From the IMG/VR virus record IMGVR_UViG_3300027963_000061, positions 1 to 64,000 of that record: a stretch of DNA of 64,000 nt. One strand, given 5' to 3'. Made by a program: the position numbers and the translations under genes. The stretch comes from a virus. This document shows, in pieces, positions 1-64,000 of the stretch; position 1 is the stretch's first letter, and each line of letters begins with the position of its first letter. The notes under the pieces were generated by a model. That model made no database searches, was not told the origin of the DNA, and saw only the letters and a list, made by a program, of their open reading frames with translations.

Positions 1-1245
1 AGCGGAACAGATGGCACATCAGGTACTTCAGGTACAGATGGAACTTCAGGAACTAGCGGTACAGATGGAACTTCAGGTACAGACGGAACTTCAGGAACTA
101 GCGGAACAGATGGCACATCAGGAACTAGCGGTACAGATGGAACTTCAGGTACAGACGGAACTTCAGGAACTAGCGGTACAGATGGCACATCAGGTACTTC
201 AGGTACAGATGGAACTTCAGGAACTAGCGGTACAGATGGCACATCAGGTACTTCAGGTACAGATGGCACATCAGGTACTTCAGGAACAAGTGGAACAGAC
301 GGAACTTCAGGAACTAGCGGAACAGATGGAACTTCAGGAACTAGCGGTACAGACGGAACTTCAGGTACTTCAGGAACAAGTGGAACAGACGGAACTTCAG
401 GAACTAGCGGAACAGATGGAACTTCAGGAACTAGCGGTTCAGACGGTAGCTCAGGAACTAGCGGAACAGACGGAACTTCAGGTTCTTCAGGAACAAGCGG
501 TACAGACGGTTCATCAGGAACTAGCGGAACAGATGGTTCAAGCGGTACTTCAGGTACGGATGGTTCATCAGGAACAAGCGGAGCAGACGGCTCAAGTGGA
601 ACTTCAGGAACAAGTGGTATAAGTGGTGTAAATGGAACAAACGGAACGTCAGGTTCTTCAGGAACATCTGGTTCAAGTGGTTCATCAGGAACTAGCGGTT
701 CAGATGGCTCATCAGGAACAAGTGGAAGTTCAGGTTCTTCAGGAACATCTGGCTCAAGTGGTTCAGATGGCTCATCAGGAACTAGCGGTAGCTCAGGTTC
801 ATCGGGAACATCGGGTTCAGACGGTAGCTCAGGAACAAGTGGAACAGACGGAACTTCAGGAACTAGCGGTACAGACGGAACTTCAGGTACTTCAGGAACA
901 AGTGGAACAGACGGAACTTCAGGAACTAGCGGTACAGATGGCACATCAGGTACTTCAGGTACAGACGGAACTTCAGGAACTAGCGGTACAGACGGAACTT
1001 CAGGTACTTCAGGAACAAGTGGAACAGACGGAACTTCAGGAACTAGCGGTACAGATGGCACATCAGGAACTTCAGGTACAGACGGTTCTTCAGGAACTAG
1101 TGGAACAGACGGGACTTCAGGTTCAAGCGGTTCATCAGGAACTAGTGGAACAGACGGGACTTCAGGTTCAAGCGGTTCATCAGGAACTAGTGGAACAGAT
1201 GGTTCTTCAGGAACCTCAGGTACGGATGGAACATCAGGAACATCT
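1..1245 (+). repeat. GTS/GTD triplet-coding repeat block 1
   Basis: The block holds about 415 codons of tandem Gly-X-Y units, mostly GTS, GTD and GSS, in frame 1. Synonymous codons for Ser (tca, tct, agc, agt) and Gly are mixed, so long exact DNA repeats are broken up. Other frames stay open only because the repeat units lack stops. Confidence 0.9.
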
Positions 1246-4200
1246 GCATTAATTTGTACACCATTCTTAGCTGGTGATTATTATTTTCAGGCGGTAAATA
1301 CAACTTATAATGGGCCATCGTATTCAAATATGTCATGGGGTCCTGGACAAACATTAAGTGTATATGCACCTGATGATGTTATTGAATATATCTTTATTAG
1401 TGGTTATACCGCTTCAACGGGTACGTTAATTGCGGGTATTACATATTCTTCAAATCCTGGTTATAAAACACAAGCGGGTGTTACACTTTGTCTTGCGGGT
1501 GAGCAAGGTACTAATGGAACTTCAGGTACAAGTGGAACAGATGGTTCATCAGGAACTAGCGGAACAGATGGTTCTTCAGGAACTAGTGGAACAGATGGTT
1601 CTTCAGGAACTTCAGGTTCAAGTGGTTCTTCAGGAACTAGTGGTACAGACGGAACTTCAGGTTCAAGTGGTTCTTCAGGAACTAGCGGAACAGATGGTTC
1701 ATCAGGAACTAGTGGTACTTCAGGCACAGATGGTTCATCAGGAACTAGTGGTACTTCAGGTACAGACGGTTCTTCAGGAACTAGTGGAACAGATGGTTCT
1801 TCAGGAACTTCAGGTACAGATGGTTCATCAGGAACAAGCGGTACAGACGGTAGCTCAGGAACAAGTGGTTCTTCAGGAACTTCAGGTACAGATGGTTCAT
1901 CAGGAACTTCAGGTAGCTCAGGAACAGATGGTTCATCAGGAACAAGTGGTAGCTCAGGAACAGATGGTTCATCAGGAACAAGTGGTAGCTCAGGTACAGA
2001 TGGTTCATCAGGAACTTCAGGTAGCTCAGGAACAGATGGTTCATCAGGAACAAGTGGTAGCTCAGGAACAGATGGTTCATCAGGAACAAGTGGTAGCTCA
2101 GGTACAGATGGTTCATCAGGAACTTCAGGTAGCTCAGGAACAGATGGTTCATCAGGAACAAGTGGTAGCTCAGGTACAGATGGTTCATCAGGAACTTCAG
2201 GAAGCTCAGGTTCATCAGGAACAAGCGGTTCAGATGGTTCTTCAGGAACTAGTGGAAGCTCAGGTTCATCAGGAACTAGTGGAAGCTCAGGTTCTTCAGG
2301 AACAAGTGGTAGCTCAGGCTCATCAGGAACATCGGGTTCAGACGGTAGCTCAGGAACTTCAGGAAGCTCAGGTTCATCAGGAACAAGCGGTTCAAGCGGT
2401 TCATCAGGAACAAGTGGTTCAGATGGTTCTTCAGGTACTTCAGGAAGCTCAGGTTCTTCAGGAACTAGCGGTTCATCAGGAACTAGCGGTAGCTCAGGTT
2501 CAAGTGGTTCAGATGGCTCTTCAGGAACTTCAGGTAGCTCAGGTTCTTCAGGAACATCAGGCTCAAGTGGTTCATCAGGAACTAGCGGTAGCTCAGGTTC
2601 AAGTGGAACATCTGGCTCAAGTGGTTCAGATGGCTCTTCAGGAACTTCAGGAAGCTCAGGTAGCTCAGGTTCTTCAGGAACTTCAGGAAGCTCAGGTTCA
2701 TCAGGAACAAGCGGTTCAGATGGTTCTTCAGGAACTAGTGGAAGCTCAGGTTCATCAGGAACAAGTGGAAGCTCAGGTTCTTCAGGAACAAGTGGTAGCT
2801 CAGGCTCATCAGGAACATCGGGTTCAGACGGTAGCTCAGGAACAAGTGGCTCAAGCGGTTCTTCAGGAACTAGCGGTTCATCAGGAACTAGCGGTAGCTC
2901 AGGTTCAAGTGGAACATCTGGCTCAAGTGGTTCAGATGGCTCTTCAGGAACTTCAGGTAGCTCAGGTTCTTCAGGAACTAGCGGTTCATCAGGAACTAGC
3001 GGTAGCTCAGGTTCAAGTGGAACATCTGGCTCAAGTGGTTCAGATGGCTCTTCAGGAACATCAGGCTCAAGTGGTTCATCAGGAACTAGCGGTAGCTCAG
3101 GTTCAAGTGGAACATCTGGCTCAAGTGGTTCAGATGGCTCTTCAGGAACTTCAGGTAGCTCAGGTTCTTCAGGAACTAGCGGTTCAAGTGGTTCTTCAGG
3201 TAGCTCAGGTTCATCAGGAACATCTGGCTCAAGTGGTTCATCAGGAACATCGGGTAGTTCAGGTTCATCAGGAACTAGCGGAAGCTCAGGCTCATCGGGA
3301 ACATCTGGTTCAAGCGGAACAAGTGGTTCATCAGGAACATCAGGTAGCTCAGGTTCATCAGGAACGAGTGGTTCAAGTGGAACTTCAGGTAGTTCAGGTT
3401 CTTCGGGCTCTTCAGGAACAAGTGGAAGCTCAGGTTCTTCAGGAACATCTGGTTCAAGTGGTTCATCAGGAACATCTGGTTCTTCAGGAACATCTGGTTC
3501 AAGCGGAACAAGTGGTTCAAGTGGAACTTCAGGTAGTTCAGGTTCTTCGGGCTCTTCAGGAACAAGTGGAAGCTCAGGTTCTTCAGGAACATCTGGTTCA
3601 AGCGGAACAAGTGGTTCATCAGGAACTAGTGGAAGTTCAGGTTCTTCAGGTAGCTCAGGTTCTTCAGGAACAAGTGGTTCATCAGGAACATCAGGTAGCT
3701 CAGGTTCTTCGGGTTCTTCAGGAACAAGTGGAAGCTCAGGTTCTTCAGGAACAAGTGGTAGCTCAGGCTCATCGGGAACATCTGGCTCAAGCGGTTCATC
3801 TGGAACATCTGGTTCAAGCGGAACAAGTGGAAGTTCAGGAACATCTGGTTCATCAGGAACTAGCGGAAGCTCAGGTTCTTCAGGAACATCTGGTTCAAGT
3901 GGTTCATCAGGAACAAGTGGAAGCTCAGGTTCTTCAGGAACTAGCGGAAGCTCAGGTTCATCAGGAACAAGTGGTAGCTCAGGTTCATCAGGAACTAGCG
4001 GAAGCTCAGGTTCATCAGGGACAAGTGGTTCGGCGTTAATTAATAGTAATGTTGATAACTTTGTTCTAACTGCGACAGGAACTGCGGGAACAATCCAAGG
4101 TGAACCAAATATGAGATTTGATAGTACTAATTTCTATCTAAGTTCATATTCAGGTGGAACAGTGACTACAGGAACATCAACTTTGGTAACGATAGTAGCG

Positions 4201-4446
4201 GCATCAGGAGTATCTGCAAACTTCAACTATTATGTTTCTGATGGAACAAACAAAAGAGCTGGAACTGTAATGTCAGTATGGGATGGTTCAACAACCGAAT
4301 ACACTGATTATTCAACACCTGATATCGGAGGAGCAACAACAGGTATCTCATTCCGAACAACAGTAAGTGGTAGTGATATACTATTCCAAGCAGTTGTGAC
4401 ATCAGGAACTTGGACAGTCAAAGTCGGAAGTAGAATTGTATTCTAA
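1..4446 (+). CDS. Tail fibre / adhesin with Gly-Thr-Ser triplet repeats (5' partial)
   Basis: The reading frame is open from base 1, so the true start lies upstream of the window. The first in-frame ATG at 1330 sits inside a continuous protein and is not the start. Order: a Gly-[Thr/Ser]-[Ser/Asp] block to about 1245 rich in GTD and GTS units, a non-repetitive domain of about 86 residues (1246-1503), a second and much longer triplet block to about 4029, then a C-terminal domain of about 139 residues. The C-terminal domain opens with a TATGTAGT motif also found after the repeat in the next gene. This layout (long repetitive shaft, small globular end) fits a virion fibre acting outside the cell in host binding. 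Ser and Thr make up well over half of the shaft, so it is a plausible O-glycosylation acceptor. An intrinsic terminator follows. The fibre role is inferred from composition and neighbours. Confidence 0.8.
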   Translation, partial: SGTDGTSGTSGTDGTSGTSGTDGTSGTDGTSGTSGTDGTSGTSGTDGTSGTDGTSGTSGTDGTSGTSGTDGTSGTSGTDGTSGTSGTDGTSGTSGTSGTDGTSGTSGTDGTSGTSGTDGTSGTSGTSGTDGTSGTSGTDGTSGTSGSDGSSGTSGTDGTSGSSGTSGTDGSSGTSGTDGSSGTSGTDGSSGTSGADGSSGTSGTSGISGVNGTNGTSGSSGTSGSSGSSGTSGSDGSSGTSGSSGSSGTSGSSGSDGSSGTSGSSGSSGTSGSDGSSGTSGTDGTSGTSGTDGTSGTSGTSGTDGTSGTSGTDGTSGTSGTDGTSGTSGTDGTSGTSGTSGTDGTSGTSGTDGTSGTSGTDGSSGTSGTDGTSGSSGSSGTSGTDGTSGSSGSSGTSGTDGSSGTSGTDGTSGTSALICTPFLAGDYYFQAVNTTYNGPSYSNMSWGPGQTLSVYAPDDVIEYIFISGYTASTGTLIAGITYSSNPGYKTQAGVTLCLAGEQGTNGTSGTSGTDGSSGTSGTDGSSGTSGTDGSSGTSGSSGSSGTSGTDGTSGSSGSSGTSGTDGSSGTSGTSGTDGSSGTSGTSGTDGSSGTSGTDGSSGTSGTDGSSGTSGTDGSSGTSGSSGTSGTDGSSGTSGSSGTDGSSGTSGSSGTDGSSGTSGSSGTDGSSGTSGSSGTDGSSGTSGSSGTDGSSGTSGSSGTDGSSGTSGSSGTDGSSGTSGSSGTDGSSGTSGSSGSSGTSGSDGSSGTSGSSGSSGTSGSSGSSGTSGSSGSSGTSGSDGSSGTSGSSGSSGTSGSSGSSGTSGSDGSSGTSGSSGSSGTSGSSGTSGSSGSSGSDGSSGTSGSSGSSGTSGSSGSSGTSGSSGSSGTSGSSGSDGSSGTSGSSGSSGSSGTSGSSGSSGTSGSDGSSGTSGSSGSSGTSGSSGSSGTSGSSGSSGTSGSDGSSGTSGSSGSSGTSGSSGTSGSSGSSGTSGSSGSDGSSGTSGSSGSSGTSGSSGTSGSSGSSGTSGSSGSDGSSGTSGSSGSSGTSGSSGSSGTSGSSGSDGSSGTSGSSGSSGTSGSSGSSGSSGSSGTSGSSGSSGTSGSSGSSGTSGSSGSSGTSGSSGTSGSSGTSGSSGSSGTSGSSGTSGSSGSSGSSGTSGSSGSSGTSGSSGSSGTSGSSGTSGSSGTSGSSGTSGSSGSSGSSGTSGSSGSSGTSGSSGTSGSSGTSGSSGSSGSSGSSGTSGSSGTSGSSGSSGSSGTSGSSGSSGTSGSSGSSGTSGSSGSSGTSGSSGTSGSSGTSGSSGTSGSSGSSGTSGSSGSSGTSGSSGSSGTSGSSGSSGTSGSSGSSGTSGSSGSSGTSGSALINSNVDNFVLTATGTAGTIQGEPNMRFDSTNFYLSSYSGGTVTTGTSTLVTIVAASGVSANFNYYVSDGTNKRAGTVMSVWDGSTTEYTDYSTPDIGGATTGISFRTTVSGSDILFQAVVTSGTWTVKVGSRIVF
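1504..4029 (+). repeat. GTS/GSS triplet-coding repeat block 2
   Basis: The block holds about 840 codons of Gly-[Thr/Ser]-[Ser/Asp] triplets. Asp-containing GTD and GSD units are common in the first half and vanish after about 3150, leaving pure GSS/GTS. This gradient suggests repeated local expansion of different unit types. Confidence 0.9.
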
Positions 4447-4464
4447 CTTTAAAAATAATGAAAT

Positions 4465-4497
4465 AAAAAACCACACCCTTAAAAGTGTGGTTTTTTT
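4465..4497 (+). terminator. Intrinsic terminator after fibre gene 1
   Basis: The stem AAAACCACAC pairs with GTGTGGTTTT around a short CCTTAAAA loop, followed by a run of seven T. It lies 19 bases after the stop codon. Confidence 0.9.
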
Positions 4498-4533
4498 ATT
4501 TTGATAAACCTATAACATTTATGTAAAGTTTAA

Positions 4534-4547
4534 TATTTATAGAGTAA
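4534..4547 (+). promoter_or_regulatory. Putative late promoter box TATTTATAGAGTAA
   Basis: The 14-base box TATTTATAGAGTAA recurs exactly at 21904-21917 and with one change at 62331-62344. Each copy lies upstream of a fibre gene, here 62 bases before the ATG. It does not match the Bacteroidota -7 box, so a different sigma factor is inferred. Confidence 0.5.
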
Positions 4548-4595
4548 TAAACATAAAAGATTTTTTCTTTTGGAAAGTGAAAAAAGGAAAACAAC

Positions 4596-7500
4596 ATGGC
4601 AAACGAATTTGTAGCCCGTAACGGTATAAAAGTTTTGGTGGTCCCAAGTGGAAGTTCATCAAATCAAGTCGTGGTATGGAACGCGACAACGAATCAATTA
4701 GAAAGAAGAACTGATGCTGGTACCTCAGGTTCTTCAGGAACAAGTGGGTCATCAGGTTCTTCAGGAACGTCTGGTTCAAGTGGTACGTCAGGTTCTTCAG
4801 GAACATCGGGTAGTTCAGGTTCTTCTGGAACATCAGGTTCAAGTGGTTCATCAGGAACATCAGGTTCAAGTGGTTCATCAGGAACGTCAGGTTCATCAGG
4901 AACAAGTGGTTCATCAGGAACAGCTGGCTCATCAGGTTCTTCAGGAACGTCAGGTTCAAGTGGTTCATCAGGAACAAGCGGTAGTTCAGGTTCATCGGGA
5001 ACATCTGGTTCAAGTGGTACATCAGGTTCATCAGGAACAAGTGGTTCATCAGGAACAAGTGGTTCATCAGGAACAAGTGGTAGCTCAGGCTCATCAGGAA
5101 CATCAGGTTCAAGTGGTTCATCAGGAACGTCTGGCTCAAGTGGTTCTTCAGGTACAAGTGGTTCATCAGGAACTGCTGGTTCTTCAGGAACCTCAGGTTC
5201 AAGTGGTTCATCAGGTTCTTCAGGTTCATCAGGAACATCAGGTTCAAGTGGTTCATCAGGTTCTTCAGGTTCAAGTGGTACATCAGGTTCTTCAGGAACC
5301 TCTGGTTCAAGCGGAACAAGTGGTAGCTCAGGTTCTTCAGGAACTTCAGGTAGCTCAGGTTCATCAGGAACAAGTGGTAGTTCAGGTTCTTCAGGAACAT
5401 CTGGTTCAAGTGGTACGTCAGGTTCTTCAGGAACATCAGGTAGCTCAGGTTCATCAGGTAGTTCAGGTTCATCAGGAACTTCAGGTAGCTCAGGTTCATC
5501 AGGAACAAGTGGCTCTTCGGGAACAAGTGGCTCAAGTGGGACTTCAGGTTCATCAGGAACATCAGGTTCAAGCGGTTCATCAGGAACAAGTGGTAGCTCA
5601 GGTTCATCAGGAACGTCTGGCTCATCAGGTTCATCAGGAACGTCTGGTTCAAGTGGAACATCTGGTTCTTCAGGAACAGCTGGTTCTTCAGGTTCTTCAG
5701 GTAGCTCAGGTTCTTCGGGAACATCAGGTTCTTCTGGTTCTTCAGGAACAAGTGGTTCAAGTGGTTCTTCAGGAACATCTGGTTCAAGTGGTTCTTCAGG
5801 AACATCTGGTTCAAGTGGTACGTCAGGTTCAAGCGGAACAAGCGGTAGTTCAGGTTCATCGGGAACATCAGGTAGTTCAGGTTCATCAGGAACAAGCGGT
5901 TCAAGTGGAACCTCTGGTTCTTCAGGAACAGCTGGCTCATCAGGTTCATCAGGTAGCTCAGGTTCTTCAGGAACTTCAGGTAGCTCAGGTTCATCAGGTA
6001 GTTCAGGTTCTTCAGGAACTAGTGGTTCAAGTGGAACAGCTGGTTCATCAGGTAGTTCAGGTTCTTCAGGTAGTTCAGGTTCTTCAGGTAGTTCAGGTTC
6101 TTCAGGTAGTTCAGGTTCTTCAGGAACAAGTGGTTCAAGTGGAACATCAGGTTCTTCAGGAACAGCTGGTTCATCTGGCTCATCAGGAACAAGTGGTAGC
6201 TCAGGTTCTTCAGGAACAAGTGGTAGCTCAGGTTCTTCAGGAACAAGTGGTTCAAGTGGAACATCTGGTTCATCAGGAACGGCTGGCTCATCAGGTAGTT
6301 CAGGTTCATCAGGAACAAGTGGAAGCTCGGGTTCTTCGGGAACTTCAGGTGTATCAGGAGCGTCAGGGACATCAGGTTCATCAGGAACGTCTGGTTCATC
6401 AGGAACGTCTGGTTCATCAGGAACAGCTGGCTCGTCTGGTTCATCAGGAACTTCAGGTTCAAGTGGTTCATCAGGTTCAAGTGGTTCATCAGGAACTTCA
6501 GGTATAAATGGTTCATCGGGAACATCAGGTTCTTCAGGAACAGCTGGCTCATCAGGTTCATCAGGTAGCTCAGGTTCTTCTGGTTCTTCAGGAACAAGTG
6601 GTAGTTCAGGTTCATCAGGAAGTTCAGGTTCATCAGGAACAAGTGGCTCAAGTGGTTCTTCAGGTAGCTCAGGTTCTTCAGGTAGTTCAGGTAGCTCAGG
6701 TTCTTCAGGAAAGTCAGGTTCATCAGGAACGTCTGGTTCAAGTGGAACATCTGGTTCATCAGGAACATCTGGTTCTTCGGGAACTGCTGGTTCATCAGGT
6801 TCATCAGGAACTTCAGGAAGCTCAGGTTCATCAGGAACTTCAGGTAGTTCAGGTTCATCTGGAACTTCAGGTATAAATGGTTCATCGGGAACATCAGGTT
6901 CTTCAGGAACAGCTGGCTCATCAGGTTCATCAGGTAGCTCAGGTTCTTCTGGTTCTTCAGGAACAAGTGGTAGCTCGGGTTCTAGTGGTACTTCAGGTAG
7001 TTCTGGTACATCTGGTTCTTCAGGAACAGCTGGCTCATCAGGTTCATCAGGTAGCTCAGGTTCTTCTGGTTCTTCAGGAACAAGTGGTAGTTCAGGTTCA
7101 TCAGGAACGTCTGGTTCAAGTGGTTCTTCAGGAACATCAGGTAGCTCAGGAACATCAGGTAGCTCAGGAACATCAGGTAGCTCAGGAACATCAGGTTCAA
7201 GCGGTTCTAGTGGTAGTTCAGGTTCAAGTGGAACATCAGGTTCAAGTGGAACATCAGGTTCTTCTGGTTCAAGTGGAACAAGTGGTAGCTCAGGTTCATC
7301 AGGAACTTCAGGAAACTCAGCGGTTGTAAATAACAATACAAATACTTTTGTTGTTACGGCAACAGGAACAGCAGGAACAGTTCAAGGTAACGCAGGTCTT
7401 AGATATGATGGTTCAACATTGAATGTAACAGGGGATACCACAATGACAGGAGCTTTAACCGCAGCATCAAAATCATTTGACATCCCTCACCCAACAAAAG

Positions 7501-7799
7501 AAGGATTCAGATTAAGATACGGTGTGTTAGAAGGACCAGAACATGGAGTATACGTTAGAGGTATTGCAACATCAAAAGTAATAGAATTACCTGATTATTG
7601 GACAGGATTAGTTCACGAAAATAGTATAACAATTCAATTGACACCAATAGGTTCAGCAACACTACATTATCTTGTTAAGATTGAAGATAATAAAATTTAC
7701 ATAGATTCTGAAACATCAGTTATAAATGTTAGTTTCTTCATACAAGCAGAACGTAAAGATGTTGAAAAAGTATTGATAGAATACAAAGAACAAGACTAA
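4596..7799 (+). CDS. Tail fibre with Gly-Ser-Thr triplet repeats and shared C-terminal module
   Basis: This protein has 1067 residues. Residues 1-43 are a non-repetitive head beginning MANEFVARNG, shared with the gene at 7842, so it is probably the attachment end. About 44-905 is an almost unbroken shaft of GTS, GSS and occasional GTA triplets, with rare GIN, GVS and GKS interruptions. The last 160 residues start with a TATGTAGT motif and end in a roughly 110-residue module beginning SFDIPHPTKEG, shared with the C-terminus of the gene at 11180. The shared head and tail modules suggest fibres built from interchangeable parts. The start ATG is preceded by an A-rich leader, as expected in Bacteroidota. 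Virion location is inferred; the repeat structure is directly visible. Confidence 0.85.
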   Translation: MANEFVARNGIKVLVVPSGSSSNQVVVWNATTNQLERRTDAGTSGSSGTSGSSGSSGTSGSSGTSGSSGTSGSSGSSGTSGSSGSSGTSGSSGSSGTSGSSGTSGSSGTAGSSGSSGTSGSSGSSGTSGSSGSSGTSGSSGTSGSSGTSGSSGTSGSSGTSGSSGSSGTSGSSGSSGTSGSSGSSGTSGSSGTAGSSGTSGSSGSSGSSGSSGTSGSSGSSGSSGSSGTSGSSGTSGSSGTSGSSGSSGTSGSSGSSGTSGSSGSSGTSGSSGTSGSSGTSGSSGSSGSSGSSGTSGSSGSSGTSGSSGTSGSSGTSGSSGTSGSSGSSGTSGSSGSSGTSGSSGSSGTSGSSGTSGSSGTAGSSGSSGSSGSSGTSGSSGSSGTSGSSGSSGTSGSSGSSGTSGSSGTSGSSGTSGSSGSSGTSGSSGSSGTSGSSGTSGSSGTAGSSGSSGSSGSSGTSGSSGSSGSSGSSGTSGSSGTAGSSGSSGSSGSSGSSGSSGSSGSSGSSGTSGSSGTSGSSGTAGSSGSSGTSGSSGSSGTSGSSGSSGTSGSSGTSGSSGTAGSSGSSGSSGTSGSSGSSGTSGVSGASGTSGSSGTSGSSGTSGSSGTAGSSGSSGTSGSSGSSGSSGSSGTSGINGSSGTSGSSGTAGSSGSSGSSGSSGSSGTSGSSGSSGSSGSSGTSGSSGSSGSSGSSGSSGSSGSSGKSGSSGTSGSSGTSGSSGTSGSSGTAGSSGSSGTSGSSGSSGTSGSSGSSGTSGINGSSGTSGSSGTAGSSGSSGSSGSSGSSGTSGSSGSSGTSGSSGTSGSSGTAGSSGSSGSSGSSGSSGTSGSSGSSGTSGSSGSSGTSGSSGTSGSSGTSGSSGTSGSSGSSGSSGSSGTSGSSGTSGSSGSSGTSGSSGSSGTSGNSAVVNNNTNTFVVTATGTAGTVQGNAGLRYDGSTLNVTGDTTMTGALTAASKSFDIPHPTKEGFRLRYGVLEGPEHGVYVRGIATSKVIELPDYWTGLVHENSITIQLTPIGSATLHYLVKIEDNKIYIDSETSVINVSFFIQAERKDVEKVLIEYKEQD
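4725..7313 (+). repeat. GSS/GTS triplet-coding repeat block
   Basis: The block holds about 860 codons of Gly-X-Ser triplets. The opposite strand carries an 880-codon open frame of Glu/Pro/Leu/Val codons, which is a by-product of the repeat composition and not a gene. Confidence 0.9.
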
Positions 7800-7805
7800 T
7801 AAAAC

Positions 7806-7825
7806 GGGAGAGGGAAACCTCTCCC
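7806..7825 (+). terminator. GC-rich hairpin, weak intrinsic terminator
   Basis: The perfect eight-base stem GGGAGAGG/CCTCTCCC is closed by a GAAA tetraloop and followed by TTAATTT. The T-run is poor, so partial termination or mRNA-end protection between two fibre genes is as likely as full termination. Confidence 0.55.
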
Positions 7826-7841
7826 TTAATTTCAGAAAATA

Positions 7842-8420
7842 ATGGCGAACGAATTTATTGTACGAAATGGGTTGAAATCCTTAGGGGGAATCACATTTCC
7901 TGCTACAGGGATTAATGCAACTTATACTGTAGGTGTTAATGATTATTTAATAGATATTACAGGTAATACTATTACAGTAACTCTACCGACTGCTGTTGGA
8001 GTTAATGGTAAGAACTATGTTATTAAAAATAGAGGTACTGGTGTTGTTACCGTAGCAACAACCTCAAGTCAAACAATTGATAGTGCAAATACAAAAAGTT
8101 TAAATAATAACGACAGTATTGAAGTTATAAGTGACGGTAGTAATTGGATTATTGCTGCAGGAACAGGAACTGTGACAAGTTCAACAACAGCTAAATCTGG
8201 TGTTGCTTCAAATACAACATTTACAGGTACACCTCTAAATTATCAGGTATTATTTACTTCTGAATTTCCTAACACAAATTATTCAGTAACCATAACAGGG
8301 GGGGACGCTAGAGTATGGACGGTAGAAAGTGTGACGGTAAATGGATTTATAATTAATTCAAATAGTAATACTGGTCTACTTTATTCCACTTATTGGATTG
8401 CAACACTAAATGTGTCCTAA
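7842..8420 (+). CDS. Small virion protein sharing the MANEF head with fibre
   Basis: This 192-residue protein begins MANEFIVRNGLKSLGG, closely matching the head of the fibre at 4596, but it has no repeat shaft. The middle (about 30-110) is Thr/Val/Asn-rich with alternating hydrophobic residues typical of beta-helical or beta-sandwich phage appendage proteins, and contains a TITVTLPTA-type motif common in fibre domains. It probably uses the same docking site on the tail as its neighbour, so it may be an alternative or accessory fibre tip. It follows a hairpin at 7806 and precedes a Pro/Thr-rich gene by 17 bases. Exact function is unknown. Confidence 0.7.
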   Translation: MANEFIVRNGLKSLGGITFPATGINATYTVGVNDYLIDITGNTITVTLPTAVGVNGKNYVIKNRGTGVVTVATTSSQTIDSANTKSLNNNDSIEVISDGSNWIIAAGTGTVTSSTTAKSGVASNTTFTGTPLNYQVLFTSEFPNTNYSVTITGGDARVWTVESVTVNGFIINSNSNTGLLYSTYWIATLNVS

Positions 8421-8437
8421 GTAAATAAAGTTAAATA

Positions 8438-11146
8438 ATGTCAATTAGGGTAAATAAAGGTAATTTTAAAATAAATGCAATTGCGAGAGCGGTTCTTACG
8501 TTTATTCCACCTACACCAACTCCAACGACAACACCAACAACAACTCCGACAGCAACAGTTGGAACAAGTCCTACTCCAACTCCAAGTATCACTGCAAGTC
8601 CTACTTTAACAAAAACGCCAACAGTAACTCCTACGCCTTCAATAACCGCATCTCAAACAGTAACACCAACAAATACTGCAAGTCAAACACAAACTCCAAC
8701 ACCTTCAATTACTGCTAGCCAAACCGTAACACCAAGTAATACCGCAACTCAAACACAAACTCCTACACCAAGTATAACTGCATCACAAACTGTAACACCA
8801 AGTAATACTGCAACTCAAACACAAACTCCTACACCATCAATTACTGCTAGTCAAACACCAACACAAGGCTCAACACCAACTCCAACAATAACTCAAACAC
8901 AAACTCCAACACCTTCAATTACTGCTAGCCAAACCGTAACACCAAGTAATACTGCAACTCAAACACAAACTCCTACGCCTTCAATCACCGCATCACAAAC
9001 CGTAACACCAAGTAATACTGCAACTCAAACACAAACTCCTACGCCTTCAATCACCGCATCACAAACTGTGACACCAAGTAATACTGCAACTCAAACACAA
9101 ACTCCTACGCCTTCAATCACCGCATCACAAACTGTGACACCAAGTAATACCGCAACTCAAACTCAGACTCCTACACCAAGTATAACCGCATCACAAACCC
9201 AAACTCCTACACCAAGTATAACCGCATCACAAACCCAAACTCCTACACCAAGTATAACCGCTAGCCAAACAGTAACTCCAACTAATACCGCAACTCAGAC
9301 TCAAACACCAACTCCAAGTATAACTGCATCACAAACACAAACACCAACTAATACTCCAACACCAACTAATACGCCAACTAATACTTCAACCCCTACTAAT
9401 ACTCCAACTCAAACAGTAACACCATCATCAGTTCTTTATAATTGTGCATCTTGTACAGGAACAGGGTGGGTTCCATATAGTAGTACTCAATGTTATAAAC
9501 AAACAGTAAGTGCCGCAACTCCTCCAACATATACAGTACCATTACAAAGAACTGGGTTTGTTGATTATTCAATAAATGGTACAAGATTCTTTAACTCTGG
9601 ATATACTATTGGTGGAACTGGGTCAGTACAAGCAACATCAACAACAAATAACATTTGGTACAATCAAGTACCAAATAGTTCTACGGGACCAATGAATAGA
9701 AGTGCAATTTGGTACACTGCAGATACTTTACAAAATACTTGGATAGGATTTTCAACTTGTTTATCGGCGTCAACAATTAATGCGACCAAGACTTACTACA
9801 TTGGTACGGGTGCGGATAATGAATTCAGACTTGTGTTAGATGGTCAAGTTATAATTGATACGACTTATGGTAGTATGCCAGCTAGCGATAAATTTAAATA
9901 TTGGAATGTTTATCCTGTAACAATTCCTGCGGGTAATCATACTCTTGAATTATATGGTTTAGATTATGGAGTAGTTGCAGGGTTTGGTATGGAAATTTAT
10001 GATAATACATTAACCCAATTGACCGCAGCAACTTCAACAAGTAATTTGAATATTATTTGGTCAAGTAGCGGATACACAACAGCTGAAATAGTACAAGATA
10101 CTTCAGGTTATTATTTATCTTCAGGGTATACTTGTACTTATCCTGCGGTTTATTCAGTATGTAGTGGTGGATGTATTGATTACGTATATTGTGATGCACC
10201 AGGTATAACACCAACTCCAACACATACCGCAACTCAAACAAATACTCCGACAAATACTTCAACTAAGACACCAACTCAGACTCAAACTCCTACACCAACT
10301 AATACCGCAACTCAGACTCAAACTCCTACACCATCAATTACTGCTAGTCAAACACAAACACCTACACCAAGTATAACTGCATCACAAACACCAACACCAA
10401 CTCAAACACAAACAGGAACCGCAGCAGTAACACCAACACCAACTCCTACACCATTTGCAACATTTGTAGCATCATTTAGTTTCACAAGCCAAAGTGATGT
10501 ATGTTATCAAAGTGGGATAATTCCTATTGATAATTTCAGAATAATTAACAGTAGAACTGCTGGTTCAGATTTCTGTGATAATAGTATACAAGTAAGAAGT
10601 GCAATTATTGATGGAGCAACGTCTAATTTTATTTGGTTAAAATTACAAGGAACTGAAACAGTTAGAATGTTCCAAATACTATTGAATACTTTAGGAGGAT
10701 ATTATTATGCAATACCATACGAAGCTTGTACAACTTGTCCTACCCAAACCCCAACTCCTACCCAAACTCCTACCCAAACTCCTACCCAAACACCAACTCA
10801 AACACCAACAGAAACACCACCAGGAACATTTACAATTTCATGGACAAATAATTTTATAAACACTGGAACAAATACTTTGAACATATACAAGAACGCTGTT
10901 TTAATAGTAAACCAATCTGGACAAGGTAATAATTCGTTTTCAGTTAATAGTAATGATGTTATAACTTATGAATTAATATCCACCACACCTGACTATACCG
11001 AAGTTCAAATAATTGATAATATAAATGGTACTATTTCAAATTGTGGATACGGAAGTGCAAGTGTTGCAGAAACAAATGGGTATTCCTATACAAGTAACGC
11101 TACAATAGATGGAGTCACAACAAATTACGTAGGTGGATGTCCATAA
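8438..11146 (+). CDS. Pro/Thr-rich mucin-like adhesin with PA14-like domain
   Basis: This protein has 902 residues. After a 27-residue head it has a long Pro/Thr/Ser block (about 25-325) built on units such as TPTPSITASQT. A Cys-containing globular domain follows (about 330-585) with motifs NEFRLVLDGQ and AGNHTLELYGL, resembling PA14 or fibro-slime carbohydrate-binding sandwiches. Then come a second Pro/Thr block, a small domain, a third Pro/Thr linker and a C-terminal domain. The globular domain is clearly paralogous to the N-terminal domain of the gene at 27111. The stalk-and-domain layout suggests a surface-binding virion protein, and mucin-like stalks are classic O-glycan carriers. PA14 membership is judged from motif shape only. 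Confidence 0.75.
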   Translation: MSIRVNKGNFKINAIARAVLTFIPPTPTPTTTPTTTPTATVGTSPTPTPSITASPTLTKTPTVTPTPSITASQTVTPTNTASQTQTPTPSITASQTVTPSNTATQTQTPTPSITASQTVTPSNTATQTQTPTPSITASQTPTQGSTPTPTITQTQTPTPSITASQTVTPSNTATQTQTPTPSITASQTVTPSNTATQTQTPTPSITASQTVTPSNTATQTQTPTPSITASQTVTPSNTATQTQTPTPSITASQTQTPTPSITASQTQTPTPSITASQTVTPTNTATQTQTPTPSITASQTQTPTNTPTPTNTPTNTSTPTNTPTQTVTPSSVLYNCASCTGTGWVPYSSTQCYKQTVSAATPPTYTVPLQRTGFVDYSINGTRFFNSGYTIGGTGSVQATSTTNNIWYNQVPNSSTGPMNRSAIWYTADTLQNTWIGFSTCLSASTINATKTYYIGTGADNEFRLVLDGQVIIDTTYGSMPASDKFKYWNVYPVTIPAGNHTLELYGLDYGVVAGFGMEIYDNTLTQLTAATSTSNLNIIWSSSGYTTAEIVQDTSGYYLSSGYTCTYPAVYSVCSGGCIDYVYCDAPGITPTPTHTATQTNTPTNTSTKTPTQTQTPTPTNTATQTQTPTPSITASQTQTPTPSITASQTPTPTQTQTGTAAVTPTPTPTPFATFVASFSFTSQSDVCYQSGIIPIDNFRIINSRTAGSDFCDNSIQVRSAIIDGATSNFIWLKLQGTETVRMFQILLNTLGGYYYAIPYEACTTCPTQTPTPTQTPTQTPTQTPTQTPTETPPGTFTISWTNNFINTGTNTLNIYKNAVLIVNQSGQGNNSFSVNSNDVITYELISTTPDYTEVQIIDNINGTISNCGYGSASVAETNGYSYTSNATIDGVTTNYVGGCP
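8510..9423 (+). repeat. Pro/Thr/Ser tandem repeat coding block
   Basis: About 300 codons encode TPTP, SITASQT and VTPSNTATQTQ modules. A unit of 66 bases recurs several times in tandem between about 8690 and 9200, with synonymous differences between copies. Confidence 0.85.
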
Positions 11147-11167
11147 GACAAAATAAAAAATAATTGA

Positions 11168-11175
11168 TATTTATA
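11168..11175 (+). promoter_or_regulatory. TATTTATA box 12 bases before start codon
   Basis: TATTTATA begins 12 bases upstream of the ATG at 11180. The same motif at similar distance is found before 26187, 30058 and 41713. If it works as a -10-like element, transcription would start at or next to the start codon. Confidence 0.4.
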
Positions 11176-11179
11176 AACA

Positions 11180-11809
11180 ATGGCAAATATAAACGTTTTT
11201 GATACTAATAACATAAAGTCTACAGGTTTAACCGTAAATGGTGTAACCGTGCTTTCAGGTAATAGTTCTGCGAGTATATTAACTGTAACTGGTCAGACAG
11301 GAACGTTTATGGAAGTGATTGATGACCCTACCTCTAATTTGTTGTGGGGTATATCAGGAGACACGGGTGCTGTTTTTGATGTTAATGATGATTCTATTAA
11401 CGCATATGTCAATTTTAACTATACGGGAAATACAACAACCTCAGGAAATACAACAATTACTGGTTCGTTAAGTGCGACAACAAAATCGTTTGATATTGCC
11501 CACCCAACAAAAGAAGGATATAGAATTACTTATGGTTGTTTGGAAGGACCTGAACATGCAGTTTATCATAGGGGAAGAACAAACTCAGATATAATTGAAT
11601 TACCTGAATATTGGTCAGGGTTGGTAGATGTAAATACAACAACAGTTCAGCTAACACCAAACGGCGAATACACACCACATTGGGTTGATAAGATTGAAGA
11701 CAATCAAATATACATCAAATCTGAATCAGGAAAAATTGATTGTTTTTTCCTTGTACATGGTGAAAGACAAGATGTTCCAAAGATTCTTGTTGTTTACAAA
11801 TCACTTTAA
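11180..11809 (+). CDS. Short fibre protein with SFDI-HPTKEG C-terminal module
   Basis: This protein has 209 residues. The N-terminal half is a Thr/Asn/Val-rich beta-structured region (TITGSLSATTKS near residue 100), and the C-terminal 110 residues start SFDIAHPTKEGYR and include CLEGPEHAVYHRGR. That module is homologous to the end of the repeat fibre at 4596, which has SFDIPHPTKEGFR and VLEGPEHGVYVRG. It may be a trimerisation, chaperone or receptor-binding end used by more than one fibre. There is no long shaft here, so this may be a short fibre or a donor of C-terminal variants. It converges on the minus-strand glycosyltransferase gene with one base between stop codons, so no terminator fits between them. 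Confidence 0.75.
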   Translation: MANINVFDTNNIKSTGLTVNGVTVLSGNSSASILTVTGQTGTFMEVIDDPTSNLLWGISGDTGAVFDVNDDSINAYVNFNYTGNTTTSGNTTITGSLSATTKSFDIAHPTKEGYRITYGCLEGPEHAVYHRGRTNSDIIELPEYWSGLVDVNTTTVQLTPNGEYTPHWVDKIEDNQIYIKSESGKIDCFFLVHGERQDVPKILVVYKSL

Positions 11810-11810
11810 A

Positions 11811-14093
11811 TTATAACGGCAAACTATTAAACACTTGTAATGGTGTGATAGATTTTTGACAAATATGTTGTCTCTCAGTTCCTTTATAAACTGGACACCA
11901 ATCCCAATCACCACCATCAAACGTTAACACAGGGTCATTCCAACATTTAATACAAAGGTTGTTTGAAACTCTTGTCATGTTATATGAAAACTCATGATTA
12001 TTTTCACTGAATCCTGCAATCATAACTGTTTTTTTACCTAACGCCCAGTTCATCCAAGATAGACCTGAACTTAAACCTACGAAGAAATCTGCGTGGAATA
12101 AAACATTCATAACTTCAGACCAATCTTTGGTATGGTTGTGTATGACACCATCAATATTGTATTTCTTTAATGATAAAATTACAACTTCATATCCCAATTC
12201 TTTTAACATTTTTGAAAGGGTAACCCAATTTTCAAAAACCCATTCTTTACAACCCGCAGTTGATTGAGGACCAAAAACAACATATTTCTTTTTTATTGGT
12301 CTTGCTTTAGGTGTGAAATTTAAACTATAATTCATCTCCCTGTATTTCAAACCTAAGATATCTGTTGCGGTTTGTTGTAGAGGAATTAGATTAATCTGAG
12401 TTGGATAATTATCAAACTTTCTCCAAGTTTGATTATCATCTTTAAACCAACCTAATCTATAGACCACATCACAATTAGTTGACTCACCAGGTTTTATGAA
12501 TGAAATGTCACTATAATCTTTGGAACCTTCAAACCATTCATTGTGGAATGTACTTAAAACAACCTTACATTTTTTTTCATTCATTAATTCAATTGCATAA
12601 GGTGCCCATGCTAATGTGTCACCGATAGCCTTTGTTTCAAAAGAGATTAAAACAGTTTTATTCTCCAAACTAAATCTATCAACAATTTCTCCGTTAACTT
12701 TTATAATCCAAGGAATGAAATATTTTTTGGAGCTGGCAACCCACATATTATTGGTAATTGTTTGAGAATGAATTACCTTATCATTATCACCATTGATGAA
12801 CTCAACAAAATATTCTTTTTTCTCATCACCTAAAACTTCAAATCTTGGACCATCTAAGTAATTTATAATAAATCTATTTTCTTTTTTTGGTTTATCTAAC
12901 CAAGGTTTTCTTTCTAAGAAATCGTTAATTGTTTCCAATCCTATTTCAGCAATACGTTCCCAATTAAATTCTTCTCTAATCTGTTCTGATTCTACTAATG
13001 CAAATGTTTTATATCTTTTATAATCACCATAAACCGCAATCATCTTTTCACCTAAATCATCAAAATCGGGTTCATAATAATTTCCAACATTATCATTGAA
13101 ATGATTATATGTGCTAGCACTTACTGGTAATTCGTGTGATATCTTAACAGGAATACCTTTACCTTCACCAAATTCTAATTGACCTGAACAATCTGAATAG
13201 ATTGATGGAGTACCACAAGCCATCGCTTCAATAAGAGGTAAGTTCCAACCTTCAGCTCTTGCACAAGATACAAATACACTACAAGATTTTAATAGTCTAA
13301 TATATTCTTCTCTTGGTGGGAAATGAAGAATCTTAATCCTATCATCTTCCAAACCATAATGTTTTAATCTTTCTTCAGTTGAATTCAATCCATCATTTGA
13401 GAATGGGTTATCAACAGAAACAATTAATTCAACAGGTTCGTTATTATTGAATGTGTTTACAAAAGTTTCAATAACCTCCTTGATGGACTTTCTATAATCC
13501 CATCTTCCTGCTAAAAAGAATGTGAACTTATCTTTTGTTAATGGGTGAGTAACCTCTGTGTCAGGGTAGAATGTGTTTACATCAACACCTTCAGGTACCA
13601 CCTTAATTCTATTTGGGTCATAACCTTGTGCAATGGTACAATCTCTTTGCCATTTTGATGGAACCCACATTTCATCAAACTCTTTTAACTTATTAAAGTA
13701 TTGTTGAGGTTGTAAGGTTGATTCCCATACGTTGTAGGCAATTTTTGGACCATCGTAGTTATCGTAAAAAATGTGATGATTTGTTTCACACAATACAATA
13801 TTGACATCAGGTTCAAACTCTTTAGATACATCAGGGTATAAAGGGAAATCACCTCTTGTTTTATCTGAGTTCCAAAGGATTTGTTTGTATAATAATTTTT
13901 TATCAATCTCATTAAAATAATGTTCATTATCATGAGCATTTTTATTGTATCCTTTCCACGATTTACCGACAGTAAAGTTTCTAACTTTAATATCTGCGTG
14001 TTTATCTAAATGTCTGAAAAAATCTCTTGTGTGTTGATTATATCCTGTGTCACCAACGTAAGAACCGTGGGCATAAATTTTAGGTTTGCTCAT
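11811..14093 (-). CDS. Two-domain glycosyltransferase: GT4 plus autotransporter heptosyltransferase-like domain
   Basis: This protein has 760 residues. The N-terminal half (about 1-390) is a GT-B glycosyltransferase of family GT4: GRWDYRKS near 196, and the acceptor-loop EX7E motif in EGWNLPLIEA (281-290) followed by CGTPSI. The C-terminal half (about 478-760) resembles the bacterial autotransporter O-heptosyltransferase family (TibC type): a GDTLAW motif, then CIKCWNDP, GDWDWCP and a last HIC near the end. Cys714, Cys717, Cys733 and Cys745 match the spacing expected for the iron-binding finger of that family. TibC-type enzymes attach sugars to Ser of repetitive autotransporters, so Ser/Thr-rich phage fibres next door are attractive substrates. 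It is divergent from the sugar operon at 14159. The fold calls are fairly sure; the protein-O-glycosylation role is inferred. Confidence 0.8.
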   Translation of the reverse strand: MSKPKIYAHGSYVGDTGYNQHTRDFFRHLDKHADIKVRNFTVGKSWKGYNKNAHDNEHYFNEIDKKLLYKQILWNSDKTRGDFPLYPDVSKEFEPDVNIVLCETNHHIFYDNYDGPKIAYNVWESTLQPQQYFNKLKEFDEMWVPSKWQRDCTIAQGYDPNRIKVVPEGVDVNTFYPDTEVTHPLTKDKFTFFLAGRWDYRKSIKEVIETFVNTFNNNEPVELIVSVDNPFSNDGLNSTEERLKHYGLEDDRIKILHFPPREEYIRLLKSCSVFVSCARAEGWNLPLIEAMACGTPSIYSDCSGQLEFGEGKGIPVKISHELPVSASTYNHFNDNVGNYYEPDFDDLGEKMIAVYGDYKRYKTFALVESEQIREEFNWERIAEIGLETINDFLERKPWLDKPKKENRFIINYLDGPRFEVLGDEKKEYFVEFINGDNDKVIHSQTITNNMWVASSKKYFIPWIIKVNGEIVDRFSLENKTVLISFETKAIGDTLAWAPYAIELMNEKKCKVVLSTFHNEWFEGSKDYSDISFIKPGESTNCDVVYRLGWFKDDNQTWRKFDNYPTQINLIPLQQTATDILGLKYREMNYSLNFTPKARPIKKKYVVFGPQSTAGCKEWVFENWVTLSKMLKELGYEVVILSLKKYNIDGVIHNHTKDWSEVMNVLFHADFFVGLSSGLSWMNWALGKKTVMIAGFSENNHEFSYNMTRVSNNLCIKCWNDPVLTFDGGDWDWCPVYKGTERQHICQKSITPLQVFNSLPL

Positions 14094-14102
14094 TTGTTAA
14101 AT

Positions 14103-14110
14103 TATTTATT
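14103..14110 (+). promoter_or_regulatory. TATTTATT box in divergent spacer
   Basis: The 65-base spacer between the minus-strand glycosyltransferase and the plus-strand sugar operon must hold promoters for both. TATTTATT lies 56 bases before the ATG at 14159, a distance like that of the box at 4534. On the minus strand a TTG, 20 bases, TATATTTT arrangement could serve the divergent gene. Both are weak calls. Confidence 0.3.
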
Positions 14111-14158
14111 GAAAATATAAAGGATATGTGTTATAATTTCAATTGAAAACTAAATATT

Positions 14159-14803
14159 ATGGCACAAGGAGTACATAAAATAACAGAAGATTTTGAAAAA
14201 GCTCTGTGTGACTACACGGGAGCCCCTCATGCAATCGCATTAGATAACATGAGTAACGCATTATTTTTGGCGTTATACTATGAAAAAAACATTAAAAAAA
14301 CATTAACGAGTGATACTGTTGATTGTCCATCAAAGACATATCCTTCGGTTCCTTGTGAAATAATTCATGCAGGATTGAAAGTTAATTTTACACCTGTTGA
14401 AGGAAAAACAATCAAAGGAGCCTATACCCTATCACCATCCAACGTAGTAGACTCAGCACTCAGATTTACGGCTGATATGTACCAAGCGGGTACTCACATG
14501 TGTTTATCTTTTACAGGTCCGTATAAGACCTTAAAATTGAGCAAAGGTGGTGCAATTATTACCGATGATTATCAGGCGATGTTATGGTTCAAAAGAGCAA
14601 GATTTAGTGGAAGGAGAGAATGTTCATATCATGATGACCATTTTGACATGCTCGGTTGGAATTTTTATATGATGCCAGAACTTTCGGCAAGAGGGTTATT
14701 GATGATGACACAGTTCTACAATTTAGATGGGACAAAAAAACATAATGCGGATTTGGAATTACCTTATCCTGACTTATCAAAATACGAAATTTATAACAAA
14801 TGA
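14159..14803 (+). CDS. DegT/DnrJ-like PLP aminotransferase, short form
   Basis: This 214-residue protein resembles the DegT/DnrJ/EryC1 sugar aminotransferases that add an amino group to nucleotide-linked keto-sugars. The segment SFTGPYKTLKLSKGG (117-131) aligns with the family PLP-lysine motif, making Lys123 the likely Schiff-base lysine. The N-terminal YTGAPHAIALDN resembles the substrate/PLP pocket start. Usual family members have about 370 residues; this one is much shorter, with the small C-terminal domain essentially missing, so it could be a compact variant or a reduced protein. It opens a plus-strand operon of sugar genes and overlaps the next start by four bases (ATGA). Confidence 0.65.
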   Translation: MAQGVHKITEDFEKALCDYTGAPHAIALDNMSNALFLALYYEKNIKKTLTSDTVDCPSKTYPSVPCEIIHAGLKVNFTPVEGKTIKGAYTLSPSNVVDSALRFTADMYQAGTHMCLSFTGPYKTLKLSKGGAIITDDYQAMLWFKRARFSGRRECSYHDDHFDMLGWNFYMMPELSARGLLMMTQFYNLDGTKKHNADLELPYPDLSKYEIYNK

Positions 14804-15381
14804 AATTAGCATTATTTGGATACGGGGGGCATGCTCGTGAGGTTGCGGTACAGATAGGTCAAGATGTGACCTTCTTTGTTGATGATGACTATGTAACAGA
14901 AAAGACTAAACCTATTAGTTCATTTGACCCGTCTGAATATGTTATGATGGTCGCGGTATCGGATGTAAACGATAGAAAAAGAATTGTTGACTCACTTCCA
15001 AAAGAAACAAAATATTTCACGTTTGTTCACCCAACAGTTCTTAGTATGGATAACAATATTGAAATCGGTGAAGGAAGTTTTATCGGAGCGTATTCAATAT
15101 TAACAACCAATATTAAAGTTGGAAAACATTCAATATTAAATAGAGGAAATCAAATCGGTCATGATTCAATAATTGGAGATTACTTTAGTGCGATGCCAGG
15201 TGCTATTATTTCGGGTAATGTTATTTTAGGAGAAAATGTTTATATGGGAACTAATTCTTCAATCAGAGAAAAAATTCATGTGTGTTCAAATGTAACAATT
15301 GGGTCAAATGCAACGGTTGTAAAAAATATTATAACAGGTGGGACATATGTTGGAGTTCCTGGTAAATTCAAAAAAAATTAA
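14800..15381 (+). CDS. NeuD-like sugar O/N-acyltransferase
   Basis: This 193-residue protein has an N-terminal small nucleotide-binding-like domain (LFGYGGHAREVA, residues 5-16) followed from about 85 by left-handed beta-helix hexapeptide repeats (IGEGSFIGAY, VILGENVYMG, VTIGSNATV). This two-part layout is typical of NeuD/PglD-type acetyltransferases that use acetyl-CoA to acylate amino- or hydroxyl groups of UDP- or CMP-sugars. Following a DegT-like aminotransferase, it could acetylate the newly added amino group, as PglD acts after PglE in bacillosamine synthesis. Start ATG overlaps the previous stop; length is normal for the family. Confidence 0.75.
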   Translation: MKLALFGYGGHAREVAVQIGQDVTFFVDDDYVTEKTKPISSFDPSEYVMMVAVSDVNDRKRIVDSLPKETKYFTFVHPTVLSMDNNIEIGEGSFIGAYSILTTNIKVGKHSILNRGNQIGHDSIIGDYFSAMPGAIISGNVILGENVYMGTNSSIREKIHVCSNVTIGSNATVVKNIITGGTYVGVPGKFKKN

Positions 15382-15382
15382 C

Positions 15383-16285
15383 ATGGTCCTTAAACATAGT
15401 TCAGATAAAATAACTTTTATTGTAGATACAATTCATTCAATTGGGTATGAGACAAAGGGTGCATCAATTGCTTGTCATAGGTTGGCTTATGAGCTGGCTA
15501 ATCAGGGTCACTACGTTTATATTTTTAATGAACCGTTTTATCCTCATGAAAATATTGGAGTAATACCCGTTGAAAAAAGAAATGAAGATGATGGGTGGTG
15601 GAATAAATTTTATTGGACACCATTTGGATATAATCCTGAAAGAACAGTTTCAATATACACTCAAATAACGTGGGGTAACCCGATGAATACAATTCATAAT
15701 GTAAGATGGGTATTACACGATTATGAGTCTGTGCAATGGGAGACATTTGGTGATAATGAATATGTTTGTAATTTTGGAACATTTCAAGTTCCTGAAGGAA
15801 TTAAACAAACTAAATTGACTATTTTTGATTATAAGTTTGATAAGTTTTATGATAAAAATAATCCAAGTAGAAAAGGTTTTGGACATATAATCCATAAGAA
15901 TACTCCTGAATGGGGGTTAGAATTTTTAAAACAATTTGGGTCAACAGAAATATCACATTATAACGGACAAAAAAATCTTGATTATTTAACGGACGAGTTC
16001 AACAAGTATGAATATGTTTTAACTTTTGATGATAAGTCATATTATACCACGGCAGCCGCTCTGTGTGGAACCAAGAGTATTATTTTGAATCCAAATGAGA
16101 ATATAACACCATCGGAATATAGATTAGAAAACCCTATTCAAATGTGCGGTGTTGCATATGGGATGAACAATATAAAATGGGCAGACCAAACGATTGGGTT
16201 GGTTAGAGACCATTTATTAGAATTGGAAAAAAGAGATAAACAAACAATATCTAATTTTTTAGAATATTGGAATAAAACATTATAA
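15383..16285 (+). CDS. Glycosyltransferase-like protein
   Basis: This 300-residue protein has its start set at ATG 15383; the frame is open 45 bases further up, but that part lies within the preceding gene. The N-terminus (ITFIVDTIHSIGYETKGASIACHRLAYEL) has the pattern of a GT-B N-terminal domain: strand, Gly-rich loop, then an RLAxEL helix. A C-terminal stretch with AALCGTKSIILNP near residue 235 resembles the donor-binding region where GT4 enzymes have ACGTP. Acceptor and sugar are unknown. It sits inside the sugar operon, two bases before the next gene. A glycosyltransferase role is likely but rests on local motifs and context. Confidence 0.55.
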   Translation: MVLKHSSDKITFIVDTIHSIGYETKGASIACHRLAYELANQGHYVYIFNEPFYPHENIGVIPVEKRNEDDGWWNKFYWTPFGYNPERTVSIYTQITWGNPMNTIHNVRWVLHDYESVQWETFGDNEYVCNFGTFQVPEGIKQTKLTIFDYKFDKFYDKNNPSRKGFGHIIHKNTPEWGLEFLKQFGSTEISHYNGQKNLDYLTDEFNKYEYVLTFDDKSYYTTAAALCGTKSIILNPNENITPSEYRLENPIQMCGVAYGMNNIKWADQTIGLVRDHLLELEKRDKQTISNFLEYWNKTL

Positions 16286-16287
16286 TA

Positions 16288-18168
16288 GTGGAAAAACAAG
16301 TAGGGTTAGTTGAAGTGTGGTTAGGTAAAATACCTGACTATTTCCAGTATCATCTTGAAACAATAGGGACAATATCCTGTGCCGACTTTTACTTCTTTAC
16401 CAACGATAGAGAGTACGATTTTTCTCAAATTAAACATGACAACTTTCATTTAAATTACATAGATGAAACTGAATTTTTAGAGAGATTTAATAAAACATCA
16501 AACATTAAAGTTGATAAGATATCACACCCAAAGAAGATTATTGATTTCAAATTAGCTTATTTTGAGATGTTTTCTGACTACGTTGGAAACTACCCATATG
16601 TTGGAATATACGATATTGATACAATGTTTGGTGATATTAATCAAACCATATTGGATAGTGTTAATCGTTATGATTTTATCTCTGTGGGTGATGAAGTATA
16701 CCATAACAGATTGAGTGGGCCTTTGATGATTGTTAGAAATACCAAAGAATTCCACGACTTAATGAAGACCGATAGATACTATGAAACATTAGTACAGGAA
16801 GACATATATGGTTACGGAGAACAAGAGTTATCTGTCATTGCGATGAACAACTATAAGACCAAGATAATCTACTCAATGAATACCGAAACAAATAATGGTG
16901 GAAAAAACAGTTACGATGTTTGTTGGAGTGGTGGTAAGTTAATTGTAAATAAAGAGGAGAAGTTAATCTATCATTTTATTAGGAAGAACCACACCATTTT
17001 TCAAAAGGTTGGAAACCAAATATTCGGTAGATATGATAAACAGTTTGCTGAAGACTTTTATTGGGTGTTTGGATTTACAGAGAATTACTCTCAGACAGTG
17101 CCATATTTGATGGATTCAATTAACAAATATTCTAATAGGATGTGTGTTATCTATACCATAAATTTTGATTATCAAATACCTAAAAAATTTTTAACAAGTG
17201 GTCAATTTATATTCAAAAGAATTGACATACCTGAGGGAAAAAAAGATTATAGAGGAAGAGATGAAAACATTATTAGCTCCAAACCAAAATTAATGTTGGA
17301 TGTTTTGAATTTCTTACCAAACAAAAAATTCATCTTTATTGATAGTGATGTTAGCTTAACAGTTAGTGCTGACGACATCAGTAAGTATTTTTCAAGATTA
17401 ACCAACTTTCCATTAATCAATTCACACACTCATGACAGAATTTATTTAAGTGGATTGGTTGAAGGTGAGCAGTGGACCAGTACGATTGATATTGTTGCGA
17501 ATAAAGTTGGGGTAGAGGTATGTGTTTATCCAAGAAGAAAGACAAACATTATGTTGTTTGATGAAAATTCAAGATGGTTTTTCCAAGAACAGATTGACCT
17601 ATATGAAACGTATAAGGATAGTGAACCTGGTATATTTGCCTTTCATGATGAGGACTCAGCTAATCTAATTCTTTCAAAATATAAATTATTTGATTGTCTT
17701 CATTTATGTGATATTGAAGAATGTGACGACATTGATATGGGTAAATTTTCAGATACCAATCATCCATTTCATATGACAGGGTTGTCTCCATTTTTGGTGT
17801 TACCAAAACATCAAAATGATGTGGTATTCTTTCACGGGCTAAAAGACATTGGTAGATTCCAATCCATAGAGAGGACATATGGAAACACTGTACTTGATTG
17901 TGAAGAATTGTTAGTAACCTATTCAAACAATTCTATTTTCTTTGAGAAGAACTCATTTTTAACTTCTAAAAAGATTGATGAGAATGTTGATTTCATAATA
18001 TCTGACTTAGATGGTAATATCATTGAAAAATTAGAGAATCAACAACTAATGAATTATTGGGTTTTTTACCTATCAAATGTTTTTTTAGAAAAAAAATCTT
18101 ATATTATTGAGATAGTTAAAACCCATAGTAAGGTCAAAATTTATAATAATCTTTTAAAAATACAATAA
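16288..18168 (+). CDS. Two-domain GT-A type glycosyltransferase
   Basis: This 626-residue protein uses a GTG start; no in-frame ATG fits near the preceding stop. The first half (about 1-260) resembles DUF6625-like glycosyltransferases: WLGKIPDYFQ near 11-20 and IYDIDTMFGDI with DxD at Asp109/Asp111. The second half (about 280-500) holds another GT-A core with FIFIDSDVS and DxD at Asp352/Asp354. DxD motifs bind the metal and the nucleotide-sugar. Two catalytic-looking domains in one chain suggest sequential addition of two sugars. The C-terminal 110 residues are unassigned. It sits two bases after the previous gene and two bases before the next, so it is co-translated within the island. Confidence 0.65.
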   Translation: MEKQVGLVEVWLGKIPDYFQYHLETIGTISCADFYFFTNDREYDFSQIKHDNFHLNYIDETEFLERFNKTSNIKVDKISHPKKIIDFKLAYFEMFSDYVGNYPYVGIYDIDTMFGDINQTILDSVNRYDFISVGDEVYHNRLSGPLMIVRNTKEFHDLMKTDRYYETLVQEDIYGYGEQELSVIAMNNYKTKIIYSMNTETNNGGKNSYDVCWSGGKLIVNKEEKLIYHFIRKNHTIFQKVGNQIFGRYDKQFAEDFYWVFGFTENYSQTVPYLMDSINKYSNRMCVIYTINFDYQIPKKFLTSGQFIFKRIDIPEGKKDYRGRDENIISSKPKLMLDVLNFLPNKKFIFIDSDVSLTVSADDISKYFSRLTNFPLINSHTHDRIYLSGLVEGEQWTSTIDIVANKVGVEVCVYPRRKTNIMLFDENSRWFFQEQIDLYETYKDSEPGIFAFHDEDSANLILSKYKLFDCLHLCDIEECDDIDMGKFSDTNHPFHMTGLSPFLVLPKHQNDVVFFHGLKDIGRFQSIERTYGNTVLDCEELLVTYSNNSIFFEKNSFLTSKKIDENVDFIISDLDGNIIEKLENQQLMNYWVFYLSNVFLEKKSYIIEIVKTHSKVKIYNNLLKIQ

Positions 18169-18169
18169 C

Positions 18170-19315
18170 ATGCATCATTCAGCTTATGTAAACGCGGAAA
18201 AATTCGCAATAAAATACACTCCAAACTTAGAGGGTAAAAAAATTCTTGACGTTGGTTCATACGATGTTAACGGAACATTAAAACCAATTTTTGAGAAAGG
18301 AATCTACACTGGTTTGGATATGGAAGCAGGTCCAAATGTTGATGTTGTTTCTGATGCTCATAATATCCCTTTTGATAATGAACATTTTGATATTGTTACA
18401 TCATCGTCTTGTTTTGAACACGATGATATGTTTTGGGTAACATTCTTAGAAATGTGTAGAGTGGTAAAACCTGGTGGTTATCTATATGTTCAAGCACCTT
18501 CAAATGGACCATACCACGGATGGCCTGGTGACAATTGGAGATTCTATATTGATAGTTGGAAAGCCTTAGAAAAGTGGGGTAAAAGAGAAGGATATGATAT
18601 TGAATTAGTTGAACACTACATAGATGAGACAACTCCACCAGCAGAACACGAAGGAGATAGATTATGGAATGATTCTGTTGCGATATACAAGAAGAAACCA
18701 TTACAAACATTTAATACTGATTTAAAGTCTATTGAAATAGGACATTTAAATACGACATATAGAGGGGTTATAATGCACAAATGTCCATTTGATGTTACGA
18801 TGTATCAAATGATAATAAATGAACTTAAACCTGACTTAATTATTGAGATTGGTACTTACAAAGGAGGTGGTGCCTTATATTACGCTGACTTATTAGATAT
18901 TATCGGTAAGGGAGAAGTTCATACAATTAATATAATGGAGGATGTTACTGACCCACAAATTATTAATAACTCAAGAATTAAACGATTCACTGAAGGATAT
19001 CAAAACTATGATATTAGTTTGGCTAACGGTTTTGAAAAAGTTTTGGTAATTGATGATGGTTCACATCATGCTCACGAAGTATTGGAGGCGTTCAATAAAT
19101 TCAAATCAGTAGTAACTTTAGGTTCGTACTATATTATTGAAGACGGAGTATTAAGTGATTTAGGTTATAACCCAACATATGGTGGTGGACCATTACAGGT
19201 TATGGATGAAATTATCAATAACAATAAAGACTTTACGGTTGATAGAAAATGGTGTGATTTTTATGGTGAGAATGCAACATTTAACCCTAATGGATATCTT
19301 AAAAGAACCAACTGA
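18170..19315 (+). CDS. SAM methyltransferase fused to CmcI-like domain
   Basis: This protein has 381 residues. Residues 1-180 form a class I SAM-dependent methyltransferase with motif I at ILDVGSYDVNG (25-35), an acidic loop TGLDMEAG, and VVKPGGYLYVQAPS as the post-motif strand. From about 190 a second Rossmann-like domain resembles CmcI/cephalosporin-hydroxylase-type methyltransferases: IIEIGTYKGGGALYYADLL and VLVIDDGSHHAHEVLEA. Both halves are expected to bind SAM, so the protein may methylate sugar hydroxyls at two positions, or one half may be regulatory. It lies inside the sugar operon, which favours a glycan substrate. Domain assignments are from motif recognition. Confidence 0.7.
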   Translation: MHHSAYVNAEKFAIKYTPNLEGKKILDVGSYDVNGTLKPIFEKGIYTGLDMEAGPNVDVVSDAHNIPFDNEHFDIVTSSSCFEHDDMFWVTFLEMCRVVKPGGYLYVQAPSNGPYHGWPGDNWRFYIDSWKALEKWGKREGYDIELVEHYIDETTPPAEHEGDRLWNDSVAIYKKKPLQTFNTDLKSIEIGHLNTTYRGVIMHKCPFDVTMYQMIINELKPDLIIEIGTYKGGGALYYADLLDIIGKGEVHTINIMEDVTDPQIINNSRIKRFTEGYQNYDISLANGFEKVLVIDDGSHHAHEVLEAFNKFKSVVTLGSYYIIEDGVLSDLGYNPTYGGGPLQVMDEIINNNKDFTVDRKWCDFYGENATFNPNGYLKRTN

Positions 19316-19321
19316 AGGACA

Positions 19322-20251
19322 ATGAATAAAGTAGCGTTAATCAGTACTTACTGTGATAATCAGGAAAAATTAGATGTTCTTGAGAAAAATATTGGCATAG
19401 TTAAATCTTATGGTTTAGATGTTATAGTGGTTAGTCCTATTGTTTTACCTGAAAGTATTCAAAAACAATGTGATTACTATTTCTTAACCAAAGACAATCC
19501 TGTGTTAGATTGGCCCAAAAGGGCAATGTACATATGGAGACAACTACCTTTAGGTGATGAGAAAATTGTAATAACAACAACATATCCTGACTACGGATGG
19601 GCGGGATTACTTCAAGTTAGACAATTAAGTGATATTGCATTAATGTTAAATTATGATTGTTTTTACCATATGATATATGATTTAAAAATTGATGATAATG
19701 TAAAACATTATTTTGACAACCCACATGAAAATATAATTTTCCCATCCAAAAGAGGAAATGAGATATGGAAAGTAGGATTACACCTTATGATTTTTGATAG
19801 AAAGAATCTAACACAATTTAAGTCGTTAATCTCAGAAGAAAGTTATTTTGCGGTTAAAGGAGACCACGCATTTAAATGGTTAGAAAGAATTATTGGTACA
19901 ACAAAATCTGAAATTGCAGAAACGCCTGTAGAAGATGAAATATATTACTACGAAGGTCACGACTTTTTCAATTCATCACCAGCAGAAGGAGTTAAATTTT
20001 TTATAAATAAAAACGATGAGGTTGATGAGACAATAAAACTATTATTTTATTATGTTTCTGAACCAAAAGAGGTAAGGATTACTATAAATGATACCTTTTA
20101 TGATTATGTAATTAATAAAGACTCACTCATTGATTTAGGGTTTGATAAATTTAATATTCCAAAAGTGTTATTTAAATATATGGGTGTTGAATATGATATT
20201 ACCAATACAATTAAAAAAATAAAACATAGTACACTTAACGTAACTAACTAA
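19322..20251 (+). CDS. Putative GT-A fold glycosyltransferase-like protein
   Basis: This 309-residue protein starts with MNKVALISTYCDNQEKLDVLEKNI, the usual first strand and helix of GT2-like enzymes, and continues with VIVVSP and a YYFLTKDNPVLDWPKRA stretch seen in phage glycan genes. No clean DxD is visible, so catalysis is uncertain. The last 80 residues look like a separate small beta domain. Neighbours on both sides are sugar-modifying enzymes, and it overlaps the next gene by one base (TAATG). It may be a glycosyltransferase or an accessory glycan protein. Confidence 0.5.
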   Translation: MNKVALISTYCDNQEKLDVLEKNIGIVKSYGLDVIVVSPIVLPESIQKQCDYYFLTKDNPVLDWPKRAMYIWRQLPLGDEKIVITTTYPDYGWAGLLQVRQLSDIALMLNYDCFYHMIYDLKIDDNVKHYFDNPHENIIFPSKRGNEIWKVGLHLMIFDRKNLTQFKSLISEESYFAVKGDHAFKWLERIIGTTKSEIAETPVEDEIYYYEGHDFFNSSPAEGVKFFINKNDEVDETIKLLFYYVSEPKEVRITINDTFYDYVINKDSLIDLGFDKFNIPKVLFKYMGVEYDITNTIKKIKHSTLNVTN

Positions 20252-20799
20252 TGATTGAGAATATACATTTATGGCATGCTGATAGAGGAAGTTATTTTGA
20301 TAGAAACGTCAACATAATTTCTTGGAGTAATGATTACCATATACACGTTGGGAAATACTGTTCTATCGGAAGAGATTGTAATTTCTTTTTACATGCAAAC
20401 CATAGACCTGATTGGATAACAACATCCTCCCAACTGTGGGGACCTGTTACACCTGAAATTGCATCATTACACATGGAGATGGGTCATCCATCTTGTAAAG
20501 GTGATATTATAGTTGGTAGTGATGTTTGGATTGGTGCCAAGTCAACAATAATGTCTGGTATTAAAATCGGACACGGAGCAATTGTTGCTGCGGGTGCATT
20601 AGTAACCAAAGACGTTGAACCATTTTCCGTTGTTGGTGGTAATCCTGCAAAACATTTAAAGTACAGATTTGAAGAACAACAAATTAAAGACCTCTTAGAT
20701 ATTGCTTGGTGGGATTGGGAAGAAAGTAAGATTAAAGAAGAAGCGATGACATTATGGAGTCAAGACATAAATTATTTTATAGAAAAACATAAGAAATGA
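20251..20799 (+). CDS. CatB-type hexapeptide-repeat acetyltransferase
   Basis: This 182-residue protein has left-handed beta-helix repeats from about 30 (IHVGKYCSIGRDC, IIVGSDVWIGAKSTIMSG, IKIGHGAIVAAGALVTKDV) and the VVGGNPAKHLKYRF tail typical of CatB/xenobiotic acyltransferases, LacA and cell-surface sugar O-acetyltransferases. The HxxHRPDW segment near 50 probably carries the catalytic His. It should transfer acetyl from acetyl-CoA to a sugar hydroxyl. This is the second acetyltransferase in the operon after the NeuD-like one, so the final glycan may carry two acyl groups. It overlaps the next start by four bases. Confidence 0.8.
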   Translation: MIENIHLWHADRGSYFDRNVNIISWSNDYHIHVGKYCSIGRDCNFFLHANHRPDWITTSSQLWGPVTPEIASLHMEMGHPSCKGDIIVGSDVWIGAKSTIMSGIKIGHGAIVAAGALVTKDVEPFSVVGGNPAKHLKYRFEEQQIKDLLDIAWWDWEESKIKEEAMTLWSQDINYFIEKHKK

Positions 20800-21641
20800 T
20801 AACAGTAACATATAATTCAGACGGTATTAAAGTTAGTGTTGGACACATTAGCAAATACAACAAAAATTTACCATTAAAGTTAAACATTAGAAAGCATGTT
20901 AGTGGAGATGTACAATGGTCATCAAACTTAAATGATAATTGGTTTGCTACATATCCTAATACAGAAATGTTTGATGTTGAAATTCTTGATTCAAGAGGAG
21001 TAATTGTGTATACCAAAAAATGGGACATCATGGAGCACGGAAACCATTTCTATAAGTCTTTATGGGCCTATAATAAATCATTATTATCTAATGGAAAATT
21101 CCCAACAGGGTTAGTTATCGGAACACATGATGGTGAGTTTGGAGAGTGGGTACCAATAGTTCAAAATAGAGAATGTAAGGTTGTTTTAGTTGAAGCTTCA
21201 GACAAACAATTTAATAAGTTAAAACAAAATTATACTAAAAACTCACTCGTTAAACCAATTCAAAATTTAATAACACCAAATGGTGGAGAGGTTGAATTTT
21301 TTGAGGGAGGTGAGGGATATACAAATACCATAGTTGAAAGTGTTATTAAACATTGGGAAAAAGAAGAAATTCACTCAACTAAAAAAAGCTCTATTAGTAT
21401 TACCGATTTGATTCTATCAGAATGTGGTGGGCAAATTGATTGGTTACACCTTGATGTTGAAGGGTTAGATGCTCAATTAATTATGGGGATTGATGAAACT
21501 AAAGTTTCATTACCCAATTTTATTATTTTTGAAGATTATAATTTATCTCAAGATAAAAAAGATGAGATTTATAACTGGTTAAAGAACAAAGGCTTTGAGC
21601 TCAAATCTGAGGGTGGAATTTGTGAGGCAATAAAAAATTAA
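20796..21641 (+). CDS. FkbM-like methyltransferase
   Basis: This protein has 281 residues. After an N-terminal domain of about 85 residues, a SAM-binding fold begins near 105 (GLVIGTHDGEFGEWVP, motif I-like) with VVLVEASDKQFNKLKQNY as motif II. Near the C-terminus IDWLHLDVEGLDAQLIMGI is a strong match to the FkbM family signature. FkbM enzymes O-methylate sugars and polyketides. It is the last gene of the island on the plus strand; downstream lies a small minus-strand ORF, with no clear terminator. The extra N-terminal domain is unusual for the family. Confidence 0.75.
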   Translation: MITVTYNSDGIKVSVGHISKYNKNLPLKLNIRKHVSGDVQWSSNLNDNWFATYPNTEMFDVEILDSRGVIVYTKKWDIMEHGNHFYKSLWAYNKSLLSNGKFPTGLVIGTHDGEFGEWVPIVQNRECKVVLVEASDKQFNKLKQNYTKNSLVKPIQNLITPNGGEVEFFEGGEGYTNTIVESVIKHWEKEEIHSTKKSSISITDLILSECGGQIDWLHLDVEGLDAQLIMGIDETKVSLPNFIIFEDYNLSQDKKDEIYNWLKNKGFELKSEGGICEAIKN

Positions 21642-21642
21642 A

Positions 21643-21819
21643 CTATATTTTCTTTTTTTGTTCTTGTTTTGAATTGTATAATTTAAGGAGTTTTAATGAG
21701 TCCTTATAGTGTTTTTCTAGTCTATCCAATTCTTCTAAGGGTACGTTTGTTTCTGAGGCAGCGTTATACTGGTCCTCAGCTTCTTGTATAATTTTCTTTA
21801 TGGTCTTTAGAAGTTTCAT
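21643..21819 (-). CDS. Small charged antisense-strand protein
   Basis: This minus-strand ORF of 58 residues begins MKLLKTIKKIIQEAEDQYNA and ends in a Lys-rich QEQKKKI. It is predicted to be mostly helical with LEELDRLEKHYKDSLKLLK in the middle, resembling a short coiled-coil. It fills most of the otherwise empty 286-base gap between the sugar operon and the next fibre gene, and its stop lies two bases from the FkbM-like stop. Codon use and amphipathic pattern look genuine. Function unknown. Confidence 0.6.
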   Translation of the reverse strand: MKLLKTIKKIIQEAEDQYNAASETNVPLEELDRLEKHYKDSLKLLKLYNSKQEQKKKI

Positions 21820-21903
21820 ATATGATAAATATAGTCTAAACCTATCTTTATTTAGTTTTCAATAAAACTATATTTTAATATCTTTAAAAACCAATAGTCA
21901 GGT

Positions 21904-21917
21904 TATTTATAGAGTAA
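21904..21917 (+). promoter_or_regulatory. Putative late promoter box TATTTATAGAGTAA
   Basis: This is an exact copy of the 14-base box at 4534-4547, here 24 bases upstream of the ATG of the next large structural gene. The rest of the 108-base gap is AT-rich with no other clear signal. Confidence 0.5.
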
Positions 21918-21927
21918 GAATAAATTA

Positions 21928-24900
21928 ATGGCTGCAAATATTTTCATAAGTAATAGTTCACTAGACATTGTCATAAACGATGTATACTTCAATGGAGTCC
22001 AAGCGACTTATGCTGGAGGAGTTCCTCTACCAAACCAAACAGGTGATGGAACTAATTTAGAAACAACACAAGTTGGAACTTATACTTTAGATGTTTACTA
22101 TTCTGTAGGTGTTCCAGGACAAAATATAACAATCACAGACAGTGATGGAACATTCCAATGTTACTTCTTCGGTTCGTCAGGAGTTGCCTCATTTATAAAT
22201 GTGAATTATGATGGTTTTACTCCAATATACATATATGGTTATGACGGAGCTTGTTCTCCTCCACCAACACCAACCGAAACATCTGTGACTCCAACACCAA
22301 CACCAACAATCCCTTGTATTGATTGTCAAGATTACTATAATAATTCAGGGCCGTTGACTGGTTTCTATTATTATGATTGTAATGGGGTTTATCATGCTAA
22401 TGAATCTTTAGATTACGGTGGTAGTATTTGTGTCAGTGGAGGATTGACTGGACCTGTAGGATTCTTAACTTTAATAGGTACTTGTGGTACTTACTGCCCT
22501 GGTGACATTACAACCCCTACGCCAACGCCAGATTCAACACCACCATCAACGCCAGATTCAACACCACCTGTTACACCAACACCAACACCAATATGTTCTG
22601 TTGTTTCATTCAACGGTTTTTCAGGACTATCATTGAACGATGCTTGTGCTCAACTATATCCAATAACAATTTACTATTGTGGGTCTTTAGGTGTGGGTAC
22701 TGATTTATATGCCGACGCATCATTAATAAATCCTGTTAATACACCAGGATATTATAATGACCCGAATAACTTACAAGTTTATCATGTTGGACTGCCAAGT
22801 GTTCAAGATGGAAGAGTCACTGACATTCAATACTGTTTACTACCAACTCCAACTCAAACACAAACACCTACTGAAACTACTCCGTGTAGTTGTACATATT
22901 ATGATGTTATTGTTACTAATAATGATATAGATAGTGCTACGGGTAACACTACAACAAATTGGAATAATACCGTTTGGGCGTGGTATTATGATTGTAATAC
23001 GGGTTTTTCTTTAGATATGATTTTTTATTCTGCTGACCCTTATTATAATACTTTATGTAATAATAATATTATCGGGGTGCCATATTTGTATTATCATATA
23101 AATGATGTACCAACAGCTTTAGGAATAACGTCTACAATAACTAATAATTTAACTTGTTGTACTGTTGACCCAACTCCAACTAATACCCAAACACCAAGTG
23201 AAACTCCAACACAAACACCTACAAATACAGAAACACCAACCCAAACTCCAACACCAATATGTTCTGTTGTTTCCTTCAATGGTTTCTCAGGATTATCACT
23301 TAACGATGCTTGTGCTCAATTATATCCATTAACAATTTATTATTGTGGTTCTTTGGGTGTGGGTACTGATTTATACGCCGACGCATCATTAATAAATCCT
23401 GTTAATACGCCAGGATATTATAATGACCCGAATAACTTACAAGTTTATCATGTTGGACTGCCAAGTGTTCAAGATGGAAGAGTTACCGACATTCAATATT
23501 GTACTCTACCAACACCTTCTCCAACACAGACACCTTCAGAAACTCCAACTCAAACTCCAACATTAAGTCCTGGCGCAAGTCCATATCCAACTACAACACC
23601 TACGCCAACACCAAGTGAAACACCAAGTGAAACACCGCCAGTAACACCAAGTGAAACACCGCCAGTAACTCCAAGTGAAACACCGCCAGTAACACCAAGT
23701 GAAACACCGCCAGTAACACCAAGTGAAACACCGCCAGTAACACCAAGTGAAACACCAAGTGAAACACCAACACCAACTCAGACACCAACTCCAAGTATAA
23801 CAGCATCACAAACTCAGACACCTACGCCAGACCCGACGCCAACTATAACACCAACATCAAGTATAACTGCGTCGCAAACTCAGACACCAACACCAAGTAT
23901 AACTGCGTCACAAACTCAGACACCAACACCAAGTATAACTGCGTCACCAACACCAACACCAGGATTTGCGGTTCAATTTGTAGATTGTTCTAATAGTGAG
24001 AATATTTTCAGATTTAATGACCCAGCAATTCCCTCAACGATTGGAGTAACTTATTACATTACAGGAAGTACATCATTTGATGGATGTGCAACTACGGTTG
24101 TTAATGATGGTTCAGGTCCTCAATATAATGGAGCAGGAGTTTCATTCTTAATGACAGGTGCAGGATGTGGTGACCCAATTTGTCCAAGGTCAAGTAATAA
24201 AGCCGCGTTATTAACAAGATGTTCCGATGGAGAAGTATTTTATTTCAATGTTGAGGAAGACACAGCATTTGTAGGCGCAGCATATGTTTATGATGGTGTA
24301 TGTTATGGGTTTGTTGAATTTTCAGGTCCAGGTGGAGATAACATTGGTTCACCATTATACCAGAATTGTTTTGATTGTTTGGCACAACCAACTCCAACTC
24401 CAACACCTTATCCAACACCTACAAATACGCCGACTGTTTCATCTACACCACCAGCATGTATCTATACATCATTTTGTTTAAGTTCAACACTTTCAAGCGT
24501 AATTAACTACAACGGAAATTATGACGAAACTGGATTTTATAATGGTAAACCATATTATGTGGGTGATGGTGCGACAACAGGTTACATTTATTATGTAACA
24601 GGTTCAACAGAGTATTGGTGTTTATCAAGTAGTCTTGGAGGTACTTGTATTTTACAAGGAGCTTCTCCTTGTTATTCACAATGTCCTGATATATTGGCCA
24701 ATGGGTTTACAGGTGGAATTTGTCCTACACCAACACCAACACCAATTAACTGTAATACATTTAATTTTAATGCTTATTTTGATTGTGATTGGGAACCATT
24801 ACCAACACCTACACCAAGTGTTGCTTGTGACGATGTCAATTTTGATATAGGTTCTATCGGAGTTACTCCGACACCATCTCCAACAGGAATTATTTGTGAT

Positions 24901-26172
24901 GGAAAGGCGGTTACCTTTTCAATGAGTGGATATACACCAGCAGTTACGCCAACAATACCATTAACACCTACAGTAACAATAACAAGAACTGTGGATGTTG
25001 CAGGTCAAGCAACTTTCAATATGTTAGATGAAACATTTAGTTGTGTTTCTGTTAAGGTTCTTACAAACTGCAACACAGGCATGGAACTTTATACTTCAAG
25101 TAATTTATCATACAATGGAATAACTGTAGTTACAGGAATGACATTCTTTGCTTTAATTAATAATGAGAATGTTTGTGTGACATATACAAGAAATGATACT
25201 AATTTCTCTTCAAACTCTATTGTTAATCAAATATTCCAAATTTACTCAAATTGTGCAAACTGTTCAAATGTGCCAACACCGACACCATCAGTGACAACAA
25301 CACCTACTCAAACACCATCGGCAACTGCAGGACTTACGCCAACGGCAACCGCAACTCCACCAGTAACACCAACCCAAACATTAACACAAACACCAACTCC
25401 TTCACCAACATCAACACTTGGAAGTACTCCAACTGAAACACCAAGTAATACTCCAACTGAAACGCCACCAGTAACACCAACTCAAACACAAACAGCATCA
25501 AACACACCAACACCTTCAATAACAAAATCACCAACACCAACTCCTGTTTGGGTTTATGTTTATCAAAGTTGTCAACAAATACAATTTGGTAAGTTCACAT
25601 CATTTGCTCAGGTAATTCAAACTCAACAAGTGTCATTCACAGTTATTGTTGGAGAATCCTTTAAAGATGACCAAGGAAATTGTTGGGTTTATAATGGAAG
25701 ATTTGAAGTAGATTATATTGCACCACCTACAATGACACCAATAACATTCCAAGGAAACTATTTTGCAAATGCTCCATCAACAGTTTATACTTCTTGTGAT
25801 GATTGTTTAACACCTGTTACTCCCCCTCAACAAACAGTGACTGGAGCTGGTGGATATATGCAACCTTGTCTTGGAGGAACGATTGATGACTATATGGGGG
25901 CATCTGTAATTTTAGATACACCTGTAACTGTTGATACAACAGTTGAAATTATTGTTTATTATCAATACCGTAATAGTTACATATCATGTAGTAGTAAATT
26001 ATCAAACAATAATTCAACTTCATTCGGTGTGTTTATTCCTGCGGGAGAATCTTATGGAGCGGTTGATGCATGTACACAAGGTCAATACTTCTCAACAGGG
26101 GCTAATATATGTGGAGCATGTATTATTGGTTCGGACAATCCGAATATAAACTTTGGAACATACGGATGTTAA
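21928..26172 (+). CDS. Large multi-domain Pro/Thr-rich adhesin
   Basis: This 1414-residue protein has many small Cys-containing domains separated by Pro/Thr linkers (TPTPTP, PSETPPVTPSETP, PSITASQTQTP). Two nearly identical 82-residue domains lie at about residues 222-303 and 444-525. Most domains carry paired Cys, suggesting disulfide-stabilised beta folds outside the cell. No signal peptide is visible, as expected for a virion protein. Together with the genes at 8438 and 27111 it forms a family of beads-on-a-string proteins that could present several binding domains on a flexible, glycosylatable stalk. It follows an exact TATTTATAGAGTAA box. The precise receptor is unknown. Confidence 0.75.
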   Translation: MAANIFISNSSLDIVINDVYFNGVQATYAGGVPLPNQTGDGTNLETTQVGTYTLDVYYSVGVPGQNITITDSDGTFQCYFFGSSGVASFINVNYDGFTPIYIYGYDGACSPPPTPTETSVTPTPTPTIPCIDCQDYYNNSGPLTGFYYYDCNGVYHANESLDYGGSICVSGGLTGPVGFLTLIGTCGTYCPGDITTPTPTPDSTPPSTPDSTPPVTPTPTPICSVVSFNGFSGLSLNDACAQLYPITIYYCGSLGVGTDLYADASLINPVNTPGYYNDPNNLQVYHVGLPSVQDGRVTDIQYCLLPTPTQTQTPTETTPCSCTYYDVIVTNNDIDSATGNTTTNWNNTVWAWYYDCNTGFSLDMIFYSADPYYNTLCNNNIIGVPYLYYHINDVPTALGITSTITNNLTCCTVDPTPTNTQTPSETPTQTPTNTETPTQTPTPICSVVSFNGFSGLSLNDACAQLYPLTIYYCGSLGVGTDLYADASLINPVNTPGYYNDPNNLQVYHVGLPSVQDGRVTDIQYCTLPTPSPTQTPSETPTQTPTLSPGASPYPTTTPTPTPSETPSETPPVTPSETPPVTPSETPPVTPSETPPVTPSETPPVTPSETPSETPTPTQTPTPSITASQTQTPTPDPTPTITPTSSITASQTQTPTPSITASQTQTPTPSITASPTPTPGFAVQFVDCSNSENIFRFNDPAIPSTIGVTYYITGSTSFDGCATTVVNDGSGPQYNGAGVSFLMTGAGCGDPICPRSSNKAALLTRCSDGEVFYFNVEEDTAFVGAAYVYDGVCYGFVEFSGPGGDNIGSPLYQNCFDCLAQPTPTPTPYPTPTNTPTVSSTPPACIYTSFCLSSTLSSVINYNGNYDETGFYNGKPYYVGDGATTGYIYYVTGSTEYWCLSSSLGGTCILQGASPCYSQCPDILANGFTGGICPTPTPTPINCNTFNFNAYFDCDWEPLPTPTPSVACDDVNFDIGSIGVTPTPSPTGIICDGKAVTFSMSGYTPAVTPTIPLTPTVTITRTVDVAGQATFNMLDETFSCVSVKVLTNCNTGMELYTSSNLSYNGITVVTGMTFFALINNENVCVTYTRNDTNFSSNSIVNQIFQIYSNCANCSNVPTPTPSVTTTPTQTPSATAGLTPTATATPPVTPTQTLTQTPTPSPTSTLGSTPTETPSNTPTETPPVTPTQTQTASNTPTPSITKSPTPTPVWVYVYQSCQQIQFGKFTSFAQVIQTQQVSFTVIVGESFKDDQGNCWVYNGRFEVDYIAPPTMTPITFQGNYFANAPSTVYTSCDDCLTPVTPPQQTVTGAGGYMQPCLGGTIDDYMGASVILDTPVTVDTTVEIIVYYQYRNSYISCSSKLSNNNSTSFGVFIPAGESYGAVDACTQGQYFSTGANICGACIIGSDNPNINFGTYGC
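22591..22836 (+). repeat. Intragenic duplication, copy 1 (246 bp)
   Basis: The copy encodes the domain starting ICSVVSFNGFSGLSLNDACA. It is nearly identical in protein to copy 2, located 666 bases downstream, with mostly synonymous base changes. Confidence 0.9.
23257..23502 (+). repeat. Intragenic duplication, copy 2 (246 bp)
   Basis: This is the second copy of the same 82-residue domain. The protein differs at about one position (Ile to Leu in YPITIYY), while the DNA carries several silent changes, indicating purifying selection after duplication. Confidence 0.9.
23514..23958 (+). repeat. Pro/Thr/Glu linker repeat block
   Basis: A tandem PSETPPVT unit (24 bases) occurs about five times from 23617, followed by SITASQTQTPTP units like those in the gene at 8438. 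Confidence 0.85.
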
Positions 26173-26173
26173 A

Positions 26174-26181
26174 TATTTAAA
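26174..26181 (+). promoter_or_regulatory. TATTTAAA box 13 bases before start
   Basis: This is a variant of the TATTTATA box, lying between two closely spaced structural genes at the same 13-base distance from ATG as at 30045 and 41700. Weak on its own. Confidence 0.3.
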
Positions 26182-26186
26182 TAATA

Positions 26187-26405
26187 ATGGCAGTTCAAGT
26201 AACAATATCTAATGTAACAGGACAAACACCTTATGATGTGTATGTTTGTCAAACAAATGGTTCGTCTTGTTTCTATATAACAACAACAAGCTCAATACCA
26301 TATGTTTTTGACATACCAGCACCTTATAACAATTTATCTGCTTACATGTTAAAGTTGATTGATGGTAATAATTGCATAATCTCTGGAACAACAACAGTAT
26401 CGTGA
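26187..26405 (+). CDS. Small single-domain structural protein
   Basis: This 72-residue protein starts MAVQVTISNVTGQTPYDVYVCQ, with a C-x5-C pair at about 24-30 and a VFDIPAPYNNL segment. The same domain opens the next gene (VTIKSVTANTPVDVYYC and VFDVPPPYDE), so the two are tandem paralogues. It may be a stand-alone binding domain of the adhesin set. Its TGA stop overlaps the next GTG start. Confidence 0.65.
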   Translation: MAVQVTISNVTGQTPYDVYVCQTNGSSCFYITTTSSIPYVFDIPAPYNNLSAYMLKLIDGNNCIISGTTTVS

Positions 26406-27049
26406 GTCAACAAGTAACCATAAAATCAGTAACCGCAAATACACCAGTAGATGTTTACTACTGTAATTCATTTAGTGCAAGTTGTGTATATGTCGCAACA
26501 GTATCAACATTTCCTTATGTTTTTGACGTTCCACCGCCATATGATGAAACGAATATTGTTATAAAAATTGTAGATGTTAATGGATGTATTGATGGAGACA
26601 TTGTTTATATAACGCCAACACCAACACCATCATTTACACCGACACCAACATTGACTCCAACACAAACTGCCAGTCAAACACCGACGTTTTCACAAACACC
26701 AACGCAAACACAAACACAAACCGCAACACAAACTTGTACACCTACATTTACACCATCACCATCTCTAACACCAGCAATCGCAAAACATGCAATTGGACAA
26801 AACAGATATAATACTTCGGGAAGTACTTGTAATGACACAATCACTTTAGAAAATTATTACACTTTTATTAGTGAAGCAAATTCAGTTCCAGTTGTTGGAG
26901 TTACAGTTTACGAAACTGCGGTAGGTATTATTTTGTATAACGTATACAATGGTCAAAATAAATGGATTAAAATGGGTTTTGGGTCCGATTATTATGCGGT
27001 TCTAATAAACACGGCGGGCAAAATTAGTAATTTTGTAATTTGTTCTTGA
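26402..27049 (+). CDS. Structural protein: small binding domain, PT linker, C-terminal domain
   Basis: This 215-residue protein starts at GTG 26402. An upstream in-frame ATG at 26372 lies inside the previous gene, and homology to that gene begins exactly at the GTG, so the GTG is preferred; it overlaps the previous stop as GTGA. Domain 1 (1-80) is paralogous to the 72-residue protein before it. A Pro/Thr/Gln linker (82-130) follows, then a domain of about 80 residues. A similar AKHAIGQNRYN-type end domain is not seen elsewhere in the window. It is probably a short virion adhesin. Confidence 0.65.
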   Translation: MSQQVTIKSVTANTPVDVYYCNSFSASCVYVATVSTFPYVFDVPPPYDETNIVIKIVDVNGCIDGDIVYITPTPTPSFTPTPTLTPTQTASQTPTFSQTPTQTQTQTATQTCTPTFTPSPSLTPAIAKHAIGQNRYNTSGSTCNDTITLENYYTFISEANSVPVVGVTVYETAVGIILYNVYNGQNKWIKMGFGSDYYAVLINTAGKISNFVICS

Positions 27050-27078
27050 ATTTGACAACTATACAAAATATAATCAAT

Positions 27079-27094
27079 TCTTATAATTATAAGA
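27079..27094. promoter_or_regulatory. 16-base perfect palindrome
   Basis: TCTTATAATTATAAGA is fully self-complementary and lies 17 bases before the ATG at 27111. It could be an operator, a weak hairpin, or chance in AT-rich DNA. Confidence 0.3.
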
Positions 27095-27110
27095 TATAAT
27101 AAATTAATAA

Positions 27111-30020
27111 ATGGCATATAACTGTTCAGACTGTAATTCCCTATATACTTGGACTCCTTACGACGACAATTCTTGTTTTAGGGAAATAGTTACGAATGCG
27201 ACACCACCGTCATCACCGTTACCCGCGGTTAGAATTAAATATTTGTTATATTCACAATATGGTGCGGTATTTTATAAACCAGGATTTTCTGTTTGCGGAA
27301 CGGGTTCAACTTATGGAATTGTAACAACTCCAAATATTTGGGCAAATCCAACCACAGTAACTAACCAAGGTCCTTTAAACAGAACTGGAATATGGGATAC
27401 TACAGCATTAAATGCGACACCAATTAACACTTGGTTAGGATTTTCACAATGTTTAACTGGATTTATATCAACAAAAACATATTATGTTGGTATCGCTGCA
27501 GATAATGAATTCAGACTTGTATTGGACGGTGTTCAAATTTTAAATACTAAAGTACCACCAGCAACTTATTCTTTATCTTTAAGTGCGTTTACATATTGGC
27601 ATGTTTATCCTGTTGAAATTGGAGCAGGTAATCATACATTAGAATTATACGGACTGAATGCTCCAGGAGGTAGTACAAACCCTGCTGGTTTTGGATGTGA
27701 GATTTATGATAACACATTATCTCAATTAACTGGTGCAACTTCATTATCGGATTTAAATGTTATTTTTAGTACTAGTGGTGTTACATCGTTCACGTTAGCA
27801 CAAGACCTTTCAGGAAATTATATATCATCAGGATATACATGTCCTTCAGGGTATGTTTATTCTACTTGTAGTGGTAATTGTGTTAGTTATCAATATTGTA
27901 TTGCTCCAACACCAACTCAAACTGCTTCAAATACGCCAACAGTAACTCCAACAAATACTGTAACACCAACAAATACAGCGACACCTACGGTTACACCAAC
28001 TAATACTGCAACACCGACATTCACACCAACTAATACTAAAACTCCAACACCAACTCCATCTACAACTACTATTGTTTATGGTAGCGGTAGAACAACAGGT
28101 ACTTATTATTATACAAATAGCTGCGGTGATTTAATTCAAGGTAATTCAGTTGGTGAGATAGTTAATTTAAACTATTTTTTACCATTTTTTGGTATTGAAA
28201 AATTATATGTTGCGGTAATACCTAATTGTATTACACCTACTCCAACACAAACACAAACATATACACCAACAAATACAATAACGCCAAGCATAACTGCATC
28301 GCCAACTTATACTCCAACAATAACACCATCAACAACGGTAACACCATCAAAAAGTGGTGTATTTAGACTAAAAAATAACTGTGATGTTTTCACATTATTT
28401 GATTTAGGGGTAAGTTGTAATGTGATTGCTTATCCATCTTCATCAACATCAAATGATGGAATTTTATCTTTAAATGTGACTGGAGGGACTAGTCCTTATT
28501 CTTTTTATTGGGCAAATGGACAAAGAACACAAACTTTAGCACAAGTAGGTGCTGGAATATATGAGTGTACGGTTATTGATTATTATGGTGATTATTCATC
28601 TACAACAGTATGTTCATTATTAGCTCCAACAGCAACGCCAACACCTTCTGTTACTACAACACCAACGGTAACTCCATCGGGTACTTGTCCAAAACTATGT
28701 TTCATTGCAATAGGTACTTCAACAGCTTATGGCCCATGGCAATTTACATGTAATGGAATGTTTAACGGAAAAACTACATGGAATTATAATAGCTATAATA
28801 TTGTATGGACAGGTGTTAGATGGGAAATTGTCGGTTCTGATATGACAACACCATTTGTTGCGGTTAATGGAGGTATATTTGCAAGTAATTCAACATCATC
28901 TATACCATCAAATGGTTGGGCTTCTGTTGGAGGTACTTATGCGTTTAGTGTGACTATGACTGAAGGAAATTGTCCTGCAACAATACCAATCCAAACAAAA
29001 GTTACTTTTGAAAATAGTACATGTGACGGAATTAAAAATTGTGACGGAACAATAACCATATCTGCATCATACGGAACGCCACCATATCAATATTCAATTA
29101 ATAACGGTTTAACATATCAAAGTAATGGTTTGTTCTTTGGATTATGTCCAAACACATATACAATTATTACGAGAGATTCTTTAAATAATAGTGTAAACAA
29201 TAGTGTTACGGTTGGTTATAATCAGGCACTCACAACTTACCAATTATCAGTTAAACAATTAGCAAATGCAACAGTAACTGTTTCTGGACCAAATTTTAAT
29301 ACGACAACAACCTATTTAGAAATCATAACGAATCCACCATTACCTACAGGAGTCACTCTTGAATTTGATTTAAACTTCACTTCAATAAAGACAACCAACG
29401 GACCAGGATTTGGAACAATTAATGATAACATTTCAGTATCTCAAAACGAAAATTTAATCTCACCAACAACTCAACAATCACCAGTCACTCAAATAAATTC
29501 AAGACCTAATTGCAGTCCTGAAACTCAAGAAGTTAAGACAGAAACCGAAAGTTATAGTTGTGTATTGAGTAAAACTTCAACTGTTACTTTTATCACTCAG
29601 TCAGCGTTGGAAATTACAAACGGACAAATTGCAACAAACAGTTGTGTAACTAATTTGACTCAAACAATATATGCGGGAATTTCTTCTCAAGTAATTAAGG
29701 GATGTACTTGTTGTAATGTTGTTGCGGATACAAATTTATTACCAACAGTAAGTAATGATGTCAGTTATCAAAGTAATGCTACTCCAATATCAACATCTTA
29801 TTTTACGGCAGATATCTATGATAGTAATTGTCTTAATATTGGAAGCACAATAGTAGGTGTAAATTCTTCAGAGGTAATTGTCGGTTATTATTATCCTGTT
29901 AGTGGTTTATCTGGACCTGTTATACAAATAACTGGTTTGACAAATGAATTTCCAACTTATTTTGTAACAATAAATTCAATAGGATATTTTAGTTGTGGTG
30001 AAATACAATCACAAACATAA
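27111..30020 (+). CDS. Large adhesin with PA14-like domain and Pro/Thr linkers
   Basis: This protein has 969 residues. Residues 1-270 form a Cys-rich globular domain homologous to the central domain of the gene at 8438, with NEFRLVLDGVQ and AGNHTLELYGL. A Pro/Thr linker (about 268-325), small domains with further PT linkers, and from about 530 a series of beta-rich domains follow, including two SprB-like segments (PYSFYWANGQ and PPYQYSINNGLTY). SprB-type repeats occur in gliding and adhesion proteins of flavobacteria, so these segments may have been taken from a host surface protein. No signal peptide. Probably a virion receptor-binding protein. Confidence 0.7.
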   Translation: MAYNCSDCNSLYTWTPYDDNSCFREIVTNATPPSSPLPAVRIKYLLYSQYGAVFYKPGFSVCGTGSTYGIVTTPNIWANPTTVTNQGPLNRTGIWDTTALNATPINTWLGFSQCLTGFISTKTYYVGIAADNEFRLVLDGVQILNTKVPPATYSLSLSAFTYWHVYPVEIGAGNHTLELYGLNAPGGSTNPAGFGCEIYDNTLSQLTGATSLSDLNVIFSTSGVTSFTLAQDLSGNYISSGYTCPSGYVYSTCSGNCVSYQYCIAPTPTQTASNTPTVTPTNTVTPTNTATPTVTPTNTATPTFTPTNTKTPTPTPSTTTIVYGSGRTTGTYYYTNSCGDLIQGNSVGEIVNLNYFLPFFGIEKLYVAVIPNCITPTPTQTQTYTPTNTITPSITASPTYTPTITPSTTVTPSKSGVFRLKNNCDVFTLFDLGVSCNVIAYPSSSTSNDGILSLNVTGGTSPYSFYWANGQRTQTLAQVGAGIYECTVIDYYGDYSSTTVCSLLAPTATPTPSVTTTPTVTPSGTCPKLCFIAIGTSTAYGPWQFTCNGMFNGKTTWNYNSYNIVWTGVRWEIVGSDMTTPFVAVNGGIFASNSTSSIPSNGWASVGGTYAFSVTMTEGNCPATIPIQTKVTFENSTCDGIKNCDGTITISASYGTPPYQYSINNGLTYQSNGLFFGLCPNTYTIITRDSLNNSVNNSVTVGYNQALTTYQLSVKQLANATVTVSGPNFNTTTTYLEIITNPPLPTGVTLEFDLNFTSIKTTNGPGFGTINDNISVSQNENLISPTTQQSPVTQINSRPNCSPETQEVKTETESYSCVLSKTSTVTFITQSALEITNGQIATNSCVTNLTQTIYAGISSQVIKGCTCCNVVADTNLLPTVSNDVSYQSNATPISTSYFTADIYDSNCLNIGSTIVGVNSSEVIVGYYYPVSGLSGPVIQITGLTNEFPTYFVTINSIGYFSCGEIQSQT

Positions 30021-30044
30021 GAGCAAATAAAATATGAAAAAGAA

Positions 30045-30052
30045 TATTTATC
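30045..30052 (+). promoter_or_regulatory. TATTTATC box 13 bases before start
   Basis: AATATTTATC precedes the ATG at 30058 by the same distance as related boxes at 11168, 26174 and 41700. Confidence 0.35.
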
Positions 30053-30057
30053 AATAG

Positions 30058-32247
30058 ATGGCATATATAATAAAAAATACTGCAGGATTAATTAACACAA
30101 GAGTTACGGATGTTGGAAGAAGATACATCTCTCAAGGTAACTTTAACATTTCTTATTTTCAAATAGGAGACAGTGAGGTTAATTACACCGCAGTTCCGAA
30201 TTACAATCAAGTAAATAATAATATTTTGATGCCAGCGTTTAACGCTCAAAATGATACAGGTTCTCCTCAGTCAAACAAACAAAACGTAAAGTATCCATAT
30301 TATGTTCAAGGAAATGCAGGAAATACTTTTGGTATTCCTTATATGGATAGTGTGGTTCAAGAGGTTTATAACTCAGCAGGTCCAAAAGGATTTTTTACTA
30401 CAGGTAGCACACAAATTCAAACTGGTTCAGCCTATACTGTAACATCTAATTATTGGTTAGATATGTCAACAGTTAGTGGTACAACATCAATAACTGTTGA
30501 TTATGACAGTAATGTTTGTTGTACAGGATGTACAACAGGGACACCACAAGTTAATAATTTTATCACAATTGTATTTGGAAATGGGGGGTGTGGTACATTT
30601 GGTTCAAATGAAATTTTAACTTATAAGATTCAATCCATGACTCCTACAACAGGAACCACTGGCACCACTTTCACATTGAATCTTGATAGGGCAACTCCTA
30701 CATACGTTGGGATTCCACCAGAAACTAGAGCTCGATGTTATATCTACCCATCAGGAATGACTCAGTTGTATGATACTATTACACCAGCCCCTTATTGGCA
30801 AACAGATACACTCAATTTTGAATCTCCTTGTGATGTATCAAATAGAGAGAATACTGTTATTTGGAATATGAATATTCCATGGTCAGAAAATCCTGCGGGA
30901 CTTTTGACAAGTACAAATGAGGGATATGAAAATTTTGGTTCGGTAACATATATTGGAACAAAGGAATATCTTGGATACCAAGAGCCGAGTGGACAAACCG
31001 ATACAGGACAAGTGTATTATTATAACTCTTTTGATAATAAGATTACAGTAAGACCACAAGACCAAAAAGCAATTGCAATTATTCACTATACTAACCAAGA
31101 CATTGATAATGTTTATGGAGAGAAGTTTTCAACAGTTCCGTTTGACCCACAAAATCCAACGGATGATATTGGATTGGCAAGACACTTCAGACTTAACTTA
31201 CCAACTTTAATGTGGCACAAAAAGACTGGAGATACGATAGGACAAACGTTTTTTATTGACCCTCCAGGATATGATTTATGTAAACCATATTATATTAAGT
31301 CTACGGAGAGTTCAGACATGAATGACCCAGGTATTAGATACTATCAATTATGGGATACTAATCCTGATAATTTCGGTAATCTAAATAGAATTGGTAAAGT
31401 ATTTCCTGACCAAGAAATTATTATTATTGATGATGAGGAAGTCATTGCTGCTATGTCATATAAGGCAAATAGAAACTGGACATTACCAGCACCAAAACTT
31501 TCTTTAGTTACCCCTAACATTTGTGAACCAAATGCGTCAACTCAAGAAGGTGTTATAACTGACCCAACTCAAAGACTTTGGGTTACTTATAGATTTGATA
31601 CTAACACAGGTGCAACATCTTCATTACATTGTAACTATTATAGTGTGATTCAAGGTACATCTACAGTAACCGCTAACACTCAAAACGTGGCAGTTAGATT
31701 TAGTAATGAGTTTCCATTTTTAAATTCAAGTCTTTCAGGGTTCTCAGCAAATAACATGAAATTACTTTGTCAAATTGTTACAGGTGATACAAGACCACTT
31801 TCTTCAGCGTGGAGAGAAATTGATGTTACCTCAGCGATGACTTTGACAAATGGTTATATTACAATGACAGGTATTACAGGAACTACATTCCAAATTGATG
31901 CTGACAACTATAACGCCGCGGCTTCTAACATTTATAACTTAGCAAATTATATTGATATCCCTGCAAACGGAGATACTGACGTATTAAACTTTGGTGATGA
32001 ATATTACTTCTACGGTAACTTAGAGACAGACATTTCGGCAACAATTTATGAAATGAAATATCTAATCAACTTAGGTAGAAATCAGTTTACCAATACGTCA
32101 AATCCAACTTGGACATCAGGAACAACATCCTATGTTACAGAAATTGGCCTTTACAATACCAACAAAGACCTTATGGTTATATCTAAACTACAATCTCCCG
32201 AACTTAGACAGGGTATACAGCAACTTGTAGTTAAATTAGATTTCTAA
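30058..32247 (+). CDS. Large virion protein, possibly baseplate or tail collar
   Basis: This 729-residue protein has no low-complexity repeats, unlike its upstream neighbours. The N-terminus (KNTAGLINTRVTDVGRRYIS, 5-24) and the C-terminal YVTEIGLYNTNKDLMVISKL resemble phage tail-collar or baseplate-associated proteins, whose ends often read EIGLYD-like. A CCTGCTTG stretch near residue 155 could bind metal or form disulfides. It closes the structural block; one base later a DNA-metabolism gene begins. Exact position in the virion cannot be decided from sequence alone. Confidence 0.6.
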   Translation: MAYIIKNTAGLINTRVTDVGRRYISQGNFNISYFQIGDSEVNYTAVPNYNQVNNNILMPAFNAQNDTGSPQSNKQNVKYPYYVQGNAGNTFGIPYMDSVVQEVYNSAGPKGFFTTGSTQIQTGSAYTVTSNYWLDMSTVSGTTSITVDYDSNVCCTGCTTGTPQVNNFITIVFGNGGCGTFGSNEILTYKIQSMTPTTGTTGTTFTLNLDRATPTYVGIPPETRARCYIYPSGMTQLYDTITPAPYWQTDTLNFESPCDVSNRENTVIWNMNIPWSENPAGLLTSTNEGYENFGSVTYIGTKEYLGYQEPSGQTDTGQVYYYNSFDNKITVRPQDQKAIAIIHYTNQDIDNVYGEKFSTVPFDPQNPTDDIGLARHFRLNLPTLMWHKKTGDTIGQTFFIDPPGYDLCKPYYIKSTESSDMNDPGIRYYQLWDTNPDNFGNLNRIGKVFPDQEIIIIDDEEVIAAMSYKANRNWTLPAPKLSLVTPNICEPNASTQEGVITDPTQRLWVTYRFDTNTGATSSLHCNYYSVIQGTSTVTANTQNVAVRFSNEFPFLNSSLSGFSANNMKLLCQIVTGDTRPLSSAWREIDVTSAMTLTNGYITMTGITGTTFQIDADNYNAAASNIYNLANYIDIPANGDTDVLNFGDEYYFYGNLETDISATIYEMKYLINLGRNQFTNTSNPTWTSGTTSYVTEIGLYNTNKDLMVISKLQSPELRQGIQQLVVKLDF

Positions 32248-32248
32248 T

Positions 32249-32851
32249 ATGGTAAAAACAATTGGTAAAGATTCACCTAAAATTTTGGGTCTAGACGTGT
32301 CAACCAAGACTATTGGTTGGGCATTATTTGATATTGAAAGTAAGAATTTATTGGAATTAACTCACATTTCACCAATTCCAAAACCTAAAACAGACAGTAA
32401 AATTGAAGAGTTACTTCTCAAAGGTCAAATCTTTAGAAAAAAACTATTAGATTATGCCGACATGGGTATCAAACACGTTGTTATTGAAGAGCCATTATTG
32501 AACTCAAATAACGTTTATACTGTTAGCACCCTAATGAGATTCAACACCCTTGTATGTAAAGAAGTTTACGACATCTTAGGAGTTGTTCCTGAATTCATAT
32601 CAACATACAATTCAAGAAAATGCGCATTCCCTCATCTTGTTCAACCAAACGATAAGAGCAAATATGTTCTATTTGGTGGATTTCCAAAAGACATAGATAA
32701 GAAAGTTATTATATGGGAACTTGTTGCAAAAAGAGAACCACAGATTACGTGGCAGTACACCAAAAACAATACCCTTAAAAAGGAAAACTACGACCAAACC
32801 GACGCTTACTGTGCGGCTTTGGGTTTCATGAAATTAAAAGAAATTTGGTAA
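32249..32851 (+). CDS. RuvC-like Holliday junction resolvase / RNase H-fold nuclease
   Basis: This 200-residue protein starts its first strand with ILGLDVSTKTIGWALFD (Asp15). Glu80 in HVVIEEPL and the pair Asp182/Asp185 in YDQTDAYCAAL complete the acidic set of the RuvC/RNase H-fold resolvases that cut four-way DNA junctions. It could process recombination intermediates made by the SbcCD-like pair and prepare concatemers for packaging. It begins one base after the preceding structural gene. The next gene's promoter -33 box lies in its last codons. Confidence 0.8.
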   Translation: MVKTIGKDSPKILGLDVSTKTIGWALFDIESKNLLELTHISPIPKPKTDSKIEELLLKGQIFRKKLLDYADMGIKHVVIEEPLLNSNNVYTVSTLMRFNTLVCKEVYDILGVVPEFISTYNSRKCAFPHLVQPNDKSKYVLFGGFPKDIDKKVIIWELVAKREPQITWQYTKNNTLKKENYDQTDAYCAALGFMKLKEIW

Positions 32852-32875
32852 TCTAAAAGTAATTACTTATCTTTG
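32844..32875 (+). promoter_or_regulatory. Bacteroidota-type promoter (TTTG-N20-TATCTTTG)
   Basis: TTTG at 32844-32847 and TATCTTTG at 32868-32875 are spaced by 20 bases. The ATG at 32882 follows the -7 box by six bases, implying an mRNA with little or no leader. Confidence 0.7.
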
Positions 32876-32881
32876 TTCTAT

Positions 32882-33241
32882 ATGGGAAGATATGTAATTG
32901 AAACTGAAGAATCTAAAGGAATTAAGAAGTCACTCCAAAAGTGGGGTGAAATACCTATTTCCAATGAACACTTAGAGGGAGTTATTAAAATTAAAAATTA
33001 CAGAAAATATACTTGGGCTGAAGAAGTTGACGTTACATTTAGTGGAAAAATCTTTGTTCGTATAGGTATTGCAAATAGAGCGTGGCACACAACAACAGTA
33101 TTAAAAAAACACAAAATTTCAAACGTTAAACTTAACAGATTTTTAAGAAAATCTTCTTTATTTACGGTTAAAATTAGAATGAATTATTTTGGTGTTTACA
33201 TTAATGAATATTACCACATAAAAAAAATTAAATGGGAATAA
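32882..33241 (+). CDS. Conserved-looking phage protein, unknown
   Basis: This 119-residue protein has its start placed at ATG 32882. A TTG nine bases upstream lies inside the -7 promoter box and cannot be translated. The protein is basic and beta-rich, with KKSLQKWGEIPISNEHLEG at the N-terminus and aromatic YFGVYINEYYHIKK near the end. No family is recognised. It leads a promoter-proximal pair with a small membrane protein. Confidence 0.65.
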   Translation: MGRYVIETEESKGIKKSLQKWGEIPISNEHLEGVIKIKNYRKYTWAEEVDVTFSGKIFVRIGIANRAWHTTTVLKKHKISNVKLNRFLRKSSLFTVKIRMNYFGVYINEYYHIKKIKWE

Positions 33242-33242
33242 T

Positions 33243-33431
33243 ATGATTATAATTGCTTACTTATGGATTATCTCAATCGTTTTTATGGCAACTTTTATAA
33301 TTGTTGCGATGATTGTTGAAAAGAACTTTGACGAGTCACATCCAATTAAAAAATGGTGGAGAAGAAACATAATTGATAATGACCCCGAGGATGCCAAATA
33401 CAAGTCACTTCAAGATGACATTCAAGAATAA
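33243..33431 (+). CDS. Small membrane protein
   Basis: This 62-residue protein has one clear N-terminal membrane segment (about 3-25, IIIAYLWIISIVFMATFIIV), followed by a basic KKWWRR patch and an acidic tail. The positive patch after the segment predicts the C-terminus in the cytoplasm. It begins one base after the preceding gene. Function unknown. Confidence 0.65.
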   Translation: MIIIAYLWIISIVFMATFIIVAMIVEKNFDESHPIKKWWRRNIIDNDPEDAKYKSLQDDIQE

Positions 33432-33436
33432 TTTGT

Positions 33437-33444
33437 TATATTTG
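33437..33444 (+). promoter_or_regulatory. Bacteroidota -7 box TATATTTG
   Basis: A perfect TAnnTTTG box ends four bases before the primase ATG, again suggesting a leaderless transcript. No good TTTG -33 box is seen at the usual distance. Confidence 0.5.
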
Positions 33445-33448
33445 TAAT

Positions 33449-34363
33449 ATGACAGATGAAGTTGAAGTATTGGTTGAATTGTTGTCTGATGTATTGGGTA
33501 ATCCAAAACAACATTACGAATCAAAGGGTCAAATATCCTTTGACTGTCCTGTTTGTGCTGAAGAAAAGGGATTAGATAATGGTGATGGTAAGGGTAACCT
33601 TGAGATTAACTACATCAGACACGTATACAAGTGTTGGGCTTGTGGTGAAACTTATGGAACACACGGACCATTGGGTAAGTTGTTTGATGGGTATGCAACC
33701 AAGGCACAGAAGAAGGTATATAACCTAATTAAACCCGAAGAATTCAAACAAGAGGATAAGAAGAAGGTTAGACTAAGACTACCTGAAGGATTTACAACCT
33801 TTAAAGACTCTAACCCAAGATTCATTCCACATATTGAAGCCTACAAGTATCTACAATCCAGAGGTATCACAGACGACATTATAGACCGATATAAGATAGG
33901 TTACACCGCAACAGGTGATTATGCCTACCGAATCGTTGTCCCGTCTTATAACACCGAAAACACCCTAAATTACTTCGTTGCAAGGGCTTGGATACCCAAA
34001 AAGATGAAATATAAGAACCCTCCAGTACCTAAAGATGAAATTATTTTCAATGAAGGTGCCGTAGATTGGAAAAAAGATGTATATTTGTGCGAGGGAGTAT
34101 TTGATTCGTTCTTTCTACCTAACCCAATTGTGATGTTAGGAAAGAAAATGAGTAAACTACTTTTTGAGACCTTATATTTGAAAGCGGAAGGAAACATCAT
34201 AATTTGTACCGATGGAGATGCCTTTACAGATGGGGTTAAATTGTATCACGAACTAAATGGTGGAAAATTATATAACAAGATAAAACTGATTAAGTTACCA
34301 GATGACAAAGATGTCTGTGATTTAAGGGGACAAATTGAAGAGTATTATTATGAAATTAAGTAA
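33449..34363 (+). CDS. DnaG-type DNA primase (T4 gp61-like)
   Basis: This 304-residue protein has an N-terminal zinc finger with Cys33/Cys36 (CPVC) and Cys62/Cys65 (CWAC), then a TOPRIM catalytic core with Glu215 in LCEGVFDS and Asp255/Asp257 in CTDGDAF. Primase makes the RNA primers for lagging-strand synthesis on phage DNA, working with a replicative helicase not present in this window. The length is close to phage primases and shorter than bacterial DnaG, with no C-terminal helicase-interaction domain visible. It overlaps the next gene by 14 bases. Confidence 0.85.
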   Translation: MTDEVEVLVELLSDVLGNPKQHYESKGQISFDCPVCAEEKGLDNGDGKGNLEINYIRHVYKCWACGETYGTHGPLGKLFDGYATKAQKKVYNLIKPEEFKQEDKKKVRLRLPEGFTTFKDSNPRFIPHIEAYKYLQSRGITDDIIDRYKIGYTATGDYAYRIVVPSYNTENTLNYFVARAWIPKKMKYKNPPVPKDEIIFNEGAVDWKKDVYLCEGVFDSFFLPNPIVMLGKKMSKLLFETLYLKAEGNIIICTDGDAFTDGVKLYHELNGGKLYNKIKLIKLPDDKDVCDLRGQIEEYYYEIK

Positions 34364-35186
34364 TATCGCACAAGAAATCAGAGAGTTAATTAAAGTTAGA
34401 CAAGAAGCACTTGGATTAACCTTTGAAGAAGACAAACACATCTACACAATGAACGGAAGGAAAGATTATCCTTCAGTATCTAAAGTATTAAAAAAGTTCT
34501 ACAAAGCATTCCCAACAGAAGAAGCTGCATATAATAAAGCTGGTGGTGACCCTCAAAAACAACAACAGTTGATTGAAGAGTGGGCTGCCGCTGGTGACTA
34601 TTCTACAAACTTAGGTAGTAGAGTTCACTATATGTTGGAAAAAACTCTTATTGAAAAAAATGGTGATTATAAAGAAGTAAGACAACCAGTTTTTGACTGC
34701 GACCTTACTCAACTTATTAAGAGTGATAATATGATTTTCGCTGGCAAAAGATACCTTGAGTTGATGGAATCAAGAAAGGTTGAGTTACTTGACACGGAGA
34801 TGATATTGGGTGACCCTGAGTTAGGATATACAGGTCAACCAGATAAGGTTTGGTTAACCTATAACAAAACAGGTGATGATTTTGGATTGTTGATTACGGA
34901 TTGGAAAACAAACAAACCTAAAAACTTTGAAGAAAATAGATTCACAGAAAGAATGTATTCTCCGTTTGAATCATATCCTAACAATGCTTTAGGTCACTAT
35001 TTCCTTCAGTTGCCACTATATGGTAAGTTATTGATTCAGATGTTGAAAGGAACCAAATACGAGAACATTAAACTTTATGGTTGTATTATTTCACACTTGA
35101 AAGAAGATACATTCTTTGATGAGTATAGAGTACCAAAAGATGTTATAGACACAGTATTAGAAATGGATATGAAAAAATATCTATAA
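34350..35186 (+). CDS. PD-(D/E)XK nuclease, RecB/Cas4-like
   Basis: This 278-residue protein has its start set at ATG 34350, inside the end of the primase gene. Nuclease motifs in order: His93 in GSRVHYMLE, Glu150 in TEMILGD, Asp165 in TGQPDKVW, the core D-W-K of LLITDWKTNKP (Asp184, Lys186), and the QLPLY motif near 220-224. This set defines the RecB-type PD-(D/E)XK exonuclease fold, which resects DNA ends in recombination and repair. Lying between primase and the SbcD-like gene, it probably belongs to the replication-recombination set. No iron-sulphur Cys cluster as in Cas4 is visible. Confidence 0.8.
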   Translation: MKLSNIAQEIRELIKVRQEALGLTFEEDKHIYTMNGRKDYPSVSKVLKKFYKAFPTEEAAYNKAGGDPQKQQQLIEEWAAAGDYSTNLGSRVHYMLEKTLIEKNGDYKEVRQPVFDCDLTQLIKSDNMIFAGKRYLELMESRKVELLDTEMILGDPELGYTGQPDKVWLTYNKTGDDFGLLITDWKTNKPKNFEENRFTERMYSPFESYPNNALGHYFLQLPLYGKLLIQMLKGTKYENIKLYGCIISHLKEDTFFDEYRVPKDVIDTVLEMDMKKYL

Positions 35187-35188
35187 AC

Positions 35189-35219
35189 TTGAACACACGA
35201 AATAATTTTCTTATATTTC
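35189..35219 (+). promoter_or_regulatory. Bacteroidota-type promoter (TTG-N20-TATATTTC)
   Basis: TTG at 35189-35191 and TATATTTC at 35212-35219 are 20 bases apart. The last base of the -7 box departs from consensus. It would drive the zinc-ribbon gene at 35239 and the SbcD-like gene downstream. Confidence 0.5.
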
Positions 35220-35238
35220 AGATTATAAAATAAAAATT

Positions 35239-35478
35239 ATGCAAGAATTACAAAGACCAAGAGTTGACCTTAGGACTTGTCCTACAATTAAATGTGAAAA
35301 ATGCGATTCAATCTATTTCAGAGAAGTAACTTATTTGAAATCAGTATCAGCGTTTATGACAGGTTCACCAGAGGACACAACAGTTCCTCTTCCAATTTAT
35401 AAATGTGACGAATGTGGTCACGTTAATTCAGGATTCAACCCATTTGAAGAACAAAAAGTGGTAGTTGATGGACAATAA
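35239..35478 (+). CDS. Small zinc-ribbon protein
   Basis: This 79-residue protein has two CxxC knuckles: CEKC at about 19-22 and CDEC at about 55-58, spaced as in rubredoxin-like or transcription-factor zinc ribbons. It could bind nucleic acid or a protein partner such as RNA polymerase; no specific family is recognised. It overlaps the next small gene by 11 bases. Confidence 0.7.
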   Translation: MQELQRPRVDLRTCPTIKCEKCDSIYFREVTYLKSVSAFMTGSPEDTTVPLPIYKCDECGHVNSGFNPFEEQKVVVDGQ

Positions 35479-35617
35479 ATTCATAAAATTTTGGAAAAAA
35501 TTTGGACCTTTCTTTTTGTTTGGTACAGGTATTACTCAATTTATCATATTTGAGAATTGGGGAGTAGGTTCCTTATTTATCGGGTTAGGATTAATGTTAA
35601 TGACAGACAATGATTAA
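35468..35617 (+). CDS. Small hydrophobic membrane protein
   Basis: This 49-residue ORF starts at ATG 35468 inside the zinc-ribbon gene and ends eight bases into the SbcD-like gene. After a basic KFIKFWKKFG start it carries two hydrophobic stretches (PFFLFGTGITQFIIF and VGSLFIGLGLMLM), likely a membrane hairpin. It exactly bridges the gap between its neighbours by overlaps on both sides, which supports translation. Function unknown. Confidence 0.65.
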   Translation: MDNKFIKFWKKFGPFFLFGTGITQFIIFENWGVGSLFIGLGLMLMTDND

Positions 35618-36389
35618 AAGACTAGTACATTTTTCTGATTTACATATCAGACTATTCAAGGACCATGACTTATATCGTGGAATCCTTGAATCTGCATTAA
35701 AGGAATGGAGTACCTTACAACCTGATAGAATTGTATTCACAGGTGATTTGGTTCATTCCAAAAATCAAATGACTCCTGAGCTTATTGAATTTGTTGCTTG
35801 GGTGTTAAGTGAGTGTGCAAAGATTGCAAAGACCATTGTTATTATTGGTAACCATGACTTCTTGGAAAACAATACATCAAGATTGGATGCATTAACTCCA
35901 ATCATTGATTCATTGAACAATGAAAACATAGTTTACCTTAAAGACAGGGGTGTATATGAGGACGATAATATCAATTGGTGTGTGTATTCATTATATGAAC
36001 ACAACATTCCTCCTGATATTCAAAAGTCAAAAAATAAAAACATAGGTTTGTTCCATGGGCCAATCCAAGGACTTTATACTGATATAGGGTATAAGTTTGA
36101 AGATGGATTTGATGTGAGCAAATTTAAAGGTTGTGACATCGTATTGTGTGGAGATATCCATAAGAGACAGGTATTTGACATCCCTGGAAGTAAGAAGGCG
36201 TATATGATTGGTTCAACCATCCAACAAAACTTTGGAGAAACAATTAGAAAACACGGTTATGGCGTATATGAAATTGAAAAAGACGAATATTCTTTTGTGG
36301 ATTTACCTAATCCTAAACCTTTCCTTTCTTTTTACATTAATTCGTTTGATGTATTGAGTGAAGGAACCGAGAAGCTTGTTAATTATTAA
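35610..36389 (+). CDS. sbcD: SbcD / T4 gp47-like recombination nuclease subunit
   Basis: This 259-residue calcineurin-type metallophosphoesterase has all core motifs: SDLHIR (9-14), GDLVH (45-49), GNHDF (80-84), His149 in LFHGP, and GDIHKRQ (181-187). In T4 the equivalent gp47 forms a complex with gp46 that resects DNA ends for recombination-dependent replication. It is shorter than bacterial SbcD (about 400), matching phage forms that lack most of the C-terminal capping domain. Its ATPase partner lies at 37877, separated by four small genes. Confidence 0.9.
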   Translation: MIKRLVHFSDLHIRLFKDHDLYRGILESALKEWSTLQPDRIVFTGDLVHSKNQMTPELIEFVAWVLSECAKIAKTIVIIGNHDFLENNTSRLDALTPIIDSLNNENIVYLKDRGVYEDDNINWCVYSLYEHNIPPDIQKSKNKNIGLFHGPIQGLYTDIGYKFEDGFDVSKFKGCDIVLCGDIHKRQVFDIPGSKKAYMIGSTIQQNFGETIRKHGYGVYEIEKDEYSFVDLPNPKPFLSFYINSFDVLSEGTEKLVNY

Positions 36390-36390
36390 C

Positions 36391-37122
36391 ATGGAGATTA
36401 AGATAAAACTTTCTAATACTGAACATAAAGACTTATTGTCTTATTGTAATCTTAACGACTTACTCGTTAGTTCAGTTGTCAAGGATTCCTTTACAACTGG
36501 ATTCAATATTGAAAGATATGGTCTTTTAAATGCGGGGGTTGAGACAAAGAAAAAAGAGGTAATCAAAGAGGTTATCAAGTATGTTGAAGTCCCTGTGGTG
36601 GAAGAGAAAGAGGTGGTAAAGATTGAGTATGTGGAAGTTGAAAAAATAGTAGAAAAAAAAGTTGAGATTCCTGTAGATAGAATTGTTGAGGTTATTAAAG
36701 AAATCCCGAGTCCTCCTACTGAAATAAAAGTTATAGAATACGTTGATAGAGAGGTTATTAAAGAAGTAATTAAGGAAGTTTTTGTCTCAAATATTGACAA
36801 TATTTACGACAAACCTGAACCTGAAATTAGAGAGGTTATTATTGAAAAGATAGTTGAAGTAATTAAGGAAGTTGAGAAGATAGTTGAGGTTCCTGTTGAA
36901 GTAGTTAAGGAGATAATTATAGAAAAGGAGTCTGATGGCAATTGGAAACCAAAACTTGAAGCTCTTCAAAATACGGTTCAAAAATTGAAACAGGACAATA
37001 TTGAAAAAGACAGACAACTTAAAGAATATGAAAAAACGATTGAAGAGATTCAAAAGTTTCAACAAGATAAAAAAGCGGCTTTCTTGAGAGGGTCAAACTT
37101 AAACGACACACTTTATAAATAA
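36391..37122 (+). CDS. Repetitive Val/Glu/Lys protein with coiled coil
   Basis: This 243-residue protein has its start at ATG 36391, one base after the SbcD-like stop; a longer frame upstream would overlap that gene. Residues about 50-185 are a degenerate repeat of units like EVIKEV, IVEVPVE and YVEVEKIVEK, predicted to form extended charged beta strands or a fibrous stalk. The C-terminal 55 residues (LEALQNTVQKLKQDN onward) are a coiled coil. The placement inside the recombination operon is notable. It could be a spacer or scaffold protein; no enzymatic motif is seen. Confidence 0.65.
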   Translation: MEIKIKLSNTEHKDLLSYCNLNDLLVSSVVKDSFTTGFNIERYGLLNAGVETKKKEVIKEVIKYVEVPVVEEKEVVKIEYVEVEKIVEKKVEIPVDRIVEVIKEIPSPPTEIKVIEYVDREVIKEVIKEVFVSNIDNIYDKPEPEIREVIIEKIVEVIKEVEKIVEVPVEVVKEIIIEKESDGNWKPKLEALQNTVQKLKQDNIEKDRQLKEYEKTIEEIQKFQQDKKAAFLRGSNLNDTLYK

Positions 37123-37127
37123 AATAT

Positions 37128-37484
37128 ATGACACAACTATTATTATGGATGGTAATGACTTACGGGTTAAGTAACATCCTTGTTTACGGTAGTATTTTTA
37201 ATACACCGAGAAATTACATCTTCAATGAGGCAGACCATGGAATTGGTTTCTTCACAGATTTTTACAAGTTCCTCAAGGGAATGTTATCTTGTATGATGTG
37301 TACACCTGTGTGGGTTGGATTTTTCTTCGGAATTTTCTTATATTCACCAGTACACGAATTATTAGGTGTTTCACCATTCGCATCTTGGTTTTTTGATGGA
37401 ATGTTGGCATCTGGGGCCACTTGGGCCATAAACTCAATTATTGAATGGTTTGAACAAAACAGACCACAAAACAACAATCATTAA
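37128..37484 (+). CDS. Membrane protein with CxxC motif (DUF1360-like)
   Basis: This 118-residue protein has hydrophobic segments at about 4-20, 50-72 and 84-102, with a CMMC pair in SCMMCTPVWVGFFFGIF. The CxxC-Pro-x-W-x-G arrangement within a membrane segment resembles the DUF1360 family of unknown function found in bacteria and phages. It could be a membrane-anchored redox or adaptor protein. It sits in the recombination gene run without its own promoter. Confidence 0.6.
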   Translation: MTQLLLWMVMTYGLSNILVYGSIFNTPRNYIFNEADHGIGFFTDFYKFLKGMLSCMMCTPVWVGFFFGIFLYSPVHELLGVSPFASWFFDGMLASGATWAINSIIEWFEQNRPQNNNH

Positions 37485-37485
37485 T

Positions 37486-37686
37486 ATGGCACACATAGAC
37501 GTAGAGTATACAGTAACAGTTAGTCTTTTTGATTTAGAAACTTCTCATACTCAATCAAGAGTTGAAGTTGAAAAAAAACTTAAAGAAATAGGTCAAACAA
37601 AACTTAGAGCTTGGCTTGCAGGAAATGCTTTTGACCCTCAGGGTAAAGTATTTGTAGAAAATTTAAAAATAACATCAAAACCATAA
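37486..37686 (+). CDS. Small protein, unknown
   Basis: This 66-residue protein has its start placed at ATG 37486, just after the previous stop, and not at an in-frame ATG 45 bases upstream within that gene. Alternating hydrophobic pattern in DVEYTVTVSLFDL suggests a small beta-sheet protein with a helix (VEVEKKLKEI). No family recognised. Confidence 0.6.
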   Translation: MAHIDVEYTVTVSLFDLETSHTQSRVEVEKKLKEIGQTKLRAWLAGNAFDPQGKVFVENLKITSKP

Positions 37687-37688
37687 CA

Positions 37689-37874
37689 ATGGCAAAATCA
37701 AAATTAAGAGGTGGTGCGAAGGCTCACAAAAAAAAAGTTGAGACAAGAAATCAAGGAATCAAAGCGGAGCAATCTGCAATGCAGAAGTTGATGAATGAGG
37801 CAATGAAAACTCAAATATCAGAATTAAAGAAGAAATACGAGGCTGAGTCAGGAGCCACAACAAACCCTGCATAA
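37689..37874 (+). CDS. Small basic helical protein
   Basis: This 61-residue protein has a very basic N-terminus (MAKSKLRGGAKAHKKKVETR) and a helical, Gln/Lys/Glu-rich rest. It probably binds nucleic acid or an acidic partner. It ends two bases before the SbcC-like gene, so translation is likely coupled. Confidence 0.6.
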   Translation: MAKSKLRGGAKAHKKKVETRNQGIKAEQSAMQKLMNEAMKTQISELKKKYEAESGATTNPA

Positions 37875-37876
37875 TA

Positions 37877-40255
37877 ATGAAATGGGATTTATTCAACCCA
37901 CATCCAGAATTTAACTACACCAATATGGCAACAAAGTTGGACATAACTTCTTTGGAGAACCCTTATATCCAAGTAATTTGGGAGGACGTTCCTGAGAACT
38001 TTACACAAGAGAGAATTAAGTCTGTTAAACAATACTTCATGAAGAAGTATGTGTCTAACAACATTAATGTTATTACCAAAGCAAAGACAACTGATGAAAC
38101 ACAACAGACGATTGATGTTGCGGTAAACATTATGGATAAGAACTATCAAAAAGAACTTATCAAGTCTCTTCTTGAATCAAAGGAACAAGACCAGTATTAT
38201 GACCAAGTCATGAACATTGACCTTGCGGTAGAGAACAGAATGTCAGCAAATGATGTTGAGGCAACTCCATTCAAAAGATGGTATATCAAGAAGATTGAAT
38301 TCAGTAACTTCTTATCTTATGGTGAGAATCAGGTTATTGACTTTGATAAGTGTGATGGTATTACAGTAGTTGAGTCAGACCCACCAAACTTTGGTGGTAA
38401 AACAGTATTGACTGTGGACTTGTTATTATTCTTGTTCTTCAACACAACAACCAAGACACAGAAGGCTGAAGAAATATTCAACCGATTCACTGACAAGAAT
38501 AGTGTTAGTGTTAAGGGTGACATCATCATTGATGGTGAGGAGTATATCATTGCACGTAAGATTGAAAGAAAGAAAGCTAAGTCTGGTGAATGGAACGTTA
38601 AGACTGAGTTGGACTTCTTCAAGAAGTTAGCTGATGGTCAATTGCAGAACTTTACAGGGGAGCAAAGACGTGAGACTGAGAACTTTATCAAGACATCAAT
38701 TGGTGACATGGATGACTTCCTAATGACCATTGTTACGACTGCATCAAACCTTGAGGACTTGTTGGAGGCAAAACCAACTGCTCGTGGTCAGGTGTTGAGT
38801 AGATTCTTGGGTCTTGAGTTCTTGAAGAAGAAGGAAGAGACAGGGAAGGAAATCTATTCTGAATTCTCAAAGGGAATGATGTCCAATGTATATAACACCG
38901 AGTCTTTAAAACAAGATATTGATTTATCAAAAGAAGAGATTAAAAGACTTGGAACTGAGATAACCGATGCTGGTAATAAAATCCAAGACGTTGACAAGAG
39001 ACTTCAAAAAGGACAAGAATATAAAGATAACCTACTTGGTTCCAAATTTACGGACTTAGACCAAGACTTAGTAATTCTTAATCCTGAAAGACTTAAGGGA
39101 CAGATTGATGAATACAAAACCATTGGAAAAAGAATCCAAGGACAAATTGATGATGTTAAGATTGTTGAACCAAAAGAGTTTTATCATGAAGACAAACATG
39201 ATTCAGTTAAAGACAAACTTAAGTCAGTCAATGGCGAGTTAGTTCTTGCTGAGAACAAGGTTGAAGAGATTCAGGACTTGGTTGAAAAGTATGGTGATGG
39301 TATTCAGTGCGAACACTGTGGTATCAAACTTATGGAGGCTGAGTTAACCAAGAAGAAGATTGAACAACTTGAGGGATACAAGAAAATGGTTAAGGAGTTC
39401 AAGAAAGAAATTCAAACACTTGAGAAGAAGGAAGAATCATTCACTCAACTTAAGAAGGACTTTGATGAATACGAGAGAGCCAAACTTGTTAAGGAGAAAT
39501 ACGAAGCAACCCTTGAAGCTAACAATTTGAAGTTGGAACAATCTGAAGACAAGTTAAAGAGATACGAAGAGGTTCAAGATAAGATTAAGAAGAACAACGA
39601 GATTGAAGCTCAGTTGGTTAAAGCCAGTATGAGAATTGATGAGTTGATTGGTGAGAAGAGAGGGTACGAAAGAACCCAAACAACCAATACAAATCAGATT
39701 GAAAATCTTGAAAGTCGTATTGAAAAGAACAACGAGACCATCCTTAAGATTGCTGAAGAGTTTGAACGTGAGAAGATTTATAAGATATACCTTGATGTCT
39801 TCGGTAAGAACGGAATAACCAAAATCATTATGAAGACAATGATGCCATTGATTAACTCTGAACTTCAGAGATTACTTCAGGACTCTTGTTTCTTCAACTT
39901 GGAGATTCGTATCAACGATAAGAACGAGGTTGACTTCATCATGATTGACAACGGAACAGGTATTGAAAAACCAATGACTGCTGGGTCAGGATATGAGAAG
40001 ACCGTGGGAGCGTTGGCTATCAGAGCGGTACTTGCTAAGGTATGTTCACTTCCAAAACCAAACATATCGGTGTATGACGAAACGTGGGGTAAGGTTTCTA
40101 ATGATAATTTAGAGATGGTGGGAGATTTTTTCTTAAAATTAAAGGATTACTTTGAAAAGATATTTGTAATCAGTCACAATCCGTTGATTTCAAATTGGGC
40201 GGATAATGTGGTTCATATTACAAAAACAGATAATGTATCAAAAGTCTCACAATAA
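37877..40255 (+). CDS. sbcC: SbcC / T4 gp46-like SMC-type ATPase
   Basis: This 792-residue protein has a Rad50-like core beginning near 134 (IKKIEFSNFLSYGENQVIDF). Its Walker A is unusual: DPPNFGGKT (168-176), without the first Gly of GxNGxGK. Long coiled coils flank a zinc hook with Cys478 and Cys481 (CEHC). The signature is AGSGYEKT, Walker B is Asp734-Glu735 (VYDETWG), and the switch His is at 767 (ISHNP). With the SbcD-like protein it should resect DNA ends. The first 130 residues form an extra N-terminal domain absent from standard gp46. The stop codon lies in the loop of an intrinsic terminator. Confidence 0.9.
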   Translation: MKWDLFNPHPEFNYTNMATKLDITSLENPYIQVIWEDVPENFTQERIKSVKQYFMKKYVSNNINVITKAKTTDETQQTIDVAVNIMDKNYQKELIKSLLESKEQDQYYDQVMNIDLAVENRMSANDVEATPFKRWYIKKIEFSNFLSYGENQVIDFDKCDGITVVESDPPNFGGKTVLTVDLLLFLFFNTTTKTQKAEEIFNRFTDKNSVSVKGDIIIDGEEYIIARKIERKKAKSGEWNVKTELDFFKKLADGQLQNFTGEQRRETENFIKTSIGDMDDFLMTIVTTASNLEDLLEAKPTARGQVLSRFLGLEFLKKKEETGKEIYSEFSKGMMSNVYNTESLKQDIDLSKEEIKRLGTEITDAGNKIQDVDKRLQKGQEYKDNLLGSKFTDLDQDLVILNPERLKGQIDEYKTIGKRIQGQIDDVKIVEPKEFYHEDKHDSVKDKLKSVNGELVLAENKVEEIQDLVEKYGDGIQCEHCGIKLMEAELTKKKIEQLEGYKKMVKEFKKEIQTLEKKEESFTQLKKDFDEYERAKLVKEKYEATLEANNLKLEQSEDKLKRYEEVQDKIKKNNEIEAQLVKASMRIDELIGEKRGYERTQTTNTNQIENLESRIEKNNETILKIAEEFEREKIYKIYLDVFGKNGITKIIMKTMMPLINSELQRLLQDSCFFNLEIRINDKNEVDFIMIDNGTGIEKPMTAGSGYEKTVGALAIRAVLAKVCSLPKPNISVYDETWGKVSNDNLEMVGDFFLKLKDYFEKIFVISHNPLISNWADNVVHITKTDNVSKVSQ

Positions 40256-40272
40256 AATGTGAGATTTTTTTT
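40245..40272 (+). terminator. Intrinsic terminator at end of SbcC-like gene
   Basis: A perfect seven-base stem TCTCACA/TGTGAGA has a six-base loop containing the stop codon, and the stem is followed by eight T. The T-run runs directly into the -33 box of the next promoter. Confidence 0.9.
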
Positions 40273-40300
40273 GCCATTTAATTAAAGTACCATATCTTTG
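40270..40300 (+). promoter_or_regulatory. Bacteroidota-type promoter (TTTG-N19-TATCTTTG)
   Basis: TTTG at 40270-40273 and TATCTTTG at 40293-40300 have the optimal 19-base spacing. The TTTG uses the last T residues of the upstream terminator. Leader of about 25 bases to ATG 40329. Confidence 0.8.
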
Positions 40301-40328
40301 TGGTTCATTAATAAAAAACACATATACC

Positions 40329-41072
40329 ATGGACAAAGGATTCGTTTACGTAGCACGATTGATTGATTACAGTGGAAACTTTTTAGGGTCATTCCACAAG
40401 ATTGGGAAAAGTATTCAATACAAAGTTAGAGAGACTCAATTAAATTCAACCCATTTACCTGTAGACATTCTATTTGTTAGAGTGTTTGAGACAGAAAATC
40501 AATCAATGTTGGAACAAATCCTTCATACTTGTTTTGAAGATTATCGTATTCAAAAACAATATACAGACCGACGTAATATTACTACAGAATGGTTTGATGT
40601 TGACGATACTGATGTTCTCAATTCTCGTATTGATAAGGTCCTTAAATTCATCCCGAATACAAATGAGATTAATGTTATCAGTAGAATTTCTGCAGATACG
40701 GACACTTCAATTGATGAAAAAGAAGAACTAGTGTCAACACTCAGAAGAGCAAAAAGTAAGTTGATTTTCAAATTTGATGGAGAAGATGTTTCGTCTGACA
40801 CATCAAGAGAAACATACCTTTATGCTCTAACAAAAATTGCTGAGAATATCGGTTGGGAAAAACTTGATTTAGATGAAGATACAATAACTAAAAATGTTGA
40901 TGACTTCAGGGAAAAATTTGTTAAAAGTTTCACTGACCGTTCTTATAGAGAAATTGGTGACTATAAAATATGGGTCAGCCTAAGTAATATGGATATTAAA
41001 CGAATTCTTAATAGACATATTATGAAAAACAATATTCCGAATATGGAAGTATCAATTGAAACTGCATTATAA
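40329..41072 (+). CDS. GIY-YIG nuclease-like protein (T5orf172 type)
   Basis: This 247-residue protein has an N-terminal domain (1-100) matching the GIY-YIG variant of the T5orf172/MUG113 group: FVYVARL as the first strand, FHKIGKS as the second motif, Arg near 37, a Glu-containing helix ETENQSMLEQILH, and TEWFDVD at the end. Such proteins are common in phages as nicking or structure-selective nucleases. The remaining 150 residues are unassigned, with possible DNA-binding helices. It begins a new transcription unit with its own strong promoter. Confidence 0.7.
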   Translation: MDKGFVYVARLIDYSGNFLGSFHKIGKSIQYKVRETQLNSTHLPVDILFVRVFETENQSMLEQILHTCFEDYRIQKQYTDRRNITTEWFDVDDTDVLNSRIDKVLKFIPNTNEINVISRISADTDTSIDEKEELVSTLRRAKSKLIFKFDGEDVSSDTSRETYLYALTKIAENIGWEKLDLDEDTITKNVDDFREKFVKSFTDRSYREIGDYKIWVSLSNMDIKRILNRHIMKNNIPNMEVSIETAL

Positions 41073-41089
41073 AATAAAAAATAAATAAT

Positions 41090-41653
41090 ATGAAAAAAAT
41101 CCTTATGGTCGCAATCATCCTAATTGCATCGGTTTCTGCTTACTCACAAAAATATGTTGTAACTTCTACGGGTCTTAAAGACGAGGCAAATACTGAAAAG
41201 TCATTTGTGGTTATTAATGTTGAAGGTAAGACGGCAAAACAATTGTTTGATAATGCGGTGAAGTATGTTAATGTCACATATAAAAATCCTAACATAGTTA
41301 TTAAAGGTAAAATAGATGGTGAGTATTTAAGTTTTGTTACATCATCTGACTTTTATGTGGGAAGTGGGTTATCTAAAAATCCTTTTATTATGGAGTATGT
41401 TACTTCTATGACTTTTAAAGATGGAAAAGTAAAACTTGAAATAATTGAACTAGAAATGACTTTTAAAAGAAATCCGTCATTTAAATTGTATTTTACTGGT
41501 GGTGGGATAAACTATTTTATTTATAATAAATCAGGTGAACTTAAAAAAGAAGACACAAAAGAATATCTTGAAGGTTATTTTAATACACAAATTCAAGGAA
41601 TTAAGGATTATTTAGAAGAGAAAGCAACATTAGCAAAGAAAGATGATTTCTAA
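41090..41653 (+). CDS. Exported DUF4468-like protein
   Basis: This 187-residue protein has a clear Sec signal peptide (MKKILMVAIILIASVSAYSQ, cleavage expected after Ser19 or nearby). The mature part resembles DUF4468, a TBP-like-fold family almost confined to Bacteroidota cell-envelope proteins: KTAKQLFDNAVKYVN, then a compact sheet with MTFKDGKVKLEI. In a phage it would act in the periplasm of the infected cell, perhaps in superinfection exclusion or lysis timing; this is inference. It probably came from a host. A strong terminator follows. Confidence 0.6.
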   Translation: MKKILMVAIILIASVSAYSQKYVVTSTGLKDEANTEKSFVVINVEGKTAKQLFDNAVKYVNVTYKNPNIVIKGKIDGEYLSFVTSSDFYVGSGLSKNPFIMEYVTSMTFKDGKVKLEIIELEMTFKRNPSFKLYFTGGGINYFIYNKSGELKKEDTKEYLEGYFNTQIQGIKDYLEEKATLAKKDDF

Positions 41654-41660
41654 TACACTA

Positions 41661-41688
41661 ACCCTCACCCTCAACGGTGGGGGTTTTT
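41661..41688 (+). terminator. Intrinsic terminator
   Basis: A nine-base stem ACCCTCACC/GGTGGGGGT with one T-G wobble, a six-base loop and a T-run end the exported-protein transcript. A GTG in this hairpin opens a longer frame for the next gene but is not a plausible start. Confidence 0.9.
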
Positions 41689-41699
41689 AATTACAAAGA

Positions 41700-41707
41700 T
41701 ATTTATT
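41700..41707 (+). promoter_or_regulatory. TATTTATT box 13 bases before start
   Basis: GATATTTATTGTGAG lies between the terminator and the ATG at 41713. Distance to ATG equals that at 30045 and 26174. Confidence 0.4.
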
Positions 41708-41712
41708 GTGAG

Positions 41713-42912
41713 ATGAAACAACTGATTAGACATATATTGCGTGAACATACGAGGGAGATTGGTGAGGCTCGTGGTGATTACAATAGGTCTAACACTGATG
41801 ATTTTATTATTAAAGCGAGAAAGGTTCACGGAGATAAATACGATTATTCAAACACTAATTATGTAGGGGCTCGTGAAAAACTTAATGTTGGTTGTCCAAT
41901 TCACGGCGAATTCCCTGTGATGGCATCAAATCATTTGAGAGGGAGAGGATGTCCTGTGTGTGCGAATTTGGCTAGAGGTAAGTTTCACAGGTCCAACAAA
42001 GATGAATTTGTAAAAAAGGCTAAAGAAATATTTGGGGATGAGTATGATTATTCTTTAGTTGATTACGAGACAAATTTTAAACCCGTTAATATTATATGTT
42101 CAAAACATGGACCATTTCCTAAAAGTCCACAAAACCACCTCAAAGGGCAAGGTTGCCCAATTTGTAAAGAAGAATCAAATTATAGGGGTTCTTCACAAAG
42201 ATTATCAAAGGATGAGTTTTTGAAAAGAGCGAAAGAAGTTCATGGTGATAAATACGATTATACACAAGTGGATTATAAAAATAATTCTGACCCTATTACA
42301 ATTATATGTCCTGAACATGGTCCATTTCCACAACAACCTTGGGTACACTTATCAGGAAGCGGTTGTCCAAAATGTGTTGGTAGAAATAAAACCACATCCG
42401 AATACATTGAACAAGTGAAAAAAATATTTGGAAATAAATATGATTATTCCAAAGTTCAATATAAAGATGCAAAAACACGAATTGACATTATTTGCCCAAA
42501 ACACGGAGATTTTTTCCCAACCGCAAACCAACATCTAAATGGGGTAGGATGTCCTGTTTGTAACGAATCTAAAGGAGAAAGATTAATTGATAACATATTA
42601 ACTAAACATAATGTTGAAAGGGTTAGGCAAAAAAGGTTTTTGGATTGTACAAACAAACCGACTAAAGGAAAACAATGTGTTACATTACCTTTTGATTTTT
42701 ATTTACCAAATCTAAATACTATTATAGAATTTGATGGTCAACAACATTTTAAACCTGTTTGGGGAGAAGATAACTTCAAAAAGTTACAACGATTAGATAA
42801 AATTAGAAACCAATACTGTAAGAAAAACGGAATCAAACTTATCCGTATACCTTACACGATGAAGACGGAAGAGATAGAACCATACATACTAAAAGAATTA
42901 GAAATTAAATAG
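41713..42912 (+). CDS. Zinc-repeat protein with EDxHD-type endonuclease domain
   Basis: This 399-residue protein has its start set at ATG 41713, downstream of the terminator hairpin and TATTTATT box. Residues about 28-290 are four tandem units of about 65 residues (DUF723-like), each with a HGDKYDYS-type strand and a zinc-binding C-P-x-H-G ... G-C-P-x-C set. The C-terminal 100 residues form a Vsr/EDxHD-like nuclease: FDFYLPNLNTIIEFDGQQHF and KNGIKLIRIPY. Such genes are known as homing or free-standing phage endonucleases. The N-terminal MKQLIRHILREH resembles N-termini of two other genes here (50319, 56423). A terminator lies one base after the stop. Confidence 0.75.
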   Translation: MKQLIRHILREHTREIGEARGDYNRSNTDDFIIKARKVHGDKYDYSNTNYVGAREKLNVGCPIHGEFPVMASNHLRGRGCPVCANLARGKFHRSNKDEFVKKAKEIFGDEYDYSLVDYETNFKPVNIICSKHGPFPKSPQNHLKGQGCPICKEESNYRGSSQRLSKDEFLKRAKEVHGDKYDYTQVDYKNNSDPITIICPEHGPFPQQPWVHLSGSGCPKCVGRNKTTSEYIEQVKKIFGNKYDYSKVQYKDAKTRIDIICPKHGDFFPTANQHLNGVGCPVCNESKGERLIDNILTKHNVERVRQKRFLDCTNKPTKGKQCVTLPFDFYLPNLNTIIEFDGQQHFKPVWGEDNFKKLQRLDKIRNQYCKKNGIKLIRIPYTMKTEEIEPYILKELEIK

Positions 42913-42913
42913 A

Positions 42914-42937
42914 CCCCACCAATGAGTGGGGTTTTTT
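42914..42937 (+). terminator. Intrinsic terminator
   Basis: Stem CCCCAC/GTGGGG with loop CAATGA and six T. The last 12 bases (GTGGGGTTTTTT) recur exactly at 43934-43945. Confidence 0.9.
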
Positions 42938-42960
42938 CATTTAAAAATTTTTGGAATTTT

Positions 42961-43869
42961 TTATTCCTGTCGGTCTCTACCTAAAAGTCTAAAATGTAAT
43001 TCATCGTGCTCGGGTAACAATCTTCCATTTTTAGTTAAATTTTCTTGAGCCCATAACGGTTGGAAATTGGTGTAATGATTCAATTTGATTAGCTCATCAA
43101 TGTTCTTTCCGACTTTCAAAGGTACTTTGTGGTCAATATGCCATTTCCCATGATTAGACCAATTCATTCCCTCTTTGAATTGTGATTCCAAATGTAACTT
43201 GAAATATTTAAAGTCACATCCTATTATCTCTTCCGTTCTCATTAATAATTTTGATTTACGAATATTCCTAACTTTAAAAGTTGCCAATAATAATTTTCTG
43301 ATACTATCTTTTGCCGTTAAAAAGTCATTGGATTTCATTCGTTGATATTCTTGAGAATAATCTCTCCTTTCTTTTTGTTTTTCTATCAGAACTTTATATT
43401 TTTCAGGTTCTTCAATTTTAATCCTCTGATAATATTCCATTTTTTTTTTCAACAGAGATTTTCTACCTTGTTTAGGATTTTTACGGTATTTAGAATCCGA
43501 AATACTTTTGCATGTTTTACAAGAGGATGATAACTCTGTTAGTGTACTTTTATTAACATGAAAGTTATTTAATTCTAATATTTCACCACATGAATGACAT
43601 TTTTTTAGACCTTCTTTGTTTAGTAACAAAGTTTCTCTCGTTCCAGTTTTATTACAACCACAAGATTGCTTGAATTTCTTCTTTTTTCTAAATAAGTTAG
43701 ACCAAATTGAAGAGCCAGTATTACCACAATCACACACATAATTCCACATATAAATTTCTTTTCCTGTAGAGGGCACAAGATATTTTTTATCAGATAAACC
43801 TGTAATGGTTATGTAATCAATACGTTCTCCAGTCCTATCAATTAATCTATGTTTTTTTTTATTACTCAT
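42961..43869 (-). CDS. HNH endonuclease, probable homing endonuclease
   Basis: This 302-residue protein lies on the opposite strand to its neighbours. The C-terminal HNH motif is WHIDHKVPL (catalytic His-His region) with LNHYTNFQPLWAQENLTKN as the Asn/His part, a form frequent in phage homing endonucleases. Upstream are zinc-knuckle pairs (CDCG, CGC, then CHSC and CKTC) and a Lys-rich helical linker that would bind DNA. Opposite orientation, separate promoter space and flanking 12-base direct repeats suggest a mobile gene inserted between two plus-strand units. Confidence 0.8.
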   Translation of the reverse strand: MSNKKKHRLIDRTGERIDYITITGLSDKKYLVPSTGKEIYMWNYVCDCGNTGSSIWSNLFRKKKKFKQSCGCNKTGTRETLLLNKEGLKKCHSCGEILELNNFHVNKSTLTELSSSCKTCKSISDSKYRKNPKQGRKSLLKKKMEYYQRIKIEEPEKYKVLIEKQKERRDYSQEYQRMKSNDFLTAKDSIRKLLLATFKVRNIRKSKLLMRTEEIIGCDFKYFKLHLESQFKEGMNWSNHGKWHIDHKVPLKVGKNIDELIKLNHYTNFQPLWAQENLTKNGRLLPEHDELHFRLLGRDRQE

Positions 43870-43921
43870 ATTTTTATTACAAAATTAATATTTTTTTTTA
43901 TCATTTCAAATGAAACATACC

Positions 43922-43945
43922 TCCCACCTTTTAGTGGGGTTTTTT
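43922..43945 (+). terminator. Intrinsic terminator upstream of 43991 unit
   Basis: Stem TCCCAC/GTGGGG with loop CTTTTA and six T. There is no plus-strand gene directly before it, only the divergent HNH gene, so it may be the original 3' end signal displaced by the insertion. Confidence 0.75.
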
Positions 43946-43973
43946 GTTTATATGGAAAAGTTTCCTATATTTG
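43943..43973 (+). promoter_or_regulatory. Bacteroidota-type promoter (TTTG-N19-TATATTTG)
   Basis: TTTG at 43943-43946 and TATATTTG at 43966-43973 are spaced by 19 bases, a perfect match. The TTTG is made by the terminator's T-run. Confidence 0.8.
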
Positions 43974-43990
43974 TTCTGTAAAACAATTTA

Positions 43991-44608
43991 ATGAAAGAAG
44001 AATTATTGGATTTAATTGTGGCGTATTCTAAGGGTGACTTATCTAAGGAAGACGTTATTGAGGGTCATGGTGAGATGACCATGGACTTTTTGGAGTTGTA
44101 TATTAACGATTCAAACTCATCTACATTAAGGGAGGCCATCACTTGTAAGGTGTTAGGATTGGACTTTACAGGTAATAAGTTAGGTTATGACAGTAAGCAT
44201 ACTAACGAGGAAATCAAACCAAGGAATGCATTAACCACTGCAACAAAGATATTGGATGGTTGGGGTAACTATTCTGACTTAACATGGAGACGACACAACA
44301 AATATATTGCTGATGATGTTATTGTCCATGTATCAGGGTTTGTTGATGGGTTGTTGATGTATATTGTTAAATTCAAATATGTTGATTTGGTACCATACTT
44401 CCAAGTTATGTTGGAGAGGGATTTACCTGACGGTGACCAAAAACATAAGTACGTTAGAACCGCATGGTTTACGTATACCAATATCAAGGACTTACCAAGT
44501 TTTGAAATTGAATTTATCAGAGAAAATATCTCTGATTTTGAATATAAGTTTAGGAAAGATTTATTTAATGACTTAACTTTACACAATGCAAATATTCCTA
44601 CCGTATAA
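43991..44608 (+). CDS. Phage protein, unknown; nuclease-like motif
   Basis: This 205-residue protein has helices at the N-terminus (EELLDLIVAYSKGDLSKEDV). A central LGYDSKHTNEEIKPRN near 67-82 has Asp and Glu-x-Lys in the order of PD-(D/E)XK nucleases, but other motifs are unclear, so restriction-type activity is only a possibility. It follows a strong promoter and overlaps the next gene by 23 bases. Confidence 0.55.
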   Translation: MKEELLDLIVAYSKGDLSKEDVIEGHGEMTMDFLELYINDSNSSTLREAITCKVLGLDFTGNKLGYDSKHTNEEIKPRNALTTATKILDGWGNYSDLTWRRHNKYIADDVIVHVSGFVDGLLMYIVKFKYVDLVPYFQVMLERDLPDGDQKHKYVRTAWFTYTNIKDLPSFEIEFIRENISDFEYKFRKDLFNDLTLHNANIPTV

Positions 44609-45074
44609 TGACTTCAGAAAATCTCTTAGAGTATTGGACAATAAGAGATTGGGTAAACAACGTGTTGAGACGTATCAGATTATATCTGCGATTACTCGTA
44701 GACCAAAGTTGGATGGTACACCTTATAAAGGTTGGTTGAACCATCCTTGTACCATAATGTGGAAGGACCATGTTCCAGCTCTTAAGTTGTATTTGAACTA
44801 TTCAATTGATGAATGGGTTGCACGAGGGTTCAAAAACACAATGAACATGGAATCATTTGAGGAAGATATTGCATATCCTCATTGGTTTGGTAATGAGAAG
44901 TTTCATTCATCACATAGAGCAAATCTGTTGAAGAAGGAACCTGAGTTCTATAATCAATATGGGTGGACTGAAGACCCAACAAATCCTTATGTGTGGATGG
45001 ATAAAGAAGGTAAGTGGTACGAACAACATTCAGGGGTTAAAGGAAGAGTATATTTGGAGGAATTGGTTTATTAA
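44586..45074 (+). CDS. Pyrimidine dimer DNA glycosylase-like (Pyr_excise / MSMEG_6728)
   Basis: This 162-residue protein matches the family related to T4 endonuclease V: MQIFLPYNDFRKSLRVLDNKRLGKQRVE start, GWLNHPCTIMW near 50-60, and PHWFGNEKFHSSHRANLL near 98-115. T4 DenV cuts DNA beside UV-induced pyrimidine dimers, so this could be phage-encoded UV-damage repair. Length is right for the family. It overlaps the preceding gene by 23 bases. Confidence 0.75.
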   Translation: MQIFLPYNDFRKSLRVLDNKRLGKQRVETYQIISAITRRPKLDGTPYKGWLNHPCTIMWKDHVPALKLYLNYSIDEWVARGFKNTMNMESFEEDIAYPHWFGNEKFHSSHRANLLKKEPEFYNQYGWTEDPTNPYVWMDKEGKWYEQHSGVKGRVYLEELVY

Positions 45075-45084
45075 TCTATATTTG
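45053..45084 (+). promoter_or_regulatory. Bacteroidota-type promoter (TTTG-N20-TATATTTG)
   Basis: TTTG at 45053-45056 and TATATTTG at 45077-45084, 20 bases apart, overlap the 3' end of the glycosylase-like gene and drive the pair ending in the sigma factor. Confidence 0.75.
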
Positions 45085-45104
45085 TAAAAACTATAATAAA
45101 AAAT

Positions 45105-45626
45105 ATGAAGAATTATTTGTTAACGGTTATTGGGAACTTTGATTCCGAGGAACTTTGTCAGGATATGGCAATTTCATTAAGCCCGATTGTGGATTCACCA
45201 CATATGAAATTTCAACATACAAAGGGTGTTCTTATCTTTCATTTTGCGACAGAGGTTGACAAGACTGAGATATATGATTTTGTTACTGGTGTGTTTTTTG
45301 GTATCGCTGAAACGTTCATTTTGACAGAAATAACTGACAATGTGTCAGTTTGCATGCCTAAGCAGGTAAAAAATCATTTGTTTGATTTACAAAATGTAAG
45401 TGACGAAATAGATATGAATATAGACATGTCCCAAGTAAGAAACAATTCTGAGATGTTTGGAGATGAAGAAGATGAGGACGATTTTGTGGCATTACTTTTG
45501 GGTGAGAAAGGTAAATTGTTTAATAAACCTACTTTAGACCAAATTTTGGATAAGATAAATTCAAAAGGATATGAATCACTAACACCATTTGAACAAGACG
45601 TATTGGAGGACTACAGTAAAAACTAA
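45105..45626 (+). CDS. Protein with DUF6576-like C-terminal motif
   Basis: This protein has 173 residues. Residues 1-105 form a globular domain without a clear family; an acidic linker GDEEDEDD follows. The last 32 residues (LDQILDKINSKGYESLT and FEQDVLE) match the short DUF6576 motif found at the C-termini of Bacteroidota rhomboid proteases, where its role is unknown. It is translated just before the sigma factor and could regulate it, for example as an anti-sigma or co-activator; that is a guess from adjacency. Confidence 0.55.
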   Translation: MKNYLLTVIGNFDSEELCQDMAISLSPIVDSPHMKFQHTKGVLIFHFATEVDKTEIYDFVTGVFFGIAETFILTEITDNVSVCMPKQVKNHLFDLQNVSDEIDMNIDMSQVRNNSEMFGDEEDEDDFVALLLGEKGKLFNKPTLDQILDKINSKGYESLTPFEQDVLEDYSKN

Positions 45627-45629
45627 CAT

Positions 45630-46427
45630 ATGAAAGAAAAATCAGCAATCCCTATTAATCAAGAAGAAATTAATTCCTATCTTAAAGACATTCGTAGAAT
45701 TAAAGTAATGACTCCTGAGAGGGAACGAGAACTGGCACAAAAGATGTTGTCAGGTAAATTGGCATTATGTGAGAAACAAGAAATCCAAAAAGAATTGGTT
45801 GAGGGAAACCTTAGGTTTGTTATAACCGTAAGTAAGCAGTATCAGAATCAAGGTTTGGATTTACCTGACTTGATTGCTGAGGGTAATTATGGGTTATTAA
45901 AGGCAATTGAAAACTTTGATTGGTCAAAAAATTTAAGATTTATTTCTTATGCGGTTTGGTGGGTTCGTCAATCAATATTACAATCTCTTAATGAGAATGC
46001 AAGAACCATCCGTCTTCCAGTAAATGTGGTTCAAGAGCTACATAAAGCTAAAAAAGATTTGGAATTAACAGGTACAGAATTGCCTGATAAGTTCACAAAC
46101 TTACCTAAAGTTATTAATTTGGAAAATCCATTAAATGAGGATGGCGATACCTTGATGGACATGTTAAGTAATCCAAACGCCGAATTGGCTGATGCTGGAT
46201 TGTCCACGGAACAAACCCTCAAAGATAAATTATTGGGAATGCTTGATGTGTTGGATGAAAGAGAAAAAATTATTATCCAAGATTATTTTGGGTTATCTGG
46301 TTCAACCAGAACTCTTGAAGATATTGGTAATGACTTTGATTTAACCAAAGAAAGGGTACGACAGATTAAAGAAAAAGCTCTCCGAAAATTACGAAACGAG
46401 ACGAGTAGTTTGTTTGATTATATGTAA
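45630..46427 (+). CDS. RNA polymerase sigma-70 family factor
   Basis: This 265-residue protein has region 1.2 (INSYLKDIRRIKVMTPERE), region 2 with NLRFVITVSKQYQNQGLDLPDLI and the core-binding and -10-melting helices (FISYAVWWVRQSI), region 3, and region 4 with the helix-turn-helix LEDIGNDFDLTKERVRQIKEKALRKLR. The layout is that of the short primary sigma of Bacteroidota (about 285 residues), not of T4 gp55. It should direct host core polymerase to phage promoters. The recurrent ATATTTAT box before structural genes is a candidate target. It has its own downstream terminator. Confidence 0.9.
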   Translation: MKEKSAIPINQEEINSYLKDIRRIKVMTPERERELAQKMLSGKLALCEKQEIQKELVEGNLRFVITVSKQYQNQGLDLPDLIAEGNYGLLKAIENFDWSKNLRFISYAVWWVRQSILQSLNENARTIRLPVNVVQELHKAKKDLELTGTELPDKFTNLPKVINLENPLNEDGDTLMDMLSNPNAELADAGLSTEQTLKDKLLGMLDVLDEREKIIIQDYFGLSGSTRTLEDIGNDFDLTKERVRQIKEKALRKLRNETSSLFDYM

Positions 46428-46435
46428 TTTAGTTA

Positions 46436-46464
46436 AAAAGGTGTATTTATTTAATACACCTTTT
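46436..46464 (+). terminator. Intrinsic terminator after sigma gene
   Basis: A perfect twelve-base stem AAAAGGTGTATT/AATACACCTTTT with a five-base loop. The symmetric A/T flanks let it work on both strands. The last T is the first base of the next -7 box. Confidence 0.9.
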
Positions 46465-46471
46465 ATATTTG
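46464..46471 (+). promoter_or_regulatory. Bacteroidota -7 box TATATTTG
   Basis: Perfect TAnnTTTG directly abutting the terminator, 25 bases before ATG 46496. The -33 region would fall within the hairpin and has no good TTTG. Confidence 0.55.
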
Positions 46472-46495
46472 AGGTTAAACTAAAAATTAAAAATT

Positions 46496-46777
46496 ATGAA
46501 AAAATTTATAGAAAATAACTTTGTGGTTATTGTATTGGTAATTGCTTTATTAACATTCTTCAAAGGATGCGGTGATACAAGAGAGTTATCTAAAATCAAA
46601 AACGACATTAAGACAATTAAAGATTCAACTTATACTAAAGATGAATTAAACAGACAACTTAGAATTTCAGGTCTTGAAGCAGAAAAAAGAATGATTCAAG
46701 CTACAGACAGAAAACTTCTTGATGTAAGAAGACAAACTGAAATTGAAGATGAGATAAAAAGATTAAATACTAAATAA
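46496..46777 (+). CDS. Small membrane-anchored coiled-coil protein
   Basis: This 93-residue protein has one membrane segment (9-23, NFVVIVLVIALLTFF) followed by KGCGDTREL, which could be a lipobox-like Cys but is poorly placed for one. The rest is charged helix/coiled coil (IKNDIKTIKDSTYTKDEL, QTEIEDEIKRLN). It resembles inner-membrane spanin-like or lysis-accessory proteins in form. It ends exactly where the next gene starts, in the run leading to the endolysin. Confidence 0.65.
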   Translation: MKKFIENNFVVIVLVIALLTFFKGCGDTRELSKIKNDIKTIKDSTYTKDELNRQLRISGLEAEKRMIQATDRKLLDVRRQTEIEDEIKRLNTK

Positions 46778-47512
46778 ATGACTTGGATTGAAAAAAATCT
46801 TAAAAAGGTAATATACGTTGCCTTTTTAGTTCCAATCTTATTAGTTGCTCTTGTGTCAATTTCTCACGTAACAAAATGGTATGCTATATCTAACCCAACA
46901 AGTTGGTCGGTTTACTTATCAGTTGCTGTTGAAATTGCTGCGTTATCAACTCTTGCGGCTATAGCTGCACGAATGGGTAAAAAAGTGTATTTCCCATTTG
47001 CAATCGTTACACTTATACAATTCATCGGGAATGTATTCTTTGCTTATCAATACATTGATATCGCAAGTCAGTCTTTCAAAGATTGGGTTGACATGGTTGA
47101 CCCATTAGTTCAATACTTAGGTGTTGAAAGTGGTGACTTTGTTGGCCATAAAAGATTCTTGGCATTTTTTGCAGGTGGAATGTTACCAATTATTTCTCTT
47201 TCATTTTTACATATGTTAGTTAAGTTTGAAGAAGAGGAGAAAAAGAAAGTTGTTACTTTAGACCCAAGCGAAATTGATATTGATAAATTAAGTATTGAAG
47301 CTGGGAAAAAAGAAAGAGAATTTGTTGACGACCCTCTTAGAGCAAGTCCTGACCAATTAGAAAAATTGGAAGACGTATTGGCTAAACTAAACGAACAAAA
47401 ATTCGGAACCTTAACTGATGACCCTATATTTGAAGTTACAGAAGTCAAAGAACCAGAACCTAAACCAGGTCCCGTTAAAAAAGTCCTGAATTATTTAAGA
47501 AGAGATGCTTAA
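46778..47512 (+). CDS. Four-segment membrane protein, holin candidate
   Basis: This 244-residue protein has membrane segments at about 10-31, 44-66, 71-93 and 128-150, then a charged cytoplasmic tail of about 90 residues ending in LNYLRRDA. It lies immediately before the amidase endolysin, overlapping it by eight bases, the usual place for a holin. It is larger than classic holins and its long tail is unusual, so it could also be another lysis or inhibition protein. Confidence 0.55.
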   Translation: MTWIEKNLKKVIYVAFLVPILLVALVSISHVTKWYAISNPTSWSVYLSVAVEIAALSTLAAIAARMGKKVYFPFAIVTLIQFIGNVFFAYQYIDIASQSFKDWVDMVDPLVQYLGVESGDFVGHKRFLAFFAGGMLPIISLSFLHMLVKFEEEEKKKVVTLDPSEIDIDKLSIEAGKKEREFVDDPLRASPDQLEKLEDVLAKLNEQKFGTLTDDPIFEVTEVKEPEPKPGPVKKVLNYLRRDA

Positions 47513-48113
47513 CATTGAAAAATATGGTGATTTTAAAGTTTTAGGAAAACACAAAAAGAAGACTAAGATAGTCTTATGTCATACATCAAGGGAGGTTGGG
47601 GAATACCTAACCTCCCTTAAATTTAGATGTAATGGTAAGTATGATAGGATTCCTCATTATGTTATTACAAAAGAAGGGAAGGTTCTACAACTTCTTCCTG
47701 ACCATGGATATACAAATTATTTTACGGATGATACTTTAAACAAAACTTCAGTGTTAGTTTGTTTAGAAAATTTAGGATGGTTGGAAAAGAAACCATTGAC
47801 CAACTATTATATTAACTGGAAAGGGAGTATTTATAAACAACAGGTTTACGAAAAAAAATGGAGAGATTTCTTTTTTTGGGAACCATATACCTCAAGTCAA
47901 CTTCAAGCGGCTGCGGGTCTATGTTTACAAATAGCAGAAGCTCTTCAGATAGAAAAGAGGTGTATTGGTCATAATGTTAAAGTTGACGGTTTAAAAAACT
48001 TTGACGGTATTTTAACCAAGAGTAACTTGGATACAAAATACACAGACTTAAGTCCTTCTTTTGATTTCGCAGCCTTCACAAAATATATTGAAAATGAGCA
48101 ATACGCACAATGA
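47505..48113 (+). CDS. N-acetylmuramoyl-L-alanine amidase endolysin (Amidase_2)
   Basis: This 202-residue zinc amidase cuts the bond between MurNAc and the stem peptide. Zinc ligands are likely His26 (IVLCHTS), His156 (IGHN) and Asp181 in KYTDLSPSFDF, which stands for the usual KxDPGxxF motif. A strand with IPHYVITKEGKV (His51) is typical of the family. There is no signal peptide and no cell-wall-binding domain, so it needs a holin for release. It probably works in host lysis with the membrane proteins on both sides. Confidence 0.85.
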   Translation: MLNIEKYGDFKVLGKHKKKTKIVLCHTSREVGEYLTSLKFRCNGKYDRIPHYVITKEGKVLQLLPDHGYTNYFTDDTLNKTSVLVCLENLGWLEKKPLTNYYINWKGSIYKQQVYEKKWRDFFFWEPYTSSQLQAAAGLCLQIAEALQIEKRCIGHNVKVDGLKNFDGILTKSNLDTKYTDLSPSFDFAAFTKYIENEQYAQ

Positions 48114-48666
48114 AAGGTATGATGAGATTAAATATCTCTTAAAAAAATCACGAGTTTTACTTGAACAAGAAACTCAAATTAATGTTGCCAAAGATTTGGA
48201 ATCAAGAATTAAGCAGGACAGTAACTATGATACTGCTGAAACTGATATTGAGAAAGGTGAACAACCAACTCAAAATGATAAGACACAGAAGTATAGAATA
48301 TCTGGTGGAATTTTGGCATTACATGGTAATAATAGAGGTGATTTAGATATCACTTCTGATGAAAAAATTGCTTTCCAAGAGACAATGGATGAGTTTGTCA
48401 ATGAGGTATCAGACCTTGTGGATTTTAATGTGTTAAACGTTTATAAAAACAACGTTGAGTGGTCAGGTAAAGTTATTGACGAAGATTTAGAATTTATTTT
48501 TACTATCGGAGAAGATAGTGGAATTTATATTAATGGTCAGATGGTTAAAGTTGACCAAGAGTTTTTAACTATGATAAATAAACTTCAACAATTCTACCAA
48601 AAGTTCAAATCCAAATGGGGTAAGGTACTTGCGAGTAGAAAGAAAACAAAAGAATCTCCACAATAA
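48094..48666 (+). CDS. Phage protein, unknown
   Basis: This 190-residue protein has its start at ATG 48094, overlapping the endolysin end by 20 bases; a longer frame upstream would lie in that gene. The N-terminus is helical and charged, with a beta-rich middle (YRISGGILALHGN, DLEFIFTIGEDSGIYINGQ) and a basic tail ending KKTKESPQ. No family recognised. Its location in the lysis run may mean only shared timing. Confidence 0.6.
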   Translation: MSNTHNERYDEIKYLLKKSRVLLEQETQINVAKDLESRIKQDSNYDTAETDIEKGEQPTQNDKTQKYRISGGILALHGNNRGDLDITSDEKIAFQETMDEFVNEVSDLVDFNVLNVYKNNVEWSGKVIDEDLEFIFTIGEDSGIYINGQMVKVDQEFLTMINKLQQFYQKFKSKWGKVLASRKKTKESPQ

Positions 48667-48667
48667 C

Positions 48668-49027
48668 ATGCAAACAGTATTAAACTTCCTTAAAGGAAAT
48701 TACAAAACATTACTCAAAGTAGTCTTTGGATTATTCATTCTTTACTATTTGATATTCTTCTTAACACCAAGAGTTCAAATGGCGGCAGATGAGAAGGAAA
48801 AGATTGACTCTTTAACTCAAATGATAAAAGGAATTGAGTTAGAACAAAAGAAACTTGATAGCAATATCACAAGTTATAATCAAAAAATTGATGAGGTTGA
48901 TAACCACATTGATAAAATTAAAGGTCAAAAGACCATTGTAAAAGAAATATACCATGAAAAAATTAATAGTGTTGACAAGCTTACTGTTCGTGAGCTCGAT
49001 AGCTTTTTCACAGACAGATACAAGTAG
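48668..49027 (+). CDS. Inner-membrane spanin-like protein
   Basis: This 119-residue protein has its start at ATG 48668, one base after the previous stop. One N-terminal membrane segment (15-35, LLKVVFGLFILYYLIFFL) is followed by a periplasmic coiled coil (ADEKEKIDSLTQMIKG, LEQKKLDSNITSYNQK). This is the form of an i-spanin, which joins the inner and outer membranes at lysis. The next gene starts inside its last 74 bases in another frame, as in nested Rz/Rz1 pairs. Confidence 0.6.
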   Translation: MQTVLNFLKGNYKTLLKVVFGLFILYYLIFFLTPRVQMAADEKEKIDSLTQMIKGIELEQKKLDSNITSYNQKIDEVDNHIDKIKGQKTIVKEIYHEKINSVDKLTVRELDSFFTDRYK

Positions 49028-49364
49028 TAATGTAAAATGCTTTCCAATCCCAGTTGTTAAACAAATTATGAAAGATTTATTGAGTGGTGATGAGGCTAAA
49101 GTACAGTTAAAATTAACTGAAGGACAATTACATCAAACTGAACAAAAGGTTGTATTAAAAGATAGTGTTATCAATACAATGAAATTCAAAGAAATTAACT
49201 ATCTAACAATCATTGATGCTGAAAAACAAAAATTCGGTATTGTAGAAAATTATTCTAAGAAACTTGAATGGGACTTAAAGAAAGAAAAAGTTAAGGGTAA
49301 ATTCAAGTCAATTCTTGGTACAGGTGTTATAGCTGTATTAACGTTTTTCTTAATAACAAAATAA
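48954..49364 (+). CDS. Exported protein nested in spanin-like gene
   Basis: This 136-residue protein has a Sec signal peptide (MKKLIVLTSLLFVSSIAFSQ) and a C-terminal hydrophobic segment (ILGTGVIAVLTFFLI, about 118-134), with a helical middle. It overlaps the preceding membrane protein by 74 bases in a different frame. It is not a typical o-spanin because no lipobox Cys follows the signal; with two membrane ends it looks more like a unimolecular-spanin variant or a membrane-bound lysis accessory. Confidence 0.6.
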   Translation: MKKLIVLTSLLFVSSIAFSQTDTSSNVKCFPIPVVKQIMKDLLSGDEAKVQLKLTEGQLHQTEQKVVLKDSVINTMKFKEINYLTIIDAEKQKFGIVENYSKKLEWDLKKEKVKGKFKSILGTGVIAVLTFFLITK

Positions 49365-49609
49365 TGGCACTTACATCATCAGAAAAAAACGAAATAGAAG
49401 TTATTATACGTAAAGAAATTAAAAACTTTATGGGTAATAATACTGTTAAACAGTTTGAAGATAAACTTATGGATAGAATCCAAAAGGAAATCAAAAGAGG
49501 CAAATTGGAAGGAGACATTAAAGATATTACCCTTAGAATGTTCCGTGAGTTTTATCAATTCATGTGGATGAATAGGAGCTATTGGGAACCAAGACTTAAA
49601 AACGCGTAA
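49364..49609 (+). CDS. Small helical phage protein
   Basis: This 81-residue helical protein starts with EKNEIEVIIRKEIKNFMG and contains VKQFEDKLMDRIQKEIKRGK, with an aromatic end (FYQFMWMNRSYWEPRL). It overlaps the previous stop by one base (TAATG). It may be a structural or assembly factor, judging from the virion-type genes that follow. No family named. Confidence 0.6.
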   Translation: MALTSSEKNEIEVIIRKEIKNFMGNNTVKQFEDKLMDRIQKEIKRGKLEGDIKDITLRMFREFYQFMWMNRSYWEPRLKNA

Positions 49610-49611
49610 AC

Positions 49612-50295
49612 ATGACAAATTCATCGGGAGAACAATTTAAAAAAGGATTAGACAAATCATTTTCTAACATTAAGTTAAATAGTGATACTATGATTGACTT
49701 AATGAGTGCAAAACAAGGTGTTAAAGAAGAAGACGACATGAGTGAAGAATGGAGTGAAAAGTATAAAAAATCTATAGATTGTTCACATCCAAAAGGATTC
49801 AGTCAGAGAGCACATTGTCAGGGTCGTAAGAAAAAAGATAAATCTGAGACTAAAGAAGCTACGGGTTCAGGTTCTGCGGGGGCATTCTCAGCACCAGTGT
49901 TTGGTGGTGATGATGCGTTTTGGGATAGAAGTCGTAAAGAAACTCCTGAATTAAAAGAGAATGATAGTAAGAAAGTTGAAGCAACTGAAGCAACAGGTTC
50001 AGGTTCGGTAGGTGGTTATTCATCACCAGCAATGTGGGCTAAATCAACTAAAAAGAAAGATTGGGGGCCAAGCAGAAAACCACAATTTCCTGGCGGTAAG
50101 TTTGTTTCTGTTAAAGATAAATGTACAAAATTCCCGTATTGTAATAAGGGAGACATAAACGCACTTAATATTTCAAAGAACGAGGCGGTTGCTGAAGCAA
50201 TTAAGAATGTGTCAAAGAAAATGAATGTAAGCGAAAATGTTATCAAAGCAATTTTGGAACATGAGTACGAAAAACTAAGCAAAAGAGCTAAATAA
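49612..50295 (+). CDS. Virion-type protein with conserved Cys/His and GSGS motifs
   Basis: This 227-residue protein contains IDCSHPKGFSQRAHCQGRKK (about 55-74), a Cys/His motif seen in phage head-associated proteins, and two copies of a EATGSGS-A/V-GG/AF-S segment (about 82 and 125), each followed by a Pro/Gly loop. Lys-rich linkers connect them. The C-terminus is helical. It looks like a packaged or scaffold-like protein. It lies four bases before the TATTTATA box of the next gene. Confidence 0.6.
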   Translation: MTNSSGEQFKKGLDKSFSNIKLNSDTMIDLMSAKQGVKEEDDMSEEWSEKYKKSIDCSHPKGFSQRAHCQGRKKKDKSETKEATGSGSAGAFSAPVFGGDDAFWDRSRKETPELKENDSKKVEATEATGSGSVGGYSSPAMWAKSTKKKDWGPSRKPQFPGGKFVSVKDKCTKFPYCNKGDINALNISKNEAVAEAIKNVSKKMNVSENVIKAILEHEYEKLSKRAK

Positions 50296-50298
50296 AGA

Positions 50299-50306
50299 TA
50301 TTTATA
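50299..50306 (+). promoter_or_regulatory. TATTTATA box before large acidic protein
   Basis: GATATTTATATAAA starts directly after the previous gene and lies 20 bases before ATG 50319. Confidence 0.4.
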
Positions 50307-50318
50307 TAAAAAAAACCA

Positions 50319-52049
50319 ATGAGTAATTTCAAAAACAATATTGACAACTTAGTTTCCAAAATTTTAAATGAGGAAATTGAAAATAAAGTAAAACAACTAA
50401 CCGAGACACAAGGAGAGTGGATGGAGGTTGAAACTAAAGAAGCCCTTAAAGGAGGACAAAAGAAATTAGATGTTGCAGAACCTAAAGGTAAACTTGATGC
50501 TGCTGATTTCAAAAAACTTAGAGATAAGAAAAAAGAAACTAAAGAATCTGAAGAAATGGACGAGTGGTTTTTCTTTGATGACGAAGAAGAAGACGAATCA
50601 ACACCTGGCGATTACGAAGGTGATGAAGATGCAGAAGATGAAGCTGAAGAATTATCGGCTCAAGAACCTACGTACGTAGGTAAAGGTTTATCTAATAACA
50701 AACCAGGAAAAATGTTTGGCTCATTTGATGATGAGCATGGATGGTTTGATGATAGTGACAGAGCATTCAAAGGAAATTTTGATTTTGATTATGATGAAGA
50801 AGAATTTGGTGATTTGGATTCATTACTTGCTAAACATGGTAGAAATCAAAAATGGTTTGCACCTAATGACGGACAAAGATTTTTTAAATCATATCAAGAT
50901 AAATTTGGTGGTAAACCATTCAGAGTTAGAACTCCAAAAGGATTAGAAGAAGAAGCTGAAACTGAAGAAGGAAATGCATTCTCAGGAGCTTTAGACAATG
51001 CTAGAAAACATCATGAAAAAAGTTTTAAAGTTGATGGTCACAAATATCCTGTTAAAGAAGCTGAAGAAAAATGGATTCAAAAAACAGGTATGAAAAAAGG
51101 TGCATTACATAAGAAATTAGGTGTACCTGAAGGAGATAAAATCCCTCAATCTAAATTAAAGTCTTTGAAGAAAGAATTAATGAAGAAAGGAGAAGGTGAT
51201 AAGAAATTATCAGCAGCAGACGATAAATTATTAAAACAAGTTAATTTGGCATTAACTCTTAAAGGACTTAAAGAAAGTCAAAATTCTTTACAACTAACAG
51301 AAGACGAATTAATTGACTTAATTGAAAAACTAGTGATTGAACAAAAAGTTAAAGACACCGACGAAAAAGATAATATTTCAAAGAAACAACCCGAAGGTTT
51401 GAAAAAAACAATCAAGGCACAAGACGGTTCTAAAAAAGAGAATGACGATTATGCTAAAGAGGTTGTAAAGAAAATGAAAGATTATGTAAAGGCAGGTTCA
51501 AAAGGTGAGTACACAGAAAATCCTGAAGAATTCCCAAGAAGTAATTATCAAATGGATAAAGATGCTAAGATTATGAAATACACACCATCTGAAGCTGTTG
51601 ATGAATATATTGAGGCTTTTTCATATCCTGGAATGACAAACTTAGTTTACGATGAAATCAAACCTGATGATAAAAGAATTGATAAGCAATTAAAAGGTGA
51701 TTCAATGTTTGGTAACGCTGTTACAGATAAAGACGGTAAGGCATTAGGTAATGTGGTACCAAGTAAAGTTGGAGATAGATTCAAAAAGAATTATGACGAA
51801 AATTTATATGGTGCGGAACAAATGAAAGCATCTTATAAAAGACAACCACAACCTGTTGAAGTGGAAGGAGGTGGAACTAAAGGTTCGTTAAAATCAAAAA
51901 AAGGGGCTGACAAACCAAGTTCAATTGCAAAGGCAAGTAAAATTCTTAATTCATTAGATGAATCTAAGGAAAATAAGAAAGAAAAACTTGTTAACGAAGA
52001 GATGAGTAAGATGAAAAATTTGATTTCTTATAGTAGAAAAACTCAGTAA
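50319..52049 (+). CDS. Large charged virion-type protein
   Basis: This 576-residue protein is very rich in Lys, Glu and Asp. An acidic stretch (about 85-115) reads DEWFFFDDEEEDES and EDAEDEAEE; a helical repeat-like region (about 265-330) has KSLKKELMKKGEGDKKLSAADDKLLKQVNLALTLKGL-type pattern; the rest is largely disordered. The N-terminal LVSKILNEEIENK resembles N-termini of two other proteins here (41713, 56423) with an ILxE motif, possibly a targeting or cleavage signal. Internal head protein or scaffold is the best guess. Confidence 0.6.
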   Translation: MSNFKNNIDNLVSKILNEEIENKVKQLTETQGEWMEVETKEALKGGQKKLDVAEPKGKLDAADFKKLRDKKKETKESEEMDEWFFFDDEEEDESTPGDYEGDEDAEDEAEELSAQEPTYVGKGLSNNKPGKMFGSFDDEHGWFDDSDRAFKGNFDFDYDEEEFGDLDSLLAKHGRNQKWFAPNDGQRFFKSYQDKFGGKPFRVRTPKGLEEEAETEEGNAFSGALDNARKHHEKSFKVDGHKYPVKEAEEKWIQKTGMKKGALHKKLGVPEGDKIPQSKLKSLKKELMKKGEGDKKLSAADDKLLKQVNLALTLKGLKESQNSLQLTEDELIDLIEKLVIEQKVKDTDEKDNISKKQPEGLKKTIKAQDGSKKENDDYAKEVVKKMKDYVKAGSKGEYTENPEEFPRSNYQMDKDAKIMKYTPSEAVDEYIEAFSYPGMTNLVYDEIKPDDKRIDKQLKGDSMFGNAVTDKDGKALGNVVPSKVGDRFKKNYDENLYGAEQMKASYKRQPQPVEVEGGGTKGSLKSKKGADKPSSIAKASKILNSLDESKENKKEKLVNEEMSKMKNLISYSRKTQ

Positions 52050-52077
52050 AAATTCACAATTATAATTATTTAACTAT

Positions 52078-52110
52078 ATTCTCCATAGATATGTCTATGG
52101 AGAATTTTTT
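52078..52110 (+). terminator. Strong hairpin with T-run around a start codon
   Basis: Perfect twelve-base stem ATTCTCCATAGA/TCTATGGAGAAT with loop TATG, then six more T. It is a good intrinsic terminator for the preceding gene, but the first ATG of the next ORF (52091) is the loop itself. Confidence 0.8.
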
Positions 52111-52555
52111 TAATTGGATGTCCAAACCAGTCCCTAAAGATGAAGTTATTATTTGGTTCAATGTTCATAATATGAATTATGAAAAAATTGAACTATTCGG
52201 TGATATTTTTAAATCACTGAATCAAATTGTGCTCGATACCTACATGGGTGATGATATTAAGGAAACAAAAATATCAATGACACTTGAGGATAAGGAACTA
52301 CATTTTGAATGGTGTTGGAAAAAAACTATTGATGACTTTATGAAAGAGGGGATTGAAATTAATTCCGAAGGAGAACATAAAAATTATTTTAAAGGATTTT
52401 ATTTAGATACGTTTTATAATCCCAATGAGAAAAATGTCAGAGATGAAATACCTACTTTCGTATATGATGTTTTTGATGTTGACAAACAATTTACAAAATC
52501 AGATTTAGACATATTAACCGAACTTTATAAGTTGTTGGAAAAAAATATAGAATGA
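52091..52555 (+). CDS. Phage protein, unknown; start codon in a hairpin
   Basis: This protein has 154 residues from ATG 52091, whose codon lies in the loop of a strong terminator-like hairpin; the alternative ATG 52118 gives 145 residues (MSKPVPKDEVIIWF) and avoids the hairpin. The protein has an alpha/beta pattern with EVIIWFNVHNMNYEKIE and an acidic C-terminus. No family recognised. If 52091 is used, translation or transcription would be controlled by the hairpin. Confidence 0.6.
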   Translation: MSMENFFNWMSKPVPKDEVIIWFNVHNMNYEKIELFGDIFKSLNQIVLDTYMGDDIKETKISMTLEDKELHFEWCWKKTIDDFMKEGIEINSEGEHKNYFKGFYLDTFYNPNEKNVRDEIPTFVYDVFDVDKQFTKSDLDILTELYKLLEKNIE

Positions 52556-52636
52556 AAAAAACCTCATTTCTATTTACACCAGCATAATAAAAGTTAATAT
52601 TTTCATATTAATAAACAACTTTAATAATTTCAAAAG

Positions 52637-52819
52637 ATGGAAACATTAGAAAAAATCAAAGAATTAACTGAAGTTCTTTCTGTTGACAGTACCAAATTCT
52701 TCAAAGGAAATAAAAGTGCTGGTACAAGAGCAAGAAAAACTGCACAAGAACTAAAGGCTCTCTTACAAAAACTAAGAGGTGAAATTCTAGAACACAACAA
52801 GACAGGCGAGAATGCATAA
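52637..52819 (+). CDS. Histone H1/Hc1-like DNA-binding protein
   Basis: This 60-residue protein closely follows the Bacteroidota H1-like family: METLEKIKELTEVLSVDS, KFFKGNKSAGTRARKTAQEL and LLQKLRGEILEHNK. Family members are small basic architectural proteins that bind and compact DNA. In a phage it might organise replicating or packaged DNA or compete with host nucleoid proteins. Length is right for the family. It overlaps the next gene by eight bases. The 81-base gap before it holds no clear signal. Confidence 0.75.
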   Translation: METLEKIKELTEVLSVDSTKFFKGNKSAGTRARKTAQELKALLQKLRGEILEHNKTGENA

Positions 52820-53000
52820 TATTGAAACGATATATCTTTTTGTATTTGTATTCACAATATTAGTGTCATTAAAAAATGTCACAAAGTTTATAGGTGCCCT
52901 GTTACAGAAAGAACCAAAACCTTTGGTTTACAGTAACAGGGAACTTATATTTTTGGGGTTATCAATAAGTTACATAATCACATATATTATTTCAAGATGA
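52812..53000 (+). CDS. Small two-segment membrane protein
   Basis: This 62-residue protein has two hydrophobic segments (about 6-24, TIYLFVFVFTILVSL, and 45-60, LIFLGLSISYIITYII) around a short polar loop with KEPKP. It overlaps its neighbours on both sides by four to eight bases. Function unknown; it could be a small holin-like or regulatory membrane protein. Confidence 0.6.
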   Translation: MHNIETIYLFVFVFTILVSLKNVTKFIGALLQKEPKPLVYSNRELIFLGLSISYIITYIISR

Positions 53001-53506
53001 GTTTTTACAAACAAATATTACCATTTATTGAATATGTCCATTCAATAAGAAAACTTAAAAATTACTTAAGTTTTGACATGGTGTTTCCAACAAAATGGTC
53101 TTTACCAAAGAGTTTGGTAGAGGAAGGTCAAATCGTAGGATTTGAAACCGAAGGTGCTGACACAAAAGGAATTTCATTTGTTGCGGAAATTTCAGATACA
53201 TCTGTCAATGAGATATTAACAAAAATTGCTAAGGTTATTAAATTAAATAAAGAAAAAGAGTTAAAAGAAAAACTTTTCCGTCAAACTGTTGAACAACTAA
53301 AACAAACATTTGAAAAAACAGATTTGGAAAGACTTCAAAATCTTTATTTTGATTTTGACATTAACGAAGAAACTAATTTAGACATTCATGAGCCAAGCGA
53401 AACAGAACCAGAGGATAATAAATTGGCTGGAGAGCGAGAAGAGAAAGGACCAAAGAGAACTAGACCTTCAAAAAAAGCTTCTGGTACAACAGATAACGAA
53501 GATTAA
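52997..53506 (+). CDS. Phage protein, unknown, with charged tail
   Basis: This 169-residue protein has a globular alpha/beta part (1-125) with LKNYLSFDMVFPTKWSLPKS, then a helix and an acidic-then-basic tail (EPSETEPEDN, GPKRTRPSKK). Such tails often mediate binding to other virion or replication proteins. It overlaps the previous gene by four bases. Family not recognised. Confidence 0.6.
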   Translation: MSFYKQILPFIEYVHSIRKLKNYLSFDMVFPTKWSLPKSLVEEGQIVGFETEGADTKGISFVAEISDTSVNEILTKIAKVIKLNKEKELKEKLFRQTVEQLKQTFEKTDLERLQNLYFDFDINEETNLDIHEPSETEPEDNKLAGEREEKGPKRTRPSKKASGTTDNED

Positions 53507-53545
53507 TAAAAAGGATATATTTCCTGAACCAAAAAAAATAAGTTT

Positions 53546-53791
53546 ATGGCAAAAGCTAAAAGTAATGATATTGGGGACTTAGAGAAATTAGCATTAATTG
53601 CTGAGTCAGTCCAAACAATTTTTATTGGAAAGGCAACAATTGTTTTTGAATTAGAAAAGAAAGAATACAAAAGAGTCATTAATCACTTTAGAGAGATAGA
53701 CAGACAACACAAACAATTCTCAATTGATATTTCAGGAACTGAATTCCACTTTATTTTGGCTGAGGAGATGAAGAAGGAGGAAGAGAAGTAA
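53546..53791 (+). CDS. Small phage protein, unknown
   Basis: This 81-residue protein has a mixed alpha/beta pattern (LALIAESVQTIFIGKATIVFELEK) and an acidic helix at the end (EEMKKEEEK). Its last 41 bases overlap the 3' end of the minus-strand gene. A terminator on the plus strand follows inside that gene. Confidence 0.6.
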   Translation: MAKAKSNDIGDLEKLALIAESVQTIFIGKATIVFELEKKEYKRVINHFREIDRQHKQFSIDISGTEFHFILAEEMKKEEEK

Positions 53792-54410
53792 ATTTTCTAT
53801 ATAAGATTTTTTTAGAGATACCTTTAGATTCTAACAAATCATAAAGGTATTTTTTTTGCGGTGTTGAATGGTCCTTAACAAACAAACAATCCCCTCTTTT
53901 ATTTTTGAAGAAATAAAGGGACAAACAATCCAAGAATCTTTGAGACTCAGATTCAGATTTGGTGGTAAACAAATGAATTTTTTCTTCTTCCTGTACAATA
54001 ATTTTATTATTGAGAGATGATATCATCTTCATACCAACACCTTTCAAATATTTTGAAATTAATTCCTGAGAAGTTATCTTCTTTTTCTTATCAATGTCGT
54101 AAATTGTTTCTTCTTTCTTATATGGTGCAATCTGAAATAAAGTCATACCATCTTCTTCTAGTTTAACCTTAACCGAACGACCAAACTCATCAGTAATATA
54201 AACAGGTATTAGTTGTCTTGAACTCATTTCAACAATACCAAGTTCATATCTACATGGCTTTCCATTCTCCACTTCGGTATTGAAAATAACCTCATCAGAT
54301 TTTTTTATTAAACCGTCATAAAAAAGTTTTGCCTTTTTATGTGTAATAAACTTCTTTATTATTCTTTTTCTGTTTTTATCCTTAAACAATACTACCATGT
54401 AGTTAGCCAT
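53751..54410 (-). CDS. Minus-strand phage protein, unknown
   Basis: This 219-residue protein has its start placed at ATG 54410; the frame stays open upstream but would run deep into the divergent DnaJ gene. The N-terminus MANYMVVLFKDKNRKRIIKK is basic, the middle has beta-strand patterns, and the C-terminal third is helical and Lys/Ser-rich. No family recognised. Start codons of this gene and dnaJ are only two bases apart, and the 3' end overlaps the gene at 53546, so it is embedded between convergent and divergent partners. Confidence 0.65.
   Translation of the reverse strand: MANYMVVLFKDKNRKRIIKKFITHKKAKLFYDGLIKKSDEVIFNTEVENGKPCRYELGIVEMSSRQLIPVYITDEFGRSVKVKLEEDGMTLFQIAPYKKEETIYDIDKKKKITSQELISKYLKGVGMKMISSLNNKIIVQEEEKIHLFTTKSESESQRFLDCLSLYFFKNKRGDCLFVKDHSTPQKKYLYDLLESKGISKKILYRKFTSLPPSSSPQPK
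53818..53857 (+). terminator. Plus-strand terminator inside a minus-strand gene
   Basis: Nine-base stem ATACCTTTA/TAAAGGTAT with a fifteen-base loop and seven T, 26 bases after the 53546 gene stop. The sequence also codes for part of the minus-strand protein. Confidence 0.75.
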
Positions 54411-54412
54411 AT

Positions 54413-55333
54413 ATGAAAGATTACTACAAAATTTTAGAAGTTGAAGAGAATTCGTCCGATGACGACATAAAAAAAAGTTATAGGACTCTCTCAAAGAAAT
54501 ATCATCCAGATATGAATCCTGATGGCGCGGAGAAGTTTAAAGAGATTGCTGAGGCTTATGAAATATTGGGTGACAAGACAAAAAGAACTCAATACAACAC
54601 ATCAAAAAGTAATCCATACGCGGGCACACCATTCCAAGATATATTTAATACAATGTTCACTCAACAGAACAACCCTAACTTTAGACATAGAAAATCCGTA
54701 CCTGATAAAATAATTAAGTTACAGGTTACTCCAATTGAATCATACAATGGAAATGAGAAAACTTTATACTATGTAAGAGATTTAGGTTGTAATATTTGTA
54801 GTGGGTCTGGTGGTGACCAACAAGTTTGTACAACATGTAATGGAGCAGGATTCCAAGTAAGACAATTCGGAACAGGATTTATGGTTCAACAAGTAAGAAC
54901 TCAATGTCAAACTTGTGGTGGTAAAGGATACACCTTAATTCATAAATGTTATTATTGTGATGGTAGAGGAACAAAACCTACATCCAATGAAGTTAAAATA
55001 ACATTACCTCTTGGGGTGGATAGTGGTCAGTATCTAAAACTACAAGACTTAGGTGATTATAGAAATGGTGAGTTTGGTGACCTAATTGTTCAAATAGAAG
55101 TTATAAACAAAGATGGTTATGAAAAAATAAACAACGATTTGATTTATAATCTTACGTTAAACTTAGATGAAATTCAACAAGACAAGTTTTTAATACCACA
55201 TCCAGATGGTAACTTGAACATGGATGCACCAAAAGTATTTGACACCTCAAGACCTTTAAGATTAAAAGGAAAAGGATATACTGGTGGGGATATGTATGTT
55301 AGACTGAATGTTAAGTTTGAAAGAACTACTTAA
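54413..55333 (+). CDS. dnaJ: DnaJ (Hsp40) co-chaperone
   Basis: This 306-residue protein has a J domain with HPD at 31-33 in KKYHPDMNPDG and a short linker. Four CxxCxGxG zinc modules follow (CNICSGSG, CTTCNGAG, CQTCGGKG, CYYCDGRG), then the client-binding C-terminal domains (ITLPLGVDSGQYLKL). It should stimulate host DnaK and could help fold or assemble the very large repetitive virion proteins. It lacks the long Gly/Phe region and dimerisation tail of bacterial DnaJ (about 375). Its start is two bases from a divergent start codon. Confidence 0.9.
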   Translation: MKDYYKILEVEENSSDDDIKKSYRTLSKKYHPDMNPDGAEKFKEIAEAYEILGDKTKRTQYNTSKSNPYAGTPFQDIFNTMFTQQNNPNFRHRKSVPDKIIKLQVTPIESYNGNEKTLYYVRDLGCNICSGSGGDQQVCTTCNGAGFQVRQFGTGFMVQQVRTQCQTCGGKGYTLIHKCYYCDGRGTKPTSNEVKITLPLGVDSGQYLKLQDLGDYRNGEFGDLIVQIEVINKDGYEKINNDLIYNLTLNLDEIQQDKFLIPHPDGNLNMDAPKVFDTSRPLRLKGKGYTGGDMYVRLNVKFERTT

Positions 55334-55469
55334 ACAAAGATATTAAATCTTTAACAATTTCAATACTACCATAGATAGTTGCAAACAAAACGTATGTACC
55401 TAAAACAATAACTCCAATATGTTTGTAGGAACTGGTTTTACTACATTTTTTACATTCTTTTTCTGCCAT
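55326..55469 (-). CDS. Small zinc-knuckle membrane protein
   Basis: This minus-strand ORF has 47 residues: a CKKC knuckle at residues 6-9 and one membrane segment (about 18-36, IGVIVLGTYVLFATIYGS). It fills the gap between dnaJ and dam, overlapping the dnaJ end by eight bases. The composition looks genuinely coding. Function unknown. The rest of the 205-base gap (55470-55538) is AT-rich with no firm signal. Confidence 0.6.
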   Translation of the reverse strand: MAEKECKKCSKTSSYKHIGVIVLGTYVLFATIYGSIEIVKDLISLFK

Positions 55470-55538
55470 AATTTTAATTTATAATAAATAATACAAAAAA
55501 AATTTGCCTTTTCAATATTTTGTTTTATTATTAGTAAC

Positions 55539-56378
55539 ATGTTAAGTTATATAGGAGGAAAATCAAAAATTGGTAAATGGATAGTTCCATTCTACCCACA
55601 AGACATGGAAACATATGTTGAGACATTCGGTGGTATGTTTTGGTGTTTCTATAACACGGATTTGTCACAATATCCAAATTTAAAGAGAGTCGTTTATAAT
55701 GACTTTAATCCATTGAACCATAATCTTTTTAAGTGTGTTCAGAACCCATCAGAGCTCCAAAGAGCGTTGGATGGAATATCTGTTCAACAGTTGGGAGTTA
55801 CAGTTACACCACCTGAATTCAAAGAGAAATTTGTGGAGTATCAAAGAGAATTGTTCAGTAGTGGATTTACAATAAACTATCCTGACTATGAGGTAGCCGC
55901 CAAATACGCATACGTCCTCACACAGGTCTTTTCTGGTAGTAAGCCTGAGACTTCATCGTTTATTGATTTGAAGGGAAAATACAGGTCCAAATACCTTTCA
56001 TTTAGGGACAAATTATCAAAACCTGCATGGATTGCACATTTTGATAAAATAACCCATGTTGAAAATTTAGATTTTGAAGATGTTATCAGAAAATATGATT
56101 CACCAACAACTTACATTTATTTGGACCCTCCCTATTGGAAGACTGAGAATTATTATAATAACCATGATTTTGACCGAGAAGACCATGAAAGACTTGGAAA
56201 TGTTTTAAATTCAGTTCAAGGTAAATTTAGTCTATCATATTATGATTTTCCTTTATTACATGATTGGTTTCCCGAAAATACGTTCAGATGGGAACGTAAA
56301 GAATTTGCTAAAGCCGCTGCCGCGAAAAAAAATGTCAAACAAAATATGGGTGAAGAGCTGTTGATATTGAATTATTAA
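55539..56378 (+). CDS. dam: Dam-type adenine-N6 DNA methyltransferase
   Basis: This 279-residue class D12 methyltransferase has SAM-binding motif X/I at YIGGKSKIGKW (4-14) and ETFGGMFW (28-35), an NDFNP motif (54-58), and catalytic DPPY at 196-199 followed by WKTENYY. It should methylate adenine in a short site, protecting phage DNA from host restriction or marking it. There is no partner restriction gene nearby, so it is a solitary methylase. Recognition sequence cannot be read from the protein. Confidence 0.85.
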   Translation: MLSYIGGKSKIGKWIVPFYPQDMETYVETFGGMFWCFYNTDLSQYPNLKRVVYNDFNPLNHNLFKCVQNPSELQRALDGISVQQLGVTVTPPEFKEKFVEYQRELFSSGFTINYPDYEVAAKYAYVLTQVFSGSKPETSSFIDLKGKYRSKYLSFRDKLSKPAWIAHFDKITHVENLDFEDVIRKYDSPTTYIYLDPPYWKTENYYNNHDFDREDHERLGNVLNSVQGKFSLSYYDFPLLHDWFPENTFRWERKEFAKAAAAKKNVKQNMGEELLILNY

Positions 56379-56398
56379 CTATTTTTGCTTTCACAATA

Positions 56399-56406
56399 TA
56401 TTTATA
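56399..56406 (+). promoter_or_regulatory. TATTTATA box before LRR protein
   Basis: ATATATTTATAATATAA lies 24 bases before ATG 56423, the same distance as at 21904. Confidence 0.4.
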
Positions 56407-56422
56407 ATATAAATTAACGGTA

Positions 56423-57742
56423 ATGAGATTCACGTCAATATTAAGACAAGTAATACTTGAGCAATCAAGATTTGAAATTTTGAGAGATACCTTAACAAAG
56501 GCAACTCAAGATAAAGAGGGTAAAAAGGTTAAAGCTAGAATGACTCCCCAAGAGTTTTTGGCGATTGTACAAGCTGACCCTACAACCAAAATGAATAATA
56601 TTGACCCTGAAACGGCTAATTCTAAAGAACTTGAGAAAATCAAGGCGGGAAAATATGTACAGTGGTTACTTAAAAATTATTTGACTCCAAAGACTGAAAG
56701 ACAACTTGGTGACAGTGGATATGAGAAAGAAGTAAAACAAGTTAAGGAAACTTTTATGGAGGATTTGTACAAAGTTACAGATGACCTTAAGAAGTTTGAT
56801 AGATTTAAAGGAAAACTTCCAGCTGAGGCTAGAGATATTAATAAATTAACTCCTGATACATTGTATGATGCGGTTAAGGATTTTGATTTAACATTGGCAT
56901 CAACAACAAAGGCTGAAAGAAAATCTGCAGAGGTTCATCCAGGTGCTAAGTTAATGTATGATGGTGATAATTGGAGAGTTATTGAAATTAAAGATAAAGG
57001 CGTTGTTGGTAAAGAGGCGGCTTGTTTCTATGGAGGTAATAACCAAGAGACAAGATGGTGTACATCAGCTCCAGGAGCTTCATGGTTTGATAGATATATC
57101 AAAGACGGTCCTTTATATGTTATATTTAATCCAAATGATACAGATGTATCACCTACAACAGGATTACCTAAAAATCGTTATCAATTCCATTTCCCATCAA
57201 ATCAATTCATGGATAAGGATGACCGTCAACAAGATTTAGTTCAATTACTTAATGGACCAATGGCTGAGTTGAAAGATTTCTTTAAACCTGAGTTTGCTAA
57301 AGGATTGACTGTTGGTGGACAAAAGTTGGTTATTGATAGTTTCAGTCATGGAGCAATTGGTAAATTTATTGCACTTTATGGTTTAGATGATTTAATTAAT
57401 AACTTACCTGATACTTTAGAAGAATTCCAAATTCAAAATAGAGATAATAAGAGTGACATCACTATTAAAATCCCTGAACAAATTGGAAGATTTAAAGACT
57501 TACATATGATTCTTTTGGATAACTGTATTGAATCTGTTCCTGATGCGATTTGCACATTACCTAAACTTAGATTTTTAGCTCTAATTAATAATCCTAAGTT
57601 AACTTCAATTCCTGAATGTATTGTAGACTTACCAAGTCTTTATTTCTTGAATTTGAAAGGTTCATCAAATGTTCAAGTACCTGAAGCAATTAAGGCTAAA
57701 GGAACTGACATGGGTGGAGGAATGTGGGACCTTCAAGACTAA
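56423..57742 (+). CDS. Protein with TRWC motif domain and C-terminal leucine-rich repeats
   Basis: This protein has 439 residues. The N-terminal helix SILRQVILEQSRFEIL carries an ILE-type motif also seen in two other genes. A central domain (about 175-290) contains TRWCTSAPGASWFDRYIKDGPLYVI and YQFHFPSNQFMD, a pattern shared with other phage proteins of unknown function and distantly with the PcfJ region. The last 110 residues hold about three leucine-rich repeats (LPKLRFLALINNPKLTSIPE-like). LRRs usually bind proteins, so a host-interaction role is plausible. The TATTTATA box suggests late expression. Confidence 0.65.
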   Translation: MRFTSILRQVILEQSRFEILRDTLTKATQDKEGKKVKARMTPQEFLAIVQADPTTKMNNIDPETANSKELEKIKAGKYVQWLLKNYLTPKTERQLGDSGYEKEVKQVKETFMEDLYKVTDDLKKFDRFKGKLPAEARDINKLTPDTLYDAVKDFDLTLASTTKAERKSAEVHPGAKLMYDGDNWRVIEIKDKGVVGKEAACFYGGNNQETRWCTSAPGASWFDRYIKDGPLYVIFNPNDTDVSPTTGLPKNRYQFHFPSNQFMDKDDRQQDLVQLLNGPMAELKDFFKPEFAKGLTVGGQKLVIDSFSHGAIGKFIALYGLDDLINNLPDTLEEFQIQNRDNKSDITIKIPEQIGRFKDLHMILLDNCIESVPDAICTLPKLRFLALINNPKLTSIPECIVDLPSLYFLNLKGSSNVQVPEAIKAKGTDMGGGMWDLQD

Positions 57743-57765
57743 TTCTTAACTAAAATTTTAATACC

Positions 57766-58047
57766 ATGAGTGTTGATGTTGAAATATACATGAATAACAT
57801 TGTAAAATTCTTCAAAGAGAATCCAAAAGATTTACTTAATCTAGTACCCAAAAGTAAAGAAGAAGAATTCTATGTTAAAATTCGTGAGATTGCTTTATTG
57901 AATGCCGAAAAAGGTGAAGATGCAAATTTAACCCAAAAACAATTGACGGAAATTTGTGTTGTTTTAAATGGTAAGCATCCAATTATAGACAAAAAAATTA
58001 AAGGAATTTTCATTGAGACCAAATACGGTCAAATTTGTTTAAATTAA
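57766..58047 (+). CDS. Small phage protein, unknown
   Basis: This 93-residue, mostly helical protein (VEIYMNNIVKFFKENPKDLLNLV) has an acidic/Lys mix and a short C-terminal strand (GIFIETKYGQICLN). It has the size and pattern of small regulators or adaptors. The next promoter starts four bases after its stop. Confidence 0.55.
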   Translation: MSVDVEIYMNNIVKFFKENPKDLLNLVPKSKEEEFYVKIREIALLNAEKGEDANLTQKQLTEICVVLNGKHPIIDKKIKGIFIETKYGQICLN

Positions 58048-58050
58048 TTT

Positions 58051-58082
58051 TTTGGCAGTTTAAAATATTGTCCTTATCTTTG
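58051..58082 (+). promoter_or_regulatory. Bacteroidota-type promoter (TTTG-N20-TATCTTTG)
   Basis: TTTG at 58051-58054 and TATCTTTG at 58075-58082, 20 bases apart; leader of about 16 bases to the DUF932 gene. Confidence 0.8.
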
Positions 58083-58101
58083 TATTCTTAAACAATAAGA
58101 T

Positions 58102-58851
58102 ATGTTATCAATAGAAACCCTACAGGAAGTTGCCCCTTCAGTATTCGCAACAAGTCCATCACCCAAGATGTCTGACAAGTATACCTTCGTTCCAACAATT
58201 GAAGTTATTGAAAACTTTGATAGAGAAGGTTGGAAGGTTTATTCAGCCAAACAAGTCGGTAAAGGAAATTATGCTCAACACGAGCTTCGCCTTCGTAATG
58301 GTGAATTACCTCAAGTTGGTGATTCATTGATTGAGGCTGTAATCAGAAACTCTCATAATGGAATTAGTTCCTTCTCTGTGAGTTCAGGTTTACACAGATT
58401 GGTATGTTCTAATGGACTTACCGTTCCTACCTCAGTTGCTGACGCAATTTCAGTTAGACACATGAATTTTGACTTGGGTATGGTGAGAGAAATCACAGAC
58501 CAATTTGCTGAAAGATTACCTGTCATTCAGAGGTCTGTTGGAAAGATGGAAACAACATTCTTAAGTGAAGGACAACTAGTTGACTTCGTAAACAAATCAG
58601 CAATGATTCGTTGGGAAAAAGGTTCAATACCTAAGTTCAAATTAGAAGACTTCTTACGTCCCGAAAGAGATGGTGATGTTGGTAACAGTGTATGGAAGAC
58701 CTTCAATGTAATTCAAGAAAAGTTCGTTCGTGGTGGAATGAAGTACAATTCAAAAAAAGGAAGAGTCGTTTCTATGAGAGAGTTGAAAAACTTTTATAAC
58801 ATCAACAAGGTTAACACGGGCTTGTGGGAGTTGGCAGAAACTTATTGTTAA
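58102..58851 (+). CDS. DUF932 family protein
   Basis: This 249-residue protein resembles the DUF932 family found in phages and plasmids: YTFVPTIEVIENFDREGW, SSGLHRLVCSNGLTV (about 94-108) and a helical second half. The family is linked to mobile elements, but its biochemical role is unknown. It stands as a single-gene unit between a strong promoter and a strong terminator. Length is typical for phage members. Confidence 0.7.
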   Translation: MLSIETLQEVAPSVFATSPSPKMSDKYTFVPTIEVIENFDREGWKVYSAKQVGKGNYAQHELRLRNGELPQVGDSLIEAVIRNSHNGISSFSVSSGLHRLVCSNGLTVPTSVADAISVRHMNFDLGMVREITDQFAERLPVIQRSVGKMETTFLSEGQLVDFVNKSAMIRWEKGSIPKFKLEDFLRPERDGDVGNSVWKTFNVIQEKFVRGGMKYNSKKGRVVSMRELKNFYNINKVNTGLWELAETYC

Positions 58852-58857
58852 AAATAG

Positions 58858-58888
58858 ATGGGAGACATTGTCTCCCATTTTTATTTTC
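58858..58888 (+). terminator. Intrinsic terminator after DUF932 gene
   Basis: Perfect nine-base stem ATGGGAGAC/GTCTCCCAT with a three-base loop, then TTTTATTTT. The loop and stem also contain a TTG placed 20 bases before the next -7 box. Confidence 0.9.
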
Positions 58889-58898
58889 CTTATCTTTG
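58868..58898 (+). promoter_or_regulatory. Promoter overlapping the terminator (TTG-N20-TATCTTTG)
   Basis: TATCTTTG at 58891-58898 is perfect; TTG at 58868-58870 lies in the hairpin. The ATG pair at 58901/58904 follows the -7 box by two to five bases, so the transcript is probably leaderless. Confidence 0.65.
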
Positions 58899-58900
58899 CA

Positions 58901-60535
58901 ATGATGAAAGAAGAAATCTACAAAAAAAATTTTGAGAAATATACTTGTGTAAAATACAAAGACCAAAATCCGATTGGTAATAGAATAAAAGACATGTATG
59001 ACCCGACTGAGAAACATCCATTCTTTGAAATGGAAGAATCTTTTGAAGGGGAAGAGCATTTTAATAAAAACTTTTCCAATCAAATATATTCAGTAATGAA
59101 AACATATGTTATGTTGGTTGTTGAAAAAAATGGGGATAAAGTAGTATTCAAATTTTTCCAAGGTTCAAAATGGAGAAGAGAAGGTAAACCGTGGTTCAAG
59201 GTTGTTAAAGATGTAAATTACATTTCAGTTAATACCAAGACTGGAGATGTTTATCATGGTCATATAAAAAACTATCAGAAGAAAACAAAATGTTCTAAGA
59301 TGATTAGAAGGAATTGTTTTTTTATGGACCCGCTCAACACAATTAAATCTCACGCTAAAAACATGTTAAGTCAATTTACGGATAAAGCTTATGAGGAGGT
59401 TATGATGGCGTTTTCTGAATTTATGTTTCAGATAGACCAAAGAAATGATTTTCAAAATTTAACATATGGGGATAGGTTATTTAGATTTTATTTGGACAAA
59501 AGAAACATTAAGTACCCAAATAATTTTGGGATATATACACATGAATTTATGGGTCCTGAGATTAAAAAAATCTTAAAGAAAAATAATAATAGATTAGTAG
59601 ATTCTTTAATGATAAAACATCAACTATCGGGCAAAAAACTAAAGAAAGCATTACATTCTTGTACTAGATTGAATATGGTTATTTATCAAACAGCAAGAAA
59701 TTTATTCGGAGATGATTGGTTAAACCAAGATGATGATAATGTTATTATAGACTTATTAGATTCTGCAGTTGGTAACATAACTATACCACCATTATTCATT
59801 GAACTCATCTCAAAGGAAGAATTAAAAAAGGTTTACAGGTTGTTTAAACAAGTATACATACATCAAGATTTAGATGCATTTACATTTCAAGACCATGTAC
59901 GGATGTATGCTGAACTTAAAATGTATGGGGAACAAGATTTAAAATGGACTTCATTTGAAGATAAAAATGAGTTTAGGGAGGAACACCTGGATTGGACCGA
60001 TAGACTTCAACATTATAAACAAGGAGAGTATACCAGACACTATCCTGAATATATGTATGAGATGATATCTCAACCGTTATATGATGATTTTTATCCTGTG
60101 CTTTTAGATACAAGTTCAAAATACAATGAGGAGAGTAGTTATCAGTCCAACTGTGTTAAAGGATATATTGGAAAGGCTGGTTGTTTAATTATTTCTGTGA
60201 TATGTGGGAAGTTCTTGGTGCAAGAAAGGGCAACTATTGAATATCGGTTGACCATGAAGGATGGATTGGTACATGCTGATAGGGTTCAAAGTTTGGGTAA
60301 GTTCAATCAGAAATTGGAGACTCATTGGGATACAGTTCTATTGAAATTGGATAAACAAGTATTATCTTGTGTAAGAGATGAAAGATTTGAATCTGTAAAA
60401 CTGACCAAGAAATGTAACAATGGGGTAATTCTTAATTCGGATACTTATTGGAACAACGATGGTAACTTGAGATGGGTGGTTCAAAATATTGACAACAGTT
60501 ACAATTCATTTCTTTATCAAAATATGGAATTTTAA
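58901..60535 (+). CDS. PcfJ-like protein
   Basis: This 544-residue protein has its start placed at ATG 58901 (or 58904); a TTG 33 bases upstream is inside the terminator. A C-terminal domain (about 400-500) has SYQSNCVKGYIGKAGCLIIS and ERATIEYRLTMKD, typical of PcfJ-family proteins carried by conjugative elements and phages, function unknown. The N-terminal two thirds are helical and Lys/Asp-rich, with an FFQGSKWRREGKPWFK segment near 90. It begins its own transcription unit that runs to the glutaredoxin gene. Confidence 0.65.
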   Translation: MMKEEIYKKNFEKYTCVKYKDQNPIGNRIKDMYDPTEKHPFFEMEESFEGEEHFNKNFSNQIYSVMKTYVMLVVEKNGDKVVFKFFQGSKWRREGKPWFKVVKDVNYISVNTKTGDVYHGHIKNYQKKTKCSKMIRRNCFFMDPLNTIKSHAKNMLSQFTDKAYEEVMMAFSEFMFQIDQRNDFQNLTYGDRLFRFYLDKRNIKYPNNFGIYTHEFMGPEIKKILKKNNNRLVDSLMIKHQLSGKKLKKALHSCTRLNMVIYQTARNLFGDDWLNQDDDNVIIDLLDSAVGNITIPPLFIELISKEELKKVYRLFKQVYIHQDLDAFTFQDHVRMYAELKMYGEQDLKWTSFEDKNEFREEHLDWTDRLQHYKQGEYTRHYPEYMYEMISQPLYDDFYPVLLDTSSKYNEESSYQSNCVKGYIGKAGCLIISVICGKFLVQERATIEYRLTMKDGLVHADRVQSLGKFNQKLETHWDTVLLKLDKQVLSCVRDERFESVKLTKKCNNGVILNSDTYWNNDGNLRWVVQNIDNSYNSFLYQNMEF

Positions 60536-60888
60536 TGAACAAACCAGAGTACATACAAAATTTAGAATCAAAAGAAGATGTCTTTTCAGTTATGGTTGGC
60601 CCAATCCTGAAAGGAGAATTTTTAAAATTTTTAAATGACAAGAAACTAACAAGAGTTTATGAAAAATCATCAATGAATGAAAGTGGTATTGTAAAATTTG
60701 AAGAGGTGATTTTCAAAAGCCAACAAAACTTTTATTTATGTATTGAAATAAAGGTAAACCCAAATGTGGATACAAGTTTCAATTTAACTATTTATTATAA
60801 AACAGGACAATACAGTGAGTTGTATTTGTTCTTATCACAATTATTAAAACAATATAAAAATGCAACAACTAACAACAGAACAACTTAA
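60535..60888 (+). CDS. Phage protein, unknown
   Basis: This 117-residue alpha/beta protein (GPILKGEFLKFLNDKKLTRVYEK) has strands NFYLCIEIKVNP and FNLTIYYK. Its start overlaps the preceding stop (TAATG) and its end overlaps the thioredoxin gene by 29 bases. No family named. Confidence 0.6.
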   Translation: MNKPEYIQNLESKEDVFSVMVGPILKGEFLKFLNDKKLTRVYEKSSMNESGIVKFEEVIFKSQQNFYLCIEIKVNPNVDTSFNLTIYYKTGQYSELYLFLSQLLKQYKNATTNNRTT

Positions 60889-61183
60889 ACAAAAAATGCA
60901 GAATGGGGAAGACTTTGTCTTGGACTTATTCGCAACATGGTGTGGACCTTGCAAAGTAATGTTAAACAATCTTTCAAAGGTTAATGAATCATTGATAAAT
61001 GAATCGGCAGGAGCGCCAAAATATAGTATCTACAAGTATGACATTGACACAGATAAAGAGTTTGTTATTACTGAGTTAGGTATTAGAAGTGTACCAACCA
61101 TAAAAATATACAAAGGGGGTAAAGAGGTTTTTTCAAGACCAGGTGTTATGACTCCAGGAGAAGTATTAAGTTTATTAGATTAA
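60860..61183 (+). CDS. Thioredoxin
   Basis: This 107-residue protein has active site WCGPC at 27-31 (Cys28, Cys31) and the cis-Pro loop VPT near 79. It reduces disulfides and could feed electrons to a ribonucleotide reductase or act in replication, as host thioredoxin does for T7 polymerase. Normal thioredoxin length. It sits one base before the glutaredoxin gene, making a redox pair. Confidence 0.9.
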   Translation: MQQLTTEQLKQKMQNGEDFVLDLFATWCGPCKVMLNNLSKVNESLINESAGAPKYSIYKYDIDTDKEFVITELGIRSVPTIKIYKGGKEVFSRPGVMTPGEVLSLLD

Positions 61184-61184
61184 T

Positions 61185-61487
61185 ATGAAAGACTTAAATG
61201 TAATAGTTTACACAATGAAAGGATGTCCTTTCTGTGACCAATTCAAGGAAATGTTAGTTAAAGAAAGTATTGAATTTTTTGACAGAGACATTGACAAGTA
61301 TAAAGATGAGTATGATACCTATTCAAAGATAACTGAAAATGATATGATACCAGCTTTACTAATAATTGAAGGAAATGGGAAAGACTATGAGTCATTCCTA
61401 TATGCACCTGATAGAAACTATATGGAGCTAACTGAAGCTGTTGATATTATTAACCAACATAGAAAGAAAATCGGATTAATTAAATAA
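61185..61487 (+). CDS. Glutaredoxin-like protein
   Basis: This 100-residue protein has a dithiol active site CPFC at 14-17 after YTMKG and the cis-Pro in MIPALLI near 65. T4 likewise encodes a glutaredoxin (NrdC) for its ribonucleotide reductase. The usual TVP is replaced by MIP, so the glutathione site is somewhat divergent. It ends eight bases inside the convergent minus-strand gene. Confidence 0.8.
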   Translation: MKDLNVIVYTMKGCPFCDQFKEMLVKESIEFFDRDIDKYKDEYDTYSKITENDMIPALLIIEGNGKDYESFLYAPDRNYMELTEAVDIINQHRKKIGLIK

Positions 61488-62235
61488 TTAAAGAATCACC
61501 ATTCTTTTTAATAAGAAAATCATATTCAGAAAGTGGATTTGTGAGTTCAATACTCCAATCCACTTTTTTTATTTCAGTAGATAACCAACTCATGTCAAAA
61601 TCAAAGTTATCTAACGCCCAAGACTGAATGGTCTCATCCTCCGATTCTAAAGAATTATTATATACGGAAAAAATTGGTGATTCGTCTTCATCTTTTTTAG
61701 TTGACAAATTAAATGTAAGGGTGGTAACAGGATAAGTTGGTGGAATATTGTAAAAAATATGTTTTCCATAATAGTACAATAATCTACCTTGTCCTAATGA
61801 ATACCCATGAGGAAACTCAGAACAAACTAATAAACTACTATCATCAACTTCTTTAATAAAGTAATCATAATCGCAAGAAATGTTATTCTCATTAAAGTGG
61901 TTTATTTGTTTATGGTGATAAGAACAGTTGTCTGTGTTATGGTAAGTGTAGGATAATTCATCAAATGGAATCATGTGTTGGTCGTACTCAATAAGGTCTA
62001 AAGTGTGCGTTATTTTATTATCAGTCAAATATTCTGAAAATTTATTTGAAAATTCATTAGAGATATCTGATAAGTTTAATAATGTTTTAGATGTGGTTTT
62101 ACCTTTTACCAAAATAAAATTTTTACAGTCTACAAGATTAATTATTGATTGTTCTTCCTGAGGTATCTTTGAAATTATAAAATCTGCAAATAGATTTATT
62201 AAAAAAATTCTGCTTAATTGTTTTTTTATTGTCAT
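61480..62235 (-). CDS. Minus-strand phage protein, unknown
   Basis: This 251-residue protein is rich in Asp, Tyr and Ser, with a beta-rich centre (EVDDSSLLVCSEFPHGYSLGQGR, about 130-150, and YYGKHIFYNIPPTYPVTTLTF). No catalytic motif or family recognised. It converges on the glutaredoxin gene with an eight-base overlap. The 126-base spacer upstream is shared with the divergent collagen-like fibre gene. Confidence 0.6.
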   Translation of the reverse strand: MTIKKQLSRIFLINLFADFIISKIPQEEQSIINLVDCKNFILVKGKTTSKTLLNLSDISNEFSNKFSEYLTDNKITHTLDLIEYDQHMIPFDELSYTYHNTDNCSYHHKQINHFNENNISCDYDYFIKEVDDSSLLVCSEFPHGYSLGQGRLLYYYGKHIFYNIPPTYPVTTLTFNLSTKKDEDESPIFSVYNNSLESEDETIQSWALDNFDFDMSWLSTEIKKVDWSIELTNPLSEYDFLIKKNGDSLII

Positions 62236-62330
62236 TTTCTTTTTCTTCTGTTATTTATTGTAGTCCAAATTATAGTAAATTTAAAAATAAAAAGGAATAA
62301 AACTTTTCTGTAAATAACAATGTTTCATTG

Positions 62331-62344
62331 TATTTATAGATTAA
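62331..62344 (+). promoter_or_regulatory. Putative late promoter box TATTTATAGATTAA
   Basis: One base different from the boxes at 4534 and 21904, 31 bases before ATG 62362. An inverted repeat ACAATG-TTT-CATTGT (62317-62331) abuts it. Confidence 0.5.
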
Positions 62345-62361
62345 GAGAGAAAAAATAGTCC

Positions 62362-64000
<1,639 letters not shown>

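Follow-up and report, generated by a model that had tools for sequence, protein, structure and literature searches.

A TibC-type glycosyltransferase paired with Gly-Ser/Thr repeat fibres suggests that an uncultured phage glycosylates its own fibres

We analysed a window comprising positions 1-64,000 of an 82,742 bp IMG/VR record from an uncultured phage, and consider it probable that this phage glycosylates its own fibres. The enzyme encoded by the ORF at 11811 (ORFs are named here by their first coordinate) would act on the Ser/Thr repeats, and the remaining genes of the sugar-chemistry island that begins with it probably build or decorate the glycan. Many other phages, and bacterial chromosomes too, show the same pairing of this type of enzyme with such repeats, and this points to viruses that sugar-coat their own fibres.

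Nine sugar-chemistry ORFs were present at 11811-21641, adjoining two Gly-Ser/Thr triplet fibres (Table 1), in agreement with the original prediction of nine sugar genes amid fibre genes. Family or fold backed a role in sugar chemistry for 9/9 of these ORFs, and family support was strong for 11811, 14159, 14800, 18170, 20251 and 20796. The first base of the record falls within a fibre repeat. Gene 30058, used below as an unrelated anchor, had no match among cultured phages and, therefore, the phage could not be placed via isolates.

Table 1. Coordinates of the fibre genes and of the sugar-chemistry island in the window
Feature	Coordinates	Strand	Evidence
Gly-Ser/Thr triplet fibre 1, proposed substrate	1..4446	+	GSS 179, GTS 169, GTD 52 triplets
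Gly-Ser/Thr triplet fibre 2, proposed substrate	4596..7799	+	GSS 186, GTS 85 triplets
Pro-Thr-rich fibre between triplet fibres and BAHT gene, not BAHT-linked	8438..11146	+	
Short fibre with fibre 2-type tip, no triplet repeat	11180..11809	+	phrog_17490 E 1e-38
Fusion protein, 760 aa: GT4 + TibC/AAH-type protein O-glycosyltransferase	11811..14093	-	PF00534, TIGR04414, TibC 4rap
BAHT domain	11811..12920	-	TibC alignment, key residues
Divergent spacer, BAHT gene vs rightward island operon	14094..14158	.	
Short DegT/DnrJ/EryC1/StrS-type aminotransferase, 214 aa	14159..14803	+	PF01041 E 9.5e-14
NeuD/PglD-type sugar acetyltransferase	14800..15381	+	TIGR03570 143.4 bits, below cut-off 160.8
Probable GT-B glycosyltransferase (weak)	15338..16285	+	low-confidence model
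Two-part GT-A-like glycosyltransferase, DUF6625 N half	16288..18168	+	PF20330 E 6.3e-21
Two-domain methyltransferase (Methyltransf_11 + RMNT_CmcI)	18170..19315	+	PF08241 E 1e-10, PF04989 E 3.6e-30
GT-A glycosyltransferase with C-terminal beta domain	19322..20251	+	model pLDDT 93.5
Hexapeptide O-acetyltransferase, Vat/CatB-like	20251..20799	+	NF000490 141 bits, below equivalog cut-off
FkbM-type methyltransferase	20796..21641	+	PF05050 E 5.2e-10, 40.1 bits vs 22.7
Pro-Thr-rich fibre downstream of island, not BAHT-linked	21928..26172	+	

Members of the TIGR04414 family (TibC, AAH) are autotransporter O-heptosyltransferases, which transfer a heptosyl group to Ser and form a dodecamer. In the 11811 protein such a domain (BAHT, residues ~392-760) is fused to a GT4 domain (residues ~1-391). 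The GT4 half matched PF00534 (Glycos_transf_1) with E 4.1e-15 and 56.2 bits against a gathering score of 26.4, and the BAHT half scored 225.7 bits with TIGR04414, for which the NCBI equivalog cut-off is 200. Comparison with the TibC structure (PDB 4rap) gave E 2e-43 across 345 residues; the N-terminal beta-barrel region was aligned within this match, its own family TibC_1st (PF21129) being found with E 1.8e-4 and 21.9 bits, under the 27-bit cut-off. Asp492, Lys616 and Trp680 correspond to TibC D110, K230 and W305, an equivalent of Thr226 is also present, and the iron finger C-x2-C-x15-C-x11-C is kept as Cys714/717/733/745 (TibC C339/342/358/370), while TibC P300 is Ser; residue roles were taken from the TibC structure study (4RAP, eLife 2014 e03714, PMC4358343). 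The D110, K230 and W305 equivalents were kept in all phage sequences covering the site, and the iron-finger Cys in 77/82 covering phage sequences and 16/17 cellular ones. The likeness to TibC, as originally proposed, is thus upheld by the family cut-off, the structure match, the catalytic residues and the iron finger. TibC Arg286, which contacts adenine, gives specificity for ADP-sugars and is required for TibC activity (PMC4358343), is Val in the 11811 protein, and it is therefore doubtful that heptose is the sugar added. Phage members of the GT4-fused clade have T, V, L or S at this position, and the Arg is also lost in several bacterial members. GT4-BAHT fusions recur in other phages, in some of which a PIG-L deacetylase is fused as well, and include one from the isolated Microcystis phage Mel-JY01, where a Gly-Thr-Ser fibre of >1000 aa adjoins the GT4-BAHT gene in the same arrangement as in the window. 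In the Mel-JY01 record (PP395634), the frame of this (GTSGSS)n fibre is already open at position 2 and stops at 3052.

Fibre 1, the 5' end of which is cut by the record end, contains 568 Ser and 256 Thr in 1481 aa, and fibre 2 contains 474 Ser and 119 Thr in 1067 aa and ends in a C-terminal tip domain 58% identical to ORF 11180-11809. Both are true open frames with mixed synonymous codons, thereby indicating that the repetition is maintained at the protein level, and the predicted saturation of these fibres with Ser and Thr was borne out. The original prediction had also drawn Pro/Thr stalks and BclA-type Gly-Pro-Thr collagen fibres into the link with the enzymes. The collagen-like fibres do not lie beside the island; they begin at 62362, ~41 kb away, and consist chiefly of non-Ser/Thr triplets. 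Pro-Thr repeats, which served as a negative control, were present in 47/48 related records regardless of the enzyme. The claim that the enzyme acts on the phage's fibres gains strong comparative support from co-occurrence in phages and bacteria for the Gly-Ser/Thr fibres, and is not supported for the Pro/Thr and collagen fibres.

Among the other island genes, the DegT, NeuD, CatB-like, two-domain methyltransferase and FkbM assignments made earlier agreed with family matches. The short length of the 14159 aminotransferase is conserved (208-226 aa in relatives), ORF 14800 had PglD_N and Hexapep matches above cut-off, and ORF 20251 matched phrog_16087 (E 2.6e-46). Three further glycosyltransferases had been proposed. 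ORF 16288, with DUF6625 in its N half, is GT-A-like and has conserved YDIDT and FIDSDV stretches consistent with two DxD domains; its sequence profile against solved structures gave nothing useful. Since Pfam searches with alignments yielded no match, and sequence profiles against solved structures nothing of use, for ORFs 15338 and 19322, folds were used for both. The confident model of ORF 19322 matched GT-A enzymes (for example glycogenin and the PBCV-1 capsid glycosyltransferase), in keeping with the proposal. ORF 15338, the start of which is probably 15374, appears only weakly GT-B-like; its model (pLDDT 69.8) reached TM ~0.4-0.5 to GT-B folds and resembled GT4 enzymes (PimA E 1.9e-6).

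Using 48 records picked by the anchor gene, we determined whether the enzyme is associated with Gly-[Ser/Thr]-[Ser/Thr] repeats. Enzyme and repeat were both present in 23 records, the enzyme only in 4, the repeat only in 2 and neither in 19 (Fisher p=1.8e-7), and the BAHT gene lay 7-29 kb upstream of the anchor in 27/27 records, and on the opposite strand. We considered whether absences merely reflect truncated records; the association persisted when only records covering 30 kb or more upstream were kept (both 10, BAHT only 1, repeats only 1, neither 12; p=8.9e-5). Loci selected on the fibre tip gave a similar picture (both 16, BAHT only 3, repeats only 4, neither 57; p 1.4e-10), and fibres with the same tip and no repeat mostly had no enzyme nearby. 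Independent pairs on the anchor tree were all concordant with 0 opposed; once truncated records were dropped 3 were left, too few for a formal phylogenetic test. Viewed from the enzyme, repeats were present in 33/47 BAHT-bearing viral records. We also looked for relatives that keep the fibres and lack the island, and the enzyme was missing in just 2/25 anchor-selected repeat records; repeats without the enzyme were seen in G045, G046 and L155. One scan returned 148 viral relatives of the enzyme, and the family is represented in a cyanophage and among huge phages. No phage-encoded TibC-type enzyme or glycosylated repeat fibre was found in a literature search that lay mostly outside subscription journals.

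In bacterial chromosomes, a small Gly-Thr-Ser repeat protein was often encoded by the gene next to BAHT. Most or all repeat matches lay within 10 kb of BAHT in 12/16 enzyme-bearing cellular genomes, and in the 13 cellular genomes with mapped matches this held for 120/138 matches. These pairs stand alone, without the glycan island, at unrelated chromosomal loci. The simplest of them, the enzyme with a GTS protein encoded alongside, were those of Methylomicrobium sp. RS1 and Methylobacter sp. BlB1. When 369 genomes from a single bacterial class were sampled, TIGR04414 occurred in 2, too few for a separate test, and the 45-base repeat pattern in 26, several of its matches not coding for Gly-Ser/Thr. 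We lean towards the wider view that a TibC-type O-glycosyltransferase and a (Gly-[Ser/Thr]-Ser)n protein form a general mobile two-gene module. Separate from autotransporters, it would serve phage fibres as well as small secreted proteins in methanotrophs and further bacteria, and would draw on donors beyond ADP-heptose.

The following route is proposed from these assignments. The TibC/AAH-type domain would place the first sugar on Ser, perhaps also Thr, hydroxyls in the (Gly-Ser/Thr-Ser)n stalks while the neighbouring fibres are being synthesised in the host cytoplasm, and the fused GT4 domain would probably add the second. The short DegT aminotransferase and the NeuD-type acetyltransferase probably yield an N-acetylated amino sugar; extension of the glycan is probably the task of two or three further glycosyltransferases, and the two methyltransferases and the Vat/CatB-like acetyltransferase probably cap it. 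The phage would likely benefit from fibres that are stiff, hydrated and resistant to proteases, and from a surface open to variation through swaps of island genes.

A narrower version, possible though rather unlikely, is that only the TibC-type domain with its GT4 partner acts on fibres, the rest of the island being an independent surface-modification cassette. The solitary bacterial pairs fit this, as does the island gene content, which differs widely among relatives. However, in the tip-selected set the island genes (GT4, DegT, NeuD, 19322-type GT, CatB-like and FkbM) were found solely alongside BAHT; the 19322-type GT, which is accompanied by BAHT in 44 of its 53 loci, closely follows BAHT in many marine phages; and the PIG-L fusions again tie a further enzyme to GT4-BAHT. 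It is improbable that the whole island remodels host lipopolysaccharide or capsule (for receptor masking or exclusion of rival phages) and is unrelated to the fibres. O-antigen and capsule clusters commonly encode DegT, NeuD, FkbM and GT4 proteins, and the two nearest relatives of the enzyme (L008, L019/G005; 90-91% identity) retain the island with no Gly-Ser/Thr repeats in their 57-66 kb records. Against this, the key enzyme is a member of a family of protein O-glycosyltransferases with its characteristic iron finger intact, its occurrence goes with that of the repeat fibres but not of the Pro-Thr fibres, its bacterial counterparts are paired with repeats where no island exists, and no integrase was noticed among the ORFs of the annotated part of the record.

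We give slightly less credence still to the view that enzyme and repeats have no enzyme-substrate relation and are merely gained and lost together within one variable fibre module. Their median gap in phages is ~3.6 kb, joint loss is therefore expected, and independent events on the anchor tree are few. Yet the same pairing occurs at unrelated chromosomal loci, the Pro-Thr fibres, although part of this module, are present irrespective of the enzyme, and same-tip fibres devoid of the repeat mostly have no enzyme close by. Modification of phage DNA by the glycosyltransferases, as in T4-type hypermodification, is very improbable: phage glycosyltransferases are best known for glucosylating DNA (PMC12619734), and T4 beta-glucosyltransferase is one of many GT-B folds to which ORF 15338 bears a weak resemblance, but no enzyme for base hydroxymethylation was noticed among the listed ORFs, TibC-type enzymes act on Ser in proteins and the island is located among fibre genes.

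If glycosylation of the phage's own fibres is correct, an enzyme known for modifying bacterial adhesins is widespread in phages, where it has gone unrecognised, the near-pure Gly/Ser/Thr fibres are explained as glycan scaffolds, the phage surface would change through swapped sugar genes, and the substrate of an enzyme family would be predictable from the neighbouring gene. Each proposed pair of enzyme and substrate is small and simple, and one of them is present in the isolated phage Mel-JY01, making the claim testable in vitro. In mycobacteriophages, capsid and tail tube subunits of the virion are reported to carry glycans at their C-termini (Freeman et al. 2023, as cited in PMC12619734). As far as that account goes, the present system would be similar in that a tailed phage uses its own glycosyltransferases on virion proteins, and different in having repeat fibres as its proposed targets and a TibC-type key enzyme. 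Glycosylation of the PBCV-1 major capsid protein (2P73, 2P6W, 2P72) likewise places virus-encoded glycans on the own virion, as proposed here, and ORF 19322 is predicted to share the GT-A fold with PBCV-1 glycosyltransferases, a likeness in fold only. PBCV-1, however, is an algal virus with another acceptor and no TibC-type enzyme. Serine-rich repeat adhesins offer a parallel in layout, with the GtfA/GtfB glycosyltransferases encoded beside a Ser-rich repeat surface protein and further enzymes extending the glycan. Here too, dedicated glycosyltransferases adjoin a Ser-rich repeat protein and further enzymes would extend their product, whereas the priming enzyme is unrelated and the Gram-positive secretion system is absent. 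With TibC/AAH, the 11811 enzyme shares passage of the family cut-off, the catalytic Asp, Lys, Trp and Thr/Ser, the four iron-finger Cys and a gene position adjoining that of a repetitive Ser-rich surface protein. It differs in being phage-borne and fused to GT4, in having Val for Arg286 and in its partner, which is a Gly-Ser/Thr triplet fibre and not an autotransporter, none of which was seen among the window ORFs.

The first ORF of the island encodes a protein of 760 aa, with an N-terminal GT4 domain (PF00534, E 4.1e-15) and a C-terminal BAHT domain which scored 225.7 bits in the profile search, against the curated equivalog cut-off of 200 for TIGR04414, the profile of the autotransporter O-heptosyltransferases TibC and AAH. 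For the C-terminal domain, the alignment to crystallised TibC spans 345 residues (E 2e-43). In TibC, Asp110 is the catalytic base, Lys230, Thr226 and Trp305 belong to the sugar site, and Arg286, which is required for activity, makes contact with the ADP-heptose adenine (PMC4358343). Counterparts of the first four residues were all retained, as were all four iron-holding Cys of the 'iron finger', whereas the Arg286 position was Val; this position was altered in every GT4-fused phage relative covering the site, as well as in several of the bacterial relatives. Profile and active site place the domain in the TibC family, although two defining features of that family are missing: the adenine-contact Arg, and an autotransporter substrate, of which none was seen among the window ORFs. 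The predicted TibC-type heptosyltransferase was thus upheld as to family, but the Arg286 substitution makes heptose doubtful as the sugar. Five phage TibC-type enzymes (L048, L049 and three more standalone BAHT ORFs of the L047-L086 set of loci) have lost all iron-finger Cys with the active site kept, and provide a natural test of the role of iron.

The IMG/VR virus record is 82,742 bp long, the window covering its initial 64 kb. The window ORF list has nine ORFs filling 11811-21641 with Pro-Thr-rich fibres flanking, in agreement with the original prediction of nine sugar-chemistry genes between fibre genes. A 65-bp spacer separates the fusion gene from eight close-packed rightward ORFs. The two triplet fibres together comprise 2548 residues, of which 1042 are Ser and 375 Thr, and their repetition is held at the protein level, since synonymous codons are mixed. 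Among the fibre types predicted around the island, the triplet and Pro-Thr-rich ones do lie near it, whereas the collagen-like fibres, with an endosialidase-type chaperone, are ~41 kb away. The DegT-type protein, whose relatives of conserved length are 41-97% identical, is a minimal form of its family. Further glycosyltransferases had been proposed, and ORFs 19322 and 16288 gained support, that for ORF 15338 being weak.

Features of the window and repeat proteins adjoining cellular enzyme genes
Feature	Location	Strand	Remarks
Triplet fibre (Gly-Ser-Ser/Gly-Thr-Ser)	1-4446		upstream of island; truncated by record end
Triplet fibre (Gly-Ser-Ser/Gly-Thr-Ser)	4596-7799		upstream of island
Pro-Thr-rich fibres	8438-11146 and 21928-26172		either side of island
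GT4-BAHT fusion, first island ORF, key gene	11811-14093	minus	stop one base from end of fibre gene 11180-11809
DegT-type aminotransferase	14159-14803		214 aa, short; family support; length kept in relatives
ORF 15338	15338-16285		GT-B fold, weak structure model
ORF 16288	16288-18168		DUF6625 in one half; two DxD stretches, both conserved
ORF 19322	19322-20251		GT-A fold, confident structure model
NeuD/PglD-type acetyltransferase	island		family support
Vat/CatB-like acetyltransferase	island		family support
Two-domain methyltransferase	island		family support
FkbM methyltransferase	island		family support
(GTSGSS)n small secreted/lipoprotein-like proteins	L284 8902-9783; L285 8936-9907; L288 7893-9058; L290 3596-3934; L291 7793-9000; L294 8853-9803		cellular loci

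A scan that used the TibC-type domain against viral contigs yielded 148 relatives. To avoid selection on the answer, records were picked by an unrelated gene (30058-32247, 8.4 kb right of the island), and the 48 larger ones were retained. Repeats were scored as DNA encoding four Gly-[Ser/Thr]-[Ser/Thr] triplets in a row; the reversed pattern had no matches in these 48 records. Enzyme and repeat occurred together in 23, enzyme alone in 4, repeat alone in 2 and neither in 19 (Fisher p 1.8e-7, kinship ignored), the enzyme always 7-29 kb upstream of the anchor gene. In the same order, the counts were 10, 1, 1 and 12 for records with at least 30 kb upstream covered (p 8.9e-5, kinship ignored), and 16, 3, 4 and 57 for loci picked by the fibre tip domain (p 1.4e-10, kinship ignored). 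On the anchor-protein tree of all records, ~7 independent pairs differing in both traits were concordant and none discordant (median p 0.016); 3 pairs were left when truncated records were dropped, and hence the tree control is weak taken alone. Pro-Thr repeats of neighbouring fibres were present in 47 of the 48 records regardless of the enzyme. The link of the enzyme with Gly-Ser/Thr repeats is therefore specific, and a share of the Pro/Thr stalks in it was not supported.

GT4-TibC-type fusions also occur in the isolated Microcystis phage Mel-JY01 (PP395634.1) and in a 735-kb huge phage (LR756501.1), with 17 and >1400 repeat matches in their records, respectively. A GTSGSS-repeat frame of >1000 aa (2-3052) ends ~1.7 kb before the Mel-JY01 fusion gene; it is mostly covered by opposite-strand gene annotations, and the fusion is annotated 'methyltransferase FkbM'. 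The matches in LR756501.1 overlap and lie on a single strand, indicating very long repeat protein(s). At other loci, one fusion (L044, 8828-12574) carries a PIG-L deacetylase after GT4-BAHT, and in one protein (L041, 4192-8040) a GT4 domain is accompanied by two stretches of GT9 type (BAHT).

The same TibC-type profile matched 17 loci in bacterial or archaeal genomes. The contig of L289, labelled Candidatus Pacearchaeota, has the same island (GT4, BAHT, DegT, NeuD and the ORF 15338 type) and is probably a misbinned phage contig; those of L280, L281, L286 and L295 may be viral too. Others are plainly chromosomal: L284, with chaperone and glycolate-oxidase-like genes around, and L291, with an adjoining dioxygenase-like gene. 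The neighbour of the stand-alone enzyme gene encodes a (GTSGSS)n protein that is small and either secreted or a lipoprotein, and often acidic-tailed; the hosts of the six tabulated proteins, several of which terminate in Asp/Glu runs, are methanotrophs and other Gammaproteobacteria. In the 16 whole genomes surveyed, 120 of 138 repeat matches (13 genomes with mapped matches) lay within 10 kb of the enzyme, as did most or all matches in 12 of the 16. This independent cellular pairing is the strongest argument for the repeat as substrate, because a shared phage module is removed as the cause.

On these sequence comparisons, we consider it quite probable that the phage glycosylates its own Gly-Ser/Thr fibres with the GT4-BAHT enzyme. 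The other island genes would fit the making and decorating of an N-acetylated amino-sugar glycan and likely build the same glycan as the enzyme, which we hold less firmly than fibre glycosylation. The main rival, that the island modifies host polysaccharide, seems unlikely beside the enzyme-repeat pairing, and some evidence does not fit fibre glycosylation. Repeats were absent from the 57-66 kb records of the two nearest enzyme relatives (90-91% identical), and their loci, L008 (11185-21101) and L019 (11147-21100), have genes like those for NDP-sugar epimerases, sulfotransferases or 2-oxoglutarate oxygenases (named by eye) in place of fibres. The five phage enzymes that lost the iron-finger Cys do not fit either. 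An island absent where the fibres are kept, a refuting outcome, was looked for: a few records have repeats without the enzyme, only 2 of them among the 25 anchor-picked repeat records.

In locus L004 (11637-12475; ~74.6-75.5 kb of its record), an APS-kinase-like ORF stands beside an HxGH nucleotidyltransferase-like ORF (by eye); together with the sulfotransferase-like ORFs of relatives, it could point to sulfated glycans. Promoter-like TTTG...TAnnTTTG motifs (14 observed, 3.6 expected from local shuffles) give a weak hint of a possible host among the Bacteroidota.

The system probably operates like a TibC system.

Follow-up and report, generated by a model that had tools for sequence, protein, structure and literature searches.

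The locus examined here raises the question of what a phage protein that joins two glycosyltransferases in one chain glycosylates, and by which steps. The window (64,000 nucleotides) is part of an 82,742-base IMG/VR record of an aquatic phage and carries an open reading frame of 760 residues with an ATG start (11811..14093, - strand). A preliminary description had taken it for a GT4 glycosyltransferase fused to a TibC-like domain with the iron-finger cysteines expected for autotransporter heptosyltransferases, in which one chain could start an O-glycan and then extend it. Profile and fold searches confirmed the fusion itself. The N-terminal half (about residues 1-395; 12909..14093, -) matches Pfam Glycos_transf_1 (PF00534) over residues 184-307 with 56.2 bits (cut-off 26.4), and its nearest profile is the phage family PHROG 2170 (E 5e-34). 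It looks competent by its sequence: the EX7E motif (E281-GWNLPLI-E289) and R197/K202 of the GR..RK motif occupy columns that are invariant in 48 homologues. It shares the GT-B fold and EX7E motif with GT4 enzymes such as 3oy2, MshA, HepE and PglA, but differs from them in that it makes up the N-terminal part of a chain with two enzymes and has a phage family as its closest profile.

The C-terminal half (about residues 405-757; 11823..12881, -) contains the motifs CIKCWNDP, GDWDWCP and HIC and scores 225.7 bits against TIGR04414 (hepto_Aah_TibC) over residues 425-757, above the curated cut-off of 200, so that the profile comparison with the BAHT family came out positive; the Pfam profile TibC_1st stays below its 27-bit cut-off (21.9 bits). 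TibC itself (4rap_A) was matched by phmmer over residues 410-754 (E 2e-43). The domain had been thought to begin at residue 478. Its likeness to TibC stands, whereas its true start lies at about 405-410, because the N-terminal beta-barrel of TibC (about residues 405-475) is also present, ahead of the GT-B catalytic lobes and the iron finger.

An AlphaFold2 model built from an alignment of 48 homologous fusions reached a mean pLDDT of 90.4 and a pTM of 0.61; confidence is therefore high within each half and does not extend to how the halves are oriented towards each other. In Foldseek the TibC chains 4rap and 4rb4 were the top PDB matches (TMt 0.82, E ~1e-27, about 376-384 columns of a target of about 384 residues), ranking above the GT4 enzymes 3oy2, GlgM, MshA, HepE and PglA. 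The structural match to TibC is thus full-length, so that the check by which the preliminary description could have been refuted left it standing, and the barrel strands appear in the model at residues 407-473.

How closely the second half follows TibC was assessed at residue level. In TibC, iron is held by Cys339, 342, 358 and 370, Asp110 is the catalytic base, and Thr226, Lys230, Arg286 and Trp305 contact the donor; replacing Asp110, Arg286, Trp305 or Lys230 with Ala abolishes or largely diminishes activity (PMC4358343). Arg286, which contacts the adenine, is essential in TibC and conserved in its family, and the thumb tip Phe265-Val266 links dimers into a dodecamer, thumb-tip mutants being inactive dimers (PMC4358343). 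In a nonredundant alignment of 152 rows, including 78 phage fused domains and 8 canonical bacterial domains, Cys714, Cys717, Cys733 and Cys745 of the window protein (11859..11954, -) pair one to one with the iron ligands at the same spacing (3/16/12), and D492, T612, K616 and W680 take the places of Asp110, Thr226, Lys230 and Trp305. The equivalents of Asp110, Lys230, Trp305 and the four cysteines are invariant in all 78 fused domains. Given the TibC alignment and the fold match, the four cysteines would be expected to cluster in space.

The expectation that the domain resembles autotransporter heptosyltransferases fails at two other features. The Arg286 position is V661 in the window protein; the arginine is kept in 8/8 canonical bacterial domains, in 26/50 phage domains that are alone or short, and in 3/78 phage fused domains. 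At the thumb tip the window protein and 70/78 fused domains have a gap, a result that depends on the alignment, as the pairwise phmmer alignment sets Val-Ile opposite Phe-Val; in the model this region is a single short strand (651-653) with no hairpin. The position of Pro300 is occupied by S675. The loss of Arg286 and of the thumb tip makes it probable that both donor and assembly differ from those of TibC: judged by these residues, the enzyme probably uses a donor other than ADP-heptose and probably forms an iron-finger dimer in place of the dodecamer ring. Its profile match, fold, catalytic residues and iron finger assign the protein to the wider TibC/TIGR04414 group; Arg286 and the thumb keep it outside the BAHT family strictly defined, and "autotransporter heptosyltransferase" is therefore unfit as a functional name. 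The two losses offer direct handles on donor choice and oligomer state in the TibC-like family. Apart from them, it is set off from TibC and Aah (TIGR04414; 4rap, 4rb4) by its fusion to GT4 and by its place in a phage genome beside fibre genes.

The supply of a heptose donor was also considered. No GmhA or HldE-type gene was found in the 82.7-kb record of the window, which is compatible with supply of ADP-heptose by the host. Among 50 records searched, rfaE domain II gave no match above cut-off, and its weaker matches (10/50 records, mostly frames of about 140 residues) are probably cytidylyltransferases. A "cytidylyltransferase like protein" of the Microcystis phage Mel-JY01 was set aside as a candidate HldE, its sequence being unlike HldE by eye and TIGR02199 finding nothing in that genome. 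GmhA occurred, among the records searched, only in the 636-kb phage LR756504. There (LR756504.1) the gene at 430182-430640 scores 251.5 bits, over the curated cut-off, with a standalone TibC-like gene (457139-458203) some 27 kb away; because that genome has both, some phages may supply their own heptose precursors.

Analysis of the distribution of the family showed that, in the collections scanned, TibC-type protein glycosyltransferases, known from bacterial adhesin modification, turn up much more often in large-phage genomes than in the bacteria sampled. Each of two profile scans returned at least about 595 relatives in viral contigs, and the near relatives among the matches listed are nearly all full GT4-TibC fusions. 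The fusion is a genuine gene and not an assembly artefact, because it is conserved across dozens of independent contigs. Of 46 contigs selected through an unrelated nuclease gene, 27 carry the family above its cut-off. A nuclease gene places Microcystis and Tenacibaculum phages among the nearest isolates, with identities of no more than 26-35%. The family was found in 8/399 Pseudomonadota genomes (the chosen centre included), all unfused by open-frame length, and in 1/396 Bacteroidota genomes, the single case being the chosen centre. The earlier statement that known domains of this type work alone thus holds for the sampled bacteria and not for phages, where fusion is common and similar proteins are already in public databases. 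Five fusion loci from metagenome-assembled genomes (L095, L104, L105, L109, L111) were not counted as bacterial, as they may be phage or mis-binned contigs; for four of them (L104, L105, L109, L111) the bins are Bacteroidota, Deltaproteobacteria and an archaeon of the Nitrosotalea type, and these four may be prophages, phage contigs binned wrongly or genuine cellular genes.

A FastTree phylogeny of the TibC-like domain places the window protein in a 57-row clade (support 100) made up of fusions and three rows cut by contig ends, and places the canonical bacterial TibC relatives in a separate clade of their own; elsewhere on the tree the fused state changed several times. This bears on the reading that the enzyme glycosylates a host adhesin or another host surface protein, as TibC and Aah do with TibA and AIDA-I. 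The conserved fold and catalytic residues would suit such a role. Against it, the gene sits in a large tailed-phage lineage apart from the canonical bacterial clade, the thumb required for the TibC-TibA ring is missing, and the neighbours examined, all of them fibre and sugar-tailoring genes, included no recognisable adhesin gene. We regard a host adhesin as a very unlikely acceptor.

Whether the two enzymes act in succession was addressed through phage genomes in which they are encoded separately. Of 35 standalone full-length TibC-like genes from phages (some of the counted contigs being near-duplicates), 29 have a GT4-like gene upstream in the same orientation, no more than 2.5 kb away, and nearly all of these upstream genes overlap the TibC-like gene by 1-29 bases. 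The same arrangement was seen for 0/11 standalone copies from bacterial contigs, a count that omits L096 because its row falls inside a phage clade. As the two are fused in some genomes and in an overlapping operon in others, there is strong indirect evidence from gene arrangement that the GT4 and TibC-like steps are consecutive. The same comparison (29/35 versus 0/11) lends indirect support to the proposal that one chain would start an O-glycan and then extend it.

The TibC-like domain also combines with other modules. Further phage proteins join it to other GT4 enzymes, FkbM or other methyltransferases, GT25, a DXD-type glycosyltransferase, a PIG-L deacetylase or DUF6165, in chains of up to about 1,600 residues, with a single open frame of 1,921 residues besides. 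Seven fusions (L075, L077, L078, L084, L085, L088, L089) have an additional C-terminal extension of about 480 residues, which in L084 bears a PIG-L-type deacetylase domain. One phage protein of 1287 residues (L126, 3184-7044) contains heptosyltransferase-family (GT9) stretches, an FkbM methyltransferase and the TibC-like domain. Similar multi-domain proteins are already in public databases, some of them annotated by another module only. The 1226-residue protein WWT39291.1 of phage Mel-JY01 likewise has GT4 and a TIGR04414 domain in one chain; in PP395634.1 (4750-8430) it reads GT4-X-TIGR04414 with 317 bits, is annotated only as "methyltransferase FkbM" and lies beside a structural gene. A0A6J5SUQ0, A0A6J5SVC1 ("Glycosyltransferase Aah/TibC", 924 residues) and A0A7S9XE01 match the AlphaFold2 model over one or both halves. 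All four are set apart from the window protein by third modules, which differ. The literature that we searched, with most subscription papers outside the search, yielded no analysis of TibC-type enzymes in phages.

The neighbourhood of the gene points to a likely acceptor. A gene for an LEGPEHGVY-type tail-fibre C-terminal domain, here termed S74-like (11180..11809, +; PHROG 17490, E 1e-38), is convergent with the fusion gene and ends about 1-2 bp short of its stop; homologues lie near the gene in other phages, and we consider it a candidate acceptor partner. Further along lie three candidate acceptors: a collagen-like G-S/T-S/T repeat protein of 1038 residues (1330..4446, +; 56% Ser+Thr), a collagen-like fibre of 1067 residues that ends in a LEGPEHGVY-type domain (4596..7799, +; 56% Ser+Thr), and a TPTPT/SITASQT repeat protein of 902 residues (8438..11146, +; 36% Ser+Thr). 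Collagen-like repeats (SGTDGTSGT..., GAQGNTGAQ...) read out of frame account for ORFs such as MELQVQTELQ at 1-1252 and 62894-63478, and the window therefore begins and ends in or beside further collagen-like fibre genes.

The association with fibres recurs in other phages. The LEGPEHGVY-type domain occurs in 10 of the 27 contigs carrying the family, at a distance of a few bp in the window and of 0.4-11 kb in nine other contigs (67-321 kb); the combined random-placement p is 1.7e-4 for seven representatives. A census of Gly-X-X or Ser/Thr-rich ORFs in the flanks (82/184) carries no weight here, since it lacked a control and was confounded by repeats read out of frame; a test with a control gene took its place. 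The family lies within 10 kb of the fibre gene at 10/47 nonredundant fibre loci, often at 30-800 bp, compared with 0/80 control-gene loci; the p value of 2e-5 is approximate, the control loci being not deduplicated and drawn from a narrower phage set. At least 30% Ser+Thr was reached by 8/10 fibres beside the family and by 2/37 of the others, and arrays of G-S/T-S/T repeats were found in 22/27 contigs. There is a precedent in TibC, whose partner TibA is a repetitive surface protein modified on Ser (PMC4358343). Some observations count against fibres as the acceptor: 37 of the 47 fibre loci have no family member nearby, the arrays are absent from the contigs, as sequenced, of several relatives (L002, L005), and the acceptor of TibC consists of beta-helical strands, not collagen helices. 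Nor is adjacency proof of a substrate, because fibres and glycosyltransferases gather in the host-recognition regions of big phages regardless (PMC7029224).

On the other side of the fusion gene lies a sugar-tailoring island (14159..21641, +) with a DegT-type aminotransferase of 214 residues, a NeuD-like acetyltransferase, an ORF at 15338, a DUF6625 protein, a CmcI-like methyltransferase, an ORF at 19322, a Vat/CatB-like acetyltransferase and an FkbM methyltransferase; several members keep their order beside the fusion gene in seven other contigs (L002-L005, L008, L248, L262). O-antigen clusters, too, typically contain aminotransferase, NeuD-like, methyltransferase and acetyltransferase genes, and the TibC-like domain matches Glyco_transf_9, the LPS heptosyltransferase family (38.6 bits, cut-off 22). 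Both observations would agree with the main competing explanation, in which the protein alters the host surface polysaccharide (O-chain or capsule) during infection and so blocks superinfection or changes receptors, the usual reading of fibre-adjacent glycosyltransferases in pelagimyophages (PMC7029224). However, the domain belongs to the protein-modifying TibC subfamily, with iron finger and barrel and a score over the TIGR04414 cut-off, and it is not of the WaaC type (TIGR02193, 27.8 bits, far below the cut-off of 185.3); proximity to Ser/Thr-rich fibres also recurs. We therefore hold a polysaccharide acceptor to be rather unlikely. Many phage glycosyltransferases act on modified bases of phage DNA, like the T4 alpha- and beta-glucosyltransferases, and this is a common annotation for them (PMC12619734), yet here no base-hydroxymethylating gene was recognised adjacent, the gene sits in a fibre and tailoring island, and a protein-acceptor subfamily is conserved, which leaves DNA as the least probable target of those considered.

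Taken as a whole, the evidence somewhat favours a predicted protein O-glycosyltransferase with two functions, whose target would be the collagen-like, Ser/Thr-rich tail fibres of the phage itself; a virion fibre is the likely acceptor because the genome is that of a phage and the neighbours found are fibre genes. The TibC-like domain, with Asp492 as base, would draw on a nucleotide sugar to place a first sugar on Ser/Thr of the fibre repeats, the GT4 domain would add a second (the order of steps being a guess), and the neighbouring enzymes may make or trim the glycan with amino, acetyl and methyl groups. The proposed role resembles virion glycosylation in mycobacteriophages, where phage-encoded glycosyltransferases also act on virion proteins: Freeman et al. 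2023 (cited in PMC12619734) are said to have found that such enzymes decorate capsid and tail proteins of the virion. To our knowledge those enzymes are of other glycosyltransferase types, and we know of no TibC-like domain among them.

In the collections scanned, phage TibC-type enzymes are mostly fused or coupled to GT4 and often lie near Ser/Thr-rich collagen-like fibres. A broader and more tentative proposal, to which we give somewhat less than even weight, is that large aquatic phages share a widespread modular system of protein O-glycosylation, in which a donor-changed, thumb-less starter derived from TibC and a GT4 extender, fused or operon-coupled, would work with swappable methyltransferase, deacetylase and glycosyltransferase modules, in chains of up to about 1,600-1,900 residues, to coat giant Ser/Thr-rich collagen-like fibres. 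If the fibre reading is right, many aquatic phages would O-glycosylate their fibres, with consequences for receptor binding, fibre stability and evasion. Mel-JY01, a phage with a named host, could be used to test the fibre-glycosylation reading.

Two further features of these loci were observed. The DegT-type aminotransferase (14159-14803) is exactly 214 residues long, about half the usual length, and retains SFxxxxK; it has the same length and 75-97% identity in at least seven related phages and could represent a minimal functional form. In L003 (10289-11170) and L004 (10286-11164) the fusion is followed directly downstream by another TibC-like gene, which is shorter (about 293 residues) and has no barrel, and genes of this kind, which form a separate long-branched clade, also occur in L023, L194-L199, L209, L212 and L217.
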